Of a stretch of 64,000 nt of DNA, positions 1 to 64,000 are shown in pieces. A program made the translations under genes and the position numbers. The first letter of the stretch is position 1, and the number at the start of each line of letters is the position of its first letter. The DNA is from Nitrosarchaeum sp. (GTDB taxonomy: Archaea > Thermoproteota > Nitrososphaeria > Nitrososphaerales > Nitrosopumilaceae): positions 416,488-480,487 of the forward strand of contig JAILWJ010000001.1 in the NCBI GenBank assembly GCA_025699025.1, read 5' to 3'. The notes beneath the pieces are model-generated. The model saw only the letters and a program-made list of their open reading frames with translations. It ran no database searches and was not told the origin of the DNA.

Positions 1-145
1 TTATTGCATCATAGTTTGACTCTTTGATTTGTTGTATTGTTATCTTGTCATTTCGAATCACATCACAATAAACTCCGAGTTCTCCGAGATACTGGGCTAT
101 GTTGTATACAAACGAATCATAGTTGTCAATGATTAGAAATTTCAT
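1..145 (-). CDS. trpG: Anthranilate synthase glutaminase subunit, N-terminal part (cut by window edge)
   Basis: Only the first 48 codons lie in the window. The N-terminus reads [20 protein letters not shown], the typical start of class I glutamine amidotransferase TrpG, which supplies ammonia to TrpE for anthranilate synthesis. Its ATG overlaps the trpE stop in an ATGA at 142-145, so the two subunits are translationally coupled. The catalytic Cys-His-Glu triad lies outside the window. Confidence 0.93.
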
Positions 146-1491
146 TTTGATGCCTCCTTTATAGCTTGGAGCATTGCTTTTGCCTTGTGCTCTGTTTCCT
201 TGAATTCGCTTTCTGCAATAGAGTCCGAAACAATCCCTGCACCTGACTGGACAAACCCGTTTTTACCATTAATGAAAATACTTCTGATTGCTATTGCAAA
301 GTCACAACACCCATTAAATGAAAAGTATCCTACCGCTCCCGCATACGGTCCTCTGGCTTCTGGCTCTAATTCATCAATTATCTCCATTGCTCGGACTTTG
401 GGAGCGCCAGAAACAGTGCCTGCTGGAAATACTGCCTTGAATGCATCAAACATGTCTTTCTCTGGTGCCAGTTGACCGACAACATGTGTAACTATATGCT
501 GAACATGGCTGAATCGCTTTATCTGCATCAAAGATTCAGGATGAACAGTTCCATACTTGCATACTCTTCCAATATCGTTTCGACCAAGATCGACTAACAT
601 TGTGTGTTCTGCCAGCTCCTTTTCATCTTTGAGCAGTTCTTTGGCCATCTGTTCATTTTTTTGTTCATCATCTGTAATCTTTCTAGTTCCTGCAATTGGG
701 AATGTTTCCACTTTATCGTTAGTAATTCGAACTAGCATCTCAGGCGATGCACCAATTACTGTCTTGGCTCCATGTTTTAGGTGATACATGTATGGTGATG
801 GATTCAGATGCCTTAATGTTTTGTATAGTGTAAGATTGTCCCCGTCTGTTTCAAATTCAAATTTTCTAGATAAGACGACCTGAAAAACATCTCCACTGTG
901 GATATATTTTTTTGCCTTGTTTACAATCTCTGAAAATTGCTTCTCATCTATATTTGCAGAAACTTCAGTGGCATGAAAATTCCCAAATTCATCATTGTCC
1001 ATTTTTAGTTTATCAAACCTATTCTGATCATGATAAAAATAGAATAATTTCTTGTGCAAGTTATCATATAACACCCCATCATCATAAATTCCAAATTCCA
1101 TTAATGGCTCTGGTGCATTATGTGTGTCTGGAATGTTTTCAACTATTCTGATTGCATCATAATTTACAATCCCTACCGCCCCTCCAAGATATCGATAACT
1201 TTGATCCCTTGATTTCCCAAGTAGTTTTTTTAGTTCGCCAAACGGGTCATTAGTTTTGATGGTTTCAATTCTTTTGTCTTGAATGATTTCTACCTTGTCT
1301 GCGTATCCTTTTATGATTGCTTTTGGATCAAATCCCATGACTGATGTTTCCGCTAGTACATCAGGATCAGTCAAAGATTCAAAGAGAAATGAATGTGAAT
1401 AATTTCTTGAAATTTTGTTATAAATTTGAAATTGATTTTCAGATAAATCTAGTGGTATTATTTGCGGCTCCGAATTTCCAAAAATGTCCAC
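142..1491 (-). CDS. trpE: Anthranilate synthase component I
   Basis: This 449-residue chorismate-binding enzyme converts chorismate plus ammonia to anthranilate, the first step of tryptophan synthesis. The C-terminal half carries the family blocks: [10 protein letters not shown], the PIAGTR motif, [12 protein letters not shown], the [18 protein letters not shown] stretch and [10 protein letters not shown]. The N-terminal domain is recognisable, with FLFES near the expected tryptophan feedback site. The start is a GTG at 1491; a TATA-like stretch at 1513-1524 sits about 27 bases upstream, which fits a leaderless transcript. It is followed by trpG with a 4-base overlap. Confidence 0.96.
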
Positions 1492-1512
1492 CCATACACA
1501 AAATTCCAGCCG

Positions 1513-1524
1513 TTTATTATTTAA
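1513..1524 (-). promoter_or_regulatory. TATA box of the trpEG operon
   Basis: On the minus strand this reads TTTAAATAATAA, about 27 bases before the trpE GTG. The spacing suits an archaeal TATA box with a leaderless mRNA. Inferred from spacing and composition only. Confidence 0.45.
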
Positions 1525-1591
1525 AGTGATGGGAATTCAACGTATTTACGCTACTGTTCGGACTTGTTGTGTCAGGTATATGTATAATACA

Positions 1592-1618
1592 GTACCAGTA
1601 CGGTACCTTTATTAAATA
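1592..1618 (+). promoter_or_regulatory. Inverted repeat next to a TATA box
   Basis: GTACC and GGTAC arms (1592-1596 and 1602-1606) flank a 5-base spacer directly upstream of a TATA-like TTTATTAAATA (1608-1618). The next ATG at 1642 is about 29 bases from the TATA centre. The repeat could be an operator for the small zinc protein gene. Confidence 0.35.
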
Positions 1619-1641
1619 GGTGGGCATAGTACCCTTGACTC

Positions 1642-1833
1642 ATGCAGGGAGTTAGACAAAATTCAGCAATGTTGCAAGATATGCACTTTTATTCAAAGAA
1701 ACAGATATCGTCTGTCTCAAAAGTAGAGTGTTATGTATGTGGCAAAGGTTTGATGGATGGCCATTCCATTACTGCAAAAACGTTACTTCATGATACAGTG
1801 TTATTCTGTGACGTTCATTATCCATTACAGTGA
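1642..1833 (+). CDS. Small putative zinc-binding protein
   Basis: A 63-residue protein with C30-x2-C33 and C56-x2-H59, a spacing that would bind one zinc ion. I do not recognise a named family. The TATA box at 1608-1618 supports the ATG at 1642. It stands alone, divergent from trpE, and opens the series of tiny Cys-rich genes that fills the next 12 kb. Confidence 0.6.
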   Translation: MQGVRQNSAMLQDMHFYSKKQISSVSKVECYVCGKGLMDGHSITAKTLLHDTVLFCDVHYPLQ

Positions 1834-2018
1834 AATAACTCGTTTGAAATTATTCGCCTCGTTTTGTGTGATGTTTGTTGTAGGGTCTACTCAAAGATTG
1901 GGTTTTATGAAAAAACCTTGGTTTTTGATCATTTAGTTTATGTTGTAACTGGCACTAGGCTGTATTTTTCATTATGTTTGGTAAAATTTCATTCTGTGTA
2001 TAAAGTGTCAATACTGAT

Positions 2019-2147
2019 ATGAAATCTGCAACAAGATTTTGCTCTAAACAATACAGAGATGAGCGTATTAAAAATCTTGGACACGTACCAGATGAGGCAT
2101 TAAAAAACGATCCTAGTCATTTCATGGAAATTGGCATACACTTCTAA
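2019..2147 (+). CDS. Small basic ORF, function unknown
   Basis: A 42-codon ORF, MKSATRFCSKQYRDERIKNL at its start, rich in charged residues with one Cys. The composition is protein-like and there is no competing gene on either strand. There is no obvious ribosome binding site, so the call is tentative. No family recognised. Confidence 0.38.
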   Translation: MKSATRFCSKQYRDERIKNLGHVPDEALKNDPSHFMEIGIHF

Positions 2148-2229
2148 ACGTTATATTAAAACTTGTAGTGGAATTGATATGTATAATTTCTTAGCGTTCT
2201 TCTTAAGTAATTTCACAAAACCATGTCTA

Positions 2230-3066
2230 ATGACAAAATACCTCTACATCATGATGACCTCTGTGGTAATTCTGATATCTGCCATACTTCCTTCAGCTTT
2301 TGCAGCGGATGATTTTAAGAAATCTCAAGGAGATGACCTTAAAAACAATCCTGCAGTTCAAGACATTCTAAAAAAGATAGAAAATTCGAGAAAAGAATTT
2401 GCGCAAGCAAAAGAGATACAACAAAAAAGATTGGAACATCAAAAATTTATCGACGAACAACGTGCACTTGCTAAAGAATCTCTAAGGCAAGAGCTAGAAC
2501 GAATCGACAAAAAATACGAAGACTTTACACCTAAAAATGCCTTTGCAAAATTTGTATCTAACTTCAATTCAACTCATCACGAAATCTATTGGGAGCAATT
2601 TGATTATCTCCATACGAAGGTAGCACTTGCAAAAGAAGCAAAAGAATTCGTATTGGAACAGGGTGGCAGCTATGCTGATGCAATGAAGCAGTATGTAAAA
2701 TTTGCAAAAATGTCAAAAATAGAAATGCTCAATGTAATTAGAGATCTAAATCTAAAGCATGGGTTTGCACAAGAATCAATCCAATCAAACTTTGACATAA
2801 ATGGCAAATTACCAAGATATGAAAATGATCTGGATGCACCGTGTTATGGTTGTACCGATAAAATAACCAAGATTCAACTCAATACTGAACAAACAGTATC
2901 CACAACTCCTACAACGTACAAACCAATTCAATCTGAGACCGGAACACTAAGAGACTCTCTATCCCAACTCCAAAAGACATTCTTGGAATCAAAAGATACA
3001 GCACTACAGATGAAGATAGTTACTCAGATGAATGATATTGTACGACAGATCCATGAACTTCAATAA
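2230..3066 (+). CDS. Exported coiled-coil protein
   Basis: Translation from ATG 2230 gives 278 residues with a clear signal peptide (MTKYLYIMMTSVVILISAIL, then PSAFA before the mature ADDFKKS). In-frame codons upstream to 2131 lack signal character and were not used. The mature part is Lys/Glu-rich with long predicted helices (about residues 45-90), a central conserved-looking segment and a single CYGC pair near residue 204. Probably secreted or surface-bound. Family unknown to me. Confidence 0.72.
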   Translation: MTKYLYIMMTSVVILISAILPSAFAADDFKKSQGDDLKNNPAVQDILKKIENSRKEFAQAKEIQQKRLEHQKFIDEQRALAKESLRQELERIDKKYEDFTPKNAFAKFVSNFNSTHHEIYWEQFDYLHTKVALAKEAKEFVLEQGGSYADAMKQYVKFAKMSKIEMLNVIRDLNLKHGFAQESIQSNFDINGKLPRYENDLDAPCYGCTDKITKIQLNTEQTVSTTPTTYKPIQSETGTLRDSLSQLQKTFLESKDTALQMKIVTQMNDIVRQIHELQ

Positions 3067-3132
3067 TTTATTTAGCTAGTTTGTTCATGATCCCCCTCTT
3101 TTCTTTAAATATCATTAGATGCATTACAACAT

Positions 3133-3270
3133 ATGCCACAACTACAAATCACTGCTGCAACAATGGACAGAATAAAGAAAATAGTGCACAAAACTCAGAT
3201 ACATGATGGCGACTATCTAGTCAATGAACTAATAGATATCTTTGAAAAAAAGATCAATGAATTGAAATAA
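3133..3270 (+). CDS. Small helical protein
   Basis: A 45-codon ORF starting MPQLQITAATMDRIKKIVHK and ending in an amphipathic helix rich in Glu and Lys. It looks like a small helical or antitoxin-like protein, but no family is recognised. It follows the secreted protein by 66 bases in the same direction. Confidence 0.45.
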   Translation: MPQLQITAATMDRIKKIVHKTQIHDGDYLVNELIDIFEKKINELK

Positions 3271-3324
3271 TTTGCCAAATTCACATTGTTGTTATTTGAA
3301 AATTCTCTTTCGAGGTGCCTGCCT

Positions 3325-3426
3325 GTGATACTCTGTAACAAATGTTACAATGAACATCATGATCAGTGTATGGGAAAATCTGGCATGTTTGATTGTGGAT
3401 GTACTTGTTTTAAAAAACAGTGCTAG
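3325..3426 (+). CDS. Cys-rich microprotein
   Basis: A 33-residue ORF from GTG 3325 with a good upstream GAGGTG. It contains C4-x2-C7, an HH pair, C15 and a C-terminal run C24-x-C26-x-C28 plus C33, so up to seven Cys. Likely a structural metal-binding peptide. Its TAG overlaps the stop codon of the convergent gene in a CTAG. Confidence 0.45.
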   Translation: MILCNKCYNEHHDQCMGKSGMFDCGCTCFKKQC

Positions 3427-3581
3427 GTGTCTTTGTAATGTACCAATAGTGTTTTATCCATTATTGGGTGTACTGCTATGATTTTATCTCCCTTTTCTGC
3501 CAAAAAATCATTTACTACGTCTTGAAGATAAATCCCTGATTGTAATTTATCCGCTTCAAAATATTTTATTTTGTGAACCAT
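3423..3581 (-). CDS. Small protein, unknown function
   Basis: The probable start is the ATG at 3581 (MVHKIKYFEADKLQSGIYLQ), giving 52 residues. Ten further codons exist upstream in frame. The mixed alpha/beta composition ending HPIMDKTLLVHYKDT is protein-like. It converges on the Cys-rich microprotein, sharing the CTAG at 3423-3426. Confidence 0.5.
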   Translation of the reverse strand: MVHKIKYFEADKLQSGIYLQDVVNDFLAEKGDKIIAVHPIMDKTLLVHYKDT

Positions 3582-3619
3582 ACGTGTTAAATGATTGTGG
3601 TGATATAACAATACTGTTA

Positions 3620-3709
3620 TTATCTACTCAAAAACTGATTCATACCAAACCCCAAAAAGACAGTAAATACTCCTAAAATTACTGCTCCAACTATCATCCC
3701 TATTTTCAC
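3620..3709 (-). CDS. Single-span membrane microprotein
   Basis: A 29-residue ORF from GTG 3709, MKIGMIVGAVILGVFTVFLG then FGMNQFLSR. It is almost entirely one transmembrane helix with a short polar tail. A GAGGT lies 6 bases before the GTG, within the end of the PAC2 gene, suggesting coupled translation. A second such gene is at 12267-12350. Confidence 0.45.
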   Translation of the reverse strand: MKIGMIVGAVILGVFTVFLGFGMNQFLSR

Positions 3710-3717
3710 TGCCAACC

Positions 3718-4398
3718 TCAATTGTTAAACTCTCTCTCGATCTCTTGAGCCATTGCCTCCAACCTGCTAACATCTCCCAATTTCCTGAATGTCAGTTTCT
3801 CTATTGTCTTGATTATGCTTATTGCCGCTCTGTATTGTGGAATCTCTGGATGGTTGATCTCACCATACATTCCAATTCCTTGGATTCCATTTTGCTTTGC
3901 AAATCCCAAAATTAATCCATTAAATCCTGTAATTAATGATCTTTGTGGAGTCATGTCGATTCCAAGTGTCTGCATGTGCTTTGTTAGATCCTTTGATGTT
4001 GTTGTGACAAATGTCTTTGGTGTTTTGTCAATAATTCTATTTGTGTGAAACCCTCCCAAAGTATAGATGAATTTTGCCGAGTATTTTCTTGCGACATCGA
4101 TTACATCTTGACATAATTCATTTATCTCTTGATTTTCTTGTGGTTGGCCTGTTCCTCCACCAAACACAATCAAGCCCTCAGTGTATCTATAGTCCCAATT
4201 CTCATTTGGAATGTCAATATGTCCTCCATTGTCAATAACATATGTTGGAAATGGTGTTTTTGCAGTTCTGAATTTTTTTGTTGCAAGACTCTTGTTGATA
4301 AAATTTACAACAATACTGCCTACATTTCCCATATCTTGCATTGCTGCAATGATTATTGGTTTTTGTATGTCTGGCTCTTCTATTTGCAAAAACTTCAT
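3718..4398 (-). CDS. PAC2 family protein (proteasome-assembly-chaperone-like)
   Basis: The 226 residues match the archaeal PAC2/DUF75 family: N-terminal PIIIAAMQDMGNVGSIVVNF, the glycine-rich GLIVFGGGTGQPQ segment, YTLGGFHTNR and the late GMYGEINHPE segment. Eukaryotic relatives help assemble the 20S proteasome. The archaeal role is not settled. The next small membrane ORF follows directly and a small ORF (4431-4601) precedes it, so the three may form one transcript. Confidence 0.85.
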   Translation of the reverse strand: MKFLQIEEPDIQKPIIIAAMQDMGNVGSIVVNFINKSLATKKFRTAKTPFPTYVIDNGGHIDIPNENWDYRYTEGLIVFGGGTGQPQENQEINELCQDVIDVARKYSAKFIYTLGGFHTNRIIDKTPKTFVTTTSKDLTKHMQTLGIDMTPQRSLITGFNGLILGFAKQNGIQGIGMYGEINHPEIPQYRAAISIIKTIEKLTFRKLGDVSRLEAMAQEIEREFNN

Positions 4399-4430
4399 TG
4401 ATTGGAAATTAATATTATGTGATTTGTATG

Positions 4431-4601
4431 TTATTGGTCGTTTAGGGCTTTTTTGTATTGATTATAGTCGATAATGGCATCGTTTAGATCCTTTAAACAT
4501 GTGGCATCCTCATATCCTGATTCCTGAAGACGTTTCCAACATGATTTTATTTGTTCTTCTAATACAAGCAACATTCTCTTGTCATCACAATGCATGATCA
4601 T
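4431..4601 (-). CDS. Small helical protein
   Basis: A 56-residue ORF from ATG 4601 (MIMHCDDKRMLLVLEEQIKS), with ATG 4595 as an alternative. It is predicted helical, with Cys5, Cys20 and Cys35. It runs in the same direction as the PAC2 gene, 32 bases ahead. Not a recognised family. Confidence 0.5.
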   Translation of the reverse strand: MIMHCDDKRMLLVLEEQIKSCWKRLQESGYEDATCLKDLNDAIIDYNQYKKALNDQ

Positions 4602-5104
4602 GCCATGATACAGCCCTGATTTATCACTCTCTATTTGAATATGATCGTTTTAGTTTTTACACTTTTGTTATGTTACCCAATAGAAAAAATCCACCTGCTG
4701 TAAGGGCCTTGTATATCCTAACAAGAAATTTTTTAATAATGTTTCATAATACATATTGTGATTTAGTATCTGTTGCTAAATCTCGGTCGTTTGGTTGCGG
4801 GATCAACGGAAACGACCGAACATTATCAATACTCCAAAAATATTGATATTTACTCTTGGCCTTATGCGGATTTGATTATTTGGTTCGATTTGAACTTCTA
4901 ATTATTTTCATGATTTTACTCTGATTTATGATCTTTTCTTCGTCCATTCTATTATGTGAAAAACATTTTGCATTTCATTTATGCCATTAAAATGAATAGA
5001 GAATTCTAACTATTTGTTTTAGACCTGTGAAAAAATTAGAGTTGCCTAATTAGCTACTTCTAATTTTCAAATTATTTTTATGTTGAATGTACTACCAGAT
5101 TGAT
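4602..5104. other. Long non-coding stretch
   Basis: About 500 bases without a convincing gene. It contains the two adjacent hairpins described separately (4784-4848). A 23-codon minus-strand ORF near 4950 (MDEEKIINQSKIMKIIRSSN) has no supporting signal and is not called. Confidence 0.5.
4784..4848. ncRNA. Two adjacent hairpins, possible structured RNA
   Basis: First hairpin: CGGTCGTTT (4784-4792) pairs with AAACGACCG (4810-4818), extended by GTTG with CAAC (4794-4797 with 4804-4807) and capped by a 6-base loop. Second: TATCAATA (4824-4831) pairs with TATTGATA (4841-4848). The first stem is GC-rich in an AT-rich gap. The strand of any RNA is not determined. Confidence 0.35.
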
Positions 5105-5269
5105 ATGGACAAATGTGTAATTTGTGATTCTTTATTGGAAGTAGAACAACGATGTAAGTTCTGTAATGAACCAACAAGATTGTTTTGTCACACATGTGGT
5201 GTTATGGCTAAGAAAATTTCACATCCTGCATGTATGATAATTGACGTAAATAGCATGTTGATAAATTAA
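5105..5269 (+). CDS. Small zinc-ribbon-like protein with three CxxC pairs
   Basis: Starting at ATG 5105 (MDKCVICDSLLEVEQRCKFC) gives 54 residues with C4-x2-C7, C17-x2-C20, C28-x2-C31 and C43. This would hold one or two zinc ions. An in-frame ATG at 5087 would add six residues before the first motif. Function unknown; possibly a protein or nucleic-acid binding adaptor. Confidence 0.62.
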   Translation: MDKCVICDSLLEVEQRCKFCNEPTRLFCHTCGVMAKKISHPACMIIDVNSMLIN

Positions 5270-5367
5270 CTTCCAAAAAGTTTTATTTTATGTTTTTTTA
5301 GTCTGATGACACCAGGTTAGTATTTGGATGATCTTTCATTTTATGTCCATGTGTTTTAATCAACAGA

Positions 5368-5523
5368 TTAAGTTGACTGTGTTTTACTAACTATGTTATC
5401 TTGAGAATCGATAAAATTACTACATGTCTCGCATAACCAAAGTGTGACATTGTCTTCTTTTATCCATCTTGGAAGTCTTCTGTTGTTGCATTGTTTGCAA
5501 AATAATGACATGATTCTTTGCAT
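5368..5523 (-). CDS. Small zinc-ribbon protein
   Basis: A 51-residue ORF, MQRIMSLFCKQCNNRRLPRW, with C9-x2-C12 and C31-x2-C34, a classical four-Cys zinc ribbon. A purine-rich GGAAGG lies right before the ATG; ATG 5511 (MSLFCKQC) is an alternative start. Confidence 0.55.
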   Translation of the reverse strand: MQRIMSLFCKQCNNRRLPRWIKEDNVTLWLCETCSNFIDSQDNIVSKTQST

Positions 5524-5614
5524 CCTTCCCTCTATTTGTACTCGCGCTACTGTTTATTGTTCTCTGCATCTAACCTAGATCTGATTTGTAAGTGGATGTA
5601 ATTTTAGAGAAATA

Positions 5615-6082
5615 TCAACTTTGAGAATTTACTGCCATTTTCTCGTAATAGTATTCTTGCCTCTTTAGATCATTTTCTGAAATTATCCTGCATTTCCGAA
5701 GTGGGACAAGACGAGATACTTGCTCATACGTGTTCATATCTCTCACGTCTGCGGCATATGCTATTTGCAACAGTGGTGATTTTTCTTCAATCATTGGTTT
5801 TGCTTGCTCATAACCCCCAGCTTGACGCATTCCACTTCTGTACAAACCGACATTCTTGCCCTTTGAAATCTGCGGATCTTGATAACAGCAAATTGCATAC
5901 TCTCCATTAACTTTCTCAATGATTGTCAATCTGGTGAACTTGTCACTCCACCTGTCAATTTCTGTGGTAATATCCATAGATTCCTTCTTGTCTTCAAAAA
6001 CTATTGACACTACCAATCTGTCCTTTTCATATGCCCATGATATGCCGTAAAAATTCCCGTGCCACTCTATCTCAAAAGACAT
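5615..6082 (-). CDS. Conserved-looking hypothetical protein
   Basis: The likely start is ATG 6082 (MSFEIEWHGNFYGISWAYEK), giving 155 residues; an in-frame ATG at 6106 adds eight. The N-terminal two-thirds has alternating beta-strand character and the C-terminus is basic and helical. No catalytic motif seen. It follows the ATP-cone nuclease gene in the same direction, about 60 bases downstream. Confidence 0.65.
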   Translation of the reverse strand: MSFEIEWHGNFYGISWAYEKDRLVVSIVFEDKKESMDITTEIDRWSDKFTRLTIIEKVNGEYAICCYQDPQISKGKNVGLYRSGMRQAGGYEQAKPMIEEKSPLLQIAYAADVRDMNTYEQVSRLVPLRKCRIISENDLKRQEYYYEKMAVNSQS

Positions 6083-6143
6083 GGTATTTGTTTGAAAATT
6101 TCTCAAATTAAGACTTTCTACATATCTACAAATTACCTGTCTT

Positions 6144-6998
6144 CTAATTTCGGCAGAATATTTGATCTACGAGATTTTGCAGGTATGTTATTCTTTTTTT
6201 TGAAATTCCTGTTATTTTTGCAATCTCAGAGTCACTGTATCTGATTAGATCTTTTGCAATCGTGATATTGTATTCAAGAAATTGCTGTAATTCCTTTTGA
6301 GACAAGTTAAGAATTGTGATCGGATACAGATTGTGTTCTTCAATTATCTTTTCTAGACTGTTGGTTGCAGGATATCTCCACGAGAATATTTTTTGTCTGA
6401 TGCATTTTGCATATTTTCTTGCATTTGTTGAAACCTGTGTATTGCAGAAAATGATCTCACCTGAAAATTTTTTACTTGTGTCTAAAAACCTTGCATGTGT
6501 ATAAAGAGCAACCTTGAGTCCTGTATAAATTCCTCTGCTAGAATGATATTTGCATTCAATCAAGTATTCCTTATTGTCTTTGATTCCAATCAAATCAATT
6601 TCATGATTTACACATTCTCCGTTTATTTTGACTCTAATACCTCCTGCTTGATATCCATAGTATTTTAAAAGTGATGCAACATAGTTTTCAAAGGTAAATC
6701 CTGCAGGACCCATTTTCATTATGGCATCTTTTAGTTGGTATCTTTGATGGAGTCCTGCAAATCCTTCTTGGGATATTGCATGTAGGACTTTTTTGTAAAT
6801 GTCATTTGAGGTCATATCTCTGAACACTTCAGATCTTACTTTTTTGAGAATACGTTTTGCCGTTTTCCTACTTGCCCCTGCTCTCATACATGTGGTCAGA
6901 ATTTTATTTTCGTTGAATGGGACTCTACTGCCATCTGCTTTGTATATGAAGAATTTTCTTGGAGTTATGGTGGTTGTTTGTGGTACAAGTAATTTAAT
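6144..6998 (-). CDS. ATP-cone plus PD-(D/E)xK nuclease protein, non-canonical start
   Basis: The protein combines an N-terminal ATP-cone (FFIYKADGSRVPFNENKIL onwards) with a restriction-endonuclease-like core. The core motifs are F-E-N, H-E-I-D-L-I-G and Y-L-I-E-C-K, the PD-(D/E)xK pattern with E104, D135, E148 and K150 counted from 6998. The first ATG, at 6887, falls inside the ATP-cone. The frame stays open upstream but holds no ATG, GTG or TTG. ATT at 6998 is placed about 30 bases after an AT-rich TATA-like stretch, so I extend the gene there. A C-terminal ITGISKKRITYLQNL helix pair looks DNA-binding. Likely cleaves or senses DNA. Confidence 0.75.
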   Translation of the reverse strand: MKLLVPQTTTITPRKFFIYKADGSRVPFNENKILTTCMRAGASRKTAKRILKKVRSEVFRDMTSNDIYKKVLHAISQEGFAGLHQRYQLKDAIMKMGPAGFTFENYVASLLKYYGYQAGGIRVKINGECVNHEIDLIGIKDNKEYLIECKYHSSRGIYTGLKVALYTHARFLDTSKKFSGEIIFCNTQVSTNARKYAKCIRQKIFSWRYPATNSLEKIIEEHNLYPITILNLSQKELQQFLEYNITIAKDLIRYSDSEIAKITGISKKRITYLQNLVDQIFCRN

Positions 6999-7088
6999 TT
7001 TTGATTTGACGTTTTTTGTTCTCGATAATATTTATTTTAAAATTAATTGTCACGCTAGTATTATTAATGCCTGAAAAACAATCCCATC

Positions 7089-7442
7089 ATGGACAGAATT
7101 AACTTAATTGAGGGTTATGACCCGTTACGTGTAAGAGAAACTCTGAATCTGTTGTTGCGCGACAGAAAAAATGAATTCAGAGAACTGGCAGAAACGATGA
7201 AAATTCCCCAGATCTCAGAAGACTGGGAAGTAATTATCTTAAAGTTCTGTCTTGACTTTGAAGACTGCTTTAGGATATGGACAGATTCGACAGAGCCTGA
7301 TTCACTAAAAAATACAAAGTGTATGACCATTATGCGAAGTATTTCAAAAGGAAAGAAGAACATATCTGATGTATTCCATCTGCAAAATATCGCATACACC
7401 ATTTGTACTGAGTTTCATCAGACGTATAAAAGAGTAAACTAG
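7089..7442 (+). CDS. Hypothetical helical protein
   Basis: A 117-residue, mostly helical, acidic protein beginning MDRINLIEGYDPLRVRETLN. No motif is recognised. It is divergent from the ATP-cone nuclease and shares its AT-rich promoter region at about 7020-7075. It ends two bases before a convergent Cys-rich gene. Confidence 0.65.
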   Translation: MDRINLIEGYDPLRVRETLNLLLRDRKNEFRELAETMKIPQISEDWEVIILKFCLDFEDCFRIWTDSTEPDSLKNTKCMTIMRSISKGKKNISDVFHLQNIAYTICTEFHQTYKRVN

Positions 7443-7444
7443 AG

Positions 7445-7567
7445 CTACCTATTTTTTCCAAATGCTCCTTGATGATCAGTTAAACAACAAGGACATTGTT
7501 TTGAATAACATTCTTCTGTCTTCTCATGGCCGCAAGAGCCACAGTGACAAAACGAGTCGTTATCCAT
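7445..7567 (-). CDS. Cys-rich microprotein
   Basis: A 40-residue ORF, MDNDSFCHCGSCGHEKTEEC, then a CPCC cluster near residues 25-28. It has eight Cys and three His, so it could bind two metal ions. No family recognised. Confidence 0.5.
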   Translation of the reverse strand: MDNDSFCHCGSCGHEKTEECYSKQCPCCLTDHQGAFGKNR

Positions 7568-7643
7568 GCTTGACTAAACATTCATTTCATACTTAAGGTC
7601 TACCCTTGAATTCTTATTTGATAATCTATTAAATAAAAAAACA

Positions 7644-7877
7644 CTAGCACAGCCTATTACATTCACATTTCCTGCTTGTAAAGAGGTTTTTTAACAAATC
7701 CATTCGAGATTGTGATAATGATGGCTTTGTTTTTCCAACTATCTTAAACAAGGAAATTCCAGTTTCTGCGCTAGTTCCTTTTAATGCCCATGTCCCATTT
7801 TTCATCAGATATGGTTGGGGGTTTTTCATAGTTACTTTTTTGCGTGCCTTGATGTCATAGGCTTCAATTCCTGACAT
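7644..7877 (-). CDS. DUF5679-like small protein lacking the zinc cysteines
   Basis: The 77 residues follow the archaeal DUF5679 zinc-ribbon pattern (Y-C-x2-C-x-K...MKNP..., a KNG stretch, KGTCPxCG, then F-K-I-x-G). Here the first pair reads Y-D-I-K-A and the second G-T-S-A-E-T-G, so all four expected zinc ligands are gone. A C-terminal extension adds KCECNRLC, four Cys outside the fold. The fold may have lost or relocated its metal site. Confidence 0.6.
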   Translation of the reverse strand: MSGIEAYDIKARKKVTMKNPQPYLMKNGTWALKGTSAETGISLFKIVGKTKPSLSQSRMDLLKNLFTSRKCECNRLC

Positions 7878-8003
7878 GCCCCTTACTGTAAAATTTCTTA
7901 TTATACTTCGTCAGTGAATTTTTTCATAGTTTTAAGCTGAAATTAAAATAACCGCGTAAAAAACTAGCCTTGATTTATCTTTAAACTAGTTTTATTTTTA
8001 TGA

Positions 8004-8200
8004 TTAAATTAAACAAATGTTTAGAGTTTCATTGATCCTGATTTTATATTGCAAAGTGGTACCTATTGTGACGCCTTCGTATAGTGGTCCAGGCATGCTA
8101 TAAACGACTACTATTCCAAGACGTCGCAGTTTTTCCCAACTATCTCTTTTTTAGAATTACGTCTTCTGTAGATGTGTCTTTGTTGTTTTCCTAATGTCAT
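8004..8200 (-). pseudogene. Possible frameshifted small basic gene
   Basis: A strong GGAGG precedes ATG 8200. The first frame (MTLGKQQRHIYRRRNSKK) stops at 8111, but a second frame continues sensibly (WEKLRRLGIVVVYSMPGPLY onwards) to a TAA at 8004. One extra A in the six-A run (8147-8152, minus strand) would join them into a 65-residue basic protein. Either a decayed gene or a base-calling slip. Confidence 0.3.
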
Positions 8201-8319
8201 GGGAGTATTTCCTCCAATGCATCTCTACTCTAGATGTTGACTCATTTCCCAATTGGGTTCTACAAATTTTACGTTGTTTTGTATTGTCTGAATGGATTTT
8301 TCAAAATTAAACATATTGA

Positions 8320-8661
8320 TTATTGTTTTTGCTCTTTTTCAGTTCTCAACAAAACCAAAAAGAAAACAAATTCTCTGAGTATTGCTCGCTCTAGAGGTTT
8401 TAGATTGATCTCTAATTTTTTTGCAAAGTCTAGTGATACTTGATATATCTGACCAATGTGACTGCCTAAAAGTACTGCACCTATTGCTTTTTCTGGAATA
8501 TGTTCTATGTTTTTCTTGTATAGATCCCTTTCTACTTCTTGAGACCACTTTGCGTTCATCACCACATCTACTGTGATTTTGATCAATCTCTTGTCCAGTC
8601 TTCCCTCAATCGATTCTAAAATCCTATTTATCTCGATTTTTTCTTTTTTAGAATATCTCAT
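8320..8661 (-). CDS. Hypothetical helical protein
   Basis: A 113-residue protein, strongly helical and basic, starting MRYSKKEKIEINRILESIEG. A central GAVLLGSHIGQIYQVSLDFA segment is the most conserved-looking part. No domain recognised. Confidence 0.62.
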   Translation of the reverse strand: MRYSKKEKIEINRILESIEGRLDKRLIKITVDVVMNAKWSQEVERDLYKKNIEHIPEKAIGAVLLGSHIGQIYQVSLDFAKKLEINLKPLERAILREFVFFLVLLRTEKEQKQ

Positions 8662-8913
8662 TTTATTTCTAGTCTCTTTTTTTAGATGTGATTATTGGAT
8701 GTATGTGACTAGTAAATTCTCACAAATATACATATTTTTTAAATAAATCTGAGATGAAAGATTCTGTCAAGTTGGTGGCTCTTTGCCTAGAAATTTCTTT
8801 CTGTCAAAAAATGGCGCTTTTCTTTACCCTTGGTTATTTTTCTTGGTTAATGGATTTGTGGTTTTGTTTGTTATTTGTAATGTGTATTTTGAGTGAGGTC
8901 TGGGTTGAATTTT

Positions 8914-9024
8914 CTAGTATGGTCTATCTCGTAACGTATGGCAATCACAAAGACAACCTTTCTGACATCTCATCCTTTTGCAATCCGAACAAACTTTTTT
9001 GTTCCAATATGGTGCAGTATTCAT
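8914..9024 (-). CDS. Cys-rich microprotein
   Basis: A 36-residue ORF from ATG 9024: MNTAPYWNKKVCSDCKRMRC, then CLCDCH. The spacing C12-x2-C15-x4-C20-x3-C24-x-C26-x-C28-H suggests tight metal binding. The opposite strand has long ORFs here (8754-9032 and 8938-9228), which I judge to be shadows. Confidence 0.42.
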   Translation of the reverse strand: MNTAPYWNKKVCSDCKRMRCQKGCLCDCHTLRDRPY

Positions 9025-9055
9025 TATCCTGATTTGTTTAAAGCAAAATTAAGGC

Positions 9056-9475
9056 TTACTTTACGATCAATACTGGGATTTTTGATTTATGTAAAACATA
9101 ATTTGAGACACTTCCTAGAAATATTTCTTTTAACGGGTTTAGCCCTCGTGCACCAACTACAATCATATCTGAATTGGATTTCTTGGAGAACTTTACAATA
9201 TCATAACCGGGGTCTCCTCCTGGAATGATTTTCGATTCAAAACTAACTCCTGATGCTCTGCATTTTCGGTCTGCATCCTCTATGATTTTTTTAGATGCTT
9301 TTATCATGTTTTCTTGCATCTCCATTTTTGACTTGCTAATAAAATACGATGTTGGTACTTGAACAATGTTTAATCCTACGATTCTTGACTGGTTTTCTTT
9401 TGCAATGTCTATTGCTTTTTCTAACCCCCTTGTTGCATTTTTAGAACCATCCAACGCAACTAAAATTTTTCTCAT
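9056..9475 (-). CDS. Universal stress protein (UspA family)
   Basis: A 139-residue single-domain UspA protein. It begins MRKILVALDGSKNATRGLEK and ends with the nucleotide-binding signature G-A-R-G-L-N-(8 residues)-G-S-V-S, the G-x2-G-x9-G-S pattern of ATP-binding members. The Asp of VALDG is the adenine-contact residue. Probably a cytoplasmic stress or signalling protein. Confidence 0.92.
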   Translation of the reverse strand: MRKILVALDGSKNATRGLEKAIDIAKENQSRIVGLNIVQVPTSYFISKSKMEMQENMIKASKKIIEDADRKCRASGVSFESKIIPGGDPGYDIVKFSKKSNSDMIVVGARGLNPLKEIFLGSVSNYVLHKSKIPVLIVK

Positions 9476-9518
9476 GGTGTGATATTTAATTCATGCAATT
9501 TAAAGAATGGGTATATTC

Positions 9519-9881
9519 TCAATCTTTTTTGAGTTTTTGATGCTCTTTTGAACTCTTGTGTTTCTTTTTGTATTCTTTTGCTTTCTCTTTTTTTCTTTTT
9601 TGTTCTTGACTTAGAATGTCATAAATCTTACCTGCTTCACAGAGCTTCATCTCTCCTGTATGTTCGTCATGAATTGACTCTAAATCACCTTCTCCCAAAA
9701 GTGCTCCTGCAATCTCCCATGCCCTGTCTTCTGAAATTTCAAACTTGTATGGTAATGTGGATATTTTGGTATAATAGCCATTTCTGGAATTTCGTAAAAT
9801 GAAACTCTTTATCTTTTCTTCAGTTGTTTGTTTCTTTTCTTTTTTCACAAATTTTCTGAATGGTCTTTTGTTTTCATGCAA
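9519..9881 (-). CDS. Putative winged-helix-like basic protein
   Basis: A 120-residue protein. Residues 20-85 look like a compact helix-turn-helix or winged domain (LPYKFEISEDRAWEIAGALL, then a beta hairpin with E-G-D-L-E-S). The last 30 residues are almost wholly Lys, Glu and His. The combination suggests RNA or DNA binding. Family not identified. Confidence 0.62.
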   Translation of the reverse strand: MHENKRPFRKFVKKEKKQTTEEKIKSFILRNSRNGYYTKISTLPYKFEISEDRAWEIAGALLGEGDLESIHDEHTGEMKLCEAGKIYDILSQEQKRKKEKAKEYKKKHKSSKEHQKLKKD

Positions 9882-9917
9882 TTTTATATTGTATCTTTTA
9901 CTTCTATTTTATCTACG

Positions 9918-10511
9918 TTATTTGGCATTAATTGAATCAGGATCGTTATTTCCTGGAAGATATTGATCTCCCAGTACTGCCTTCATCCTTTCATCAAACT
10001 CTTCTTGTAATCTTGAAAGGTAGATTTCAGCTTCTGTTTCTTCTTCCGGAATGCCTGTGTCGATGTCATAGTTTACTCCTGTGGCAAGATGGTAAAACTC
10101 TTCAAAGAATTCTTTACAGTCAATCACATCTGCGTCAAAATTTACAGAAACTGACAAACACTTCCCCTCCATTCTGAAATTAATTGTGATCTCATCATCA
10201 ATCATCATATCTACAATTACTGCCATAAGATATGGGGTGTATTTTTCATCTAGACTTTGTCCTGCTTTTCCACCATTTGATATTAGCAATTCATACCCAT
10301 TTGCAAGATAATCGAAATTGGCAATTATGGATTCTCTTATATCGCAGTTTAGATGGGCATTTTTTGATTTCCAATCTTTATTGCCGTTTTTTGGTTTAAC
10401 AAATAATATGTCAAATTTAATGTTTGGATGTGTTTGATCAAACTCCCATACCTGTTTGTTGGTCCACATTGGAGAGTATTTCTCAATTAAAATGGCTGTG
10501 AGTTGTTCCAA
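9918..10511 (-). CDS. Hypothetical protein
   Basis: A 197-residue soluble acidic protein starting MEQLTAILIEKYSPMWTNKQ. It mixes beta-strand segments (DILFVKPKNG, ITINFRMEG) with helices and ends in an acidic, Asn-rich tail. No motifs recognised. It lies 31 bases downstream of the duplicated CCHC gene in the same direction and may be co-transcribed with it. Confidence 0.62.
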   Translation of the reverse strand: MEQLTAILIEKYSPMWTNKQVWEFDQTHPNIKFDILFVKPKNGNKDWKSKNAHLNCDIRESIIANFDYLANGYELLISNGGKAGQSLDEKYTPYLMAVIVDMMIDDEITINFRMEGKCLSVSVNFDADVIDCKEFFEEFYHLATGVNYDIDTGIPEEETEAEIYLSRLQEEFDERMKAVLGDQYLPGNNDPDSINAK

Positions 10512-10542
10512 TACTTTCTTCGATCTTTACTGTCGTTTATGC

Positions 10543-10749
10543 TTAACTTGAGATTCCTGATTTAAGAAATGCTAAAGTACACTCAGCAAGAGCTTTGTCT
10601 GTGTGTTTTTTGATCTCGTGTTTACAATTGGGACAAACTCCAGAGTCATCCTCGGAAAAATCATCTCCTATCTGCTTCATACAACACTCCATCAGCTCAT
10701 AAGTGGAGTGAGATTCCATTGATAACTTACAAGTTGGACATTCAGTCAT
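10543..10749 (-). CDS. Small protein of two repeated CCHC zinc motifs
   Basis: The 68 residues hold two copies of one motif, CP-x-CK-x6-H-x4-L-x-E-C. Copy one uses C4, C7, H14 and C22; copy two uses C39, C42, H49 and C57, with identical spacing. Each copy should bind one zinc ion. The arrangement resembles zinc-knuckle tandem repeats, but I know no named family. Confidence 0.68.
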   Translation of the reverse strand: MTECPTCKLSMESHSTYELMECCMKQIGDDFSEDDSGVCPNCKHEIKKHTDKALAECTLAFLKSGISS

Positions 10750-10752
10750 GTC

Positions 10753-10857
10753 TTATTTAGGAGTTGATGATGGGATTTGTGGCAGAGCTGGTTGTATTAT
10801 GCCAAACCCTACAATCACGGATTCCATTGTAGTGTCTAATTCTATCTCTTTTTCCAT
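10753..10857 (-). CDS. Small ORF ahead of the CCHC gene
   Basis: A 34-codon ORF from ATG 10857, MEKEIELDTTMESVIVGFGI then IQPALPQIPSSTPK. It is acidic first, hydrophobic in the middle and Pro-rich at the end. It stops just before the CCHC gene starts, so it could be a leader or partner gene. A longer ORF in another frame (10757-10942) looks less protein-like. Confidence 0.35.
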   Translation of the reverse strand: MEKEIELDTTMESVIVGFGIIQPALPQIPSSTPK

Positions 10858-10967
10858 TTGATGTTCTAGTATGTACTAAATTAAAAAAAGTTTCTAATGC
10901 TGTGATGCCCTTGTACAATTTAACTAAATTCAATTTAAACAATTTTGCACGTTATGTTGACATGTTC

Positions 10968-11714
10968 TCACACCATAATTTCGTCTCCAAAAAATTGAGG
11001 ATCCCTTCTTGGAATATCAAAAATTTTCAATGCTTCTAAATATGCAAGTGTTTTTACAATCGATGTTGAATCTCCAAAAGATATCAATATTCTATCTCCA
11101 TGTTTTATCTCATGTTCAAAAATATCTGAATTGTATATTTTTCCGTTAAGATATGTCACAATATCTTGGTCTTGGGATATACAGTATTTCGTTTGAGCGT
11201 CATAATTTGTATTGTTGTTGAATTTTATGCATTCTTGAGTAATTTCAATCCCTAATGATTCAAACAACATCTCCAATGGAACTCCACTTGCATGTTTGTG
11301 AATTAGATAGGGGTTATTGTCTTCAAAGTGGATGTATTTACTTGCAAGTTGAAATTGTTGCAGGCCAAAATTTACTTGACTGTTGTCTACCAAGACAACT
11401 ATTGCTGCATGTGCGTGATCGCTTCCATACTTACCAATATTGTATCGATCAACCAATTTTTTTTCTGGATCCCTATTTATTGCATTTTGAATAATCTGCG
11501 AATCAATATCATCCTGATTTAGAAAATAATATGCAAAAAACCCAGATGAAACAATCACAAAGGATAACATGCCAATCCAAATCCATCTGTTTTTTGGCTT
11601 GGTATTTGTTGTTTTTTCCTCAAAATACTCTGTATTACTTTCCTCAAAGCGACCTGGCAGACTATTGTCTGAATCCGTATCCATTGGAAGAGTTTTCTTT
11701 ATGTTCTCAGTCAC
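10968..11714 (-). CDS. Membrane-anchored DHAHA/HKHA protein (paralogue A)
   Basis: A 248-residue protein: a cytoplasmic acidic stretch to about residue 42, one transmembrane helix (about 45-65) and an external domain. The external part has G-S-D-H-A-H-A-A-I, then I-H-F-E, I-H-K-H-A-S-G-V and D-R-I-L-I-S-F-G, all shared with the gene at 19338-19934. The His clusters suggest a metal site. It is a paralogue pair; function unknown. Confidence 0.72.
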   Translation of the reverse strand: MTENIKKTLPMDTDSDNSLPGRFEESNTEYFEEKTTNTKPKNRWIWIGMLSFVIVSSGFFAYYFLNQDDIDSQIIQNAINRDPEKKLVDRYNIGKYGSDHAHAAIVVLVDNSQVNFGLQQFQLASKYIHFEDNNPYLIHKHASGVPLEMLFESLGIEITQECIKFNNNTNYDAQTKYCISQDQDIVTYLNGKIYNSDIFEHEIKHGDRILISFGDSTSIVKTLAYLEALKIFDIPRRDPQFFGDEIMV

Positions 11715-11811
11715 AATATGTCCAAATTGTTTATTCTATAAATTTCCTCAACATTTTACATTTACATGCATATCGATTAATCACATATATTGCATTTTTA
11801 TCGTCAACAAA

Positions 11812-12066
11812 ATGTTGCTCCTGGATATAACAAAAAACAAGATTCAATGCAGTTCATGCAATCAGAATGTTTTCTTTGATCTAATAATCGATATTGAATG
11901 TGATTGGGGGATTCACGATATTATTCAGTGTCCTAATTGTCAAGAATTGTTTTCCATTGATAAACAGTGTCAAGCATTCCAAGATGTTTTGAATTTACTT
12001 GTACATACTCCTAATTTGTTATCTGAAGAAGAAAAACGTCAGTATCAAATAAATCCTCATTGTTGA
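11812..12066 (+). CDS. Small zinc-ribbon protein
   Basis: From ATG 11812 the protein is 84 residues, with C13-x2-C16 and C40-x2-C43 and an extra C30. The first half is a zinc ribbon and the second half is helical. Codons upstream in frame to 11569 overlap the antisense gene and read as shadow. Confidence 0.6.
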   Translation: MLLLDITKNKIQCSSCNQNVFFDLIIDIECDWGIHDIIQCPNCQELFSIDKQCQAFQDVLNLLVHTPNLLSEEEKRQYQINPHC

Positions 12067-12121
12067 TTTTGCAACATGTGATTTAGTGACTAGTTTTGTT
12101 AATCTTAAAAAATCATGAAAA

Positions 12122-12280
12122 TTAATACTGTCCTAAATTTACTTGCTTCATTTTCCAAACCTTTGTTATCTTTTTCATTGTATTGCCAATATCTGGCGAA
12201 TCTATTCTTTGGATTGATTCTTGTAACCAATACTCACACAGGTCTACGTGATTTTTGATAATCTTCTTATCTGATGTCAT
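12122..12280 (-). CDS. Small helical protein
   Basis: A 52-residue ORF, MTSDKKIIKNHVDLCEYWLQ, with mixed charge. Its ATG lies inside the end of the upstream microprotein gene (14-base overlap), suggesting coupled translation. Confidence 0.5.
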   Translation of the reverse strand: MTSDKKIIKNHVDLCEYWLQESIQRIDSPDIGNTMKKITKVWKMKQVNLGQY

Positions 12281-12350
12281 TTAGAAGATAAAAACCAATT
12301 CCAAGTGCAATGATTGCAACTCCCATGGGAATGACAAATCTCAAGTTCAT
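12267..12350 (-). CDS. Single-span membrane microprotein
   Basis: A 27-residue ORF, MNLRFVIPMGVAIIALGIGF then YLLNDIR: one transmembrane helix with a positive start and short tail. It overlaps the next gene. Similar in design to 3620-3709. Confidence 0.42.
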   Translation of the reverse strand: MNLRFVIPMGVAIIALGIGFYLLNDIR

Positions 12351-12381
12351 GATTTTTTGAAACCATGGCCAAAATTAATGG

Positions 12382-12480
12382 TTATGATTGAAAGCAAGCA
12401 AGTTTGGTGCCTTCTTTAGCATCAGTCCCTTTGGGGGATATGTGGAATTCACCAAACCCGCAAACAGCCTTGCTTTTCAA
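12382..12480. ncRNA. Nested inverted-repeat element, or a 32-residue ORF on the minus strand
   Basis: AAAGCAAG (12391-12398) pairs with CTTGCTTT (12469-12476); inside, GTTTGGTG (12402-12409) pairs with CACCAAAC (12450-12457); inside that, TCCC (12426-12429) with GGGA (12435-12438). The minus strand also reads as a TTG-started ORF, KSKAVCGFGEFHISPKGTDA and on to a TAA at 12382. Either reading could be right; the stacked symmetry favours structured RNA. Confidence 0.35.
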
Positions 12481-12663
12481 TATTTGATTTACCCTTTTTA
12501 AAAAATTGTTAAAATGAAATGTGTCTTGTTATTTGATCAAAATGGTCTGAAAAATTGATCCATTTGATTATCCGAGCCTGAAATAACCCGTTAAATCAGT
12601 GTGTTTCAAAATAAACATACTATTTCTTTTAATCTATCACATGAGTGATATTTTGAGTCATAC

Positions 12664-12729
12664 TGTTTGACGGCTATCTTACGTTTGCCTTGACCCGACC
12701 ATGCCTATAGAATTCACAGCCGTCAAACA
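12664..12729. repeat. Perfect 12-bp inverted repeat upstream of the 12780 gene
   Basis: TGTTTGACGGCT (12664-12675) is the exact complement of AGCCGTCAAACA (12718-12729), with a 42-base loop. It could be a 5-prime leader structure of the gene at 12780 or a separate RNA. Confidence 0.5.
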
Positions 12730-12779
12730 ATTCTCATTTTGCCAAAATATTTTTCAGATACGCGGAGGAATAAAATATC

Positions 12780-12980
12780 TTGATAATTGTATGCAAGGGA
12801 ACAAAAAGGAATAATCGATTTGAACCATGCAATTTTCTTTATGTTGGAAATTGGGGTGATGACAAATTAAGAGAACATGAAGCGTTTCATGCCTCATTTA
12901 ATCCCACTGTTTTTTGGTTAGGCTTTGAAACAACACAAGTCATTGGTCAGTATAGTGGCAGAGATGGCAAACGCAAGTAA
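12780..12980 (+). CDS. Small hypothetical protein
   Basis: A 66-residue protein from TTG 12780 with a strong GGAGG about 11 bases upstream. It contains C5 and C17, a WGDDKLREHEAFHA segment rich in possible metal ligands, and a basic C-terminus. No family recognised. Confidence 0.55.
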   Translation: MIIVCKGTKRNNRFEPCNFLYVGNWGDDKLREHEAFHASFNPTVFWLGFETTQVIGQYSGRDGKRK

Positions 12981-13051
12981 ACTGACGACTGTTTTGTTGA
13001 ATCATTGATTAAATCCCAATAATTTTATTCTAATGCTGTGTTGTGATTCTC

Positions 13052-13585
13052 ATGGATGAGCAAAACGTACTTTGTTGGTCTCCTTGTCTTTTAACGTGGT
13101 CTGATTTTAAAGCTGAGCCAAACCCAATAGAATTTGAGGATGCATACAGCTTTATCAAATATTCATACACTTGGACTCTCATATCCGAAAACTTTGGTAA
13201 TGAGATTAAATTTGCAATACAGAATATTGCTCTGCATTCAGAATTTCATAAACATCTTTCTTGGGTAAGAATGCCTCTGGCAACCAACCAATTATTGCAT
13301 CACCAACAAGGGCATTTTGATCTTGCTGAGCTAATTCGCCTTGAAATAACTCCAAAACTCAAAAATATTCTTGAACATAAGTGGTATCCAACAAGAGGCC
13401 AAAATGACGAGCAACGAAAGCAATTTGCACGTGAGGATTCAGAAATGTTGCTTGCAAAGGAAATGGAAAAATGGGATGAATACTTGCTTGAAAAACAGCA
13501 GATCTATGATATGGAAACAAATTATGGACAAGCCCGAGAAAAACAATCTGATTATGATGCACGATTTGCTCAACTGCGAAATTGA
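13052..13585 (+). CDS. DUF922-like metalloprotease-fold protein
   Basis: The 177 residues start MDEQNVLCWSPCLLTWSDFK; the WSDF block and the later HHQQGHFDLAEL block match the DUF922 family of predicted Zn-dependent proteases. The usual HExxH-type motif reads H84-Q85-Q86-G87-H88 here, so the catalytic Glu position is Gln. The protein may bind metal without cleaving. No signal peptide. GTG 13043 is an alternative start. The C-terminal third is helical and rich in Glu, Lys and Gln. Confidence 0.65.
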   Translation: MDEQNVLCWSPCLLTWSDFKAEPNPIEFEDAYSFIKYSYTWTLISENFGNEIKFAIQNIALHSEFHKHLSWVRMPLATNQLLHHQQGHFDLAELIRLEITPKLKNILEHKWYPTRGQNDEQRKQFAREDSEMLLAKEMEKWDEYLLEKQQIYDMETNYGQAREKQSDYDARFAQLRN

Positions 13586-13646
13586 TTCTTTTTTCTGCAT
13601 TGCATATGGTATGTTATCAAAACCCATCTGTTTTGTGAGTCTGATT

Positions 13647-13901
13647 TCAAATGATCTTACTTTCTGGGATTGCAGAAATATAATTGACAAGACTTCGATA
13701 ATATTTTAGATGGAATTCCAAGTCATGGATTTCCGTCTGTCTTAGCTCCTCTAATTCTGGACCAAAGTTTCTATTATCTGATTGAATATGATTCAACGTG
13801 TTTTCATTTACTTCAATCATGTGAAACAGACTGTGCAATACCTCACCTTTTGTCAGGGTTTTATCGCATGATTTTTTGAGTAATGCCTCGACCCAATCCA
13901 T
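13647..13901 (-). CDS. Small helical hypothetical protein
   Basis: 84 residues starting MDWVEALLKKSCDKTLTKGE; mostly helical with a His-rich centre. No motif recognised. It converges on the DUF922-like gene. Confidence 0.55.
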   Translation of the reverse strand: MDWVEALLKKSCDKTLTKGEVLHSLFHMIEVNENTLNHIQSDNRNFGPELEELRQTEIHDLEFHLKYYRSLVNYISAIPESKII

Positions 13902-14004
13902 GTTGTTTAAAGATAAATTTGTTATTTTTATCCCCTAATGTGAAATTTTCAACCTTTACTCTAATTTTCTTTAGTGGCTAAATTTTTGATTGCTTGTCAC
14001 ATGC

Positions 14005-14133
14005 CTATTTTTGCGCTTTCTTTTTTCTTTCCATTATTTCCTTGTTTCTTTCAATGTCTGAATGTACTTCTACGTGGTCATACAACTGCTCTTTTGTATC
14101 GAAAATCTGGTCACAATAATAACACTGATGCAT
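14005..14133 (-). CDS. Single C2H2 zinc-finger protein
   Basis: 42 residues from ATG 14133: MHQCYYCDQIFDTKEQLYDH, then VEVH, a C4-x2-C7-x12-H20-x3-H24 finger, followed by a Lys/Glu tail. Another single-finger protein of the same kind is at 58861-58983. Probably nucleic-acid binding. Confidence 0.68.
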   Translation of the reverse strand: MHQCYYCDQIFDTKEQLYDHVEVHSDIERNKEIMERKKKAQK

Positions 14134-14239
14134 CTTTCAGGTACGGCGATCTTAGATTAATTACTTTCTCTATTTCTATGCCTGAATATTGACAAAATTC
14201 ATGTTGGTTATTGAAAAAATAATATGATTTGCATGGAAT

Positions 14240-14482
14240 TTACTTTCCAGCATTGGCCCTAATTGCTGCCGCTTCATCGGCAAATGGATCTACGTGCCAT
14301 CTTTCTTTGTTGATTACCGGTCCAAGCCCTGAATCTGAACTGATTGATCCTTGTTCTGTTGCAGGAGCCAACACTGCATTTTCTGGGATGTAGTTTTGTT
14401 GGTTCTCAGTACCATAAACAACAGCTGCTGCAATCGCAATAACCCCAATAGCAATTCCTGCATAAATCATTGCATTTGACAT
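14240..14482 (-). CDS. Membrane-anchored small protein
   Basis: 80 residues with one N-terminal transmembrane helix (MSNAMIYAGIAIGVIAIAAA, VVYG) and a polar external tail ending in WHVDPFADEAAAIRANAG. No family recognised. Confidence 0.6.
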   Translation of the reverse strand: MSNAMIYAGIAIGVIAIAAAVVYGTENQQNYIPENAVLAPATEQGSISSDSGLGPVINKERWHVDPFADEAAAIRANAGK

Positions 14483-14542
14483 TAAGATATTATCTATCTT
14501 TTTGTATTAATTGAGTGTGTCTGCAATGCACTTGAATTTTTT

Positions 14543-14860
14543 TTATAGAGTTTCCAATTCAATTTCTGTATTACAATACGGCAACCTTCCCATGTGTTTT
14601 CTGAATTCTTCAATTAATTGTAATTGTCTTTCTTTTGGATTCTCAGTAAATTCTCTTTGATATGATTGTGTTTTTTGTTTACATTCATTTCCCTCAAATT
14701 CTGAATCTACATACTTTGTAAATGTCTCTTCTAGATTTCTACTTTCTCCAATATAGATCACCTCTTTATTTCGATTATACAAAACATAAACTCCAGAAAC
14801 TGGCTTTACAAATTTTGCACTATCTAGCCATACTCGCATTTTGTCCTCTAGCAATTCCAT
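14543..14860 (-). CDS. GIY-YIG-type nuclease domain protein
   Basis: 105 residues with the GIY-YIG core: G-V-Y-V-L-Y then V-I-Y-I-G-E-S-R-N-L (about residues 23-44). The rest is helical (residues 60-105). It is a single-domain member; whether it cuts DNA depends on the downstream catalytic Arg and Glu, which I cannot place with certainty. Confidence 0.65.
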   Translation of the reverse strand: MELLEDKMRVWLDSAKFVKPVSGVYVLYNRNKEVIYIGESRNLEETFTKYVDSEFEGNECKQKTQSYQREFTENPKERQLQLIEEFRKHMGRLPYCNTEIELETL

Positions 14861-14928
14861 GATCTTAATTACTTCTACTAGATATTAAACTAGAGTAATT
14901 GGTGTTTGATATCATAAGAACCTCCATG

Positions 14929-14939
14929 ATTTTAATATT
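14929..14939 (+). promoter_or_regulatory. TATA box of the helicase gene
   Basis: ATTTTAATATT lies about 26 bases before CTG 14960. This fits a leaderless mRNA starting at that codon, in a frame with no ATG, GTG or TTG for a further 90 codons. Confidence 0.4.
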
Positions 14940-14959
14940 CCAGAGATAAAGAATAGTCT

Positions 14960-16639
14960 CTGTCTCTTTTAAAAAAATTTCCCGATCAATTTTCTCCACG
15001 ACAAATTCAAAAGGAGATACTCTCTGAGATTGAAGCCAAGATCAAGTCTGGATACAAGAAGATCATTTTATGTGCCCCTACAGGAGTTGGCAAATCCCTT
15101 GTTGGAGCAACTGTTTCAAGTTATTTTGATAGCTCATTTACGGTTACTGCATCAAAACATCTACAAGATCAGTACATCAAGGACATTCCATTCCTAAAAC
15201 CAGTAAAAGGGAAGCAAAATTTTCCTTGCTTGAAAATGATGGAATCTGAAAAAGTTGACACACCAAATCGTGCGATGCAATGGGGGCTTACTTGTGAGAA
15301 GGGACAATGTCAGGAAAAAATTACAAAAGATGGAAAAGAGATAGTGGAAGTTTGTAAATTCAAGCCTACAATAAAACAAGTCGAGGAAAATACGAGTAAT
15401 GTGGAATCTTGTCACTATTATTTGCAAAAATATGATGCACTTGTATCAAAACACTCTCTTTGGAATTATCATGCTTTCTTTCAAATTATGAAATTTAACA
15501 AAAAACTCTTTGAGAGTTATTTGGACAGAAAAGTGTCGGTTTTTGATGAGGCACATAAAATTGAAGATCAGATTATGCAGTTTATTGGTTTTGATATTCT
15601 CAGTGGTCAGATTGAGGAATGTAACCTATCCTCGGATCGTTATGATTTCTCGGATTTAGATTCTATGATTAATCTTATAGATGATATTGCATATTCATAT
15701 GCAAAAAAAATCAAAGACATAAAGGAAAGTGATGCTTATCAGAAAGATCCTGATTATCAAGTAATCACAAGATTGGAGCGCAGATATGATAGAGCCGCTC
15801 AAGCAAAAATTGATGTGTTAAGTGATAAAGACAATTTTGTAGTCAATGATCCCATTAAAGATTTGAATGGAAATGTAAGATCCATCTCCATAAAACCTGT
15901 GGATGTTTCAAAATTTGCAACTTCCTTTTTTGAAACTGATTACCAAATTTTTATGTCTGCTACAATTGACAAACAGAGTTTTTGTGAAAATATGGGATTC
16001 AATGAAGCAGATGTTGCATTTATTGATACTCCAAAATCTCCGTTTCCATTGGAGAATAGGACGATTGAATTTCTTAACATCCGTCGCCTAAGTTATGGTT
16101 CAACTGAGGAAGACGAACTAGAAGTGATCAAAACAATTGATGAAATACTGGATGAACACTCTTCAGAGCGTGGCATTATATTGACATCATCTGTGCCGCG
16201 ATGTCAAAAAATTCTCAGATACCTCTCTCCAAAAAATACACGACGTATAAGAATCTGCCACAGTATAAACAAGGATGGAAAGACTCAGGATGAGATAATA
16301 TCTGAGCATGCAGAAGATCCTACAGGTGTGTTGCTGTCTTCTTCATTATGGGAAGGAGTTGATCTTAAAGATGATTTGTCTAGGTTTCAAATTATTGCAA
16401 AGATACCATATCCAAATTATAAAGAAAAAAGAATCAAAGCCAAAATGGAAAAATTCCCTTCCTGGTATACTGCACAGACTTTGACCAAATTATTACAGGG
16501 ATTTGGCCGCTCCATTAGAAGTGAAAATGATTGGGCGAGGACCTATGTTCTGGATTCTGCCGTAAAACATGTGCTCTTTAAGGCACAAAACATGATTCCA
16601 AAGGCATACTATGATGTTTTAGGAATAGAAAATCTGTAG
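14960..16639 (+). CDS. XPD/DinG-type Fe-S DNA helicase, non-canonical start
   Basis: A superfamily 2 helicase of about 559 residues. Walker A (APTGVGKS, about 39-46), the DEAH box (VFDEAHKIED, about 196-199) and late motifs (SSSLWEGVDL, TLTKLLQGFGRSIRSE) are intact. Cys at about 90, 112, 117, 132 and 151 provide the XPD-type iron-sulfur ligands. The first conventional start, TTG 15230, would delete the P-loop, so the gene must begin earlier. Only CTG 14960 or a rarer codon is available, and it sits about 26 bases after a TATA box. Role: DNA repair or structured-DNA unwinding. Confidence 0.85.
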   Translation: MSLLKKFPDQFSPRQIQKEILSEIEAKIKSGYKKIILCAPTGVGKSLVGATVSSYFDSSFTVTASKHLQDQYIKDIPFLKPVKGKQNFPCLKMMESEKVDTPNRAMQWGLTCEKGQCQEKITKDGKEIVEVCKFKPTIKQVEENTSNVESCHYYLQKYDALVSKHSLWNYHAFFQIMKFNKKLFESYLDRKVSVFDEAHKIEDQIMQFIGFDILSGQIEECNLSSDRYDFSDLDSMINLIDDIAYSYAKKIKDIKESDAYQKDPDYQVITRLERRYDRAAQAKIDVLSDKDNFVVNDPIKDLNGNVRSISIKPVDVSKFATSFFETDYQIFMSATIDKQSFCENMGFNEADVAFIDTPKSPFPLENRTIEFLNIRRLSYGSTEEDELEVIKTIDEILDEHSSERGIILTSSVPRCQKILRYLSPKNTRRIRICHSINKDGKTQDEIISEHAEDPTGVLLSSSLWEGVDLKDDLSRFQIIAKIPYPNYKEKRIKAKMEKFPSWYTAQTLTKLLQGFGRSIRSENDWARTYVLDSAVKHVLFKAQNMIPKAYYDVLGIENL

Positions 16640-16788
16640 TAGATAACAGTAATTCAAAGGATAATGCGATTATTTTTCTGTTATCTCTGATTTTGTTTCT
16701 GATCGCCGATCTATAAACTTTGTGAATAAGTTGATCCTTGTTTGAGAATTTACCAAACTCTTAATTGATTTGTTTTTTTGCAAAAAAC

Positions 16789-17346
16789 ATGGATGCCTCA
16801 AATTTTATCAAAATAGCCAAGAGGAAAAAACAACTCTCATCAAAAATCCGATTATATCTGATTGGTAAGGACAAACACTATTTCATAAATGATGGGATGA
16901 TAAAGAGGGGATTTGACTCTCAATTATCCATTATAAAAAGCAGAGATAGTGTCCTGTCTGGATTCTCTAAGATGGCTTTTTTATTTGATGAGATTATTCG
17001 ACTACGAATTGTGCAATATTCTAATGATCGTGAAAGTGCGGAGCTGCTTTACATTTTGAATTTAGTTCCAATTAATAGAAAGATTAGGGCATTTCTTGAT
17101 TGGAAGGTATTTGGTCCGGAGTTTACACGTGACATGTCACGCCTTTTTGAGGTTAGAAATGACACTGTTCACTGCATTTCACTAGACGAGGTAACTTACA
17201 CACCTCAGAGATCAATGTCATTGTCCAGTGATTCTGGCTTCAAAAAATTTGTATCTGATTTTCAGAAATCCTGGAAGACACTACTTGCCATCTACATCCA
17301 ACAACAAGAAAAAATCAACTGGGAAAAACTGGAAAAAGAAATTTAG
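16789..17346 (+). CDS. HEPN-like hypothetical protein
   Basis: 185 residues from ATG 16789 (MDASNFIKIAKRKKQLSSKI). It is all-helical and carries R123-N-D-T-V-H128, the R-x4-H pattern of HEPN RNase or nucleotide-binding domains. It is 149 bases downstream of the helicase in the same direction and ends next to ilvD. No toxin partner is visible. Confidence 0.65.
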   Translation: MDASNFIKIAKRKKQLSSKIRLYLIGKDKHYFINDGMIKRGFDSQLSIIKSRDSVLSGFSKMAFLFDEIIRLRIVQYSNDRESAELLYILNLVPINRKIRAFLDWKVFGPEFTRDMSRLFEVRNDTVHCISLDEVTYTPQRSMSLSSDSGFKKFVSDFQKSWKTLLAIYIQQQEKINWEKLEKEI

Positions 17347-17364
17347 TCTACCCTTGAATTGAAA

Positions 17365-19038
17365 TTATAGGTTAGGTTTTGTAATTGCGCCCTGTGCTGC
17401 AGATCCGACTAGTGTTGCATATTTTGCCAAAGCTCCTCTTGTATAGTTTGGTTTTGGGGGACTCCATAATTTCTTCCTCTCTTCTAACTCTTCTGGAGAT
17501 ACATGAATATCTATAATGTTGGTTTCAGTGTCTATTGTGATTTCATCATCATCCTTTACAAGTGCTATTGGCCCTCCAACATATGCTTCTGGTGCAACAT
17601 GACCCACCATAAACCCACGAGTTCCTCCTGAGAATCTGCCATCGGTGACCATGGCAACTTTCTTTCCCAATCCCTGTCCTACAAGTGCAGCCGTAGTTGC
17701 AAGCATCTCTCTCATTCCTGGTCCTCCTTTAGGCCCCTCATATCTGATAACTACGACATGTCCTTCGTCAATCTCTCCTTTTGATACTGCATCAAATGCA
17801 TACTCCTCTCTGTCAAATACGCGTGCCTTGCCTGTGAATTTGGTCATTTCAACCCCTGCTGTTTTGATTACTGCTCCTTCTGGCGCTAAAGTTCCTTTTA
17901 GAACCACGGCAGTACCGACTGAATGCAATGGGTTGTCAATCGGTTTTATGATCTGCTGGATTGGCTCAGGAATATCTATTGAATCCAGATTTTGTTTCAT
18001 TGTGTTTCCTGTCACTGTGATACAATTGCCATGGAGCAGACCTTTTTGTTCAAGTTTTTTTAACACAAATGGAATTCCCCCAATTTTATCAAGCGAATTC
18101 ATTACATAATTTCCGCCAGGTTTCATATCTGCCAAGTGCGGTGTTTTTTTCCTAACTCTTTCAAAGTCATCATAAGTTAATTTTACATCTACCTCATTTG
18201 CCAATGCAAGCAAATGCAATATCCCATTGGTCGATCCCCCTAATGCATTTAGAATTGTTATTGCATTCTCAAACGCCTCAAATGTCAAGATTTCCCTTGG
18301 TTTGATATTTTGCTCCAAAAGCCTTACACATGCTACTCCTGTATCATAAACAATTTTCTCCCTTCTACCATCTTCTGCAGGCGGGCTTGCGCTCCCAGGT
18401 AATGCAAGACCTATAGCTTCTGAAATTGACGCCATCGTATTTGCGGTAAACATCCCCCCGCATGAACCTGCATTTGGACAGGCAGTATTTTCAATATTCT
18501 TTAATGCTTCTAATGATAACTGTCCTGCATCATATGCCCCTACTGCCTCATATACGTCAACAACTGTCAGCTCCTTCCCATCCAACATGCCTGGCATTAT
18601 GGTTCCACCATATACAAAAATAGAAGGTAAATTCAATCGAGCCATCGCCATCATCGTTCCTGGAAGGCTCTTATCGCATCCTGCAATTCCCACCAGTGCG
18701 TCATACTGGTGAGCACGAACCATTAGCTCAATAGAGTCTGCAATTACTTCCCTGGAAATCAAAGAGGATTTCATTCCTTCATGACCCATTGCAATGCCGT
18801 CACTTACTGCGATGGTTGAAAATTCTCTTGGGGTGGCACCTCCATCAATAACTCCTTCTTTAGCTTTGAGTGCTAGTCTCGGAAGATGAATATTGCATGG
18901 TGTAGCTTCATTTCCTGTATGACACACACCGATGAATGGTTTACCCAGGTCGTCATCTGTTAATCCCATAGCTTTGTACATTGCTCTGTGTGGTGCTCGT
19001 GCAGTTCCTTCGACTACATTTCTGCTAGAAATTTCCAT
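17365..19038 (-). CDS. ilvD: Dihydroxy-acid dehydratase
   Basis: The 557 residues match IlvD of branched-chain amino-acid synthesis, converting 2,3-dihydroxy acids to 2-oxo acids. Iron-sulfur cluster cysteines lie in [19 protein letters not shown] and [14 protein letters not shown]. Length is normal for the family. Stand-alone here, not in an ilv operon. Confidence 0.97.
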
Positions 19039-19138
19039 TCAAAATAAATTCAAATTGGCTATAATTTAGACTTTGTTGAAATTATCATTGACTTTTAATG
19101 ATACATAGATTTTAAACCCGTGTATTTTTTTATTTATT

Positions 19139-19333
19139 GTGGAACAAAAAGAACTCCGATGTCCAATATGTCATGGTAACAAAGCCGAAATTGTTGGTGA
19201 GAATGTCAAACTATATGGCACGTCTAAAAACAAGGAGTCCCTAACTACGTTTCTAACGGTATTACAATGCATACAATGCGGATACTGTATGTTTTTTGCC
19301 AATTCTGCCCAATTTACCGCAAAAAATTCTTAA
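19139..19333 (+). CDS. Small zinc-ribbon protein
   Basis: 64 residues from GTG 19139: C8-x2-C11 and C44-x2-C47 with an extra C50, a zinc-ribbon pattern. It is divergent from ilvD and ends four bases before the convergent DHAHA gene. Confidence 0.65.
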   Translation: MEQKELRCPICHGNKAEIVGENVKLYGTSKNKESLTTFLTVLQCIQCGYCMFFANSAQFTAKNS

Positions 19334-19337
19334 TGTA

Positions 19338-19934
19338 TTACTTGATAATGTCTTGTGCTTGCAATTCTAATAGCTGAGATTCCAACTCTTCTTGTGTTTC
19401 TCCACCATATGAGATTAAAATTCTGTCATCTTCAGATATTTCATAATCTCTGATATCGTCAACTTTTTCTCCATTTATGTAAAACTTTAGAGAATAATCC
19501 TCATTGGTGCAAAAGTTTCGTCCATCTTGAAATCTGTAGCACTGATCATCCAATCCCAAACCCAATGTCTCAAAGAGATATCCCAGTGTCACACCTGTTG
19601 CATGTTTGTGTATTGTGGAGCCATCTCTTCCTTCAAAATGAATCCAACTTGATTTAATTTGATATGCCGGTGCTGAAAAATCAAAACTATCTCCAAATAT
19701 TTTGACTAGTATTGCTGCATGTGCGTGATCGCTGCCTAACGCCCCTGCATTTTCTGGTCCACCTGGCGCGGTTTGTGACATGGTTGCAAATGTGTATGCC
19801 GAATATCCTACAATCACTGCAATTACAGAAAAGACACCCACAGCTATTAATGTCTGCTTTCGTTTTTCAGAGGAACGTTTGGAAGCATAACTGTCTCTCT
19901 TTTCTTCCCGCTCTCTTCTTTCTTTTCGTCCCAT
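19338..19934 (-). CDS. Membrane-anchored DHAHA/HKHA protein (paralogue B)
   Basis: 198 residues: a highly basic N-terminus (about 1-25), one transmembrane helix (about 28-50) and an external domain. The external part has G-S-D-H-A-H-A-A-I, I-H-F-E, I-H-K-H-A-T-G-V, CYRF and D-R-I-L-I-S-Y-G, aligning with the gene at 10968-11714. Conserved His residues and two Cys suggest metal binding outside the membrane. Function unknown. Confidence 0.75.
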   Translation of the reverse strand: MGRKERREREEKRDSYASKRSSEKRKQTLIAVGVFSVIAVIVGYSAYTFATMSQTAPGGPENAGALGSDHAHAAILVKIFGDSFDFSAPAYQIKSSWIHFEGRDGSTIHKHATGVTLGYLFETLGLGLDDQCYRFQDGRNFCTNEDYSLKFYINGEKVDDIRDYEISEDDRILISYGGETQEELESQLLELQAQDIIK

Positions 19935-20131
19935 AAGATAACAAAATTTCTAAAATTACCCTAATTAACTGTTCGATGAAAAGACTCTGTTTCTCTAAAC
20001 TTCATGTTTTTTATCCCATGGGCAAAACATAAGATGGTTCGCCGTCCAAATCACCATCTAAAATTTCCATGTGGTCGATTTTACATTAAAAACTGTCAAA
20101 CAATAAATAAAATCAAAAATCGGAGTTTAGC

Positions 20132-20536
20132 ATGGATTGTATATTTTGTGATATATTGTCGGGGAAAAGAAATGGCCACTTTCTTTATCAGGATTCAAAT
20201 CATGTTGCATTTTTAGACAAATACCCCATAGATGTAGGACACAGTTTAGTTGTTCCAAAAGAACACCATGAACGAATTACTGATATGGATCCAAATTCCG
20301 TAGGCAATTTATTTATCGTGGTTCAAAAGGTTGCCAAGGCTGTATTGTCTGCAACTGGTGCTGATGCATTTAGCTTGGGCCAAAATAACGGCAAAGCCGC
20401 AAAGCAAATAATCCCGCATGTTCATGTTCACATTATTCCAAGATACAATCACAAGGGAACAATTTGGACAAAACGTTCTATTTCAGATGATGGTGAATTA
20501 GCTTATCTTGCAAAAAAAATCAAAGACCTTATTTAG
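20132..20536 (+). CDS. HIT family nucleotide hydrolase
   Basis: 134 residues with the histidine triad H96-V-H98-V-H100 and N-terminal C3-x2-C6 zinc ligands, the HINT/Fhit-like layout. It hydrolyses nucleoside phosphoramidates or dinucleotides. It is convergent with the release factor gene and overlaps it by 8 bases. Confidence 0.94.
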   Translation: MDCIFCDILSGKRNGHFLYQDSNHVAFLDKYPIDVGHSLVVPKEHHERITDMDPNSVGNLFIVVQKVAKAVLSATGADAFSLGQNNGKAAKQIIPHVHVHIIPRYNHKGTIWTKRSISDDGELAYLAKKIKDLI

Positions 20537-21809
20537 CATGTCCTGGATTGTATCGAAGTATTGCTCCTACTTTGCCTAAACTTGAGAGCATCACTCCATG
20601 CTCTGCGGTCCCTGAAATGACCTCTAATCGTGTCCCTGTTTTTGCTGCAATCAATTCCAAATAGTCAACAATGTCCTGTTCATTTGCTTCTACTTCCATG
20701 GAATTACAGCTTGGACATGGACTGGTTGTGTACTGTGTTTTTTTTGGGATGACCTGAGACCTTTCCACAATCTCTTCTTGCATATTCTGACATCTCCGAC
20801 ATTTTCCTTCAATTCTGTGCATGTTGGTATCATCTGTGATGATTAATGTTTTGACAACATTGTTTTTGAGCAACTCGATTACTTCCTTTAGGCCATATGT
20901 TCCAAGTCCTGTATTGGCATTAATTTCTCTAAAAAGATCTTCGACCATCTTTTTCTCCTCGACCATCCTGAAATCAGATAGGATGTCTCCTGATTTTGCA
21001 AATGCTTCTCTGATTCCCTCTGCTCCCGAATATGATGAATCTATTGTTGAAATTATCATGTTTTGTAATCTATACTCTAGATATCCTCCATTGATAAAAT
21101 CCTCTTTTGTCGGACCCGGTCCGGAAATTATGAGCCCTTTTACTGGGTATATGTCGATAAAATATTCTCTTGTGGTTTCTGCAACTCTGTTGTAATAATA
21201 AGATAATTCCATCTCTCTAAGCTTTTGGAATCTCTTTGCCGATTGTCCTCCCTGTCTGTGCTTGCCTGCAACTCCTGAGCCTGTTTGAGATAACACTTCT
21301 ATTTTGTCTCCGTGCAACAGTCCCCATCCTGCATCTTTTGCATCAATTGCCAAAAACCCGATCAGATTATCGTCCTTTAGCATGTCTTTTAGAATATCTA
21401 CATGAAAATGATCATCACATCTGTACAAGTACTGATTCAAATCTTTTGGAGGATCAATTTCCCAAACTTTAACCACTTCGCTGCCAAGTGGACCTCCTCC
21501 TTCCGGTGGTAGAGCACCGCAAAACATTACAAGTCCACGTTCGGGGGTCTTTTTGTATAGCTTTAGTCTCTGAATTACCTTCCCCAATGAATCAACCACA
21601 TGTGATCTTGTTAGATCAGATTTGATATTGTCTGCTGTTCCCTGTTCTTGTTGTAATGAACCTATTATTTCATGAAGCTGCTTTCCTTTTGGGATGTATA
21701 CGCTAATGAGTTCAGTACCTCTCCCTGATTTCTGGCTCAACTCCTCAAGTATTTTTCTAATCTTGTAAAGTTTGACAGAGTCTTGTTTTTCTATGTTGAT
21801 TTTACTCAT
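20529..21809 (-). CDS. prf1: Peptide chain release factor aRF1
   Basis: 426 residues. Stop-codon recognition uses the NIKS motif (61-64) and peptide release the GGQ motif (187-189 in KHRQGGQSAKRF). A C-terminal CRRC and CPSC pair forms the zinc site seen in archaeal aRF1. It reads all three stop codons with aRF3/EF1A-type partners. Confidence 0.97.
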   Translation of the reverse strand: MSKINIEKQDSVKLYKIRKILEELSQKSGRGTELISVYIPKGKQLHEIIGSLQQEQGTADNIKSDLTRSHVVDSLGKVIQRLKLYKKTPERGLVMFCGALPPEGGGPLGSEVVKVWEIDPPKDLNQYLYRCDDHFHVDILKDMLKDDNLIGFLAIDAKDAGWGLLHGDKIEVLSQTGSGVAGKHRQGGQSAKRFQKLREMELSYYYNRVAETTREYFIDIYPVKGLIISGPGPTKEDFINGGYLEYRLQNMIISTIDSSYSGAEGIREAFAKSGDILSDFRMVEEKKMVEDLFREINANTGLGTYGLKEVIELLKNNVVKTLIITDDTNMHRIEGKCRRCQNMQEEIVERSQVIPKKTQYTTSPCPSCNSMEVEANEQDIVDYLELIAAKTGTRLEVISGTAEHGVMLSSLGKVGAILRYNPGHAK

Positions 21810-21869
21810 CTGTACTCTATCTTGGTTATGCGAATATTAAGTTTGGTTGGTTCCCCTGAAAACATCAAA

Positions 21870-22517
21870 TTACAATTCGTCAAATGTTTTTAGAAATACT
21901 TCTAGGGGTTGATTGCCTCTGATTTTGATTATTTTCTCATCATTAAATATCAAAAATGATGGAGTTGCATCGACTCCAATATTTCTTCCAAAGTCATAAA
22001 GATTGTTTACTTTGTCATAGTGTACATGATTATCAAGACACATGTTGAATTTATCTAGATTCAAACCTACTGTGCGTGCAAAAGTATCTAGGGATTCCCG
22101 TGTGATCCATCCTGTCTTTTCTCCTGCCCAGTTCTTGTATATCTCGTCATGGTATTGCCAATATTTACCTTGATCATGTGCACAATAGGAAGCTTCTGCT
22201 GCAATAACTGAGTCTTTACCGTTTAGCGGAAAGTCTTTGAAGACAAGCTTTATCTTGCCTGTTTTGATAAATTCTTTTTCTATTGTTTTCAGTGTTGACT
22301 CGTGAAATTTGTAACAAAATGTACATTGATAATCTCCAAATTCCAAAATTGTAATTGGTGCTGATGGGTTGCCATGTATCGGAGATCCTCCCTCAATAAG
22401 TTTTGATTTTGTAATGGGTGTTGAATCATCTTCAGATTCTTGATTGAATGCTAAAAATATCCCTACTAAAACTCCGACAATTATTGGAATTGTAAGATAA
22501 TATGCTTGCCTCATCAC
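21870..22517 (-). CDS. DsbA-like membrane-anchored thioredoxin-fold protein
   Basis: 215 residues with an N-terminal transmembrane anchor (about 6-24) and a thioredoxin fold carrying C65-T-F-C68 after FGDYQ. The DATPSFLIFN segment near residue 185 holds the cis-proline. It is likely an extracytoplasmic disulfide oxidoreductase. Confidence 0.88.
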   Translation of the reverse strand: MMRQAYYLTIPIIVGVLVGIFLAFNQESEDDSTPITKSKLIEGGSPIHGNPSAPITILEFGDYQCTFCYKFHESTLKTIEKEFIKTGKIKLVFKDFPLNGKDSVIAAEASYCAHDQGKYWQYHDEIYKNWAGEKTGWITRESLDTFARTVGLNLDKFNMCLDNHVHYDKVNNLYDFGRNIGVDATPSFLIFNDEKIIKIRGNQPLEVFLKTFDEL

Positions 22518-22555
22518 CCTCTCGAAATTGAATTCAAGTAAATATCTTGCCTAGA

Positions 22556-23185
22556 TTAACTTGTGGCCAGTGTCCACAATGCAGAATTTTTTGCTGATAT
22601 TTCAGCTACAAATGGATCGTTTGATGATGAAATTATTATCACGTCGTTCTCCTGCGGGGATAATTCTTCCAAAAGCCTCTTTTTTGTTCTAGAGTCGTCC
22701 TCAAAGCAATCCTGTTCATCTCTGGGAAATACAAATCTATTGTTCTTGAATAGCACGGTGATGCATCCTGAGGATCCATATAGAATTGCATAGTCTCTTT
22801 GCTCCAACCCTGTTTTTATGACATCAGCATAATTTTTTAGCAAGATTGCATGGTTGAATTTTCCCTGAATCATGGCTGATTTTTCAACATTGCATTCGCT
22901 GGAAATCACTTTCTTGAATTGTTTGATTAGCTTCTTTCCATTTTCTGTGAGAAACGTCCCGGATTTGGTGGTGTCTACGATGCCTGCTTCTTTGAGATGT
23001 AAGATCAGTGTTTTAACTGCTCCTTCTCCAATGTGAATCTCTCGTCCAAATGTTGCCCGGCTTACAAAACTTTCTTCAGCAAGCATTTGTAATGCCTTAA
23101 AAACGTGAGGTATACTAAATGTTAAAATTTTACTTGAACCTTTTCTTGACACTATATTTTGTAATGTTTGAATGTTTTTTTGCAC
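22556..23185 (-). CDS. DUF4443 domain regulator
   Basis: 209 residues: an N-terminal winged helix (about 25-95, ATFGREIHIGEGAVKTLILH) and a C-terminal DUF4443-type domain (about 105-209). Probably a thaumarchaeal transcription regulator that senses a small ligand. Confidence 0.75.
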   Translation of the reverse strand: MQKNIQTLQNIVSRKGSSKILTFSIPHVFKALQMLAEESFVSRATFGREIHIGEGAVKTLILHLKEAGIVDTTKSGTFLTENGKKLIKQFKKVISSECNVEKSAMIQGKFNHAILLKNYADVIKTGLEQRDYAILYGSSGCITVLFKNNRFVFPRDEQDCFEDDSRTKKRLLEELSPQENDVIIISSSNDPFVAEISAKNSALWTLATS

Positions 23186-23232
23186 ATTCTTGATTTTGTT
23201 TTTTTATATATAAATTCGATAAAATCTTGATT

Positions 23233-24015
23233 TTACTTGTGATGCATCTGACTGATAATATTTAATGCCTTGGAGTATTTCTCCAAGGGTGTTTTTATGT
23301 TTTGATTAGAGTTAATCTCGTCAAATTTCCTCCACAGTGTGTTTTTGTTGATCATGTCATCCAAGGATTCTATTAAAAATGGTTTTTCTATAATTTCAAT
23401 TACCTTGTTAATGCGCGATACTGACTCTAAGAGAATCTTTCTGACATGTCCAGAAGCAAAAATAATTCTCTGATTTGGATTTATCTTAAGAATTTCAGAT
23501 GCTGTCTCCACACCTGTCATATTCGGCATGATATGATCTAAAATTACCACATCAAAACATTTTTTCAGATTGTTTATCCTTGCAAATTCATATTCTTTTT
23601 TGTAAATATTTAGGCATTTTTGTCCATCTGTCGCCGTAATCACATCGTGATGTGCCATTTTCAACCAATCCCTGTAAAGTTCCAATATTCTGGGATCGTC
23701 TTCTGCAATTAGCAGTCTCATTTTGTCATGTTTGTAGAACCGCTTCATTTCAGTTACAATTTCTTTTTCATTTAATTTACTGATTTGATATTTTATGGGC
23801 TCTAAAATTTTGTTAGTTCCAGTTTTACCAAAAATTACCTCGACCATCTCTTCAAAAAGATTGTAATTTGTGATGATGTCTTGCTCATTTTTTCCACATT
23901 CTTTGGTCATGATATCTATGATTGATTTGTATCCGTTAATGCCGTATAGTTCTATTAATGTAGAATAGATAATTTTGGCTATGATGCTTTCATGTTTTGA
24001 TTCTTTTATCTCCAA
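23233..24015 (-). CDS. Response regulator with N-terminal thaumarchaeal domain
   Basis: 260 residues. Residues 10-80 resemble the NitrOD5-type output module of ammonia-oxidising archaea. Residues 97-215 form a receiver: acidic E105-D106-D107, phospho-acceptor D160 (VVILDHIMPNMTG), the A-S-G-H conserved Ser/Thr and the EKPF Lys. The receiver is unusual in lying C-terminal of the output domain. No cognate kinase is adjacent. Confidence 0.82.
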   Translation of the reverse strand: MEIKESKHESIIAKIIYSTLIELYGINGYKSIIDIMTKECGKNEQDIITNYNLFEEMVEVIFGKTGTNKILEPIKYQISKLNEKEIVTEMKRFYKHDKMRLLIAEDDPRILELYRDWLKMAHHDVITATDGQKCLNIYKKEYEFARINNLKKCFDVVILDHIMPNMTGVETASEILKINPNQRIIFASGHVRKILLESVSRINKVIEIIEKPFLIESLDDMINKNTLWRKFDEINSNQNIKTPLEKYSKALNIISQMHHK

Positions 24016-24067
24016 TGATTATTTTCTCTCTGATTGTTACATAAAATACAACATGTCTGATTTTAGA

Positions 24068-24137
24068 ATAACATGTTATGTTATGAATTTTTTTGATTTG
24101 TTTATTAATTGGATAAATTGTCCAAGAATTTAAATAC
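24068..24137 (+). promoter_or_regulatory. cbtB promoter region with two inverted repeats
   Basis: A perfect palindrome ATAACATGTTAT (24068-24079) and TTGGA-7-TCCAA (24109-24125) precede the TATA-like AATTTAAATA (about 24127-24137). The ATG at 24158 is about 26 bases further, indicating a leaderless transcript. The second repeat abuts the TATA box and could be an operator for cobalt control. Confidence 0.45.
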
Positions 24138-24157
24138 TGATTTTTTGTGCAAATAAC

Positions 24158-24373
24158 ATGTCTGAATCAAGACAAGTAACAGTCTCAAAAAAAGGCGTTC
24201 CAATTATTGCCATTGTTGCATTAGCTATAGTTTTTGCAGCAGGATTGTTTGTGGTTGGATTTGACCAAGGACACATCTTTAGTGTTGTTTATGGTGAACA
24301 AGCATATGTCGACTTGTACATTCATGAACTAACTCATGATATGAGACATGCCGCAGGATTTCCCTGCCATTAG
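24158..24373 (+). CDS. cbtB: Cobalt transporter subunit CbtB
   Basis: 71 residues: one transmembrane helix (about 16-35) and a C-terminal metal-ligand cluster, H-E-L-T-H-D-M-R-H-A-A-G-F-P-C-H. This matches CbtB, partner of CbtA in cobalt uptake for cobalamin synthesis. It is 14 bases ahead of cbtA. Confidence 0.88.
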   Translation: MSESRQVTVSKKGVPIIAIVALAIVFAAGLFVVGFDQGHIFSVVYGEQAYVDLYIHELTHDMRHAAGFPCH

Positions 24374-24387
24374 AGGTTTTTAATGTC

Positions 24388-25122
24388 ATGAGAACATCTC
24401 TTTTTATAATAATTGTACTAGCCTCTGGTGCGTTTGCAGGTTTGATACATGGTGTAACAAACCTCGTTATTGTGGAGCCATATCTGGATCAGGCAATAGG
24501 TATTGAGAACCAGAATCTTTTTGCTTCAGGTGAAGAAGAGGACACATTAGAGTTTTGGATAGAATATGAAGGATATAGATCATGGCAAAAGAGTGGTCAA
24601 GTTCTTGCAGGTGTTATTTTAGGGACTTCGATTGGCTCCTTGTTTGGTATTGTATTTGCCTTGTCAAAATACTCTCTTCCAGGACGAAACAATGTCAAGA
24701 AGGCACTTGTGTTGGCAGGAATTATGTGGTTAACATTATACTTCATCCCATTTTTAAAATACCCTGCAAATCCCCCAACTGTTGGAGATACGGATACGGT
24801 AGTATTGCGAGCAATGCTCTATGTGTTATTCATCGCAGTTTCGGGTTTTGCTGCATTAGGATGTTACAAACTATCTAAAAAACTTGAAAATAAGAAAAAA
24901 ATCATGGCATTGGTTGGATATGCTGCTTTCATCTCTGCAGTGTTTGTTGTCATGCCTAATAATCCAGACAAAGTATCCGCACCAATGGATTTGGTTGATG
25001 GGTTTAGGATAGTTTCCGTAATCGGCGTTTCCTCGTTTTGGGTTTCTATTGCAGTCATATTGGGTCTATTGTGGAATAGATTTGACCCTGAAAAAATTGC
25101 CAAAACTAATTCCCATTCTTAA
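24388..25122 (+). CDS. cbtA: Cobalt transporter subunit CbtA
   Basis: 244 residues with about six transmembrane helices, starting MRTSLFIIIVLASGAFAGLI, and an external loop with acidic and His residues. It follows cbtB in one operon and forms the membrane part of the cobalt importer. Confidence 0.88.
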   Translation: MRTSLFIIIVLASGAFAGLIHGVTNLVIVEPYLDQAIGIENQNLFASGEEEDTLEFWIEYEGYRSWQKSGQVLAGVILGTSIGSLFGIVFALSKYSLPGRNNVKKALVLAGIMWLTLYFIPFLKYPANPPTVGDTDTVVLRAMLYVLFIAVSGFAALGCYKLSKKLENKKKIMALVGYAAFISAVFVVMPNNPDKVSAPMDLVDGFRIVSVIGVSSFWVSIAVILGLLWNRFDPEKIAKTNSHS

Positions 25123-25131
25123 TCTCTAGAA

Positions 25132-25160
25132 TGAGAATGATTCTCACGTCATTTAAATAA
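25132..25160 (+). promoter_or_regulatory. Palindromic operator and TATA box of the HTH gene pair
   Basis: TGAGAAT (25132-25138), a central G and ATTCTCA (25140-25146) form a 15-bp palindrome. The TATA-like ATTTAAATAA follows at 25151-25160, and ATG 25184 is about 29 bases downstream. The location fits autoregulation or control of the HTH pair. Confidence 0.5.
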
Positions 25161-25183
25161 CTCATTTTTCAACTATTTTAGGC

Positions 25184-25513
25184 ATGGCAAAGAGATTGAC
25201 TCTTCCACAATTAAAAAAATATGATATTACACAAAAAGTGATTGAGGCATTGGCCGATGCTGAATCTAGGGCAATCTTGTTTTCTATAATAAAATCTGGA
25301 AAAACTGCTGCAGAATTATCTGAAAAATTGAAGATACCGTTAAGCTCCGTATACAAGAAACTGACTGATCTTGAAGAATTAACACTTATTGAAGTCGAGA
25401 AATGGATGCTTTCCGATAAGGGAAGAAAGTTCAAAGTGTATAGGAGCAGAATATCCAAAGCAGACATTAGCATTAAAAAACCCGAACCCATACTGAATTT
25501 AGTACCAAATTAG
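25184..25513 (+). CDS. Winged-helix transcription regulator
   Basis: 109 residues. The HTH core lies at about 40-75 (AAELSEKLKIPLSSVYKKLT) followed by a wing, with a beta-rich tail. It is clearly paralogous to the next gene, 7 bases downstream, suggesting a tandem duplication and possible heterodimer. Located behind cbtBA but on its own promoter. Confidence 0.75.
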   Translation: MAKRLTLPQLKKYDITQKVIEALADAESRAILFSIIKSGKTAAELSEKLKIPLSSVYKKLTDLEELTLIEVEKWMLSDKGRKFKVYRSRISKADISIKKPEPILNLVPN

Positions 25514-25520
25514 ATGTGAT

Positions 25521-25862
25521 ATGTCAAAACCAAACATCATCCAATTAAGTGAATTTGATATCACTCAAAAAATCATTGAATCGTTAAGTAATGTCTGTAC
25601 TCGTGCAGTGCTGTTTTCAATAAAGACTACCTCCAAAGATGCAAACCAAATTGCCGAAGAGCTAAAGATCTCGCTATCTACAGTGTATAAAACACTGTCA
25701 AATCTTGAAGAACTGGCATTGGCAGAAGTTGATCAGTTTATCATATCGAATGAGGGGAAAAAGATCAAACAATATAGGAGCAGGATTGGCAAAGTTGAGA
25801 TTACCATTAATGATTTGGAGCCACGTCTGAATCTTTATCCTAATGACAGTCCTAAATCTTGA
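25521..25862 (+). CDS. Winged-helix transcription regulator, paralogue of the preceding gene
   Basis: 113 residues, same layout as 25184-25513: D-I-T-Q-K-I-I-E-S-L at the start, HTH core LKISLSTVYKTLSNLEELAL, and Y-R-S-R-I in the tail. The two diverge mainly at the N-terminus. Co-transcribed. Confidence 0.75.
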   Translation: MSKPNIIQLSEFDITQKIIESLSNVCTRAVLFSIKTTSKDANQIAEELKISLSTVYKTLSNLEELALAEVDQFIISNEGKKIKQYRSRIGKVEITINDLEPRLNLYPNDSPKS

Positions 25863-25932
25863 TCAGTTTAGCCTTGGATCGATAATGTTTTTGACACTAT
25901 TCATTCTAATCATTGTCTAAAGACTATTCATT

Positions 25933-26031
25933 ATGAATTGTAAAGATGGATACATTCATAGCTTTTCCTATTTTGCAATACAAGACAAAAAAATGTGTAT
26001 TTATTGTGGGATTGAAGAATCCATTTCATGA
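25933..26031 (+). CDS. Microprotein with CxxC
   Basis: 32 codons, MNCKDGYIHSFSYFAIQDKK then MCIYCGIEESIS. C3 and H9 in the first half with C22-x2-C25 in the second could form a metal site. Lies in the gap behind the HTH pair. Confidence 0.4.
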   Translation: MNCKDGYIHSFSYFAIQDKKMCIYCGIEESIS

Positions 26032-26055
26032 ACATTTTGTTCCAAATCTTTAGAA

Positions 26056-26252
26056 TTAGAATACTGATTCAGGTTTGGGGTTAAATGACGCAGATGAATT
26101 GGGTTTTACATCATCAATTACATCAAATTCTTTGTTGGTGTGTGCATCTGATGTTGTGACTGGCCTAACAGCAGGTTTGCAATCTCTTTGCAGACTTGCT
26201 CTTCTGTTGCCCTTTTACCATACCTCCTTAATCTTGGAGTGATGTAGCGTGT
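26056..26252 (-). pseudogene. Possible frameshifted small basic gene
   Basis: One frame from about 26252 reads RYITPRLRRYGKRATEEQVC without a start codon. A second reads CKPAVRPVTTSDAHTNKEFD to a TAA at 26056. They join sensibly if one frameshift is allowed. A GGAGGT then ATG sits inside, but its own frame stops after 18 codons. Could be a decaying gene or a sequence slip. Confidence 0.3.
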
Positions 26253-26296
26253 CTAAAAAAAGGCCGAATGTTATTTGTTTGCTGAAGGTTTCTGGC

Positions 26297-26314
26297 AACT
26301 GCGCGCACGCAGTT
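26297..26314. terminator. GC-rich hairpin behind the 26351 gene
   Basis: AACTGCG (26297-26303) pairs with CGCAGTT (26308-26314) around a 4-base loop. It lies 37 bases past the minus-strand stop. Archaeal termination usually relies on T tracts, so a termination role is only one option. Confidence 0.35.
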
Positions 26315-26350
26315 TCTATTTGGATGTTATTTTGAAATTTGTTTAATCTG

Positions 26351-26746
26351 TTATTCGTTCCAAATTGGCTGTTGTTTTAGCCATTTTATCAAATCTCTGT
26401 AAAGCTGGCTTTTTTGGACATTTAAAATATTGATTTCAAGATTTGTAGATGATTTTGCAGTCTTTGTATATCTTTCATATTTTGCAAAGATTATCTTGTC
26501 CAAGTATGTTTCTCCTTGGATCTCTTTTTTTGCCAATTCCTCAGAATCTGTCATTGCAAAACTTGCAAATAATACTCCGTCAACCCAATATGCATTTCCC
26601 GTCTCCAAAGTAGACATCATGTTTAACAGATCATCAAGTGTCATCTTGATTATGTCTCGCACATAGATCGTTTTGTATGGTTGATGTATGAAATCAGTCA
26701 ATATGGTGATTCCTTTATCTGGGTTAATCAATTTTTGTACCGTCAC
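26351..26746 (-). CDS. Hypothetical soluble protein
   Basis: 131 residues from GTG 26746 (TTG 26749 also possible), starting VTVQKLINPDKGITILTDFI. The frame stays open upstream to 27010, but that part is antisense to a clear exported-protein gene and was dropped. Alpha/beta composition with a conserved-looking GNAYWVDGVLFASF block; no domain recognised. The shared TATA at 26770-26778 supports this start. Confidence 0.6.
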   Translation of the reverse strand: MTVQKLINPDKGITILTDFIHQPYKTIYVRDIIKMTLDDLLNMMSTLETGNAYWVDGVLFASFAMTDSEELAKKEIQGETYLDKIIFAKYERYTKTAKSSTNLEINILNVQKSQLYRDLIKWLKQQPIWNE

Positions 26747-26769
26747 CAAATATGATGTGAAAAATCTTC

Positions 26770-26778
26770 TAATATATG
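26770..26778. promoter_or_regulatory. Shared TATA box between divergent genes
   Basis: TAATATATG lies 23 bases before GTG 26797 (plus) and 28 bases after GTG 26746 (minus). One AT box may serve both directions with leaderless transcripts. Confidence 0.4.
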
Positions 26779-26796
26779 GAGTGCTATCTTGATTTA

Positions 26797-27282
26797 GTGA
26801 AAATCCTTCTTGTGTTGATTTTATTGATTGTTCCTCTTTCTGCTTTTGCAGAGTCGCATTATGACCACTCTGAAAGTAATACCTTTTCAGAGTATGTTGT
26901 CTCAATTGACGAGCATGTCTATACTGTTCCATATCAGGTTGACGCACATGTGATTGCGATGGCCATAGACCCCGAATTGACATCTTTGCTAATAGGTCTT
27001 GAGAACACAAAAGAATCTGTGTTTGTAATTGACTTGGAACATGAGATCATAAGTGCTGAAAATAATGCTTTTGCAATCTTGGTTAATGGTTTTGAGGTAG
27101 ATTACCACATTATGTCTGATTCCGATAGTTCTACATTGACATTTTATGTGTCTGATTTTACTGAGGAAGTAGAAATTATCGGGACTCGTGTGATTCCCGA
27201 ATTTCCTGTTGGTGCCATTATGGGGTTTGCATTATTGATTTCAATTGTGGCCATCTTTCCAAAAATAAAATCTAGGTTGTAA
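26797..27282 (+). CDS. PEFG-CTERM-like surface protein
   Basis: 161 residues from GTG 26797. An N-terminal signal peptide (VKILLVLILLIVPLSAFA), a beta-rich external domain, then PEFPVG followed by a hydrophobic helix and K-I-K-S-R-L. That tail is the PEFG-CTERM sorting form used by thaumarchaea for surface anchoring. The stop overlaps purP by 11 bases. Confidence 0.8.
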   Translation: MKILLVLILLIVPLSAFAESHYDHSESNTFSEYVVSIDEHVYTVPYQVDAHVIAMAIDPELTSLLIGLENTKESVFVIDLEHEIISAENNAFAILVNGFEVDYHIMSDSDSSTLTFYVSDFTEEVEIIGTRVIPEFPVGAIMGFALLISIVAIFPKIKSRL

Positions 27283-28297
27283 CAATATCTAACTGATTGC
27301 TAGCATCGGCTATTTTTATCTCGCGTGCTATCCTCTTGCCCATGCTCATCTGCTCATTGAAAAGTAATGAATAGTATGGTGACCCGTCCATGTAGATGTT
27401 GGTTCCTGCGACAATTCTTGCTGAGAATTCAAACGATGTAAATTTTGCATTCTCATCATAAACGCCTTCTATACAGAATGGACCATTCATGCCAGGAGCT
27501 ACCAACTTCTTTGATGCCTCTACAAAATTCTCCCCCATTCTGTATACTTCATCCAAAAGTGACTCTCTTAAAACGAGTGGACTATTTCCAATAACATTAA
27601 ACGATGGAACCTTGTCGCTTTTAAGCTGTTGTTCTGATGGAATTCTAGCCAATCCTTCAATATCTGATTCGTGTCTTTGATCAACACCAAAAAACTCAAC
27701 TTCTTCTTTTAGCGGCGAATAAAAAAACTGTAGATATGCCAATACTCCTGCAGCATATTCTTGTATGTATAGCGTTTCATCTTCTGAGATTATTCCATCT
27801 GAGATCAATTGGTTTCTTTTTTTATCATAATCTTGCTCATTTGCTGCCATAAAGTAACCTTTACCTCCTGCAGCACCCTGTCTTTTCACAATAACTAGAT
27901 TGTTGATGTCTTTGGGGTTTGTTACTGGTCTTGGAACTGGGAGATTTGCTTCCCTCATGAGCTTTTCTTTCATTTCCCTGTCTGACTCCCACCGTAGAAT
28001 CCATTTGTTTCCAAATATCGGAGTCTTTATGGATTCAATTTGCTCTGATGTCATCTGGGCAATCAATGTTCCATGTGGAATCATCACGGCGTTATTTTTC
28101 TCCAAGGTAGATTGACATCTTTGCTCTAAAATTTCAGAAAATGAATTTACTAGAATCAATTCATCGATAAACGAGAATCTGCGATATAGTTTTTCACGTT
28201 TTTTTTCACATACTAGGATTGTTTTTAACCCTTCATCTTTTGCGCCTTTAAGAACTTGAAGTGAACAGTGAGAGCCAAGAGTAGCGACAGAGATCAT
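27272..28297 (-). CDS. purP: PurP-family ATP-grasp ligase (FAICAR synthetase type)
   Basis: 341 residues, ATP-grasp fold. PurP formylates AICAR with formate and ATP in archaeal purine synthesis. Matching blocks: ATLGSHCSLQVLKGAKDEG, the IPHGT segment, LVIVKRQGAAGGKGYF, GVDQRHESD and FEFSARIVAGTN. Some archaea carry PurP paralogues of unknown role, so the exact substrate is family-level. Confidence 0.88.
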   Translation of the reverse strand: MISVATLGSHCSLQVLKGAKDEGLKTILVCEKKREKLYRRFSFIDELILVNSFSEILEQRCQSTLEKNNAVMIPHGTLIAQMTSEQIESIKTPIFGNKWILRWESDREMKEKLMREANLPVPRPVTNPKDINNLVIVKRQGAAGGKGYFMAANEQDYDKKRNQLISDGIISEDETLYIQEYAAGVLAYLQFFYSPLKEEVEFFGVDQRHESDIEGLARIPSEQQLKSDKVPSFNVIGNSPLVLRESLLDEVYRMGENFVEASKKLVAPGMNGPFCIEGVYDENAKFTSFEFSARIVAGTNIYMDGSPYYSLLFNEQMSMGKRIAREIKIADASNQLDIVTT

Positions 28298-28324
28298 CGG
28301 ATATATTGCATATTGCTTTGTACT

Positions 28325-28534
28325 TTATGAACTATGTGCGGACGATACAAACACAAACACCTCGTCTATTAAATCGGCATTGATTTCAGGTTTAATATCG
28401 TCTGGAATGATCTTTAAAATAAATTCATACATCGTGGTGTTTTCAGGCAATTCTCCTCTTTTTTGATACAATGAATATACTGTAATCCCATTTGCGATTA
28501 TCGCAATTGCTTTTTCTCTACCTGTAAGTGTCAT
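28325..28534 (-). CDS. Small hypothetical protein
   Basis: 69 residues starting MTLTGREKAIAIIANGITVY; a helical N-terminus and an acidic middle. 27 bases before purP in the same direction, so probably cotranscribed. No family recognised. Confidence 0.55.
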   Translation of the reverse strand: MTLTGREKAIAIIANGITVYSLYQKRGELPENTTMYEFILKIIPDDIKPEINADLIDEVFVFVSSAHSS

Positions 28535-28577
28535 TCATAATCATTATGTTTGTTGGTAATCTAATGAAAATGTGAAA

Positions 28578-28766
28578 TTATACGAAAATATCTTGATCGG
28601 CTCCATCTGTGTTTGATTGTGGTGGTTTGATTGATACGGTTAATGGTTCTAAATGTGTGCCATGTAGTCCCGCTTCCTCAATTTGAGGTGTCTGTGATGC
28701 GTAATATCCAACATACACTGCAGCAATAATGAATGTTGCAATTACTATTCCAATTAATATGTCCAA
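28578..28766 (-). CDS. Small membrane-anchored protein
   Basis: 62 residues: one N-terminal transmembrane helix (MDILIGIVIATFIIAAVYVG) and a polar, Pro-rich external tail. Family unknown. Confidence 0.55.
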   Translation of the reverse strand: MDILIGIVIATFIIAAVYVGYYASQTPQIEEAGLHGTHLEPLTVSIKPPQSNTDGADQDIFV

Positions 28767-28904
28767 CTGTTATTTTCAAATAATTTCTAATGATAAATGT
28801 TACTTTTTGATAATTTTGGGCACGTGATTTCTTAAAATTCTCAATTATGCCAATGTTTTTTGTGTAAAAATTAATTACACCAGATGACAGGCAGATAGTA
28901 AATT

Positions 28905-30215
28905 ATGATTGAAACTGAACTGGGAGCGCTACGGCGATCTCACTACTCACACCAACTCAATTCCTCAATGGATGGTACGACGGTTACTGTTATGGGGTGG
29001 GTTTTGACAATAAGGGGTCACGGAAACATTACCTTTGCCACGATTAAAGACAAACATGGTGAAATCCCAATTGTCGCTAAAAAAGGCAATTGTTCGGATG
29101 AAGTAAGAGAAAAACTATCTTCACTCAAGGCACATTCCTCAATTGCAGTTACAGGAAATATAAAATCTTCAGAAAAATCTCCAACAGGGTATGAGGTTAT
29201 TCCACTTGATCTTTACGTATTCTCAGAAGTTGAAAAAATTGCCCCATTTGAGCCTGTTGCAAAGACTGTAAAGAATATCGACACCAGATTGGAAGTCAGA
29301 CCGATTGATTTGAGACGAAGTGTATTACAACATATCTTTAATGTTAGGAGTCAAATTCTCAAATCCATTAGAGACTATTTTTATCAAAATGATTTTACCG
29401 AGATAAATACTCCCAAAATGATTGCAACTGCAACAGAAGGAGGAGCCGCCTTGTTCCCCATCTTTTATTATAATAAAGAAGCATTTCTAGCACAAAGTCC
29501 ACAATTATACAAAGAACAATTGACAATGAGCTTTGAGAAGGTCTTTGAAATCGCTCCAATCTTTAGAGCAGAGCCATCAAGAACAAACAGACATCTTGCC
29601 GAAGCAATATCTATTGATCTTGAAGAAGCGTTTGTCGATTATACTGATGTGATGAACAGAATTGAAGATATTATTAAAACATCGATTCAGACAGTAAACG
29701 AGTATGCAAAAAGCAATTCTGATGTGGAATTTTTAATTCCAGATATCCCACAAACCATTCCTCGTTACTCTTATGATGAACTGGTAGATAAAATGCAGAA
29801 AGCAGGAGCTAAGATTGAATGGGGGGATGATCTATATCCGTCAAATCTAAAAAAGATTGGCCTTGAAGGATTTTACTTTATCAAAGATTGGCCACTTGGT
29901 CCAAAACCATTCTATGTCAAAGACAGCAAATCTAACCCAAAAATTTCAGAGTCCTTTGATTTGATGTTTGGAGATTTGGAATTATCCTCTGGCAGTACAA
30001 GAATTGAAAAGCGTGATGAGCTTGAAGAGAGAATGAAAAATAAAGGAATGAACATTGATGCTTTTGAATATCATCTTGGTGCATTTGATTTTGGTGTTCC
30101 GCCCCATGCTGGATGTGGGATTGGTCTTGAACGTCTAATTATGGCACTAACAGGCACAGAAAATATACGAGATGTAACATTTTATCCTAGAGATGTTGAT
30201 AGGCTAACACCGTAG
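28905..30215 (+). CDS. aspS: Aspartyl-tRNA synthetase (likely non-discriminating)
   Basis: 436 residues: an OB-fold anticodon domain (about 18-105) and class II core with motif 2 (FRAEPSRTNRHL), the TEGGAALF loop and motif 3 (HAGCGIGLERLIMAL). The gatC, gatA and gatB genes follow directly, so it likely charges both tRNA-Asp and tRNA-Asn with Asp for later amidation. Confidence 0.95.
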   Translation: MIETELGALRRSHYSHQLNSSMDGTTVTVMGWVLTIRGHGNITFATIKDKHGEIPIVAKKGNCSDEVREKLSSLKAHSSIAVTGNIKSSEKSPTGYEVIPLDLYVFSEVEKIAPFEPVAKTVKNIDTRLEVRPIDLRRSVLQHIFNVRSQILKSIRDYFYQNDFTEINTPKMIATATEGGAALFPIFYYNKEAFLAQSPQLYKEQLTMSFEKVFEIAPIFRAEPSRTNRHLAEAISIDLEEAFVDYTDVMNRIEDIIKTSIQTVNEYAKSNSDVEFLIPDIPQTIPRYSYDELVDKMQKAGAKIEWGDDLYPSNLKKIGLEGFYFIKDWPLGPKPFYVKDSKSNPKISESFDLMFGDLELSSGSTRIEKRDELEERMKNKGMNIDAFEYHLGAFDFGVPPHAGCGIGLERLIMALTGTENIRDVTFYPRDVDRLTP

Positions 30216-30491
30216 GTGATTATTGTGGTAACTGAGGAAGAAATTGAACAAGTAACAAAACTAATGAAAATTGATGTTCATGATCATAAAGAATTCATAG
30301 ACAAAGTACATGCAATGATTGATTATTTCGATATCTTGGATTCTGCAGGTGTGGAAGACGAGGAGATTTTAATGAATGATGTTCCATTATCTAGTCTAAG
30401 AGATGACAAACATATTCCATACCAAGACAAATTAATCGAGAAATTAAAGCACTACAAGGGAACATACGTTAGAGCCCCCAAGATGATGTAG
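30216..30491 (+). CDS. gatC: Asp/Glu-tRNA amidotransferase subunit C
   Basis: 91 residues, starting at GTG 30216 with no gap after aspS; GTG 30225 is an alternative. A helical GatC that stabilises GatA. The blocks DILDSAGVED and VPLSSLRDDK match the family. Confidence 0.9.
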   Translation: MIIVVTEEEIEQVTKLMKIDVHDHKEFIDKVHAMIDYFDILDSAGVEDEEILMNDVPLSSLRDDKHIPYQDKLIEKLKHYKGTYVRAPKMM

Positions 30492-31934
30492 TTGAATCTC
30501 AGAATTTCTGCTTTAGAGTATGTGCATCAAGTAAAGAACGGCGATATCTCGGTAGAAGAGTTTACTGCCAAGACCATGGAGCGAATACATCAAGTAGATG
30601 ATAGTATACATGCGTTTTTGCATGTTAATTCAGATGCAATTGAACAAGCTAGATCGATAGACAAGAAGATAAAATCCGGAGAGAAGGTCGGTGATTGTTT
30701 TGGTATGCCAATTTCAATTAAAGATAACATTTGCATTAAAGATACAAAGACTACATGTGCATCAAAAATGTTACATGATTTTGTTGCACCCTATGACGCC
30801 ACAGTGATCTCACGACTAAAACAACAAGATGCAATATTTGTTGGAAAAGTGAATCTCGATGAATTTGCAATGGGTCTGACTACCGAATTTAGTGCATATG
30901 GTCCGACTCGCAATCCTTGGAACATAGATTATGTTCCCGGTGGTTCTTCTGGCGGTAGTGCCGCATCTGTCAGTGCGTTTGAATGTGTTGCATCTTTAGG
31001 ATCTGATACTGGTGGTTCTGTTAGAAATCCGGCAAGCTTTTGTGGGGTCGTAGGATTCAAACCAACATATGGTTTGATTAGCAGATTCGGTCTGATCTCT
31101 TATGCAAATAGTATTGAACAGATAGGTCCCATAACAAGAACTGTCAAGGATACAGCTTTCATGCTAAATATCATCTCAGGACATGATTCTAATGATGATA
31201 CTACGATTGACAATCCACAGGATTATCTGTCTGGCATAGATGCTGGAATAGAAGGCAAAAAAATAGGAATAATTCAAGAGATGGTTGGAGAGGGAATTGA
31301 TCCTGTTGTCCTATCTGCTACCAAAAACGCCATTGCAAAATTAGAAGGATTGGGTGCAACATGTGAAGAAGTCCATCTTGAGATGGTAAAATACTCTGTT
31401 GCAGCATATTATACCATTACTGCAACAGAGGCAGGAAGCAATCTTGCAAGATACGATAACCTACTTTATGGCTATGACTTTCCTGTAGAAGGATACGAGT
31501 TTAATTCATACATTTCAAAAGCAAGAACAAAGTTTGGACCAGAAGTTACACGAAGAATGATTCTTGGGGGTTTTGTTCCATCTGCAGGGCATGCAGGTAG
31601 ATATTTTCTCAAAGCACTCAAAGTAAAACAAAAACTTACTAGAGAAATAGAACAGCTATTCAAAAAATATGATTATCTTATTGCGCCAACCGTTCCAGTA
31701 TTGCCATTTAAATTTGGCGAAAAAATAAATGATCCGATTGCATTATTCCTTGTTGACATCAATACTGTTACTGCAAATCTGACCGGAAAACCTGCCATAT
31801 CTGTTCCATTTGAGATGTCAAATGGACTGCCAATCGGAGTTCAAATTATAGCAAACTCCAATAAAGACAAATCTGTGCTTCAAGCTGCATATGCGCTTGA
31901 GAGTACTGTAAAATTACCCGAGGTGCCAATTTGA
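30492..31934 (+). CDS. gatA: Asp/Glu-tRNA amidotransferase subunit A
   Basis: 480 residues from TTG 30492. Amidase-signature enzyme that releases ammonia from Gln: catalytic Lys in ISIKDNI, and the GGSSGGSAASV and DTGGSVRNPASFCG Ser region. Adjacent to gatC; the last 4 bases overlap gatB. Confidence 0.96.
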   Translation: MNLRISALEYVHQVKNGDISVEEFTAKTMERIHQVDDSIHAFLHVNSDAIEQARSIDKKIKSGEKVGDCFGMPISIKDNICIKDTKTTCASKMLHDFVAPYDATVISRLKQQDAIFVGKVNLDEFAMGLTTEFSAYGPTRNPWNIDYVPGGSSGGSAASVSAFECVASLGSDTGGSVRNPASFCGVVGFKPTYGLISRFGLISYANSIEQIGPITRTVKDTAFMLNIISGHDSNDDTTIDNPQDYLSGIDAGIEGKKIGIIQEMVGEGIDPVVLSATKNAIAKLEGLGATCEEVHLEMVKYSVAAYYTITATEAGSNLARYDNLLYGYDFPVEGYEFNSYISKARTKFGPEVTRRMILGGFVPSAGHAGRYFLKALKVKQKLTREIEQLFKKYDYLIAPTVPVLPFKFGEKINDPIALFLVDINTVTANLTGKPAISVPFEMSNGLPIGVQIIANSNKDKSVLQAAYALESTVKLPEVPI

Positions 31935-33334
31935 CAAAAATAGGACTGGAGATTCACTCTCAATTAACAAACCTTGATAGCAAATTGTTTTGTCCCTGTA
32001 GGGCAAACTATAGGGAGTATGAGCCAAACGCAAACATATGCCCAATATGTATGGGATTACCTGGAAGCCTTCCAAGACTAAACAAAAAAGCAGTTGAAAA
32101 GGCAACCCTGATTGCACTGGCTCTAAATTGTAGCACTCCTGAAAAGATTGCATTCTTTAGAAAAAATTATTTTTATCCTGACTTGCCAAAAAACTTCCAA
32201 ATTACGCAATTGAACATCTATGGTAATACTAGTGTAGGAGGGCCAGGTCATATTATAATTGGTGGTAAAAAAATTAGAATTACACGAGTCCAGTTAGAAG
32301 AAGATCCTGGAAGACTAATTTATGAAGGAAATTCCTCAAAAAATCAAATCACGCTTGTTGATTACAATCGTGCAGGCACGCCTTTGGTGGAAATTGTCAC
32401 CGAGCCTGATTTTGAAAATCCAAAACAAGTAAGAGATTTTCTCAATATCTTGTCTAATCTGCTTGAGAATCTAGGCGTATCTGATCCCAGTCTAGATGGT
32501 GCAATGAGGGCTGATGCTAATGTATCCATCGAAGGAGGAAATAAAGTAGAAATCAAAAATATTGGGTCTTTTCATGATTTGGAAAAAGCAGTTCATTTTG
32601 AGATTACCAGACAAGAAAGTTTGCACTCAAGAAATATTCCGATTCCACAAGAAACAAGACACTGGGATGATAAAAGAAAGATTACAGTTTCTGCTCGTTC
32701 AAAAGAAGAAGAGTTGGATTATAGGTATTTTCTTGAAGGGGACATCCCATGGGTTAGAATGGAAAAAGATATGCTCAACAAGCTAAAAAAAGAAATGCCT
32801 GAGAGTATTAGCTCAAAAAAGGAGAGATATGTATCAAAATATGGCATACCTGCACAGGTAGCAGATGTTTTATCTTCTGACAAGTTTTATTCAGATTTGT
32901 TTGAAGAGTCCTACAATGAAAAAAATGCAAAAGAAATTGCAAATATCATTACGACTGATTTGATGGGATTGGTTGACACTCGTGAAAAAAGAGAATTGTC
33001 AAAATTTACGTCAGCTCATCTTAGAGATCTAGCAGATGCAATTCAAACCGGGAAGATTACTAGAAATTCTGCAAAAAATGCATTGCCTGAAATCGTAAAA
33101 ACTGGAAAAGACCTCTCTAGAATAATTGCAGAACTTGATCTTGGAAACATGTCTGATGAATCCGAGTTATCAAAGATAGTTGATGAAGTGATTTCTGAAG
33201 AATCAGAAGCAGTAAAACAGGCAAAATCAAACCCGCAAACGGTAAACTATCTTGTTGGCAAAGTAATGCAGAAAACAAAAGGTAAGGCAGATCCAAAAAT
33301 AACCCTGAATCTACTCAAAAAGAAGTTGGAGTAA
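31931..33334 (+). CDS. gatB: Asp/Glu-tRNA amidotransferase subunit B
   Basis: 467 residues from TTG 31931, overlapping gatA by 4 bases. Blocks GLEIHSQL, the zinc C-P-C and CPICMGLPG, KNYFYPDLPKNFQIT and LEEDPGRL are typical. GatB phosphorylates the aminoacyl-tRNA and transfers ammonia; the C-terminal tail domain is present. Confidence 0.97.
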   Translation: MTKIGLEIHSQLTNLDSKLFCPCRANYREYEPNANICPICMGLPGSLPRLNKKAVEKATLIALALNCSTPEKIAFFRKNYFYPDLPKNFQITQLNIYGNTSVGGPGHIIIGGKKIRITRVQLEEDPGRLIYEGNSSKNQITLVDYNRAGTPLVEIVTEPDFENPKQVRDFLNILSNLLENLGVSDPSLDGAMRADANVSIEGGNKVEIKNIGSFHDLEKAVHFEITRQESLHSRNIPIPQETRHWDDKRKITVSARSKEEELDYRYFLEGDIPWVRMEKDMLNKLKKEMPESISSKKERYVSKYGIPAQVADVLSSDKFYSDLFEESYNEKNAKEIANIITTDLMGLVDTREKRELSKFTSAHLRDLADAIQTGKITRNSAKNALPEIVKTGKDLSRIIAELDLGNMSDESELSKIVDEVISEESEAVKQAKSNPQTVNYLVGKVMQKTKGKADPKITLNLLKKKLE

Positions 33335-33336
33335 TC

Positions 33337-33600
33337 ATGGTTGAGCTATCTCTTGAAAATATAGAGTTTATAAAAATTTTAGCTAATTCAGATTCAACAA
33401 TATTGCAAGCAGGAATGAATGAGGCTACATTGATGAGACTGGAATCTGAAATAGGGATAATTTTGCGAGAATATTATCAAGAAAAAACAATGAAAACCAA
33501 CACCAACTGGACTGTAAAATTTGAAGACGTCGGAATTCCCGAAGATGATGTAAAGGCAGCAATTGCATGTGCACGACGACTGGGTATTGATATTTCATGA
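33337..33600 (+). CDS. Small helical protein linked to gatB
   Basis: 87 residues, 2 bases after gatB. Starts MVELSLENIEFIKILANSDS; a DDVKAAIACARRLGIDIS tail. Helical, no family known. The tight spacing implies a shared transcript with GatCAB. Confidence 0.65.
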   Translation: MVELSLENIEFIKILANSDSTILQAGMNEATLMRLESEIGIILREYYQEKTMKTNTNWTVKFEDVGIPEDDVKAAIACARRLGIDIS

Positions 33601-33642
33601 TCAAAAAATCTTTTTACATCAAAGTGTTTTGTAAATACAACC

Positions 33643-35568
33643 TTGTCTGATTTTGTTTTTATTCCGTCTGAGGAGCAAATAAAGAGTTCAAATATTTTTA
33701 AATTCATGCAAAAACATAATGCAACATCACTGGATAACCTGTCAAAAAAAGCAAACGAAAATTTGGAATGGTTTTGGCAACAGGTAGATAAAGACATAGG
33801 ACTTGTCTGGGACAAACCATATGAAAGAATCCTAGATATGTCAAAAGGGATTCAATGGTCTCAGTGGTTTGTTGGAGGTCAGACAAACATTTACAAATCA
33901 TCCGTTGAAAAATTTTCCCAATCGGATCCTACAAAAATTGCATATTATTTTGAATCTGAAGATGGTAAACGATCCACAATCACATATCGTGATCTAGATA
34001 TCAAAGTATCAAAACTTGCAAATGGACTTAAAGAAATTGGAGTAAAAAAAGGAGACGTTGTTGCGATTTATCTTCCCATGATTGAGGAGGCCATATTGGC
34101 AATTCTTGCATCTGCAAAAATAGGTGCAATTCAAACTGTCGTATTTTCTGGATACAGTTCTGATTCCTTGCATATAAGATTGCAAGACTGTAATGCAAAA
34201 ATTCTTTTTACATCTGACGGGTTTCAAAGAAAAGGAAACCCTGTATCTCAAAAAAAGATAGTTGAAGAGGCCATACAAGATACAAGTGTTGAGAAAATAA
34301 TCCTAGTTTCATACAAATCAGTAGATCACTATGACAAATCCAAAAAAATTATACCTTATAATGATCTTGTGTCTGCACAAAACCCAGTATGCAAAACTGA
34401 AATTATGGATTCTATGGATCCGCTTTTTATTTTATACACTTCAGGTACTACCGGTAGACCTAAAGGAGTAATTCACGTCCATGGTGGGTTTTCTGTTTTT
34501 GCAGGCTATCAGGCGGCATATCTGATTGATACGCATAAAGATGATGTGTTATTCTGGCCAGCTGATATTGGATGGATTACAGGTCTTGTGTGGAATGTAT
34601 ATGGTTTATTGTTGATGGGGGCAAGTGCTGTAATTTATGATGGAGGGATAGATTTTCCAGATTTTACCAGAATATGGAAGATGGTATCTGAATACAAGGC
34701 GACCATTTTTGGAATATCCCCAACTGCGGTAAGGCTATTTAAGAAAAACAACATTGAACCATTACTATCATGTTCCCTAGATCGCCTCAAAAATATCCCT
34801 ACTACAGGGGAACCACTTGATTCAGATTCTTGGCTATGGTTGTATGAAAAAGTAGGAAACAAAAAAATTCCTATTATGAATCTGTCGGGAGGTACAGAGA
34901 TTGGTGGTGCAATGCTTTCTGTGTTTCCTGGAATGAAATTAAATCCATCAACAGTAGGCACGCCATGTCCTGGAATGATACTTGATGTATTTGATGATGA
35001 TGGGCATTCTGTCAGAGGGCAGAACGGATATCTGGTAATAAAATCACCATGGCCCGCCATGACAAAAGGATTATTGCATGATGACAAGCGATATCTTGAG
35101 ACATATTGGTCGAGATTTGAAAATGTATGGTTTCACGGAGATTATGTTTTCGTTGATGATGATGGTTTATGGTATATGAAAGGAAGAGCCGATGATGTGA
35201 TTAATGTATCAGGTCACAGAATGAGTACTGCAGAGATTGAACACACAGTAATATCGCATCCAAAAATTTCAGATGCTGCATCAATTGCAATTCCTGATGA
35301 CATTACAGGAGAGGCAATTGTTGTTTTTTTTGTGTCCAATAACCCGTCTCGTGTGGGATTGGAGTTTGAAATTTCCAATTTTATATCTGAAAAGATTGGA
35401 AAACTCGCAAAACCAAGATTTGTTTTTCAAATTTCGGATCTGCCAAAAACTAGAACCGGAAAAATCCTGAGAAGGATCCTAAAAGCAAAATTGTTAAACA
35501 AACCCTTAGGCGATCTATCATCACTTGAAAATCCGCATGTTTTGAATGAGATTTCTCCATTAGGTTGA
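33643..35568 (+). CDS. AMP-forming acyl-CoA synthetase (acetyl-CoA synthetase-like)
   Basis: 641 residues from TTG 33643. An N-terminal ACS lid-type domain, the AMP-binding core with P-loop LYTSGTTGRPKG, and a C-terminal KTRTGKILRR containing the acetylation-prone Lys. Activates acetate or a related small acid. Same direction as gatB; length is typical for acs. Confidence 0.9.
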   Translation: MSDFVFIPSEEQIKSSNIFKFMQKHNATSLDNLSKKANENLEWFWQQVDKDIGLVWDKPYERILDMSKGIQWSQWFVGGQTNIYKSSVEKFSQSDPTKIAYYFESEDGKRSTITYRDLDIKVSKLANGLKEIGVKKGDVVAIYLPMIEEAILAILASAKIGAIQTVVFSGYSSDSLHIRLQDCNAKILFTSDGFQRKGNPVSQKKIVEEAIQDTSVEKIILVSYKSVDHYDKSKKIIPYNDLVSAQNPVCKTEIMDSMDPLFILYTSGTTGRPKGVIHVHGGFSVFAGYQAAYLIDTHKDDVLFWPADIGWITGLVWNVYGLLLMGASAVIYDGGIDFPDFTRIWKMVSEYKATIFGISPTAVRLFKKNNIEPLLSCSLDRLKNIPTTGEPLDSDSWLWLYEKVGNKKIPIMNLSGGTEIGGAMLSVFPGMKLNPSTVGTPCPGMILDVFDDDGHSVRGQNGYLVIKSPWPAMTKGLLHDDKRYLETYWSRFENVWFHGDYVFVDDDGLWYMKGRADDVINVSGHRMSTAEIEHTVISHPKISDAASIAIPDDITGEAIVVFFVSNNPSRVGLEFEISNFISEKIGKLAKPRFVFQISDLPKTRTGKILRRILKAKLLNKPLGDLSSLENPHVLNEISPLG

Positions 35569-35638
35569 GAAAATCTTACTAGACCATACCCCTAATTTTA
35601 CATGACAGAACTATATTTGAGTAAACCTCACGATAATT

Positions 35639-36997
35639 GTGAAATTCATTGTTGACCAACAAGTAGAAGACATCGAACTACCAGAAAATCTAAAATTAAA
35701 TACATTTTTACAAGAATTTCACTCGGATTGCAGGCATCCTGAATGCAATTTTGGGTTTTATGGTTTTGCTTTTGGACAATCTCCATTTCCAGTACCACGC
35801 GTAATTCAGGATGCACTGATAAAAAATGCGCACAAAGGCGGTTATGCTGCCGTACCCGGAATACCAGATCTTCGCAATGCAATATCAAAATACAACAAAC
35901 ACTATTTCCAAATGGATGTCGATCCTAAAAGAATCTACGTTGGCCCTGGAACAAAGGAATTAATTTTTAACTTGCTTGAGATTTTGCATGGAACCGTAAT
36001 TCTGCCTACCCCCGCATGGCTGGGATATTTGCCACAGATTAGATTCTTGAAAAAAAATTATCACATGCTGCCAACTCGAGCAAACAAAAAGATCTCACCC
36101 AGCGATCTCAGAAAGCTTGCGTTGAGATTACATGATAGACAAAAAATTTTGATACTAAACAATCCAAACAACCCTACAGGTTTACTATACGATCGATTAG
36201 AACTGGAAGAAATTGCAGATGTTTGCAGAGAGCAATCAATCACAGTAATATCTGATGAAATTTATGCCCAACTCACATTTGATTTTACTAAATTTGTCAG
36301 CATGGGAAAGATTTATCCTGAAGGAACTTTTGTGACAAATGGGTTATCAAAATCACATGCTGCAGGTGGGTATAGATTAGGATATGTTGTATTTCCACAA
36401 CACGCAGTAGACCTCAAAGTTCAATTCAAGAAAATTCTCGCAACTGAATACACTGCAGTGTCTACCCCTATACAACATGCAGCCATACCTGGATTTGAGA
36501 TTAGTGATGAAATGAATGAATATTTTGAGATTACGCGAAATATTCACAAAATCATGGGCGAGTATACATATAATGAAATTACTAAAATCGAAGGAATAAA
36601 AGCTACAAAACCTGAGGCCACATTCTATTTATTGGCGGATTTTAATTTATATGCTCCAGAACTGCAAAATGCAAAAATTACCACATCTCAAAAACTCTCT
36701 GAATCTTTGATTGTCCATCCATATCATACTGCCATCGTTGGTGGTGATAGTTTGGTGTTGGAGAGAACGGATTTCAGTGCAAGGATTGCTTATGTTGATT
36801 ACGATGGCGCCAAAGTATATCAAAATTATAAAGATCAAAAACCAAAAACATATTCAGATAAAATGGAATTTGCAAAAAACAATGCTCCAAAAATCACTGC
36901 AGGAGTAAAAATGATTTCAAAATTCTTTGAAAAGATCAAACAAGACTCTATAAACAATCTAAAGACAAAAAAACACAGTTTGAGCGTACCCAGTTAG
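35639..36997 (+). CDS. Class I/II PLP aminotransferase
   Basis: 452 residues from GTG 35639. PLP-site Lys lies in VTNGLSKSHAAGG, preceded by NNPNNPTG and SDEIYAQL, and R-L-G-Y follows the Lys. A lengthened C-terminal basic tail is notable. Substrate unknown. The stop overlaps the histidine-kinase gene in a TTAG. Confidence 0.9.
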   Translation: MKFIVDQQVEDIELPENLKLNTFLQEFHSDCRHPECNFGFYGFAFGQSPFPVPRVIQDALIKNAHKGGYAAVPGIPDLRNAISKYNKHYFQMDVDPKRIYVGPGTKELIFNLLEILHGTVILPTPAWLGYLPQIRFLKKNYHMLPTRANKKISPSDLRKLALRLHDRQKILILNNPNNPTGLLYDRLELEEIADVCREQSITVISDEIYAQLTFDFTKFVSMGKIYPEGTFVTNGLSKSHAAGGYRLGYVVFPQHAVDLKVQFKKILATEYTAVSTPIQHAAIPGFEISDEMNEYFEITRNIHKIMGEYTYNEITKIEGIKATKPEATFYLLADFNLYAPELQNAKITTSQKLSESLIVHPYHTAIVGGDSLVLERTDFSARIAYVDYDGAKVYQNYKDQKPKTYSDKMEFAKNNAPKITAGVKMISKFFEKIKQDSINNLKTKKHSLSVPS

Positions 36998-38112
36998 ATT
37001 CTTTTTATGGTTTCACAGTTTGAAAGATGGTGTAGTTGAATCGTCTTTTTTGGGAGTCTAAAATAAAATGTTGCTCCACTATTCACTCGACTTTCAACCC
37101 ATATTTTGCCATCTAGTGCTTTCACGATGCCCTCGCAAATGGACAATCCTAATCCACTACCCTCTTTCTTTCTCTTTAATGATGCATCAACCTGATAGAA
37201 TTTTTTGAAAATATTTTGTTGCTCTTCAAATGATATTCCATGACCATTATCTCTGACAAAAAACACTACCGACTCCTCTTGCCCATAACTACCTATTTCG
37301 ATTTTACCGCCATGTTCAGGCACAAATTCAAGTGCATTTGATATTAGATTTGAGAAAACCTGACATATTCTATCAGAATCCGATACTATTTGATGATTTT
37401 CTGAATTCTTTTCAAGATGTACATTTTTGATTTTACATATTGGAGAAAATGCTTTGTAGACTAGATCGATTACCTCATTGGATTCTAACGTATCTTTGGT
37501 TATGTTTAGCTTTTCTAAATCTATCTTCTGTGCAGTTAATACATCTTGAATTAATTTTTGTAATCTAATGGTGGCCAAATGAATTTCATTGATTGCATCT
37601 AATTGCTGATCGTTCAACTCTCCTAACAATTCTTGTTTTTTTAATAATTGAACATACCCCAAAATTGGCATTATTGGAGTTTTTAATTCATGTGACATCA
37701 TAGACATGAATTCTATTTTTCTTTTATCCATTTCTTGTAGTTGTCTGTTTAATTTTTTTTCTTTTTCTATTGTTTTTCCTACCATGCCAGTCATTTTATG
37801 AAAATTTTTATGAAGATATTGTAATTCATGAATTCCATGACTGGTCTTTGTCTCTTTTGTTGTTTTGTTATTTTGTGAAAATTCATTCATTTTATTGATT
37901 AACTCATCTATTGGATTTGTGATGTTTCTTGAAATGTAAAATGTTCCAATTAGGGTTCCTAGCGACACAATTCCTGAGAAACCTAGCATGATAGTTCCAA
38001 TTAACTTATCACTAGTTGTAATGAAACTTAAAAACCCCATATAGAATATGATGAAGCTGGTAACCCCAAACATCAAAAATAAAACTTGTTTGATTTTTAG
38101 CATTTTGATCAA
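36994..38112 (-). CDS. Sensor histidine kinase
   Basis: 372 residues: two transmembrane helices (about 9-30 and 38-60), a HAMP-like linker (about 60-118), the H-box H141 (FMSMMSHELKTP), N-box DSDRICQVFSNLISNALEF, G1 DNGHGIS and G2 GSGLGLS. Almost no external sensor loop lies between the helices. Runs with the response regulator and TrmB gene ahead of it, probably one operon controlling the pilus region. Confidence 0.92.
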   Translation of the reverse strand: MIKMLKIKQVLFLMFGVTSFIIFYMGFLSFITTSDKLIGTIMLGFSGIVSLGTLIGTFYISRNITNPIDELINKMNEFSQNNKTTKETKTSHGIHELQYLHKNFHKMTGMVGKTIEKEKKLNRQLQEMDKRKIEFMSMMSHELKTPIMPILGYVQLLKKQELLGELNDQQLDAINEIHLATIRLQKLIQDVLTAQKIDLEKLNITKDTLESNEVIDLVYKAFSPICKIKNVHLEKNSENHQIVSDSDRICQVFSNLISNALEFVPEHGGKIEIGSYGQEESVVFFVRDNGHGISFEEQQNIFKKFYQVDASLKRKKEGSGLGLSICEGIVKALDGKIWVESRVNSGATFYFRLPKKTIQLHHLSNCETIKRI

Positions 38113-38116
38113 ACTA

Positions 38117-38506
38117 TTAGCATTTTGAGATTGTCGTGATCTTTTCTAATAGTACATCAATGTCCACTGGTTTTTGAAGGATTGTTGTTATTCCAATTTC
38201 TTTGAATTTCTTTTGATTCTCTTTGGTAATGTTTGATGCTGTTAAAATTATGATTCTTGAAAGTTTATCTGGAGATTTGATTTTTTCTAGAATCTCATAA
38301 CCGTCTAATTCAGGCATGGCCAAATCTAATAAAATTACATCAAATCTTTCCTTTTGCAATGTGTCTAGGCCATATTTTCCGTCATTTGCTATGATGCATT
38401 TATGATTATTTAGTCTCAAAAACGTAGAAATCATTTTTGTAATCTGTTCGTTATCGTCTATAATCAGAACTGCCAGTTCTTTTTTTACGGATAGCGAATC
38501 GCTCAT
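38117..38506 (-). CDS. Single-domain response regulator
   Basis: 129 residues, a receiver only: D17-D18 acidic pair, phospho-acceptor D61 in VILLDLAMPELDG, the T in LTAS and Lys in QKPV. 4 bases before the kinase gene and overlapping the TrmB-type gene by 4 bases (ATGA-like), so the three are coupled. Confidence 0.92.
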   Translation of the reverse strand: MSDSLSVKKELAVLIIDDNEQITKMISTFLRLNNHKCIIANDGKYGLDTLQKERFDVILLDLAMPELDGYEILEKIKSPDKLSRIIILTASNITKENQKKFKEIGITTILQKPVDIDVLLEKITTISKC

Positions 38507-39453
38507 TTTACCCCCTCATTTTTTATGTGAAAGTTTTTTTGTAGATAATTTAAGATTAATTTTTCTTGCTCTATTTCCCGTAATCTGTGTTCAAATTCAT
38601 TTTCTATTGTACTTGAATCATCTTTTTCTAGTACGAAAATTGATTTTCTCCAAATCAATCTAAACAATGATTCTAGAGTCATTACAAATGATCTAGAATC
38701 AGTCCAAATTGCCATAAATTCTGATTCAGGATTATTTATGAAAAATAACACTTCAGAGTCATCTTTGATTATAAAAGAAAAGTTTTCTTTATGGCTCTCA
38801 TCTAATTTTTTTATATTTTCCAACTCTAGTCCTTCGAAGACATAATTTCCTTTCTCTGAGAATGTTGTCAAAATTTCCAATCGCACTTTAACATTTTTTA
38901 AAAATTCTACAAAATCAGTATGATAAAATCTGATGAAGTTAGTTTCAGATCCCAAGATATGGATGCATTCGTTTGCTGTTTTTGTCATTTGTTCAATTTT
39001 CACCAAAATCGGATTCCGTCCTTGCAGTATCTGAAATCTATTGTCTTCAGAATCATCATTCTGTTTTCCTATCTCGGGTAACGTATTCCACAACGAGAGT
39101 ATTGTATCTTTTTTGGATTCTAAATCTGAAATTCTTTTTTTCTCATTATTGATCAAAACTGTTACTGCCTCATTGATTGGAATTGAATTAAATCTTGATG
39201 GTTTGCCAAATATTGAAAATATTATCCCTTTCTGCTCCAAAGAATTCAGAAGATGGTATGTCTCAGTTCTTGGAATCTTTAGATTCTTAGACAACTCTGA
39301 GGCTGTTTTTTCTCCAGATTTTGTTAAATGAATATATATTTTTGATTGGTTTGGGGTTAATCCATACTGCAATAGTATTTTGTTTATCTTCTCTACAGAT
39401 TCATAGTGCTTGGTACCGTGCGATATACCTTCTACAACTTCTTCCATTGTCAT
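38503..39453 (-). CDS. TrmB-type HTH regulator (copy 1)
   Basis: 316 residues: an N-terminal winged helix (QSKIYIHLTKSGEKTASELS, IPRTETYHLLNSLEQKG) and a coiled-coil plus ligand-type C-terminal region. Very similar to the gene at 54416-55261, including the PRTETYHLL helix and an FMAIWTDS/FAMWTDS block near the end. Likely a transcription regulator of the pilus locus. Confidence 0.85.
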   Translation of the reverse strand: MTMEEVVEGISHGTKHYESVEKINKILLQYGLTPNQSKIYIHLTKSGEKTASELSKNLKIPRTETYHLLNSLEQKGIIFSIFGKPSRFNSIPINEAVTVLINNEKKRISDLESKKDTILSLWNTLPEIGKQNDDSEDNRFQILQGRNPILVKIEQMTKTANECIHILGSETNFIRFYHTDFVEFLKNVKVRLEILTTFSEKGNYVFEGLELENIKKLDESHKENFSFIIKDDSEVLFFINNPESEFMAIWTDSRSFVMTLESLFRLIWRKSIFVLEKDDSSTIENEFEHRLREIEQEKLILNYLQKNFHIKNEGVK

Positions 39454-39525
39454 ATTTTTTTAATACAGCGTTGAAACATAAGGCGATGTCTGTCATATGA
39501 TATTACAGATGATTGGTTTGAAAAG

Positions 39526-40221
39526 TCATGAGCCTACTTTCATTGCACTGATTATAATGTCTCCATAAATTAACTGTATAATAAATCCCCCAATTATCAG
39601 TAAAAGATACGGTATGCCTGGAGTTATCCACGTGTTTGGTTTTTTTTCAAATTTTTCAGTCTCTGCATTATGCAATGACAAAACTATTTTTTTAGACGCA
39701 CCTTCTTGTTTTTCCATTATAAATCCATATTTTGGGTTTTTAGATCTATAGCCAATAAAAATTGCCAGTGTCTTCTTCCACGTTGGTTCGTCAAACTCTG
39801 CAAAGATATCCTCATTTCGTAAAACAGATATTAAATTTCTTGATACGTTTACAAACAATGGCAATACAAATAGCACTGCAGCATTAGACAGGGTGGTAAA
39901 CGGTGTAATCGTATTTTCTGTTAAGGTGAATTGTGGTGCAATCACAGATAATGCAATCAACGCAAACGCATCGGCTCCTCCAAACAAACCCATTCTCCAT
40001 GCAATTAATGAAATGGGTGTAATCATCAGGGCAAACAACGTGGTAAATGCAAACTCTATAGGATGAGGCTCTACAAGGATTAATGCAACACCTGCGCCTC
40101 CAAAACCAAGCCACAAGTAATCGTGTACTTCTCTTTTCCATACGTCAAAAAATCCACCTATTGCCAGCATTCCCAATGCGAGGACAATTCGTATGAAAAA
40201 TAGGTCTTGTATCACATCCAT
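39526..40221 (-). CDS. Prepilin peptidase (PibD/FlaK-type, A24 family)
   Basis: 231 residues with about six transmembrane helices. The two catalytic Asp of the family are in G-G-F-F-D-V-W-K-R-E-V and in G-G-A-D (the GxGD motif). A cytoplasmic loop sits between. Cleaves class III signal peptides of pilins in this locus. The nearby RRA-type pilins are its probable substrates. Confidence 0.85.
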   Translation of the reverse strand: MDVIQDLFFIRIVLALGMLAIGGFFDVWKREVHDYLWLGFGGAGVALILVEPHPIEFAFTTLFALMITPISLIAWRMGLFGGADAFALIALSVIAPQFTLTENTITPFTTLSNAAVLFVLPLFVNVSRNLISVLRNEDIFAEFDEPTWKKTLAIFIGYRSKNPKYGFIMEKQEGASKKIVLSLHNAETEKFEKKPNTWITPGIPYLLLIIGGFIIQLIYGDIIISAMKVGS

Positions 40222-40346
40222 TTCAATTCCACCTTAAATAATTATATTTTTTGTATCGATTTGTTGAAAAATTAAATTTTTTTTATTTTTTAACTGCAAA
40301 TTTTACATCTCTGAAAATTTTAATAGCGATCATTGGAAAACGATTC

Positions 40347-40610
40347 ATGCGATTTCTCAGTACACTTCATAATCCTAATACTGAAAGATATGGTATCTAT
40401 TATTCTGTAGTGTTGGTTGCAGTGATTGGGACAGTGTTGGTTCAAAACCTTGGTCTTATTCACATGTCTCCAATTGAGGGCGGAGCCGTATTTATTGAAG
40501 GGTTTGTTTCCTTGGTAATGCTTGCCAGGCATTCTAAAACAAGAGAATGTTTTCCGCATCATATCTCCAAACTCAAATTTATGTCCAAGTTATCTGTCGC
40601 GAATTCTTGA
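40347..40610 (+). CDS. Small two-helix membrane protein
   Basis: 87 residues from ATG 40347 (MRFLSTLHNPNTERYGIYYS). Two hydrophobic helices then a basic tail. Lies on the opposite strand between the prepilin peptidase and the surface protein, overlapping the latter by 21 bases. Codons upstream to 40251 are unlikely to be used. Confidence 0.55.
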   Translation: MRFLSTLHNPNTERYGIYYSVVLVAVIGTVLVQNLGLIHMSPIEGGAVFIEGFVSLVMLARHSKTRECFPHHISKLKFMSKLSVANS

Positions 40611-43154
40611 GATACTTTCTTTAATAACTTCAAATTTCTCAATGAAGTTCAGCTTGCCAGAGATGTCTTCGAGGCGATTTGTTTTCCTCAAATAGAAAAA
40701 TGCTGCACCAGCTGCTCCAGGAATTGTAAATAACATTAGATTGTTTTCTGAAATTATGTTTTCTGAATTTATGTCCTTGTCAGGACTGGCAGTGGCAATT
40801 ACTGTGATATTTTTTTGTGTTTTTAGATCTGTAAAACCAAGACCATTTACAGTAACATAAATTTCCAAATTGTCTGTATCAATTTGATTGATTTTTATTT
40901 TTGCTTTTCCTTCAGAATCAGTAGTTAAATCTGAATCTAATATGTTTCCACCTATGACATTCCATCTCACATCAAAGTTCTCCACAGATAAATCTGATTC
41001 AATGTATTTAACAGTCAATTCTGCGTCTAATTCACCGCCCTGTTCAATTGAATTTGGGGCATTGAGCGAAATTTCCGGGTGAAATCCGTTTACATTTAGA
41101 TGAAAATTTGTCATCGGCAAATCCTCGGCTAAAATAGTAACTTCGGTAGACCCCTCAGATATTGCATTTATTTGAAACGATTTGTAATAATCCCCTTTCT
41201 CAAATACTATGGTTTCGGGTAATTGTAAGGATTTTTGATTGTTTGAGACTATTTTTAATTCGATTGGATGTTTGGCATACACGGGATTTCCTGCCGAATC
41301 CAATAGTTGAACTGAGGCAACATTCTTAGTCATGGGCAATATGTTTTCTGCAAATGATAATTCGATTATGGTTGGATCTGTAGTCATGCTTTCTAGTGAT
41401 ACGGTGGTCTCCAATCCTATTGCTTGTGCTGTAATGTCACTTGAGCCTAGCTTGTTAGCATGTGCTGTGATTATGGCATATTCTTGATTCTGAGATATTA
41501 TTTCAGGAGATATTTCAAAATACTCGTCAGCACTAAATGTTAAAACCGAATTCTTGATAAAATGAGTGACTCCAATCCTACCATCTTCTTCCTCATCATC
41601 TGTGTTTGATGTGGTTTCTTCATCTTCTGATTCTGATTCCACCAGATACCCAATTACTGGAAACCCTGAATTGGATAGTATTTTTGGAATTAACGGTTCT
41701 ACCACGAGATTGAGATCATCCTCTAATGGTCCGTTTGGATCTCCTGACACTGTAACAGTTCGTTTGTTGTCTGTAACATAAAATTCTAGAGAGGTTCCTT
41801 CATCTGGAATGACCGTACCCGTATCACCAAAAATCAAGCCAGCATTTTTCCCTTTTAGAATGACTGCGTCATCAGGATTTACTGTCTCCAAATTTGACGA
41901 TGCGATATCAATTGAAAAATCTTCACTTGACATTACTGGTACTTTTACGGTTACTCTTTCTCTATTTGTGGTTCCTAATGTACTAGTTCCATCCTGTCTA
42001 GATACCTCTACTTCAGTTTCAAAATATGTTACTCCCAAAATCTCTCTTTCACCTGTTGTCAAAAATGGAACTGTTTTGGTAATTGCTGGTCCTTTGCCTT
42101 CTAACGAACCAATCTCATCATGAGTTACTTTTACAGAATCCCCTTTAGAAATGTAATTATCTGCGGTAATGAAAAAATTGTATGTTTGTTCAAATTCACT
42201 AGTGAATGAGGATGTGTTTGGTCGAATTGAAAAAGTAGAGAAAGTCGAGTAACGTCCTTCCTCAATTACAAGTTCTTTGGACTTGAACAAAAACTCTTCA
42301 AAATCATGACTAGTATTAATTCCTGAGTTTGGATTTTCTACGCCTATTCGTAAATTAATGTTCTTGTCTGCCTTTACAGGAATGCCATCGGCGTCTTGTA
42401 ATTGAATAATAGCATATCCTATTTGAGAGCTAAAGCTGTTGAAATTTTCTGGAAATACATACAACTGTAATTGTAATGGGGATGCAGCTTTTCTGACATG
42501 AATGAATTCACTCACTTTTTTTATTCCCTCTGACTCTGCAAAAATTATTGCATCCCCTGATCCTCGTACATCAAATTTTGTTAATGCATAATATTCGCCT
42601 TTAGGAATTAGAACTTCTGAATCTTGGAGGGCGATGATGTCTGTATTTGGTGTGGATATTTTCACAACAGTGTCCTCTAATGCAATCGTGGGCAGGTTTC
42701 CTGTTGTTGCAAGTTCAATTCCAATGTATCCAAATTTTGGTCCATCCACAGGAAAATCATTTGGAGTGGTTTTTAGTAATAATTTTGTCGGATGATTGTT
42801 GTTTGTATATACGTTGATTGGAATCTCTTTGGATTTAATTCCAGGTGCTGCCAATGATAGATTTACAGTGCCAGGTTCTTTTGCAAAAATTTTAATTTCT
42901 GTTGAAAAATTTTCAGTTTGCCTAACCTCTTGAACCTCCAATATGGAATTGTCCGAGCTTGATACCTTTAAGCCATCAATTATTGTGGGGGAAATACGTT
43001 CTCCATTTAACACATATACATGAATTATGCCTTCAGTGTGCTCCAGTAATTTCTTGGGGTGAACCTGGTAGCCAAACTCATCATATGTTTGAGCATGAAC
43101 TGGGGCAAACAATCCTGTTGCAAGTATTATGGTTAACACTAGTGTAGCCTTCAA
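40590..43154 (-). CDS. Large surface protein with Ig-like repeats
   Basis: 854 residues: a signal peptide (MKATLVLTIILATGLFAPVH, then AQT), several beta-sandwich Ig-like or invasin-type repeats of about 100 residues, an acidic region (about residues 516-532) and a C-terminal transmembrane helix (GAAGAAFFYLR) with a basic tail. Sits between the prepilin peptidase and pilus platform on the same strand, so a role in surface attachment or pilus anchoring is plausible. Not matched to a named family. Confidence 0.7.
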   Translation of the reverse strand: MKATLVLTIILATGLFAPVHAQTYDEFGYQVHPKKLLEHTEGIIHVYVLNGERISPTIIDGLKVSSSDNSILEVQEVRQTENFSTEIKIFAKEPGTVNLSLAAPGIKSKEIPINVYTNNNHPTKLLLKTTPNDFPVDGPKFGYIGIELATTGNLPTIALEDTVVKISTPNTDIIALQDSEVLIPKGEYYALTKFDVRGSGDAIIFAESEGIKKVSEFIHVRKAASPLQLQLYVFPENFNSFSSQIGYAIIQLQDADGIPVKADKNINLRIGVENPNSGINTSHDFEEFLFKSKELVIEEGRYSTFSTFSIRPNTSSFTSEFEQTYNFFITADNYISKGDSVKVTHDEIGSLEGKGPAITKTVPFLTTGEREILGVTYFETEVEVSRQDGTSTLGTTNRERVTVKVPVMSSEDFSIDIASSNLETVNPDDAVILKGKNAGLIFGDTGTVIPDEGTSLEFYVTDNKRTVTVSGDPNGPLEDDLNLVVEPLIPKILSNSGFPVIGYLVESESEDEETTSNTDDEEEDGRIGVTHFIKNSVLTFSADEYFEISPEIISQNQEYAIITAHANKLGSSDITAQAIGLETTVSLESMTTDPTIIELSFAENILPMTKNVASVQLLDSAGNPVYAKHPIELKIVSNNQKSLQLPETIVFEKGDYYKSFQINAISEGSTEVTILAEDLPMTNFHLNVNGFHPEISLNAPNSIEQGGELDAELTVKYIESDLSVENFDVRWNVIGGNILDSDLTTDSEGKAKIKINQIDTDNLEIYVTVNGLGFTDLKTQKNITVIATASPDKDINSENIISENNLMLFTIPGAAGAAFFYLRKTNRLEDISGKLNFIEKFEVIKESISRIRDR

Positions 43155-43216
43155 TTTGATGAATTTAGCCTCAAATTAGATATATCGAACAGTATGACTC
43201 TAAACAATACATACTG

Positions 43217-44665
43217 CTAAAACAATGCCCCAATGCTTACAATGGAACTTTGTATGAGCAAAATGCTTGCAAATGCAATCAAAACAAGCATGATTGAATA
43301 TTGAAATCCTCCAGAATATGTCCCTGTTACCACTCTGCCTAAGAAGATTCCTGCAAGCCATGCCTGCATTAAAATCGCAATAGAATACATATCAAAACTT
43401 TCTTTAGATTCTTGTTTTAGATCTAAAATTTTTTGAGGATCGGTTTCAGACTGGATGGAAATGCTGGTTAAAGAATCAATTACTAATAATGTTGTAAATC
43501 CCGTCATCCCTATCAAGATAAAGCCAATCATGATATACGGTCTTAACATACTTCTTTTTGTTTTCTCAATGTTGTGAATCTTTTCGGAAACGTCTGCCAA
43601 CGCAATTAATGTGTGAACATTACCTCCTCCACCTGCAATGATTTCAAACAATATCTTGAAATTGATCAACACTTGAAAATCATTTATCTCTTTTCTTAGT
43701 GAAGAAAATATCTCATCAAACGGCATTCCCCATTCTAATTTACTTGCAATGGCATTTGCAATTGAAGAGAACAGTTTGTAATCATTTCTTTTGCATGTTC
43801 TAATGACACATTTTTCGGGGCTGATCCCTGCCTTTCTTGATTCAGCAATATCTCTCATGATTCTAGGGGTGGAATCTTCGGCGTCCAGTGATTTTTGGTA
43901 TGTGGATTTGAATTTCATTGCAGGAAAGATGGCAGATGCCACAAGTACAAACATGATAATGAATGCATTGTATTCAGGGACAATTCCCAAATATGTTAAA
44001 GAAAACCCAACTCCAAACATTGGAACTACATATATCAAAATTTGCTTTGTTGGTAATTCAGGCAAGAATGAGTCATTAACTTTGCTTGCAAGAAAAATGA
44101 ACCCAAGTGAAATGACTGGTGGCACTACTATTAGCATTAACTGAATGTCCAAATTAGATTTCGTAGGAGCAGTGCCTGATCCTGCTCCTGAATCCACTGC
44201 TGAAAAAATAATGTACACTGCCAAAATTACGATTTGAATTGTCATGTATGACTCTACAACTGCCTTTACTTTGCTGATCTTTTGTTTTTCATTTTCAGCA
44301 TAAACGTCGAAAGCACCATTCATTTTGCTTTTCAGATAGTTTACAATATCGCCGCCGCCCTCAATGGCAGAAACATACCCGCCAAGAAAATCAGACATTA
44401 ACCTTGATGATGTTTTTTCTTTAGCCTGATTAATAGCAGATATTGGATCTACACCCAGAATTTCAATTCGCTTGAGAATTCTCTCAGATTGGGTTTTTAC
44501 TGCAGGGAGCAACTCTATGTTTCTAATTTTTTGAAAAATTGTATATGGTCCAAATCCACTTGTAGCTAACAATGTTACAAAGGTGATGAAATACGGTAAC
44601 TCTTTTTCTAATTTCTTTTGCTCTTTTCTATCAATTTTGTTGCGATTTTCTTTTAATGAGAGCAA
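43217..44665 (-). CDS. Pilus platform protein (GspF/ArlJ-type)
   Basis: 482 residues with two T2SF-type domains (about 20-120 and 265-400) separated and followed by transmembrane helices, seven or more in total. This is the membrane platform on which the ATPase assembles pilins. 3 bases after the ATPase gene. Confidence 0.9.
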   Translation of the reverse strand: MLSLKENRNKIDRKEQKKLEKELPYFITFVTLLATSGFGPYTIFQKIRNIELLPAVKTQSERILKRIEILGVDPISAINQAKEKTSSRLMSDFLGGYVSAIEGGGDIVNYLKSKMNGAFDVYAENEKQKISKVKAVVESYMTIQIVILAVYIIFSAVDSGAGSGTAPTKSNLDIQLMLIVVPPVISLGFIFLASKVNDSFLPELPTKQILIYVVPMFGVGFSLTYLGIVPEYNAFIIMFVLVASAIFPAMKFKSTYQKSLDAEDSTPRIMRDIAESRKAGISPEKCVIRTCKRNDYKLFSSIANAIASKLEWGMPFDEIFSSLRKEINDFQVLINFKILFEIIAGGGGNVHTLIALADVSEKIHNIEKTKRSMLRPYIMIGFILIGMTGFTTLLVIDSLTSISIQSETDPQKILDLKQESKESFDMYSIAILMQAWLAGIFLGRVVTGTYSGGFQYSIMLVLIAFASILLIQSSIVSIGALF

Positions 44666-44668
44666 AAA

Positions 44669-46210
44669 TTACACCCCATAGTGAATCATATTGAGAATTT
44701 CGTTTGGGTTTCTGTAATATTTTCCAATTATTTCACTGGTTTCTTTATAATCACGAATATTGTGATTTTTCATCCATTCTAAAATTGCAATTCTTTTTTG
44801 ATATTCGTTTATTATATTGCCAATTGTTTGCCCTTGTGCATCTGCGATTCTTTTTATTAATTCACTCTTATCTATTTCAGAATCAAATGATTTTGTTTTT
44901 GGATTCCACTTGAATACTGAATTAAATGAATTGTTGTCTTTGATTTCTTCAATGGAGATTATTTTTCTGCTACTCTGACCTGTTTCAGTATCTTTAATTC
45001 TGCGAATTACAATTGCACAATTCATTAATGTCATGTATGACGGAGGGATCTCCATGGGTTTTTGCTGGAGTCTTTTGGTGGCAGACAAGAGGCTGTCTGC
45101 ATGCATAGTACATAATCCTCCATGTCCCGTAGCCATCGCTTGAAACATGACGTAAGCTTCAGAACCTCTAATTTCTCCAACTATGATGTAATCTGGTCTG
45201 TGTCTTACTCCAGATTTTATCAAATCATATAATCCTATTTCCCCTTCTCCCTGAGTTCCAAAACCCGGTCTCGAAATTAGACTAAACCAGTTTTCATGTT
45301 TTATGTTGATTTCAGATACGTCTTCTACTGAAAATATCTTGTAGTCAGGATCAACAAGACCGGTAATTGCATTTAGGATGGTAGTTTTACCACTTCCTGT
45401 AGATCCAATTACCATGATTGACATTTTTGACTCCATTAACATCCAAAGATATGCCGCAATGGCAGGACTTAGGGTCTCAAAGTCAATCAAATCCACTACA
45501 GTATATGGGTCTTCTCTGAACTTTCTTATTGTGAAGCTAGTTCCCTTTGGGGTGACCTCTTTTTGGTAAAGAACGGAAATTCTGTGATTTCCTTCTAATG
45601 CCAAATCTGTAATTGGGTGTGCAGAACTGACATGTTTTCCTGCACGAAACACTATTCGTGAAACAAAATTATTCAAATTACTTACTTCAAATTGAATGTT
45701 GGTTGGAATGCTATCAAATTGCCTGTGCCACACATAAATCGATGAATTGATGCCTGCACAACTAACATCTTCAATATTTGGATCTCTCATGAGGCCGTCA
45801 ATAATTCCAAATCCGGCGATATCGCGTCTTAGATAATACTTTACTTTCTCAAGACTTGCCACAGGGTATTTTTGAAATAGTTTCTCGTTTTCCTCAATTA
45901 TGTGATTTAGGAATTTTTCAAAATTATCTCCTTTTGCATTTTCAGCAGAATCTATATTTTCTTCTAATAAATTGTATAATTTGTTAAAAATCTCTTGTTC
46001 TTCATAATTTAGTTTTATTTCATCTACTTGATATTCATAACTAGAATCTTTTTCATTGTATAAAATGTTTGCATAGCTGTATGGTGCATTTAGTGGATAG
46101 TTTTTTACAATTTTTAGATCATCAGATGTTTGTTTTTGATTCGGATCAAAGTATTCGCTACTCAAAAAATTTTCAATTGAATTTGATCTATCTTTTTTCA
46201 TTTGACTCAC
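44669..46210 (-). CDS. Pilus assembly ATPase (GspE/ArlI-type)
   Basis: 513 residues. Walker A VIGSTGSGKTTILN, Asp box, Walker B I-I-V-G-E-I-R-G, His box TGHGGLCTMHAD. The N-terminal third is the usual archaeal assembly-ATPase N-domain. Drives pilin polymerisation with the GspF-type partner. Confidence 0.93.
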   Translation of the reverse strand: MSQMKKDRSNSIENFLSSEYFDPNQKQTSDDLKIVKNYPLNAPYSYANILYNEKDSSYEYQVDEIKLNYEEQEIFNKLYNLLEENIDSAENAKGDNFEKFLNHIIEENEKLFQKYPVASLEKVKYYLRRDIAGFGIIDGLMRDPNIEDVSCAGINSSIYVWHRQFDSIPTNIQFEVSNLNNFVSRIVFRAGKHVSSAHPITDLALEGNHRISVLYQKEVTPKGTSFTIRKFREDPYTVVDLIDFETLSPAIAAYLWMLMESKMSIMVIGSTGSGKTTILNAITGLVDPDYKIFSVEDVSEINIKHENWFSLISRPGFGTQGEGEIGLYDLIKSGVRHRPDYIIVGEIRGSEAYVMFQAMATGHGGLCTMHADSLLSATKRLQQKPMEIPPSYMTLMNCAIVIRRIKDTETGQSSRKIISIEEIKDNNSFNSVFKWNPKTKSFDSEIDKSELIKRIADAQGQTIGNIINEYQKRIAILEWMKNHNIRDYKETSEIIGKYYRNPNEILNMIHYGV

Positions 46211-46255
46211 CTAAAGAAAAAAGAAAAAACGGATTCATAAAAAAATCACTGAATC

Positions 46256-46900
46256 CTAAGTGTTTCCAATGGTTACACTTTGTGGTGCACCAGTTTTTCC
46301 GGCAAAGATGTTCAAGCTGGACGTTGCTCCTGCATCAAGTGATGATAGGGTTCCATCAGGAAGTTGGAAGTAAATTACCATTCTGTCTCCTGGGTTCAAA
46401 CCAACAGGTCCGGTTTGTACTGCTAGACATAATGTTGGTTTTCCAGTAGTAGCTCCATCAAGATCTATGGACAATTCAACAGCAGGTGAACATGTATCCA
46501 CTGATGTTGAATCCTTCATATCTCCATTAGAATCTGTTCCTTCGGAAACAAATTGTGCTTGGAAATTGTCTACTGTGACCCTATCTGGATCTGTATCAAC
46601 ATACCATTGTGAGAATGGCACATTTGTACCTCTGACTTCTATCTTATCTACAGACAAGATTTTATCACCACTGTTTCTTACAGCAGCTGCACCCCATGCA
46701 ATGCCGTTTGCGTCAGTACCATTGACCCACAACTGTACACCTTGTACACTGATTGCTTCTTGTTGTGTGCCACCTTGGAATAGAGATGTGCCATAAACGA
46801 CTACACCTGAACCAAGTACGACTGAAGCCACCAGAATAATGATGGTTGTGAGTACTGTACTGATTGCTCTTCGATTGTTTCGTAGAGGGGTCATTTTCAT
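46256..46900 (-). CDS. Pilin with class III signal peptide
   Basis: 214 residues: MKMTPLRNNRRA then ISTVLTTIIILVASVV, a class III signal with expected cleavage after RRA. The rest is a beta-rich, Cys-containing pilin domain (CSPAVE, TLCLAV). The start may be ATG 46894. A TATA-like stretch near 46918 suggests its own promoter. Directly upstream of the assembly ATPase gene, probable major pilin. Confidence 0.85.
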   Translation of the reverse strand: MKMTPLRNNRRAISTVLTTIIILVASVVLGSGVVVYGTSLFQGGTQQEAISVQGVQLWVNGTDANGIAWGAAAVRNSGDKILSVDKIEVRGTNVPFSQWYVDTDPDRVTVDNFQAQFVSEGTDSNGDMKDSTSVDTCSPAVELSIDLDGATTGKPTLCLAVQTGPVGLNPGDRMVIYFQLPDGTLSSLDAGATSSLNIFAGKTGAPQSVTIGNT

Positions 46901-46953
46901 TAGAAATCAGATCAATTTATGGCATATCTAGAAGAGTATGTAATAATTCAGAA

Positions 46954-48531
46954 TTACATCATTTGTTGTGCGAGAGACGAATAAGCACTGACAAATTTTG
47001 CCACAGTTTTTCTGACCTCTGTATGGGGAAAACTGATTGTAAAGTACTTTGACATTCCATCAGGTACGCCTATGGCAATAACATTTATGCCTGCTCGAGA
47101 GGCCAATTTTACTGCTGATTGAAACTCCTGGTCAATCTCATGATATCCCATAGAGTACCCATCTGTAATCAAAAACAGGTATCTCCGTTCATTAATATCA
47201 TCTTCAAGCATTCTTGTGGCTAATTTCATGGCATCTGGGATAAACGATAATCCTGAATTCTCCATGCCACCAATTCTGGCCTTGATTCTGTCATCATATT
47301 TTTCCTTAAAATCCTTGATCAATACAAAATCATTGTTAAATCCATGAATGGACCACTTTCCTCCTTTGAAGTTGATTTGGTCGGCAGCTTCTGCTATGCA
47401 CATCAAAAATTTCTGCAAATCTTGGAATTGTATCTTCATACTAGCGCTTGTGTCCATCACTATTGCCCAACTTTCCTCATACCTTAATTCCTGATCCTGT
47501 TCAAAATAGGATATGCCTTGAGTTTCGCTAGATACTGCTTGAATTGCCTTTTGCATTTCAACATACCCATAATCTTCAGTATTTGGATCTTCGAGTGTAT
47601 TTGTGACCATTTTTACCTGGTTTCTAATTTTTTTGATCAAATTCGAGCTGTCCATCCTAAGCTGAAAATACTTGCCTAGGTTTTCAGGAGACAATCGAAT
47701 TTTATCAAAATGCAAATCTTCAGCATATTTTTCATATTTTTTTAATAATTTCTGTTCATTTTTCATTTCATTGATCCACATTTCGCCAAGTTTGTCTACA
47801 TAATTACCAAACTCTCCTCTTGGATGGCATTTCAGGTATTTCAGGTATTTTGTAAAATCTGTCGGTACAATATTTTCAACATACGGATATTCCCAAAAAT
47901 CCAGCAAGTTTCTATTGTAATACAGCTTATTTGCCAATTCAATGCGAGTATCTGTGGAATCATTGTTGGTAATTGAATTTAAGATATCTTTTTTCATAGA
48001 TTGTGTTTTGTTTTTTAACATATTTTGAGTTTTAACTTGTTGTTTTTCCTCTAGGATATTTTTAAGATATTTGTTGTATAATATCTGACACGAAAATTCT
48101 ATCATCATTATGTTCTCACAAGGATTTGAATATCTGGATTTAAGATATTCTTGAACACGAATGTCCTCGATTAGTTTTATTACTTTGAAAGCTAGATGAG
48201 GAGATTTTGTTTTTATCCACTCTTGATATGTGGAATAATCCGTTATTGCTGCATGAGCTCCAGTATGATATAATGAAGATAGAAATAATGACCATACACT
48301 TGAAAATGATTCGTTTACGTCATCAAACAAAATTCCCTGGTATAGGAATTTATCTTGGATTTGCCGTGGGTATGGAACTGAAATCTTTGTTATTTCGCCA
48401 TAATGTATTTTTGAGAACTGTTCTGTTCTTGACAAGGTAAATTCTATGCTTGATTTTTCTTTATTTGCAACTTCATAAATAATGTTTGTAGCCAACTCAT
48501 ACAAATTTTCTTTCAAAACTATCTCCACCAC
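46954..48531 (-). CDS. VWA-domain protein (NorD/CbbO-like)
   Basis: 525 residues from GTG 48531. The N-terminal half has the NorD/CbbO markers L-Y-H-T-G-A-H and L-I-E-D-I-R-V-Q-E-Y-L. The C-terminal von Willebrand A domain has a complete MIDAS (D360-T-S-A-S-M-K, then L-F-L-I-T-D-G-Y-S). It overlaps the MoxR-type ATPase by 35 bases. Such pairs remodel or metallate target complexes. Here it sits inside a pilus locus and ends 53 bases from the pilin gene. Confidence 0.88.
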   Translation of the reverse strand: MVEIVLKENLYELATNIIYEVANKEKSSIEFTLSRTEQFSKIHYGEITKISVPYPRQIQDKFLYQGILFDDVNESFSSVWSLFLSSLYHTGAHAAITDYSTYQEWIKTKSPHLAFKVIKLIEDIRVQEYLKSRYSNPCENIMMIEFSCQILYNKYLKNILEEKQQVKTQNMLKNKTQSMKKDILNSITNNDSTDTRIELANKLYYNRNLLDFWEYPYVENIVPTDFTKYLKYLKCHPRGEFGNYVDKLGEMWINEMKNEQKLLKKYEKYAEDLHFDKIRLSPENLGKYFQLRMDSSNLIKKIRNQVKMVTNTLEDPNTEDYGYVEMQKAIQAVSSETQGISYFEQDQELRYEESWAIVMDTSASMKIQFQDLQKFLMCIAEAADQINFKGGKWSIHGFNNDFVLIKDFKEKYDDRIKARIGGMENSGLSFIPDAMKLATRMLEDDINERRYLFLITDGYSMGYHEIDQEFQSAVKLASRAGINVIAIGVPDGMSKYFTISFPHTEVRKTVAKFVSAYSSLAQQMM

Positions 48532-49507
48532 AGATTCTTTTTACAATGATGCGCACCTCTTCTTGGACTTCTATATCGTCACTGGTCAGTGCAATGATTG
48601 TTTCTTCTGCAGATTTCTCAACTGAATTTCCATCTGCTGCAATTTTGGCCCAATTTACAAGATCTCCAACTGATGGGCCATACGGCAGATCTCCTTGCTG
48701 ATACTCTTGTCTTAGTTTAGCACCAATCTTTACAATTTTTTCAGCAGAATCTCGATCTACATGTGCCCTGTCACAAACGAGCTCAATTTCTTTTTCATCA
48801 ATTTTGTCCCCTACGCTCATATAATCAAAATTCAACCAAACACTCATCCTTCTTCTCATGGCAGCATTGAGAGGTTTTGTCCCTGCAAATTCTGCAGAAA
48901 ATGGATTCATGCTAATTATGAGATATGCATGCTTGTGTCTTGGAATCAACTCGTTGTCTTTTTCAGTTAAAACTAGATGTCCTCTTTGATCCAGAATAGG
49001 ATTTAATCTTGTGGCAACATCTTGCTTCATCATGTTTGCTTCATCGAGATATAGAATTCCCCCGTATCTGCACCAGTTGACAATCAAACCATCAAGCCAA
49101 TTTTCTTTTCCCAAACCCACATATCGTCCAAAAAGATCAAATACCGATGTCTGCAAACCGCAATTTATCTCCCACATTGGAAGTCCAGCTAATTCTGAAA
49201 CAAGGTAAACAATGTGAGTTTTGCCTGTTCCACTGGGTCCAATTAGTGCACATTGCTTAAAAAAACTCAATGCTCGTGCGATCCTATTTACATAATTCTC
49301 CCCATTGTCTAGATATGGTGGTGTGTCTTTTGGAATTAATTCCTTCATTTCATCGCTAAATGAAAATGCATTTTTATCCAAATACTTTGAAATGTCATAT
49401 AATGTATCTAATTTTTCAGATTTTTTGTTAGTCTTTGAGATTGAAAAATTCAAACTAAATTTATCATTTTTAACACTGTCTTTTTGAGTGAAATCCTCTA
49501 ATTGCAT
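48497..49507 (-). CDS. MoxR/NorQ-type AAA+ ATPase
   Basis: 336 residues from ATG 49507 (TTG 49525 adds six residues). Walker A GPSGTGKT at about 90-97, Walker B G-I-L-Y-L-D-E-A, sensor S-M-N-P and an RRR arginine-finger block. A CbbQ/NorQ-type ATPase that works with the VWA protein whose gene it overlaps. Probably remodels a client; the client here may be the pilus machine or a pilin. Confidence 0.9.
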   Translation of the reverse strand: MQLEDFTQKDSVKNDKFSLNFSISKTNKKSEKLDTLYDISKYLDKNAFSFSDEMKELIPKDTPPYLDNGENYVNRIARALSFFKQCALIGPSGTGKTHIVYLVSELAGLPMWEINCGLQTSVFDLFGRYVGLGKENWLDGLIVNWCRYGGILYLDEANMMKQDVATRLNPILDQRGHLVLTEKDNELIPRHKHAYLIISMNPFSAEFAGTKPLNAAMRRRMSVWLNFDYMSVGDKIDEKEIELVCDRAHVDRDSAEKIVKIGAKLRQEYQQGDLPYGPSVGDLVNWAKIAADGNSVEKSAEETIIALTSDDIEVQEEVRIIVKRICGGDSFERKFV

Positions 49508-49573
49508 AGTGGTAAAAATTTGCAATTATTGTACATATTGCCGATGATGTAACTTCAAATGACAGACACTTTG

Positions 49574-49584
49574 TTAATATCCAA
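49574..49584 (+). promoter_or_regulatory. TATA box of the SecB-like gene
   Basis: TTAATATCC lies about 26 bases before ATG 49603. The intergenic stretch is only about 95 bases, so the divergent MoxR and SecB-like genes may share control elements. Confidence 0.35.
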
Positions 49585-49602
49585 ATATTTCCAATCCACA
49601 AT

Positions 49603-50220
49603 ATGCAATTTAATCTCGGAATAGAATCATTTAATGTAAATAATACTTCTAAAGAGAATTTAGATTTTAAAAAATATGATATAGACGTGTCACTAAATGA
49701 AATTGAAAATTCTGGTAATTCATGTACATTAAAGTATGGATTTACATTTAGTTCGTCTCCAAAAGGAATACGATTAACTCTTGAAGGAACAATAACCATC
49801 AACGGCTCTCCAATGGAATTTGAAAACTTATATCAAAAGGATGAACAAAATATGCCCAACATATTACGTCAGTCATATCATGAACTATATCCTGTGTTAT
49901 TTATGATAGCAAAGAGCATGAACATCCCATGTCCACCATATGAAATTAGCAAAACGATGGATACATCATCAGAAAAGATTGAATCTCAAGGTGAGATCCA
50001 TGACTCCAAATCAGATACAAATAGTAATGCATCAGACAAAGAAGAGACTTCCATTTATGATTCCATGAGTACTGAAGAACTAACAAAAATGCAAATTGAT
50101 CTAAATAAGGAGTATTCTGAAACTCCATCTGAGGAGTTGAAAAGCAAATTAGATGCAATTACGGACATTCTAAACAGGAAGATCAAAGAATCTGTAGTTT
50201 CACCACAAAATGTAAGTTAG
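49603..50220 (+). CDS. SecB-like chaperone candidate
   Basis: 205 residues. Residues 1-100 alternate beta strands (Y-D-I-D-V-S-L-N-E-I, L-K-Y-G-F-T-F), followed by a helix and YPVLFMIAKSMNIPCPPYEI, which recalls the SecB tail where a YP.....PP pattern lies. A disordered, Ser/Glu-rich linker and a coiled-coil end follow. If right, it could guard pilins before export. The SecB match is by eye and uncertain. Confidence 0.6.
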   Translation: MQFNLGIESFNVNNTSKENLDFKKYDIDVSLNEIENSGNSCTLKYGFTFSSSPKGIRLTLEGTITINGSPMEFENLYQKDEQNMPNILRQSYHELYPVLFMIAKSMNIPCPPYEISKTMDTSSEKIESQGEIHDSKSDTNSNASDKEETSIYDSMSTEELTKMQIDLNKEYSETPSEELKSKLDAITDILNRKIKESVVSPQNVS

Positions 50221-50268
50221 ATTCAATAACATACTGACCAATATACCTAATTTTTATTGAATGCTGTT

Positions 50269-50724
50269 ATGGCATTCACTCATCGGAGAGCACTAGCATC
50301 AATTGTTACCAGTGTGATTCTTTTATCATCGATTGCTATGCTCGGAGTGGGTCTTGTGGGTTGGTCAAATTCCAACTTGTTGTCACATCAAAGAGATTTG
50401 GAAACCACATTTTCAAAAAACATTAACAAACTAAATGAGCACATAACATTTGAAAAAATTTGGTTTGGTGGAACCAGTCCCAATAAATTTGTCAGCATTA
50501 CAATTACAAATACCGGAAACATTGGGTTAAACGTCACCGAAATACGATTCGTCGATTCTGATGATTTGACTGAATTATTTTCATCTACAATATACGATGG
50601 TGGAATTGCAATCTCTGAATCATATGGATCAGAGATTAATTACGATTGGACATCGGGTTCTGCATTTGACATTTTGGTAAACACCAATCGGGATACCGTA
50701 TTTAGAACTCAGGTGAGTCCATGA
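50269..50724 (+). CDS. Small pilin-like protein with class III signal
   Basis: 151 residues from ATG 50269 (TTG 50257 possible): H-R-R-A then LASIVTSVILLSSIAMLGVG, the same RRA-type class III signal as the pilin. A beta-rich external domain has C-free Asn/Thr-rich segments. Likely a minor pilin. Confidence 0.75.
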   Translation: MAFTHRRALASIVTSVILLSSIAMLGVGLVGWSNSNLLSHQRDLETTFSKNINKLNEHITFEKIWFGGTSPNKFVSITITNTGNIGLNVTEIRFVDSDDLTELFSSTIYDGGIAISESYGSEINYDWTSGSAFDILVNTNRDTVFRTQVSP

Positions 50725-53198
50725 AAAATCGTCGAGCATTAAGCACATTAGTTGGAGCAGTATTTTTTATAATTGCTGCATCAAGTACTGTTGCATATGT
50801 CTCATACAGCATGAATGTAATCGATAATTTTTCACAATCAGTAATAATCAAGGAGAGTATAGATGAAGCAAGAAACTCCGAATCATTTGAAATAACGGAT
50901 GCCATAATTTCAAACAACAAATTTGATTTGACAGTTCAAAATACTGGCAAACTACCTGTTAAACTAACAAAATTATGGGTAGAAAACACCACTGACACGA
51001 CATGGAATGCAACGAGGTTCATTATTGATCAAACTATTCCGCCATCAGGTTCTGTGAGCGGTATTGGTCAGAGCATCTCTTTGTATGCAGTAGACACTCA
51101 GGCATACAGCCTATCACTGATTTCTGAAAGAGGAAACAGTAAAACTTTTTCATTTAATTCCGTTCCTGATCAATCAATTTCAATTAATCTTCATGCAGCT
51201 CCAGAAAACATAGCAAATGGATTCTCCACAACATTATTCATGACAGTGACAAATGATTTGCCTACTGAAACAACATTGTTGAATGTGGTCCCTCAATTAA
51301 CAATGTCCGGAGCAGCATCTCCGGTATGTGACACTTCATCATCTCCTTCATCAAAACCTGCATTGAAAAGAGGGGAATCAGTGATTTTCAAATGGTCATG
51401 TACAATTACAGGCTCAGCATCGCAGTCTAGCACATTTACCGCATCAATTGTCAATGGAATTCCGGGAAATGATGCATCCGTCACAGTCACAATTCAGGAT
51501 GTATTGCTGGCACTAGAATCTGGAACATCATTAGAATCTCTCGGATTTACCATCCCAAGCGTAAGTCCAGACATTCTGATAATACACCAAGAAACAACAA
51601 ACACCCCAAACGGTGAATATCAACTCAGTTCAGGCTCTGCAGATAGCACTGGATTGACAGTTGATCTTGATCAAAACAATATGCAATTCATATCCAATAA
51701 TAAAACATCCACCATCTCAATTCCTGCTGGAAACTGGAATACGTCATTGACATACCTTAGCTCTCCGCTGGACTCTTCAATCAATACATCTATACTTACA
51801 AATGGAATGATATTTCATTTTGAAGATAACACGGATCCACATCCAAACTCATCTACAGGGACAAGCTGTGATAACGAAATAAGCGCGGATATCCCAACAG
51901 GTACAAACTCGCCTTTATGGACAAGCAATTCTGGAGCATATTCAAGCGGTGGATACACATTTGATGGCAATGACTACATCAGTATTAACGTCAGTACGTC
52001 ATGTAATGATCTGGATAATGGACCAAATAGTTCTGCCGGATGGTTTAACGTGGATAGTACTGGGGCAAATGGCAGACAAGTGATTTTACGTGCAGAAGAG
52101 AGCAATCCAGGAACAGAGTTTTATGAAATCGTGTTCGATAAATCCGGAACTGTCGGAACATTGCATTTTAGATTCGACTCCACTGAAGGAAAAATCATTG
52201 ATTGTAACATTACAAATGTGACCACAGATGAATGGCATCATTTTGTGGCTGTTCGTGAAGATTCTGAAAACTGCACACTGTACTTGGATGGGGATGGAAT
52301 GATTGATACGGATCAAGATACAAGCAATCCAAATAATACGATATTAACAGTAAATGGGAATTGGTTGATTGGGGCTAATCCAAATACACAGGGAGGGCAA
52401 ATCAATGAATTTTTCGAAGGTCAAATTGATTCAATAATGCATTGGGAGGAATATGCATTAACATCATCTGAGGCATTGGCGTTGTACGATACAAAATATG
52501 GTGATGGCGCACATGTGGTTGATTATACCATTGAAACAGTAGATACATCAGGACAAAAGACAACAATATACTCACAATCAAATGTGGCAATGGAATTCAT
52601 TGATCCTCTTCAAGATCTGACTGATTTCTATACATCCGGAAATATTACGGCAGCAATGGGAGCAATAGATTTGGTAAATGAGAGATTGCTGTTTACCATA
52701 AATTTTGTTGAAGGATTGGGAATTGATGTAAGAATTGATGATTCTGATTTGACAAATCCGCTTACATCATTTGTTAAATTGCCTATGCCATCCACCACTT
52801 TTCCAGGATACTTTTCTTATGATACCTCTTCTGGTAATTATCAGATAAAAGTTGCAAACACGGGTTCCGTGGGGGCATTTTTCACAATATCTGGAATCCG
52901 AGGAGTTTTTGATGCTACTGAAACCGAACAAGCCTTTGCATCAATTCCACAATATGTGAATGGAACAGGAACGGAGTTTTCCCTGACTGACACCAATGAT
53001 AGTGTGTATTTACCGCCTGGGCAAAGCATCACTATTGAATTCTACCCACCTACAACGCATCCATCTGTAGATGGGCAATACGGGACAAGCATTACGCCTG
53101 GTGATGACTATAATTTCTACATCTATCTATCCGGATATGATGAAACGGGAAGAACTTTCTTTAAAACCATCGATATTGGCGGAGCCACAGTATACTAG
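50721..53198 (+). CDS. Giant pilin-like protein with LamG lectin domain
   Basis: 825 residues: M-K-N-R-R-A then LSTLVGAVFFIIAASSTVAY, a class III signal. Then an Ig-like region (about 50-260), a LamG/concanavalin-A-like domain (about 375-600; YTFDGNDYISINV, DEWHHFVAVRED, LYLDGDG, GQIDSIMHWEEYAL) and a further beta-rich part to 825. Probably a tip adhesin with a carbohydrate or surface-ligand domain. The start overlaps the small pilin gene by 4 bases. Confidence 0.85.
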   Translation: MKNRRALSTLVGAVFFIIAASSTVAYVSYSMNVIDNFSQSVIIKESIDEARNSESFEITDAIISNNKFDLTVQNTGKLPVKLTKLWVENTTDTTWNATRFIIDQTIPPSGSVSGIGQSISLYAVDTQAYSLSLISERGNSKTFSFNSVPDQSISINLHAAPENIANGFSTTLFMTVTNDLPTETTLLNVVPQLTMSGAASPVCDTSSSPSSKPALKRGESVIFKWSCTITGSASQSSTFTASIVNGIPGNDASVTVTIQDVLLALESGTSLESLGFTIPSVSPDILIIHQETTNTPNGEYQLSSGSADSTGLTVDLDQNNMQFISNNKTSTISIPAGNWNTSLTYLSSPLDSSINTSILTNGMIFHFEDNTDPHPNSSTGTSCDNEISADIPTGTNSPLWTSNSGAYSSGGYTFDGNDYISINVSTSCNDLDNGPNSSAGWFNVDSTGANGRQVILRAEESNPGTEFYEIVFDKSGTVGTLHFRFDSTEGKIIDCNITNVTTDEWHHFVAVREDSENCTLYLDGDGMIDTDQDTSNPNNTILTVNGNWLIGANPNTQGGQINEFFEGQIDSIMHWEEYALTSSEALALYDTKYGDGAHVVDYTIETVDTSGQKTTIYSQSNVAMEFIDPLQDLTDFYTSGNITAAMGAIDLVNERLLFTINFVEGLGIDVRIDDSDLTNPLTSFVKLPMPSTTFPGYFSYDTSSGNYQIKVANTGSVGAFFTISGIRGVFDATETEQAFASIPQYVNGTGTEFSLTDTNDSVYLPPGQSITIEFYPPTTHPSVDGQYGTSITPGDDYNFYIYLSGYDETGRTFFKTIDIGGATVY

Positions 53199-53254
53199 GG
53201 TGTAATATTACAACACATACTCCATTATTTTATCAAAAACAAGGTTATTTTTTC

Positions 53255-53758
53255 ATGGAATCTATCGATCCTAGGTTTGCAGTGGAGCAAAACAAATCTA
53301 GCACGCAAACTAATCAAGAACAACATCCTAGCTTACAATATATGAATTCATTAATTCAAGAATCACTTCAAATTTATGAATTAGAAAATCAAAGAATTAA
53401 CACATTAGATGAATTAACAAACTCTCTGAAGATAATTACAAAGTTTTTAGGATTTTCAATAGAACTATCACAAAACCTACTGCATCTAGATTCTGAAACA
53501 AAAATAAGATTGCTGCCAAATCTAAATCTAATCATTGTAAAATCCAACAGTAAAACAGAAGAAAAATCAATAGATAGTTTTCCAACAGATGTAATAATTA
53601 ATGTTTTAGATTATATAGTTCCAAAAATAGTAGAACTCGTAAGATTGGAAAAACTGCAACTTTTAAACAGCATTAACTTTTTACGCGCTGCAAATGATGA
53701 TCTTAAAAAAATAGACAACATTGGGCAGTTGGAATTAAACTCTACACCGGTGATCTGA
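53255..53758 (+). CDS. Helical protein linked to pilus genes
   Basis: 167 residues, mainly helical (ESLQIYELENQRINTLDELT), no membrane segment, no recognised domain. One-base overlap with the next gene (TGATG), so the two are coupled. Confidence 0.6.
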   Translation: MESIDPRFAVEQNKSSTQTNQEQHPSLQYMNSLIQESLQIYELENQRINTLDELTNSLKIITKFLGFSIELSQNLLHLDSETKIRLLPNLNLIIVKSNSKTEEKSIDSFPTDVIINVLDYIVPKIVELVRLEKLQLLNSINFLRAANDDLKKIDNIGQLELNSTPVI

Positions 53759-54303
53759 TGAACCTGTTAAATTTTGAAACTATCGCGGATTTTAAGACAT
53801 ATTTAGAGAATCAAATAAAATCAGAAACATTACATCTAGAAGACATTTCTAAAAAAGCAGGCGATCTATTAAGAAACAATGAAAAGGAATTTGAGGAAGA
53901 CAAGGAATTTCTATCCATTAAAGAAAAACTAGAAGATAAACCTGCTGATAAAAAAACCAAAAAAAGTAAAAAACAAACATCATCCAATTGGATAAAATAT
54001 GAATCGATTAGCATGTATAATGGGATGGGGGTAAAGGGAGAACTGGAGTTGCTTTTCAAACAAATTGAAAGTCTCAAGTTAAAATTGGAGCAATTAAAAT
54101 CCACTGCACGTTCACTTGACACACTAATTTCAAAGGGGCTCAAAAACAATCTAAAATGCCTAGTTGCTGAAGATGAAGAACAATTCGAGATGGTTTTACT
54201 AAAATCATCAAGTGAGCCTAGGGCAAAATTCTCGTTTAAAAAGGCATTTTCAGTATACCCACAGTTTGAAAAACCATTGTTTGCGGAGAGTGTAATTCAA
54301 TGA
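53758..54303 (+). CDS. Coiled-coil protein linked to pilus genes
   Basis: 181 residues; a Lys/Glu-rich first half, then two helices (about 95-130) that look like a coiled coil (LELLFKQIESLKLKLEQLKS). Soluble, no known family. Coupled to the preceding helical gene. Confidence 0.6.
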   Translation: MNLLNFETIADFKTYLENQIKSETLHLEDISKKAGDLLRNNEKEFEEDKEFLSIKEKLEDKPADKKTKKSKKQTSSNWIKYESISMYNGMGVKGELELLFKQIESLKLKLEQLKSTARSLDTLISKGLKNNLKCLVAEDEEQFEMVLLKSSSEPRAKFSFKKAFSVYPQFEKPLFAESVIQ

Positions 54304-54415
54304 TTTTATGCCTATATTTCATGCAATTCATCGATCAAATTAGCGATCAATTTACTCAAAAAGAGCTCACGATCGGATCCTATATCACACCGTCATTTAG
54401 GGAGGATCCTGAAAA

Positions 54416-55261
54416 ATGAAAGAACGCACAATATCCCTATTTGATGCAGAGTCAGACTCTACGCTGAGCGAATACAAGTCAAATTTGGAACAAGTTCAAC
54501 AACAATTATCAAAATATGGCCTTACTGGCAATCAGTCCAAAGTCTACATATACCTTGGAAAATATGGTGCACAGACTGCACCCGATGTATGTAAAGCCTT
54601 AAAGCTTCCAAGAACTGAAACTTATCATCTCCTTTCAGCTCTTCAAAACAAAGGCATTGTGTCTGCAACATTTCAACACCCAATACAATTCACCGCACTA
54701 CCATTAGAAAAAGCTATTTGGATTCTAGTTAATTCAGAGAAAGAACGTGTGAAATCCCTTGAAAAGATGGAAACACATCTATCTGAATTATGGAAGACCA
54801 TACCAACATTTGACTCAAACCCAAAAGATGAAGAAGACAAATTCCAGATGCTTAAAGGTTCAAACCAAATATCATCAAAGATAACTGAGATGACTGATGG
54901 ATATTCAGATGAATTGCTGTTACTTGGCAGTGAAAAAGATCTCATAAGATTATACCACTCTGACTTTTTAGAACCCTTTGAAAAATCAAAACAAAAATTT
55001 AGAATTTTAAGCTCATGCGGAGAGAAAACACTATACATATTTGACAACCTTGAAAGAAAAAACATCAAATCACTAAATAGTAACATTCAAGATAATCTGT
55101 GTTTTGTATTAAAAGATAATTTGGAATTGTTGTTCTTTACAAAGAATGCAACCCATTCAAATGATACATTTGCAATGTGGACTGATTCACCAGCACTTGT
55201 TTATTCAATGAAATTGTTGTTTGAGTCAATGTGGAATTCCTCAAAAAACATCCACCTATAG
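54416..55261 (+). CDS. TrmB-type HTH regulator (copy 2)
   Basis: 281 residues, same order as copy 1 at 38503-39453: the YGLTGNQSKVYIYLGKYG wing, LPRTETYHLLSAL, a long helix and a C-terminal domain ending FAMWTDSPAL. A good AGGGAGG precedes the ATG. Together the two copies flank the pilus region, one at each end. Confidence 0.85.
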   Translation: MKERTISLFDAESDSTLSEYKSNLEQVQQQLSKYGLTGNQSKVYIYLGKYGAQTAPDVCKALKLPRTETYHLLSALQNKGIVSATFQHPIQFTALPLEKAIWILVNSEKERVKSLEKMETHLSELWKTIPTFDSNPKDEEDKFQMLKGSNQISSKITEMTDGYSDELLLLGSEKDLIRLYHSDFLEPFEKSKQKFRILSSCGEKTLYIFDNLERKNIKSLNSNIQDNLCFVLKDNLELLFFTKNATHSNDTFAMWTDSPALVYSMKLLFESMWNSSKNIHL

Positions 55262-55298
55262 TAATATCATACTTGTTAGAATACAACTAGTCTTCTTC

Positions 55299-55309
55299 TT
55301 TATATACAA
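55299..55309 (+). promoter_or_regulatory. TATA box of the KaiC-like gene
   Basis: TTTATATACAA, centred about 27 bases before ATG 55331. A textbook archaeal TATA box with leaderless spacing. Confidence 0.55.
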
Positions 55310-55330
55310 AAATCAGCCTAAAATTGTTAA

Positions 55331-56068
55331 ATGAGTGCAACATATGCAAAAGTAAAGACAGGTGTTCCAGGACTAGATTCTATAATATCAGGAGGATTAA
55401 AACAAGGTCGCTCCATTGTCGTTTCAGGACCCCCTGGTTCTGGGAAAACCACTCTGGGATTGCAGTTTTTGCATGCGGGTGCTAAAGATTTTGACGAGCC
55501 AGGCGTATTCATAACATTATCACAGAATATAGAAGAGATAAAAAATGACTGTAAAATGTATGGGTGGGATTTTAATGATCTTGTATCAAAAGACAAAATC
55601 TTGATGATTGACGCAAGACCATTCAAACTGACCGATCAATCTATTGGAAAAGACGATTCACTTTATCGTGGAGAGCAGATCCCATTTGAACACCTTACAA
55701 AATTAATTCTCAGCAGCATAAAGAGGATAGAGGCAAAAAGAATAGTGATCGACTCCATTACTGTGCTTGAGATGCAATACTCTGATGATTTTTACACAAG
55801 ACAAGGATTACAGGGACTGGTTCAGGCCTTGGAGAACTATGGTGTGACATCAATTTTACTATCTGAGGTAATTGATGAAAGTCACATTCCTCCAGAATGG
55901 TTTGTATCATCAGGAGTAATCCAGTTGCGCCATACGCGAAAACAAGATACCATGGAAAGATCAATCCAAGTTACAAAGTTGCGAGGTGTAAGACACAGTG
56001 ATCACATACACCCCATAAATCTCGGAGAAGAGGGATTACAAGTGATGCATCCCAGATTGACCCCCTGA
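55331..56068 (+). CDS. KaiC/RadA-like ATPase, possibly ArlH-like
   Basis: 245 residues, a single KaiC domain. Walker A GPPGSGKT (33-40), Walker B RIVIDSITVL. At the usual catalytic Glu pair (T-F-E-E in KaiC) this one reads T-L-S-Q-N, so hydrolysis may be weak. ArlH, the archaellum KaiC-like subunit, is a possible relative. Its placement beside the pilus locus is suggestive only. Confidence 0.82.
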   Translation: MSATYAKVKTGVPGLDSIISGGLKQGRSIVVSGPPGSGKTTLGLQFLHAGAKDFDEPGVFITLSQNIEEIKNDCKMYGWDFNDLVSKDKILMIDARPFKLTDQSIGKDDSLYRGEQIPFEHLTKLILSSIKRIEAKRIVIDSITVLEMQYSDDFYTRQGLQGLVQALENYGVTSILLSEVIDESHIPPEWFVSSGVIQLRHTRKQDTMERSIQVTKLRGVRHSDHIHPINLGEEGLQVMHPRLTP

Positions 56069-57292
56069 TCACCTTAGTTTTTTTACTTCTTGTGCGATAA
56101 GTGGCAAAAATGCACCCACATCAGATACAATACCTAATGCTTGCCACGTGCCCCTGTCCATTAGCTTTGTAACTGTGGGTTGATTGATATCAATTACAAC
56201 TACTTTGACATTTGCAGGCAACATATTTCCTGTTGCAATAGAATGCAACATTGTAGAGACCATGATTACCATGCTCGCATCTTTTAAGACTTTCTTGTAT
56301 TCTCTTTGTGCTTGGGCAACATCAGTAATTACGTCTGGTAGTGGTCCATCATCTCTAATTGATGCTGCCAATACAAATGGTACTTTCTTTTTTACACATT
56401 CGTAAAAAATTCCTCGCTTAAGTTGTCCTCCTGATACCATTTTCGAGATCGAGCCTGCCTTGAAAACCGCATTTATCGTATCCATGTGATTCCTATGTCC
56501 TCTTTTGGCCAAAGTTGCATCATGAACATACATTCCTAATGACGTACCCAATGTGGCATATTCTATGTCATGAACTGCAAGTGCATTTCCGGCAAGAATT
56601 CCATGAATGAATCCTCCCCGAATCAATTCGGCAACAGAGTTTGCTGCACCAGTATGAACTATCGCAGGACCTCCGACAAGAATTATTTTTCCGCCCTTCT
56701 TTTTAATATCAACTATGTCTTGGGCAACTTTTTTTGCAATGTGCTGTGTAGGTCTTTCACTTGAGCTACTGCTTCCCATAAAAGCAAAAATGTTTGCCGC
56801 ATCTCTAGGTCGTTGAGGAGGGGTAACTTTGACTCCGATTTCCCCCACCACAACCAAGTCATTTTTTTTGACATCTCTTATGGGAACACAAAATGCCCTA
56901 TCCCCTTTTACTATGATGCATTTATCCATCATCTGGTTTTCTACAGGAATCCATTTGTTATGATGAAAAATCCAAGTATCATTGTTTGTAGTGCTGTAAA
57001 AATCATCTGGCATCACCATGTTTTTTGTAGCTTTTGTTAGCTTTACCTGCTTTTCATTTTTTGGAGTCGCTCCCTCTCGATGTATATCGTCTAACATCTC
57101 CTCTAGGTGTTTGGAATTTTTTCCCGTAACCAGTAATTTTGCATGACTGGGATCTTTTTTCTTTTTACCTACTGTCAACTCTAAAATCTCAAATTCACCC
57201 CCACGATTCATGATTTTATCAAAGATCTTAGTGAGAATCATAGAGTCGATCAGGTGACCACTGACTTCAACTTCCTGTGAATATTTTTTCAA
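56069..57292 (-). CDS. LOR/SDH-type protein (archaeal ornithine cyclodeaminase family)
   Basis: 407 residues matching the archaeal LOR/SDH family (TIGR00300), some members of which turn ornithine to proline. Blocks: VSGHLIDSMILTKIFDKIM, RPRDAANIFAFMGSSSSSER, ILVGGPAIVHTGA and GNALAVHDIEYATLGTSLG. The stop abuts the stop of the KaiC-like gene in TGATCA. Confidence 0.82.
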   Translation of the reverse strand: MKKYSQEVEVSGHLIDSMILTKIFDKIMNRGGEFEILELTVGKKKKDPSHAKLLVTGKNSKHLEEMLDDIHREGATPKNEKQVKLTKATKNMVMPDDFYSTTNNDTWIFHHNKWIPVENQMMDKCIIVKGDRAFCVPIRDVKKNDLVVVGEIGVKVTPPQRPRDAANIFAFMGSSSSSERPTQHIAKKVAQDIVDIKKKGGKIILVGGPAIVHTGAANSVAELIRGGFIHGILAGNALAVHDIEYATLGTSLGMYVHDATLAKRGHRNHMDTINAVFKAGSISKMVSGGQLKRGIFYECVKKKVPFVLAASIRDDGPLPDVITDVAQAQREYKKVLKDASMVIMVSTMLHSIATGNMLPANVKVVVIDINQPTVTKLMDRGTWQALGIVSDVGAFLPLIAQEVKKLR

Positions 57293-57366
57293 TTAATATC
57301 GATTTCAATGAATCACTCAAAAAGGTTTGGGGGTAAATTTAAGCACGGAATTTGTTAATTTTTATT

Positions 57367-57714
57367 CTATACGGGAAGTGTAACCTTGCCCTTGTATTCC
57401 GAAACATGGTCCTCTTGGAACTTTTTTTCCAGAATCTCTTTCTGATCCCTTGTAACGCCTTGAACAATTGTTTTGGAGAATCCTTTATTGTCTACAAGCG
57501 CTAAAATGTATCCGCTGTTATCCGTAAGGACAAACCCTGCAGATTCATCAACAAACGCATAAAGATTTTCCTCCCCAACAGGATTCCATACATTTGATTG
57601 ACTGTCAGATAGGGCCAATGCAGGCATTGCTCTCCCGTTTGTCAGCTCATTTAGATACTCTCTGGCTGCGGCAACCCGTTTCTGTCCCAATTTTAATGCC
57701 TGAAAATACTGCAC
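57367..57714 (-). CDS. Hypothetical protein
   Basis: 115 residues starting MQYFQALKLGQKRVAAAREY; alpha/beta, with a NSGYILALVDNKGF strand pair. No family recognised. Confidence 0.6.
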   Translation of the reverse strand: MQYFQALKLGQKRVAAAREYLNELTNGRAMPALALSDSQSNVWNPVGEENLYAFVDESAGFVLTDNSGYILALVDNKGFSKTIVQGVTRDQKEILEKKFQEDHVSEYKGKVTLPV

Positions 57715-57770
57715 ACAACATCAAGTGATTAATTGTTATAAAAACAATATCTCAAAAGACTGTTATATCT

Positions 57771-58094
57771 TTGGATATTAACAATTACGTGCCCCTTACA
57801 AACAACGTCATCATAAAACTAAACGAAATAACTACTTTGATTGAAGACAAAAACAACTTAACGGAAGCTGAACTCGACGAGATTAAATCAATATTCAAAG
57901 GCATCTTGTCTAGTGGCGAAAGATATGATGTTGATGACATTGAATCATGGCTTGAAAATGAAGGCACTTGGGCAAACAAAGCAACGCGCACAAGAATTAC
58001 CAATATCTCGCACTACATACAAGACAAATACGAGCAAACTGCCAAATTGAAAGTTATCTCTGAGGATGGAGAATCTTGCAGTTGTGGTAACTAG
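57771..58094 (+). CDS. Hypothetical helical protein
   Basis: 107 residues from TTG 57771; mostly helical, ends CSCGN. It overlaps the next convergent gene in a CTAG. Confidence 0.6.
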   Translation: MDINNYVPLTNNVIIKLNEITTLIEDKNNLTEAELDEIKSIFKGILSSGERYDVDDIESWLENEGTWANKATRTRITNISHYIQDKYEQTAKLKVISEDGESCSCGN

Positions 58095-58327
58095 GTTTCA
58101 AGACTTGCAAGTAATTTTCCAACAATCATGGAATTTTCTTTTCGTTCATCGAGAATTTCTTTGATTCTTTTTTTGTCATCGTTTGTCTTGTTTTCGATGG
58201 TGACAATTTGAAAATATTCTTCATCCAGATCATTGTTTGCTTGCAGTCGTTTGACAACCTCAAATAATATCCCAATGACTTGTTTTTGGGCTTCGATAAG
58301 TTCATCCTTGTTTGCGTCAGAAGCCAT
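58091..58327 (-). CDS. Small helical protein
   Basis: 78 residues, Lys/Glu-rich, starting MASDANKDELIEAQKQVIGI. 4 bases downstream of the HD gene, so cotranscribed with it. No motif. Confidence 0.58.
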   Translation of the reverse strand: MASDANKDELIEAQKQVIGILFEVVKRLQANNDLDEEYFQIVTIENKTNDDKKRIKEILDERKENSMIVGKLLASLET

Positions 58328-58331
58328 ATCA

Positions 58332-58856
58332 TCACTGATTTATAATTTTTCTAAGCCATTCTTTTAATTCGATGTTTTGAATTTGATTTTGTGCAGAATC
58401 CAAAAATGACTTAATTTCACCAAACCCATTCTTTTCATAAATCTTTGCTTGTAATACCATCTCTAATTTGTCTAATTCATGGACCATCCTTGATTCAGGC
58501 GTCAAATTTTGTTGGAATTCATGCCATAATTCCAAAAACTCTCTTTCCAATTCTGAAGGAAGATTTTTTAGAATTTCTGTCATATGTTGTGTTTCAAGAA
58601 CGGCTTTGTCTTCTTTTGATATTTGGCTCGGGGTCATATCTCCGGTGACGGATTCTGCAAGATCATGCAAGAGGCTCATCTTTAGAATCTTTAGTGTATC
58701 AAGTCGTTGAAGATCAGAGAAAATCATGGCCATTATGGTCATTGAAAAGGTATGATCCGATACCGATTCTGGTTTTTCTATTCCTAGCTTGTCAATCCAG
58801 CCTTGTCTGGGAATATTTTTTAAATTTGCAACAGTATTAAAAAAATCTAAAAGCAA
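58332..58856 (-). CDS. HD-domain phosphohydrolase (YfbR/HDDC2-like)
   Basis: 174 residues, HD motifs V-S-D-H-T-F-S-M and L-L-H-D-L-A-E, with a later E-L-D-K-L-E. Family members dephosphorylate deoxynucleoside monophosphates. Small ORF partner downstream. Confidence 0.85.
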   Translation of the reverse strand: MLLDFFNTVANLKNIPRQGWIDKLGIEKPESVSDHTFSMTIMAMIFSDLQRLDTLKILKMSLLHDLAESVTGDMTPSQISKEDKAVLETQHMTEILKNLPSELEREFLELWHEFQQNLTPESRMVHELDKLEMVLQAKIYEKNGFGEIKSFLDSAQNQIQNIELKEWLRKIINQ

Positions 58857-58860
58857 CGCG

Positions 58861-58983
58861 CTAATATTTTCTAGTGTCGCCTTCTAATAAACCAGAGCCA
58901 TGATGTATTCGATCAATATGCTTAGACAAAGCATCATTGTTCTCAAAGATCGAGTCACAGTACGGACATTTTGCTTGAGCCAT
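58861..58983 (-). CDS. Single C2H2 zinc-finger protein
   Basis: 40 residues from ATG 58983: MAQAKCPYCDSIFENNDALS, then KHIDRIHHG, a C6-x2-C9-x12-H22-x4-H27 finger. Like the gene at 14005-14133. Ends 4 bases before the HD gene's start. Confidence 0.7.
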   Translation of the reverse strand: MAQAKCPYCDSIFENNDALSKHIDRIHHGSGLLEGDTRKY

Positions 58984-59056
58984 GTTGATTGTAATTTATG
59001 TGTCTAGTAATAAAGAATTCGAACGACATAATAGCCCAAATCATCAAATTATTCTA

Positions 59057-59593
59057 TTGAAAATTTATACGAAAACAGGAGATGATGGGACTACTGGATT
59101 GCAGGGAAAAGCCCGAATTCTGAAATCAGACCATAGGATTATGGCATATGGCGCCGTTGATGAAGCTAATGCCGCACTTGGAATTGCTTTAACCCATAAT
59201 GTGGATCAAGAGATACGAACTCTTTTGACACTGTTACAAAATGAACTATTTATTGTAGGTGCAGATTTGTCAAATCCTGATAAAAACAATTCAAAAAACA
59301 GAGTAACCCTCCACATGATAACTAATTTAGAAAAAACCATAGACAAGTTTGAGGGTCAACTTGAACCTTTGACGAATTTTATTCTGCCTGGAGGAGATGT
59401 TGCGGCATCAGGGATTCATTTTGTTAGGGCCATAGTCAGAAGATCAGAATGTCATACCGTTGCAGCCAAACAATATACATGGATTAATGAAGATTGTTTA
59501 AAGTACCTAAATAGGTTATCAGACTTGCTCTTCACACTGGCAAGAATTATCAACAAGCGAAATGGCAAAACAGACACTGTCTGGAAAACATGA
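59057..59593 (+). CDS. pduO: Cob(I)alamin adenosyltransferase (PduO type)
   Basis: 178 residues from TTG 59057 (L-K-I-Y-T-K-T-G-D-D-G-T-T-G-L, the family's N-terminal motif). The motifs Y-G-A-V-D-E-A-N, F-I-L-P-G-G and R-A-I-V-R-R-S-E-C are typical. Adds the adenosyl group to cobalamin. An in-frame start at 58982 would add 25 atypical residues and overlap the zinc-finger gene. Confidence 0.92.
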   Translation: MKIYTKTGDDGTTGLQGKARILKSDHRIMAYGAVDEANAALGIALTHNVDQEIRTLLTLLQNELFIVGADLSNPDKNNSKNRVTLHMITNLEKTIDKFEGQLEPLTNFILPGGDVAASGIHFVRAIVRRSECHTVAAKQYTWINEDCLKYLNRLSDLLFTLARIINKRNGKTDTVWKT

Positions 59594-59888
59594 TTATGTT
59601 CTATCATACTCCCCAAAACACCCACAAAACATTCATCCGCAATTAATTCTTGACCATTTTTTGCATTATTAATCCCAGAGATAGATTATGGTAACAATCT
59701 ACATTTACATAGCATGGTCAGTTCCATCAAAAAACTTTTTGATGTAAGAGAAAATTGATGCATTAAGAAGATATGCATATGTCAAGATAACGGTTAATTT
59801 TATGTTGGATGGCCAGACAAGAAACTCAGATACAGATCGATTCAAATGGACAAACTTTAATTCCTCAACTGATTGCATTTTTCTGAGT

Positions 59889-59962
59889 GCCGGGGTAGCT
59901 CAGCCTGGGAGAGCACTCGGCTGAAGACCGGGCTGTCGCGCGTTCAAATCCCGCCCCCGGCA
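59889..59962 (+). tRNA. tRNA-Phe (GAA)
   Basis: A cloverleaf of 74 bases: acceptor stem GCCGGGG with CCCCGGC, D arm GCTC...GAGC, anticodon loop CTGAAGA with anticodon GAA (Phe), T loop TTCAAAT, discriminator A. The T stem (GCGCG with CCCGC) has a C-C mismatch at canonical positions 52 and 62. Two bases CC follow the gene; full CCA is not encoded. No intron. Confidence 0.93.
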
Positions 59963-60091
59963 CCTATAAAATTTTAAAAAATCAGAAATTTGTGGAATTA
60001 TGATTTTAATTGATAATTGTTCGGCAAATACTGTAAAAACAGATTCTACATAATACTTAAAAACAAGGCTACCTCTTGTTTTTCGACATTC

Positions 60092-60343
60092 ATGGCTGAA
60101 AAAAAAGCAGCAAAAAAAACAATGAAAAAACCAACTGAGAAAAAAAAGCCTGCTAAAAATAAGGCAAAACCAACTAAAGCAAAGGGTTCAAAGGCCGCAA
60201 AATCAAAGAAACAGAAAGAAGAGCCTTCGGATGACATGGGTATTGTCATAGTTGATGACGACATTACTGTTGATCAGGAAAAGATTAACGAGGAAAGAAG
60301 AGCTTATCTAGAGGAAGCAAGATCTCAAGAAGCCTACGATTAA
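60092..60343 (+). CDS. Lys/Ala-rich basic protein
   Basis: 83 residues from ATG 60092. The first 45 residues are Lys/Ala/Pro-rich like a histone-tail or nucleic-acid binder; the last 38 are acidic and predicted helical. No domain recognised. In-frame codons upstream are not supported. Confidence 0.6.
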   Translation: MAEKKAAKKTMKKPTEKKKPAKNKAKPTKAKGSKAAKSKKQKEEPSDDMGIVIVDDDITVDQEKINEERRAYLEEARSQEAYD

Positions 60344-60379
60344 AGCAATCTTTATTCGCTTTGGTTACACATACTAACT

Positions 60380-60619
60380 ATGCGAGCATTGTGTCTCATT
60401 ACTGTAAAACCAGGTAAAGTAGACACAGTAGTACAAATTTTAAAAAAAAAGCGCAAAATAATTAAAGACATACTGGTAGTGACTGGACGTGCAGACATCA
60501 GCGTTATCTTACAAGGAAGTATTGATGAAATTAACGGCATTGTGATTGATTTTAAAAAAATCAAAGAAATTGTTACGACTGAGACATTAATTGAAGTGGA
60601 GGTAAATTTAGGTTGGTAA
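60380..60619 (+). CDS. RAM-only Lrp/AsnC-type protein 1
   Basis: 79 residues, only the regulatory RAM domain of Lrp/AsnC (ITVKPGKVDTVVQILKKKRK, VVTGRADISVI). No HTH. 7-base overlap with the next gene. Might bind amino acids and act with HTH-bearing Lrp partners. Confidence 0.8.
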   Translation: MRALCLITVKPGKVDTVVQILKKKRKIIKDILVVTGRADISVILQGSIDEINGIVIDFKKIKEIVTTETLIEVEVNLGW

Positions 60620-60831
60620 GAGCAATAGTATTAGTAAAATCTCCAAAAAAATTGATAGCTGCTAGATTGCGAAAAATATCATGCGTGTCAGATTCTTTTC
60701 CTACTAGCGGACAGTTTGATGCAGTAGCCATAATTGAAGTTGATGAGTTGGGAGAAATTCGTGAAATCACAAACCAAATCCAAAAGATTTCAGGGGTGGA
60801 AAGGACCGAAACTATGGTTGAGGTACAATAA
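60613..60831 (+). CDS. RAM-only Lrp/AsnC-type protein 2
   Basis: 72 residues from TTG 60613, again one RAM domain (MVRAIVLVKSPKKLIAARLR). Coupled to the previous gene; the two may form a heteromeric RAM ring. Confidence 0.75.
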   Translation: MVRAIVLVKSPKKLIAARLRKISCVSDSFPTSGQFDAVAIIEVDELGEIREITNQIQKISGVERTETMVEVQ

Positions 60832-60865
60832 AAAAGAATTTAACATACTTGGAGGAAGATAACTT

Positions 60866-61282
60866 GTGAATATTAAAAGAGTCGGAAATGTAATTCTGGC
60901 AGTCAAAGACATTGACAAGTCCATCGCATTTTATCATGACATCATTGGCCTGCCGATAAAAAATCAAAGAAGATCATGGGTAGATTTGGGAACTTCAGGA
61001 GGGGCCTTGTTGAGTTTGCACCCTGCTTCATTAACAGCCCAACACATTGGTAGTTCTATTGAAAATGGAATCACTATTGGGTTTCTGGTTGGTGACGTAC
61101 AATCTGCAGTTGAGGAACTAAAAACAAAAGGAGTTAGAATATACAGAGATGTTGTCGAAAGAGATGCCGGAAAAAATGCCATAGTCTTGGATCCTGATGA
61201 TTATCTAATTTCACTGTTTGAGCCAAACTTCGAGGATAAATCCCAGCAAACAGCTGGGTACCAAGGATTTACACCCGCTTAG
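60866..61282 (+). CDS. VOC-family (glyoxalase-fold) protein
   Basis: 138 residues from GTG 60866. Beta-alpha-beta-beta-beta repeats with DIDKSIAFYHDIIGL and a late LDPDDYLISLFEP. Vicinal-oxygen-chelate fold, metal-dependent isomerase or dioxygenase; substrate unknown. Its stop overlaps the next gene's in TTAG. Confidence 0.85.
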   Translation: MNIKRVGNVILAVKDIDKSIAFYHDIIGLPIKNQRRSWVDLGTSGGALLSLHPASLTAQHIGSSIENGITIGFLVGDVQSAVEELKTKGVRIYRDVVERDAGKNAIVLDPDDYLISLFEPNFEDKSQQTAGYQGFTPA

Positions 61283-61665
61283 ATTATCTTCCTGATTGCC
61301 GATATTATTTTGGCAATATTTTTTTCTTTTCTATCTATTGAAACATAGTATGTAACATCACCTTTTTGAAAAATTATGATTGATACTTTTTGATGCTGAA
61401 GTAAAACATAATCTAATTTCCCAACTGCATTAGAGGTATCTCTTCTAAGTGTCATCAATGTAGAAATTATGAAAAATTCATTTTTGACTTGTTCTGATTT
61501 TAACAAAGGTTTAACATTTTGCCTGACACTTCCGGTAAGTGTTCTCCCATAATTATTTACTACGCCTGCATAGCGTACACTTGGTGAGGTCTCAATTATT
61601 TTCTGACATTTTTTTCTATGTTGAACAATCAGACTCTTCCATTTTTCTGCAGGGGTCTTTACCAT
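61279..61665 (-). CDS. Thaumarchaeal hypothetical protein (DUF6659-like)
   Basis: 128 residues; the N-terminal helix plus alternating strands (VRYAGVVNNYGR, VSIIIFQKGDVTYYVSID) look like a roadblock/LC7-type or PAS-like fold. Resembles DUF6659 proteins of thaumarchaea, by eye. Confidence 0.6.
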   Translation of the reverse strand: MVKTPAEKWKSLIVQHRKKCQKIIETSPSVRYAGVVNNYGRTLTGSVRQNVKPLLKSEQVKNEFFIISTLMTLRRDTSNAVGKLDYVLLQHQKVSIIIFQKGDVTYYVSIDRKEKNIAKIISAIRKII

Positions 61666-61742
61666 GATGAAAGCTGGAATTTGAAATTAATAAGGATTCT
61701 TACTTGACAAACAATTGTAGTTTCTATGAATTCAGAGATAAC

Positions 61743-62171
61743 TTAATGCTCTCGTGTTTTGTCCAGTTTTTTCTTTAATTCTAAATTTTCTTTTAACAAT
61801 TTGTCATTTTCTGCTTTTAGTGTCTCAACTGAATTCTGTCTGGTAAATAACGGATGCCCGGGGGGAATTGCACCGGCAGAATTCATAGTCATCAGACCAG
61901 ATGCATATTGGCGATACATCTCCTGAAACCCTTGTAATTTTTTGTTAATTGATTCAGAATTTTGAATGAATTTTTCTTTCATTGGATTTTCAAATACTTT
62001 GAACATTGGATGTGACAGTCCTGGCGGCAGTCTTGGGAATTGAAATGCAAAGTGAGGAATATTTGGGTTCAATCCGTAAAGGTCTCGAAGCTGCTTTATT
62101 GCTAAATCTTCCACGCATATTTGGCAGTTTTTGCCATATTTTTGCCTTGTCTTTAGGCGTTTGATATACAA
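61743..62171 (-). CDS. Hypothetical protein with C-terminal coiled coil
   Basis: 142 residues from TTG 62171. Starts MYIKRLKTRQKYGKNCQICV with a C16-x2-C19 pair, a central FQFPRLPPGLSHP segment and a Lys/Glu/Leu coiled coil (about 115-140). Confidence 0.6.
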   Translation of the reverse strand: MYIKRLKTRQKYGKNCQICVEDLAIKQLRDLYGLNPNIPHFAFQFPRLPPGLSHPMFKVFENPMKEKFIQNSESINKKLQGFQEMYRQYASGLMTMNSAGAIPPGHPLFTRQNSVETLKAENDKLLKENLELKKKLDKTREH

Positions 62172-62253
62172 AATAGTGAGCTAAGAGTCATTTTTACTCA
62201 ATTTGAGCTGATCGCAGATCCTTATAGATTCCAGATTTTGATCGCAGTTACAC

Positions 62254-62400
62254 ATGACAGAATCTACAAAACTCTGTATCCGATGCAACAAGGGAATTGG
62301 AAATGAAGAACTGCATAAAATTGTAATTTATGTTGTTCAAGAAAAATTTACCGAACATCACTATGAACATGTGGAGTGTCCTGGAAAGTTCACAGTTTAA
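62254..62400 (+). CDS. Small zinc-binding protein
   Basis: 48 residues: C8-x2-C11, H35 and H36, C42; starts MTESTKLCIRCNKGIGNEEL. TATA-poor upstream, but no competing gene. Its TAA overlaps the cyclase stop in TTAA. Confidence 0.55.
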   Translation: MTESTKLCIRCNKGIGNEELHKIVIYVVQEKFTEHHYEHVECPGKFTV

Positions 62401-63218
62401 CCTGTGTATTCGTAAACTTTGTAAATTTCACCGGTTACTCTTGAACGGTATTTCCATTCATTGTTCTTCCAAACAATCTGTTTGAAGTCATTTTGGTTTA
62501 CAGGGTGTAGTTTTTTAAAAACATCTTCGCCAATTAAAATTTGGTTTGCTTTTGCCATTGATTGAATTTTTGCTGCAATGTTCATAGCTGGCCCCATCAA
62601 ATCAACATGGGCTGCTTCTACATTAGAACCGTATCGCACAACTATGCTTTGGCCAAAATCCAGTCCTACCTTCACCATGAGATCAGGGTAATCATATTGA
62701 TTAAGGATCGGATTAATGCCTTTTTGAATTACTGTCATCATAGATTTTGCACAATTAACAGCATTATCTGCTGCCATGATTGCATTGTCTGTTGCAACAA
62801 AATATCCAATCACAGCATCGCCTACAAATTTCAAGACATATCCTTTGTGAAGCCTAATTACAGATGCCATTTCTTGTGAAAAGGAACTAATGATTATTGC
62901 TAGTTTTTCTTCAGGCAATTCCAATGTCATTGTAGTTGAACCGACCAGATCCACATACAACACAACCATATCTACCTTTGAGAAAACATTCTTCCTAAGA
63001 AACATCTCCGACTCGTTGGTAGGACCAGTGTACTCATACCCTTTTTTTAATGCCCCCCATACTCTTTTCTGAGTTTCAAGAATCATCGTTTCGGCATCAA
63101 CGATTTTTTCACTCTTTTGGCTAAGCAACAAGTCTACTACATTTGGACTTGATTCTCCAGGACGTTGACCATCAACAGGACTAGAATCAGAATAATTACT
63201 GTCAGACATCATTATCAC
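62397..63218 (-). CDS. Class III nucleotidyl cyclase
   Basis: 273 residues, catalytic domain from about residue 80. Metal Asp D90 (LYVDLVGST) and D134 (KFVGDAVIGYF); K130 suits adenine recognition. The transition-state motif reads M-N-I-A-A-K, with Lys where Arg is usual. N-terminal region is helical, no membrane anchor. Probably makes cAMP. Confidence 0.88.
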   Translation of the reverse strand: MIMMSDSNYSDSSPVDGQRPGESSPNVVDLLLSQKSEKIVDAETMILETQKRVWGALKKGYEYTGPTNESEMFLRKNVFSKVDMVVLYVDLVGSTTMTLELPEEKLAIIISSFSQEMASVIRLHKGYVLKFVGDAVIGYFVATDNAIMAADNAVNCAKSMMTVIQKGINPILNQYDYPDLMVKVGLDFGQSIVVRYGSNVEAAHVDLMGPAMNIAAKIQSMAKANQILIGEDVFKKLHPVNQNDFKQIVWKNNEWKYRSRVTGEIYKVYEYTG

Positions 63219-63337
63219 TCTAGGGGAAAATCAATTCCACAGATAGTACATTTACCTCTGTTTCCTTTATAACTTTCATCATAATATTGAGATATCTCAG
63301 ATTTACAAACATCACACAGCATTTTTTCATGAAACAT
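63215..63337 (-). CDS. Small zinc-ribbon protein coupled to the cyclase
   Basis: 40 residues, C8-x2-C11 and C30-x2-C33, a zinc ribbon. The stop overlaps the cyclase ATG in ATGA, so the two are translated together; it may regulate or sense for the cyclase. Confidence 0.62.
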   Translation of the reverse strand: MFHEKMLCDVCKSEISQYYDESYKGNRGKCTICGIDFPLE

Positions 63338-63416
63338 ATCTAAAATACGCCAAATTCTGTATTTAAGAAGTGTTCTGGATGGAAGGTTTAAGGACAGTAA
63401 AATTCGGGTATGTTTT

Positions 63417-64000
63417 GTGAGATTAGGTTCCAGAACATCTAATGAATTTATTCAAATTCTCAACAAGAAAAATGAAGAAATCCAACAGGCATTTCTTACC
63501 AAAATAACCACATTGACAAAAATGGTAGAAATCAAAGTCATGTTGGGGGATTCTACAATAACAACACAAAAAACATTTGATCCTGCTCAGGTTAATGATT
63601 TTTTCAAGACAACCATACAAAAACTGCAAGAATGGTCAGTACAAGATGTTTCAATATCCAATAATGAAGATCTTAGGAGAATTTTTACAAAATTTGAAAT
63701 CAAGGAAGGGAATTATTTGATTTCAGGTCACCTCTCACTACAATTTCATGTATTGCTGTATTACAAGCCAGTACAAAGAGTAATTGACTGTCAAAAAGAA
63801 TTATCAGAGATTGTAGATTTAACAAAAAACAAAGAGCAGCAAATGTCAGACAACAGTGATCAGTTTGTATTAAATAAATTAAAAGATATGGGGTACAAAG
63901 ACTTTGATCATCAAAAATTATTCGAGATTTTCTTTGAAAACGATGAGCTCAGAGAGAAGATATACAAAGAAATTGAAGACGATCTTGGGGTGGATTTTAA
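63417..64000 (+). CDS. Hypothetical protein, 3-prime end outside the window
   Basis: At least 194 residues from GTG 63417, still open at the window end. Helical N-terminus, a strand-rich middle (NYLISGHLSLQFHVLLYYK) and a helical acidic C-terminal part. The GTG overlaps the TGA of a 13-codon leader ORF (63379-63420), suggesting reinitiation, or a longer open start further upstream. Confidence 0.6.
   Translation, partial: MRLGSRTSNEFIQILNKKNEEIQQAFLTKITTLTKMVEIKVMLGDSTITTQKTFDPAQVNDFFKTTIQKLQEWSVQDVSISNNEDLRRIFTKFEIKEGNYLISGHLSLQFHVLLYYKPVQRVIDCQKELSEIVDLTKNKEQQMSDNSDQFVLNKLKDMGYKDFDHQKLFEIFFENDELREKIYKEIEDDLGVDF

Follow-up and report, generated by a model that had tools for sequence, protein, structure and literature searches.

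A conserved five-gene set with an AAA+/VWA pair and a predicted SecB-fold protein is linked to one type of type IV pilus in Nitrososphaeria and Bathyarchaeia

Five genes form a conserved set in Nitrososphaeria and Bathyarchaeia. They encode an AAA+ ATPase, a VWA protein, a protein with a predicted SecB fold and two further, coiled-coil proteins, h167 and h181. This module and one type of type IV pilus (T4P) are kept or lost together, which suggests a cytoplasmic machine that aids the building or the control of the pilus.

Part of this link is already known. According to the passages of Makarova et al. 2016 (PMC4858521) that treat these genes, a vWA protein (arCOG02900) and a GvpN-like ATPase (arCOG00441) form a pair that is strongly linked to thaumarchaeal T4P loci and was read as a possible regulatory pathway. 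Going by its description, that pair matches ours in type, in kind of locus and in lineage, and the T4P ATPase of the window would presumably fall into subclade 4A of that study. An earlier note on the DNA analysed here did not know of a published pilus with these partners; for the pair, these passages prove it wrong. As far as they go, the same passages of the main text contain no SecB-like protein, no five-gene set and no Bathyarchaeia. A 2020 study (PMC7554672) distinguishes four T4P types in ammonia oxidisers, and the section considered here does not name the pair. The link between AAA+/VWA pair and T4P is therefore not new; a prior description of the SecB-fold protein or of the larger set was not found in the main texts of the open-licence literature.

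A pilus locus of Nitrosarchaeum

The window is a stretch of 64,000 nt from Nitrosarchaeum sp. (GCA_025699025.1, contig JAILWJ010000001.1, positions 416,488-480,487, forward strand), whose genome comprises 1.7 Mb in four contigs. From right to left, its minus strand carries the CbbQ/NorQ-type AAA+ ATPase (48497..49507; Pfam AAA_5 3.5e-19, CbbQ_C 6e-14), the NorD/CbbO-like VWA partner (46954..48531; Pfam VWA 5e-9), a PilA/UpsA-like major pilin (46256..46900), the T4P assembly ATPase (44669..46210; Pfam T2SSE 1.1e-34) and a membrane platform of the TadC/ArlJ type (43217..44665; two domains, Pfam T2SSF 4e-13). Beyond the platform, the same strand encodes an 854-aa secreted protein (40590..43154), a prepilin peptidase of the A24 family and PibD/FlaK type (39526..40221; Pfam Arc_PepC_II 1.7e-8, Peptidase_A24 1e-5) and, where the locus ends on the side of the T4P core, a TrmB-family regulator (38503..39453; Pfam TrmB 1.6e-14). 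The VWA and AAA+ genes overlap by 35 bp. The AAA+ gene starts with an ATG at 49507 (a TTG at 49525 is the alternative), and a gap of 77-95 bp separates it from the divergent SecB-fold gene.

On the plus strand, the SecB-fold gene (49603..50220; assigned by AlphaFold2 model and Foldseek) is followed by a minor pilin of 155 aa (50257..50724; class III leader HRRA/LASIV), an 825-aa pilin with a LamG/concanavalin-like domain (50721..53198; Pfam Laminin_G_3 1.8e-14, class III leader RRA/LSTLV), h167 (53255..53758), h181 (53758..54303), another TrmB-family regulator (54416..55261; Pfam TrmB 2.8e-12) and a KaiC-family ATPase (55331..56068; Pfam KaiC 4e-57). Profiles detect both h167 and h181 in module loci, and for h181 alignments are available as well.

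With an assembly ATPase, a platform, class III pilins and a prepilin peptidase, the locus has all the parts of an archaeal T4P locus. The closest NCBIfam model of the assembly ATPase is ArlI/FlaI (357 bits, under the cut-off of 550). The major pilin has the class III prepilin leader NNRRA/ISTVLTTIIILVASVVLG and a weak UpsA match (NCBIfam, 3e-8, under the cut-off); its homologs adjoin the module in Bathyarchaeia. The 825-aa LamG pilin is probably adhesive. A Pfam scan of the 854-aa protein gave no match. It has a signal peptide and a C-terminal TM segment, recurs as a neighbour of TadC in the locus gene maps and is conserved in Nitrosopumilaceae; it is probably an S-layer or adhesin component.

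Coordinates, Pfam matches and leaders bear out the gene content reported in the earlier note: the pilin, the overlapping VWA and AAA+ genes, the divergent gene, the small and the giant pilin, and, on the minus strand at 39526-46210, the ATPase, platform and prepilin peptidase (Pfam T2SSE, T2SSF, A24). The genes of its interval, 46256-53198, are correct, but the interval ends one gene pair short, as 53255-54303 belongs to the set.

The module and its T4P ATPase across genomes

We drew gene maps of 40 class regions with the pair and of 80 loci from the GTDB collection, with some genomes represented in both. In these maps the AAA+, VWA, SecB-fold, h167 and h181 genes travel together in Nitrososphaeria and Bathyarchaeia. 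The pair and its partners recur at 104 distinct loci; hence the arrangement is not due to chance. At least 6 kb of sequence on each side is available for 55 distinct loci (26 from Nitrosopumilaceae, 13 from other Nitrososphaeria and 16 from Bathyarchaeia). Among these well-flanked loci, the VWA gene is present at 55/55, h167 at 54/55, h181 at 51/55 and the SecB-fold gene at 45/55. The SecB-fold gene occurs at all 39 loci of Nitrososphaeria and at 6 of the 16 of Bathyarchaeia.

Of 200 class genomes, 43 carry the AAA+ gene, and the VWA gene occurs in exactly the same 43; 41 of them also have the SecB-fold gene. Two genomes of family f4 have SecB-fold and h167 genes beside T4P genes and no AAA+/VWA pair. 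The branching of the AAA+ tree agrees with taxonomy (Nitrosopumilaceae 100/100, Bathyarchaeia 94/94). Hence the module is old and mainly vertically inherited. TrmB regulators lie within 8 kb of the module at 26/26 Nitrosopumilaceae and 11/16 Bathyarchaeia loci; a KaiC gene is a neighbour at 21/26 and 0/16, respectively. Such neighbours also fit a regulatory module.

At all 26 well-flanked Nitrosopumilaceae loci, a T4P ATPase gene lies within 6 kb of the module. Within the fetched flanks, a T4P ATPase gene is found at 9 of 13 loci from other Nitrososphaeria and at 3 of 16 from Bathyarchaeia (within 10 kb). At the genome level, a T4P-type ATPase of any kind is present in 33/33 of one set and in 52/52 carriers across the phylum, compared to 356/398 in the background. 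Since this association is true but weak, we used a test that is specific to ATPase orthologs.

For Nitrosopumilaceae, the orthologous T4P ATPase (>60% identity) is present in all 31 carriers. In the only module-free genome that has it, just a piece of the ATPase is present, where a contig ends. One genome (G034) keeps both the module and the T4P core about 18 kb apart. Another T4P that shares its genome with a module-linked one lacks the module (locus L082).

For Bathyarchaeia, we considered 52 genomes of carrier families and asked for an ATPase that shares 59% identity or more with the module-linked one (L162). This ATPase is present in 29/31 module carriers vs 3/21 non-carriers (Fisher p=5e-9, kinship ignored). 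The p-values overstate the case because the tests do not correct for relatedness and the counts are phylogenetically non-independent. The joint absences inside genera are more telling: members of g92, g97 and g101 hold either both the module and the ATPase group or neither. The two carriers without the ATPase are less complete genomes (85% and 89%). As for the three non-carriers with the ATPase, one has SecB-fold, h181 and h167 genes at a contig end (G324), in another the AAA+ gene runs into a masked or gapped stretch (G465), and only the third is a plain exception (G516).

The full array of SecB-fold, h181, h167, AAA+, VWA, TrmB, pilin, ATPase and platform genes exists in three Bathyarchaeia genomes (G379, G493, G513), and wider regions reveal variants of it in three more (G487, G296, G408). 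In four others the T4P operon is away from the module (G469, G501, G549, G522). Three Bathyarchaeia loci contained T4P genes in their original flanks. The ATPases of two of them were long enough for a tree, and both group with the ATPase of the window (99/98). A second clade, separate from that of the window, includes some module-linked ATPases of Nitrososphaeria, and some AAA+ carriers (families f4, f10 and f13) adjoin ATPases of a different clade.

Because of this co-inheritance, the T4P type in question is the likeliest client system of the module. The earlier reading is thus borne out in part: the pair is linked to the pilus and is likely to service it, given that AAA+ and VWA share the same 43/200 genomes and co-occur with the T4P ATPase, whereas the folding of pilins before export is no more than a possibility. 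In many Bathyarchaeia the pair does lie away from pilus genes, which had been named as evidence against this reading, but it is not inherited independently of them.

The proteins of the module

The AAA+ protein scores well above the Pfam cut-offs for AAA_5 (69.6 vs 22 bits) and for the CbbQ/NirQ/NorQ C-terminal domain (52.4 vs 20.6 bits). Its best solved single-ring relatives in a PDB search are CbbQ (5c3c, 2e-23) and NorQ (6e-23). In an alignment of 14 diverse orthologs, Walker A, Walker B and the RRR arginine-finger region are invariant. The best PDB profile match of the VWA protein is NorD (9qhd, 2.4e-9), which spans only profile positions 328-529 and leaves the N-terminal region without a match. 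Its MIDAS motif DxSxS (D360, S362, S364) and D457 are invariant in an alignment of 19, and the loop-2 residue is S or T. No signal peptide or TM segment was seen in the VWA protein. Judged by these invariant ATPase and MIDAS motifs, both proteins look active.

The name MoxR, given to the ATPase previously, is right as to AAA+ and too broad as to branch, which AAA_5 and CbbQ_C narrow to CbbQ/NorQ. MoxR proper does not apply: the gene goes undetected by the AAA_3 model, which matches other loci of the genome, where a separate MoxR-type gene is only 30% identical to the AAA+ protein. GvpN shares the broad AAA+ class, but the score against TIGR02640 is far under the cut-off (39.3 vs 266.8 bits) and there are no gas vesicle genes here. 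A role in anti-phage defence was also discarded, since PADLOC returned only a weak P-loop match to BrxF.

NorQ/NorD, which provide the closest solved structures, share with our pair a CbbQ_C-containing AAA+ protein, a partner with a C-terminal VWA domain and MIDAS, and the adjacency of the two genes. In contrast to NorQ/NorD, there is no nitric oxide reductase nearby, and SecB-fold, h167 and h181 are additional partners. The Rubisco activase CbbQ/CbbO has the same AAA+ branch (5c3c, 2e-23) and a VWA partner, but the neighbourhood in the window contains no Rubisco and the likeness rests on CbbQ, not on CbbO.

The product of 49603..50220 had been called SecB-like before. As a statement about sequence this fails, as phmmer, a profile search and the Pfam and NCBIfam models all gave no match to the SecB family. 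As a statement about the predicted fold it holds. An AlphaFold2 model based on 52 homologs reached a mean pLDDT of 84, with values above 90 in the core. It consists of four antiparallel strands and then a long helix, as in SecB and Rv1957. The SecB fold would cover about residues 1-110, with a variable C-terminal tail. Nearly all of the best Foldseek matches in the PDB are of the SecB family (SP1558-like proteins, Rv1957 and E. coli SecB), at a probability of 1.00, E values from 2.6e-4 to 9e-4 and 6-12% identity in the top alignments. Hence the predicted SecB fold is well supported, a statement that covers the fold and does not include SecB function. In bacteria, SecB feeds SecA. To our knowledge, SecA is absent from archaea, a further difference from SecB besides the low identity.

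The model of h167 (pLDDT 84) has a long helix, a small beta part and another long helix; no fold match was significant in a Foldseek-type search. Prefoldin has the same coil-beta-coil topology and ranks 1, 5 and 14 in that search, but at E values of 0.36-1.1 and without a Pfam match, and we rejected it. The protein h181 is partly coiled, with G35, R39 and W78 invariant in alignments. A PPR or alpha-solenoid fold was rejected as well: the hits are local, align only some 25-30 residues with designed repeat proteins and include no stretch that is significant alone.

A putative remodelling module and its alternatives

We propose that the locus encodes a T4P together with its own cytosolic remodelling or chaperone module, which serves one T4P type through a presumed client and mechanism. 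We give this proposal an even chance. As a mechanistic model for the pair we adopt that of NorQD, where a VWA finger sits inside the AAA+ pore next to a twisting linker (PMC13036017). By analogy, the AAA+ protein, presumably a hexamer, and the VWA protein would form a NorQD/CbbQO-like motor. The MIDAS of the VWA protein would dock a client of this T4P type, either prepilins or the pilus ATPase/platform. Driven by ATP, the VWA protein would then turn and so remodel the client for assembly or disassembly. The SecB-fold protein could hold hydrophobic client segments bound for export or assembly, and h167 and h181 may serve as adaptors or as a scaffold. The formation of the complex, its client and its direction (assembly or disassembly) are what we infer. 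Remodelling of a pilus is an extrapolation, because the targets of known AAA+/VWA pairs are enzymes and metal sites. Also against the proposal are the AAA+ carriers near a different ATPase clade and the two f4 genomes that have SecB-fold and h167 genes by a T4P but no pair.

Alternatively, the module may be a switch for pilus signalling or regulation, with an ArnB-like VWA protein that senses or relays state, an AAA+ protein that controls it, TrmB and KaiC proteins that set expression, and machinery that is not remodelled. This is exactly the role suggested for the pair in the relevant passages of Makarova et al. 2016 (PMC4858521), and together with the TrmB neighbours described above it keeps the regulatory reading alive. 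In Sulfolobus, ArnA/ArnB regulate the archaellum. However, the PDB profile matches of the VWA protein at E<=0.01 are NorD and CobT chains, none of them named ArnB, and ten neighbouring proteins that were scanned include no FHA-domain (ArnA-like) protein. The motor motifs of the AAA+ protein, which are intact, and the presence of a SecB-fold partner argue for the handling of proteins. Such a switch is possible, if somewhat unlikely; the combination of AAA+ motor, MIDAS adaptor and SecB-fold protein favours remodelling or chaperoning over pure signalling.

The client could also be an enzyme or an S-layer or surface protein that has no more in common with the pilus than the conditions under which it is made. 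The many Bathyarchaeia modules that adjoin SUF-type and helicase genes, away from the T4P, would agree with this. Yet these neighbours are confined to a single Bathyarchaeia group and we do not take them as partners, as they reflect the synteny of one lineage. In the neighbourhood gene maps there is no enzyme family that adjoins the module in every lineage, and even where the module and the one T4P ATPase group are unlinked they are still inherited together, which makes a client outside the pilus unlikely. Insertion of a metal into a T4P-associated or neighbouring metalloprotein is suggested by the closest solved relatives, since NorQ/NorD insert FeB into nitric oxide reductase. The gene maps contain no conserved metalloenzyme, however, and CbbQO is a member of the AAA+/VWA family that remodels without metal insertion. 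We regard metal insertion as highly improbable.

A bolder version of our remodelling proposal is that, in Nitrososphaeria and Bathyarchaeia, the five proteins form a cytosolic machine that powers T4P biogenesis with ATP as a second engine, which would handle prepilins or remodel the assembly ATPase/platform and use a SecB-fold chaperone without SecA. In this strong form we hold it to be rather doubtful. AAA+/VWA pairs are widespread and the clients of most are unknown. In the present case, co-inheritance singles out one T4P type as the client system and brings three partners to the pair, which allows a direct search for the client. If the proposal is true, a SecB-fold protein would have a defined genetic setting in archaea, which have no SecA, and an ATP-driven factor would be added to archaeal pilus assembly, which is usually modelled with one ATPase.

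Variants of the AAA+ and VWA genes

In one genus-level group of the Nitrosopumilaceae, g12, the AAA+ protein of the module is about 90 aa longer at its C-terminus, with the VWA gene relocated to the opposite side of the SecB-fold gene (L047:12810-14096; related loci L048, L061, L063, L118, L120-L125 and L127). The AAA+ orthologs of three genomes of genus g25 (G198, G199 and G145) contain what looks like an intein at the Walker A motif (L073:13256-14821; L078:10749-12413; L069:1791-3089). The insertion context is GPSGTGK/..HN/THI, and a homing-endonuclease part seems to lie within the L078 insertion.

Partial modules and a second pilus

Additional SecB-fold paralogs lie close to KaiC-type ATPase genes and distant from the AAA+/VWA pair (L071:16576-17527; L074:7723-8304; L144:18383-18964). 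Two genomes of family f4, G095 and G174, retain the SecB-fold gene and the coiled-coil gene h167 close to a type IV pilus (T4P) locus (L076:15117-15497; L077:14976-17303). G174 likewise retains h181, the second coiled-coil gene. At the search threshold, neither f4 genome yielded an AAA+/VWA ortholog.

The window's genome encodes a second T4P ATPase (G000:C1:381388-382755, L082). Two genes for the platform and several pilin-like genes accompany it; this second locus lacks the module.

Recurrent neighbours and long h167-like proteins

SufS/IscU-like and Ski2-type helicase genes adjoin the module in many Bathyarchaeia (L189-L192, L131, L138, L148 and L151). A small membrane protein, DUF5658-like by eye, repeatedly adjoins h167 in several lineages (L070, L073, L077, L131, L133, L137, L138, L140, L153, L154 and L162).

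Bathyarchaeia also encode coiled-coil proteins of 530-570 aa whose N-terminus matches the h167 profile (L185:7886-9472; L186:6697-8307; L187:7368-9092; L188:7189-8880). At L187, this protein is followed by shikimate-pathway-like genes.
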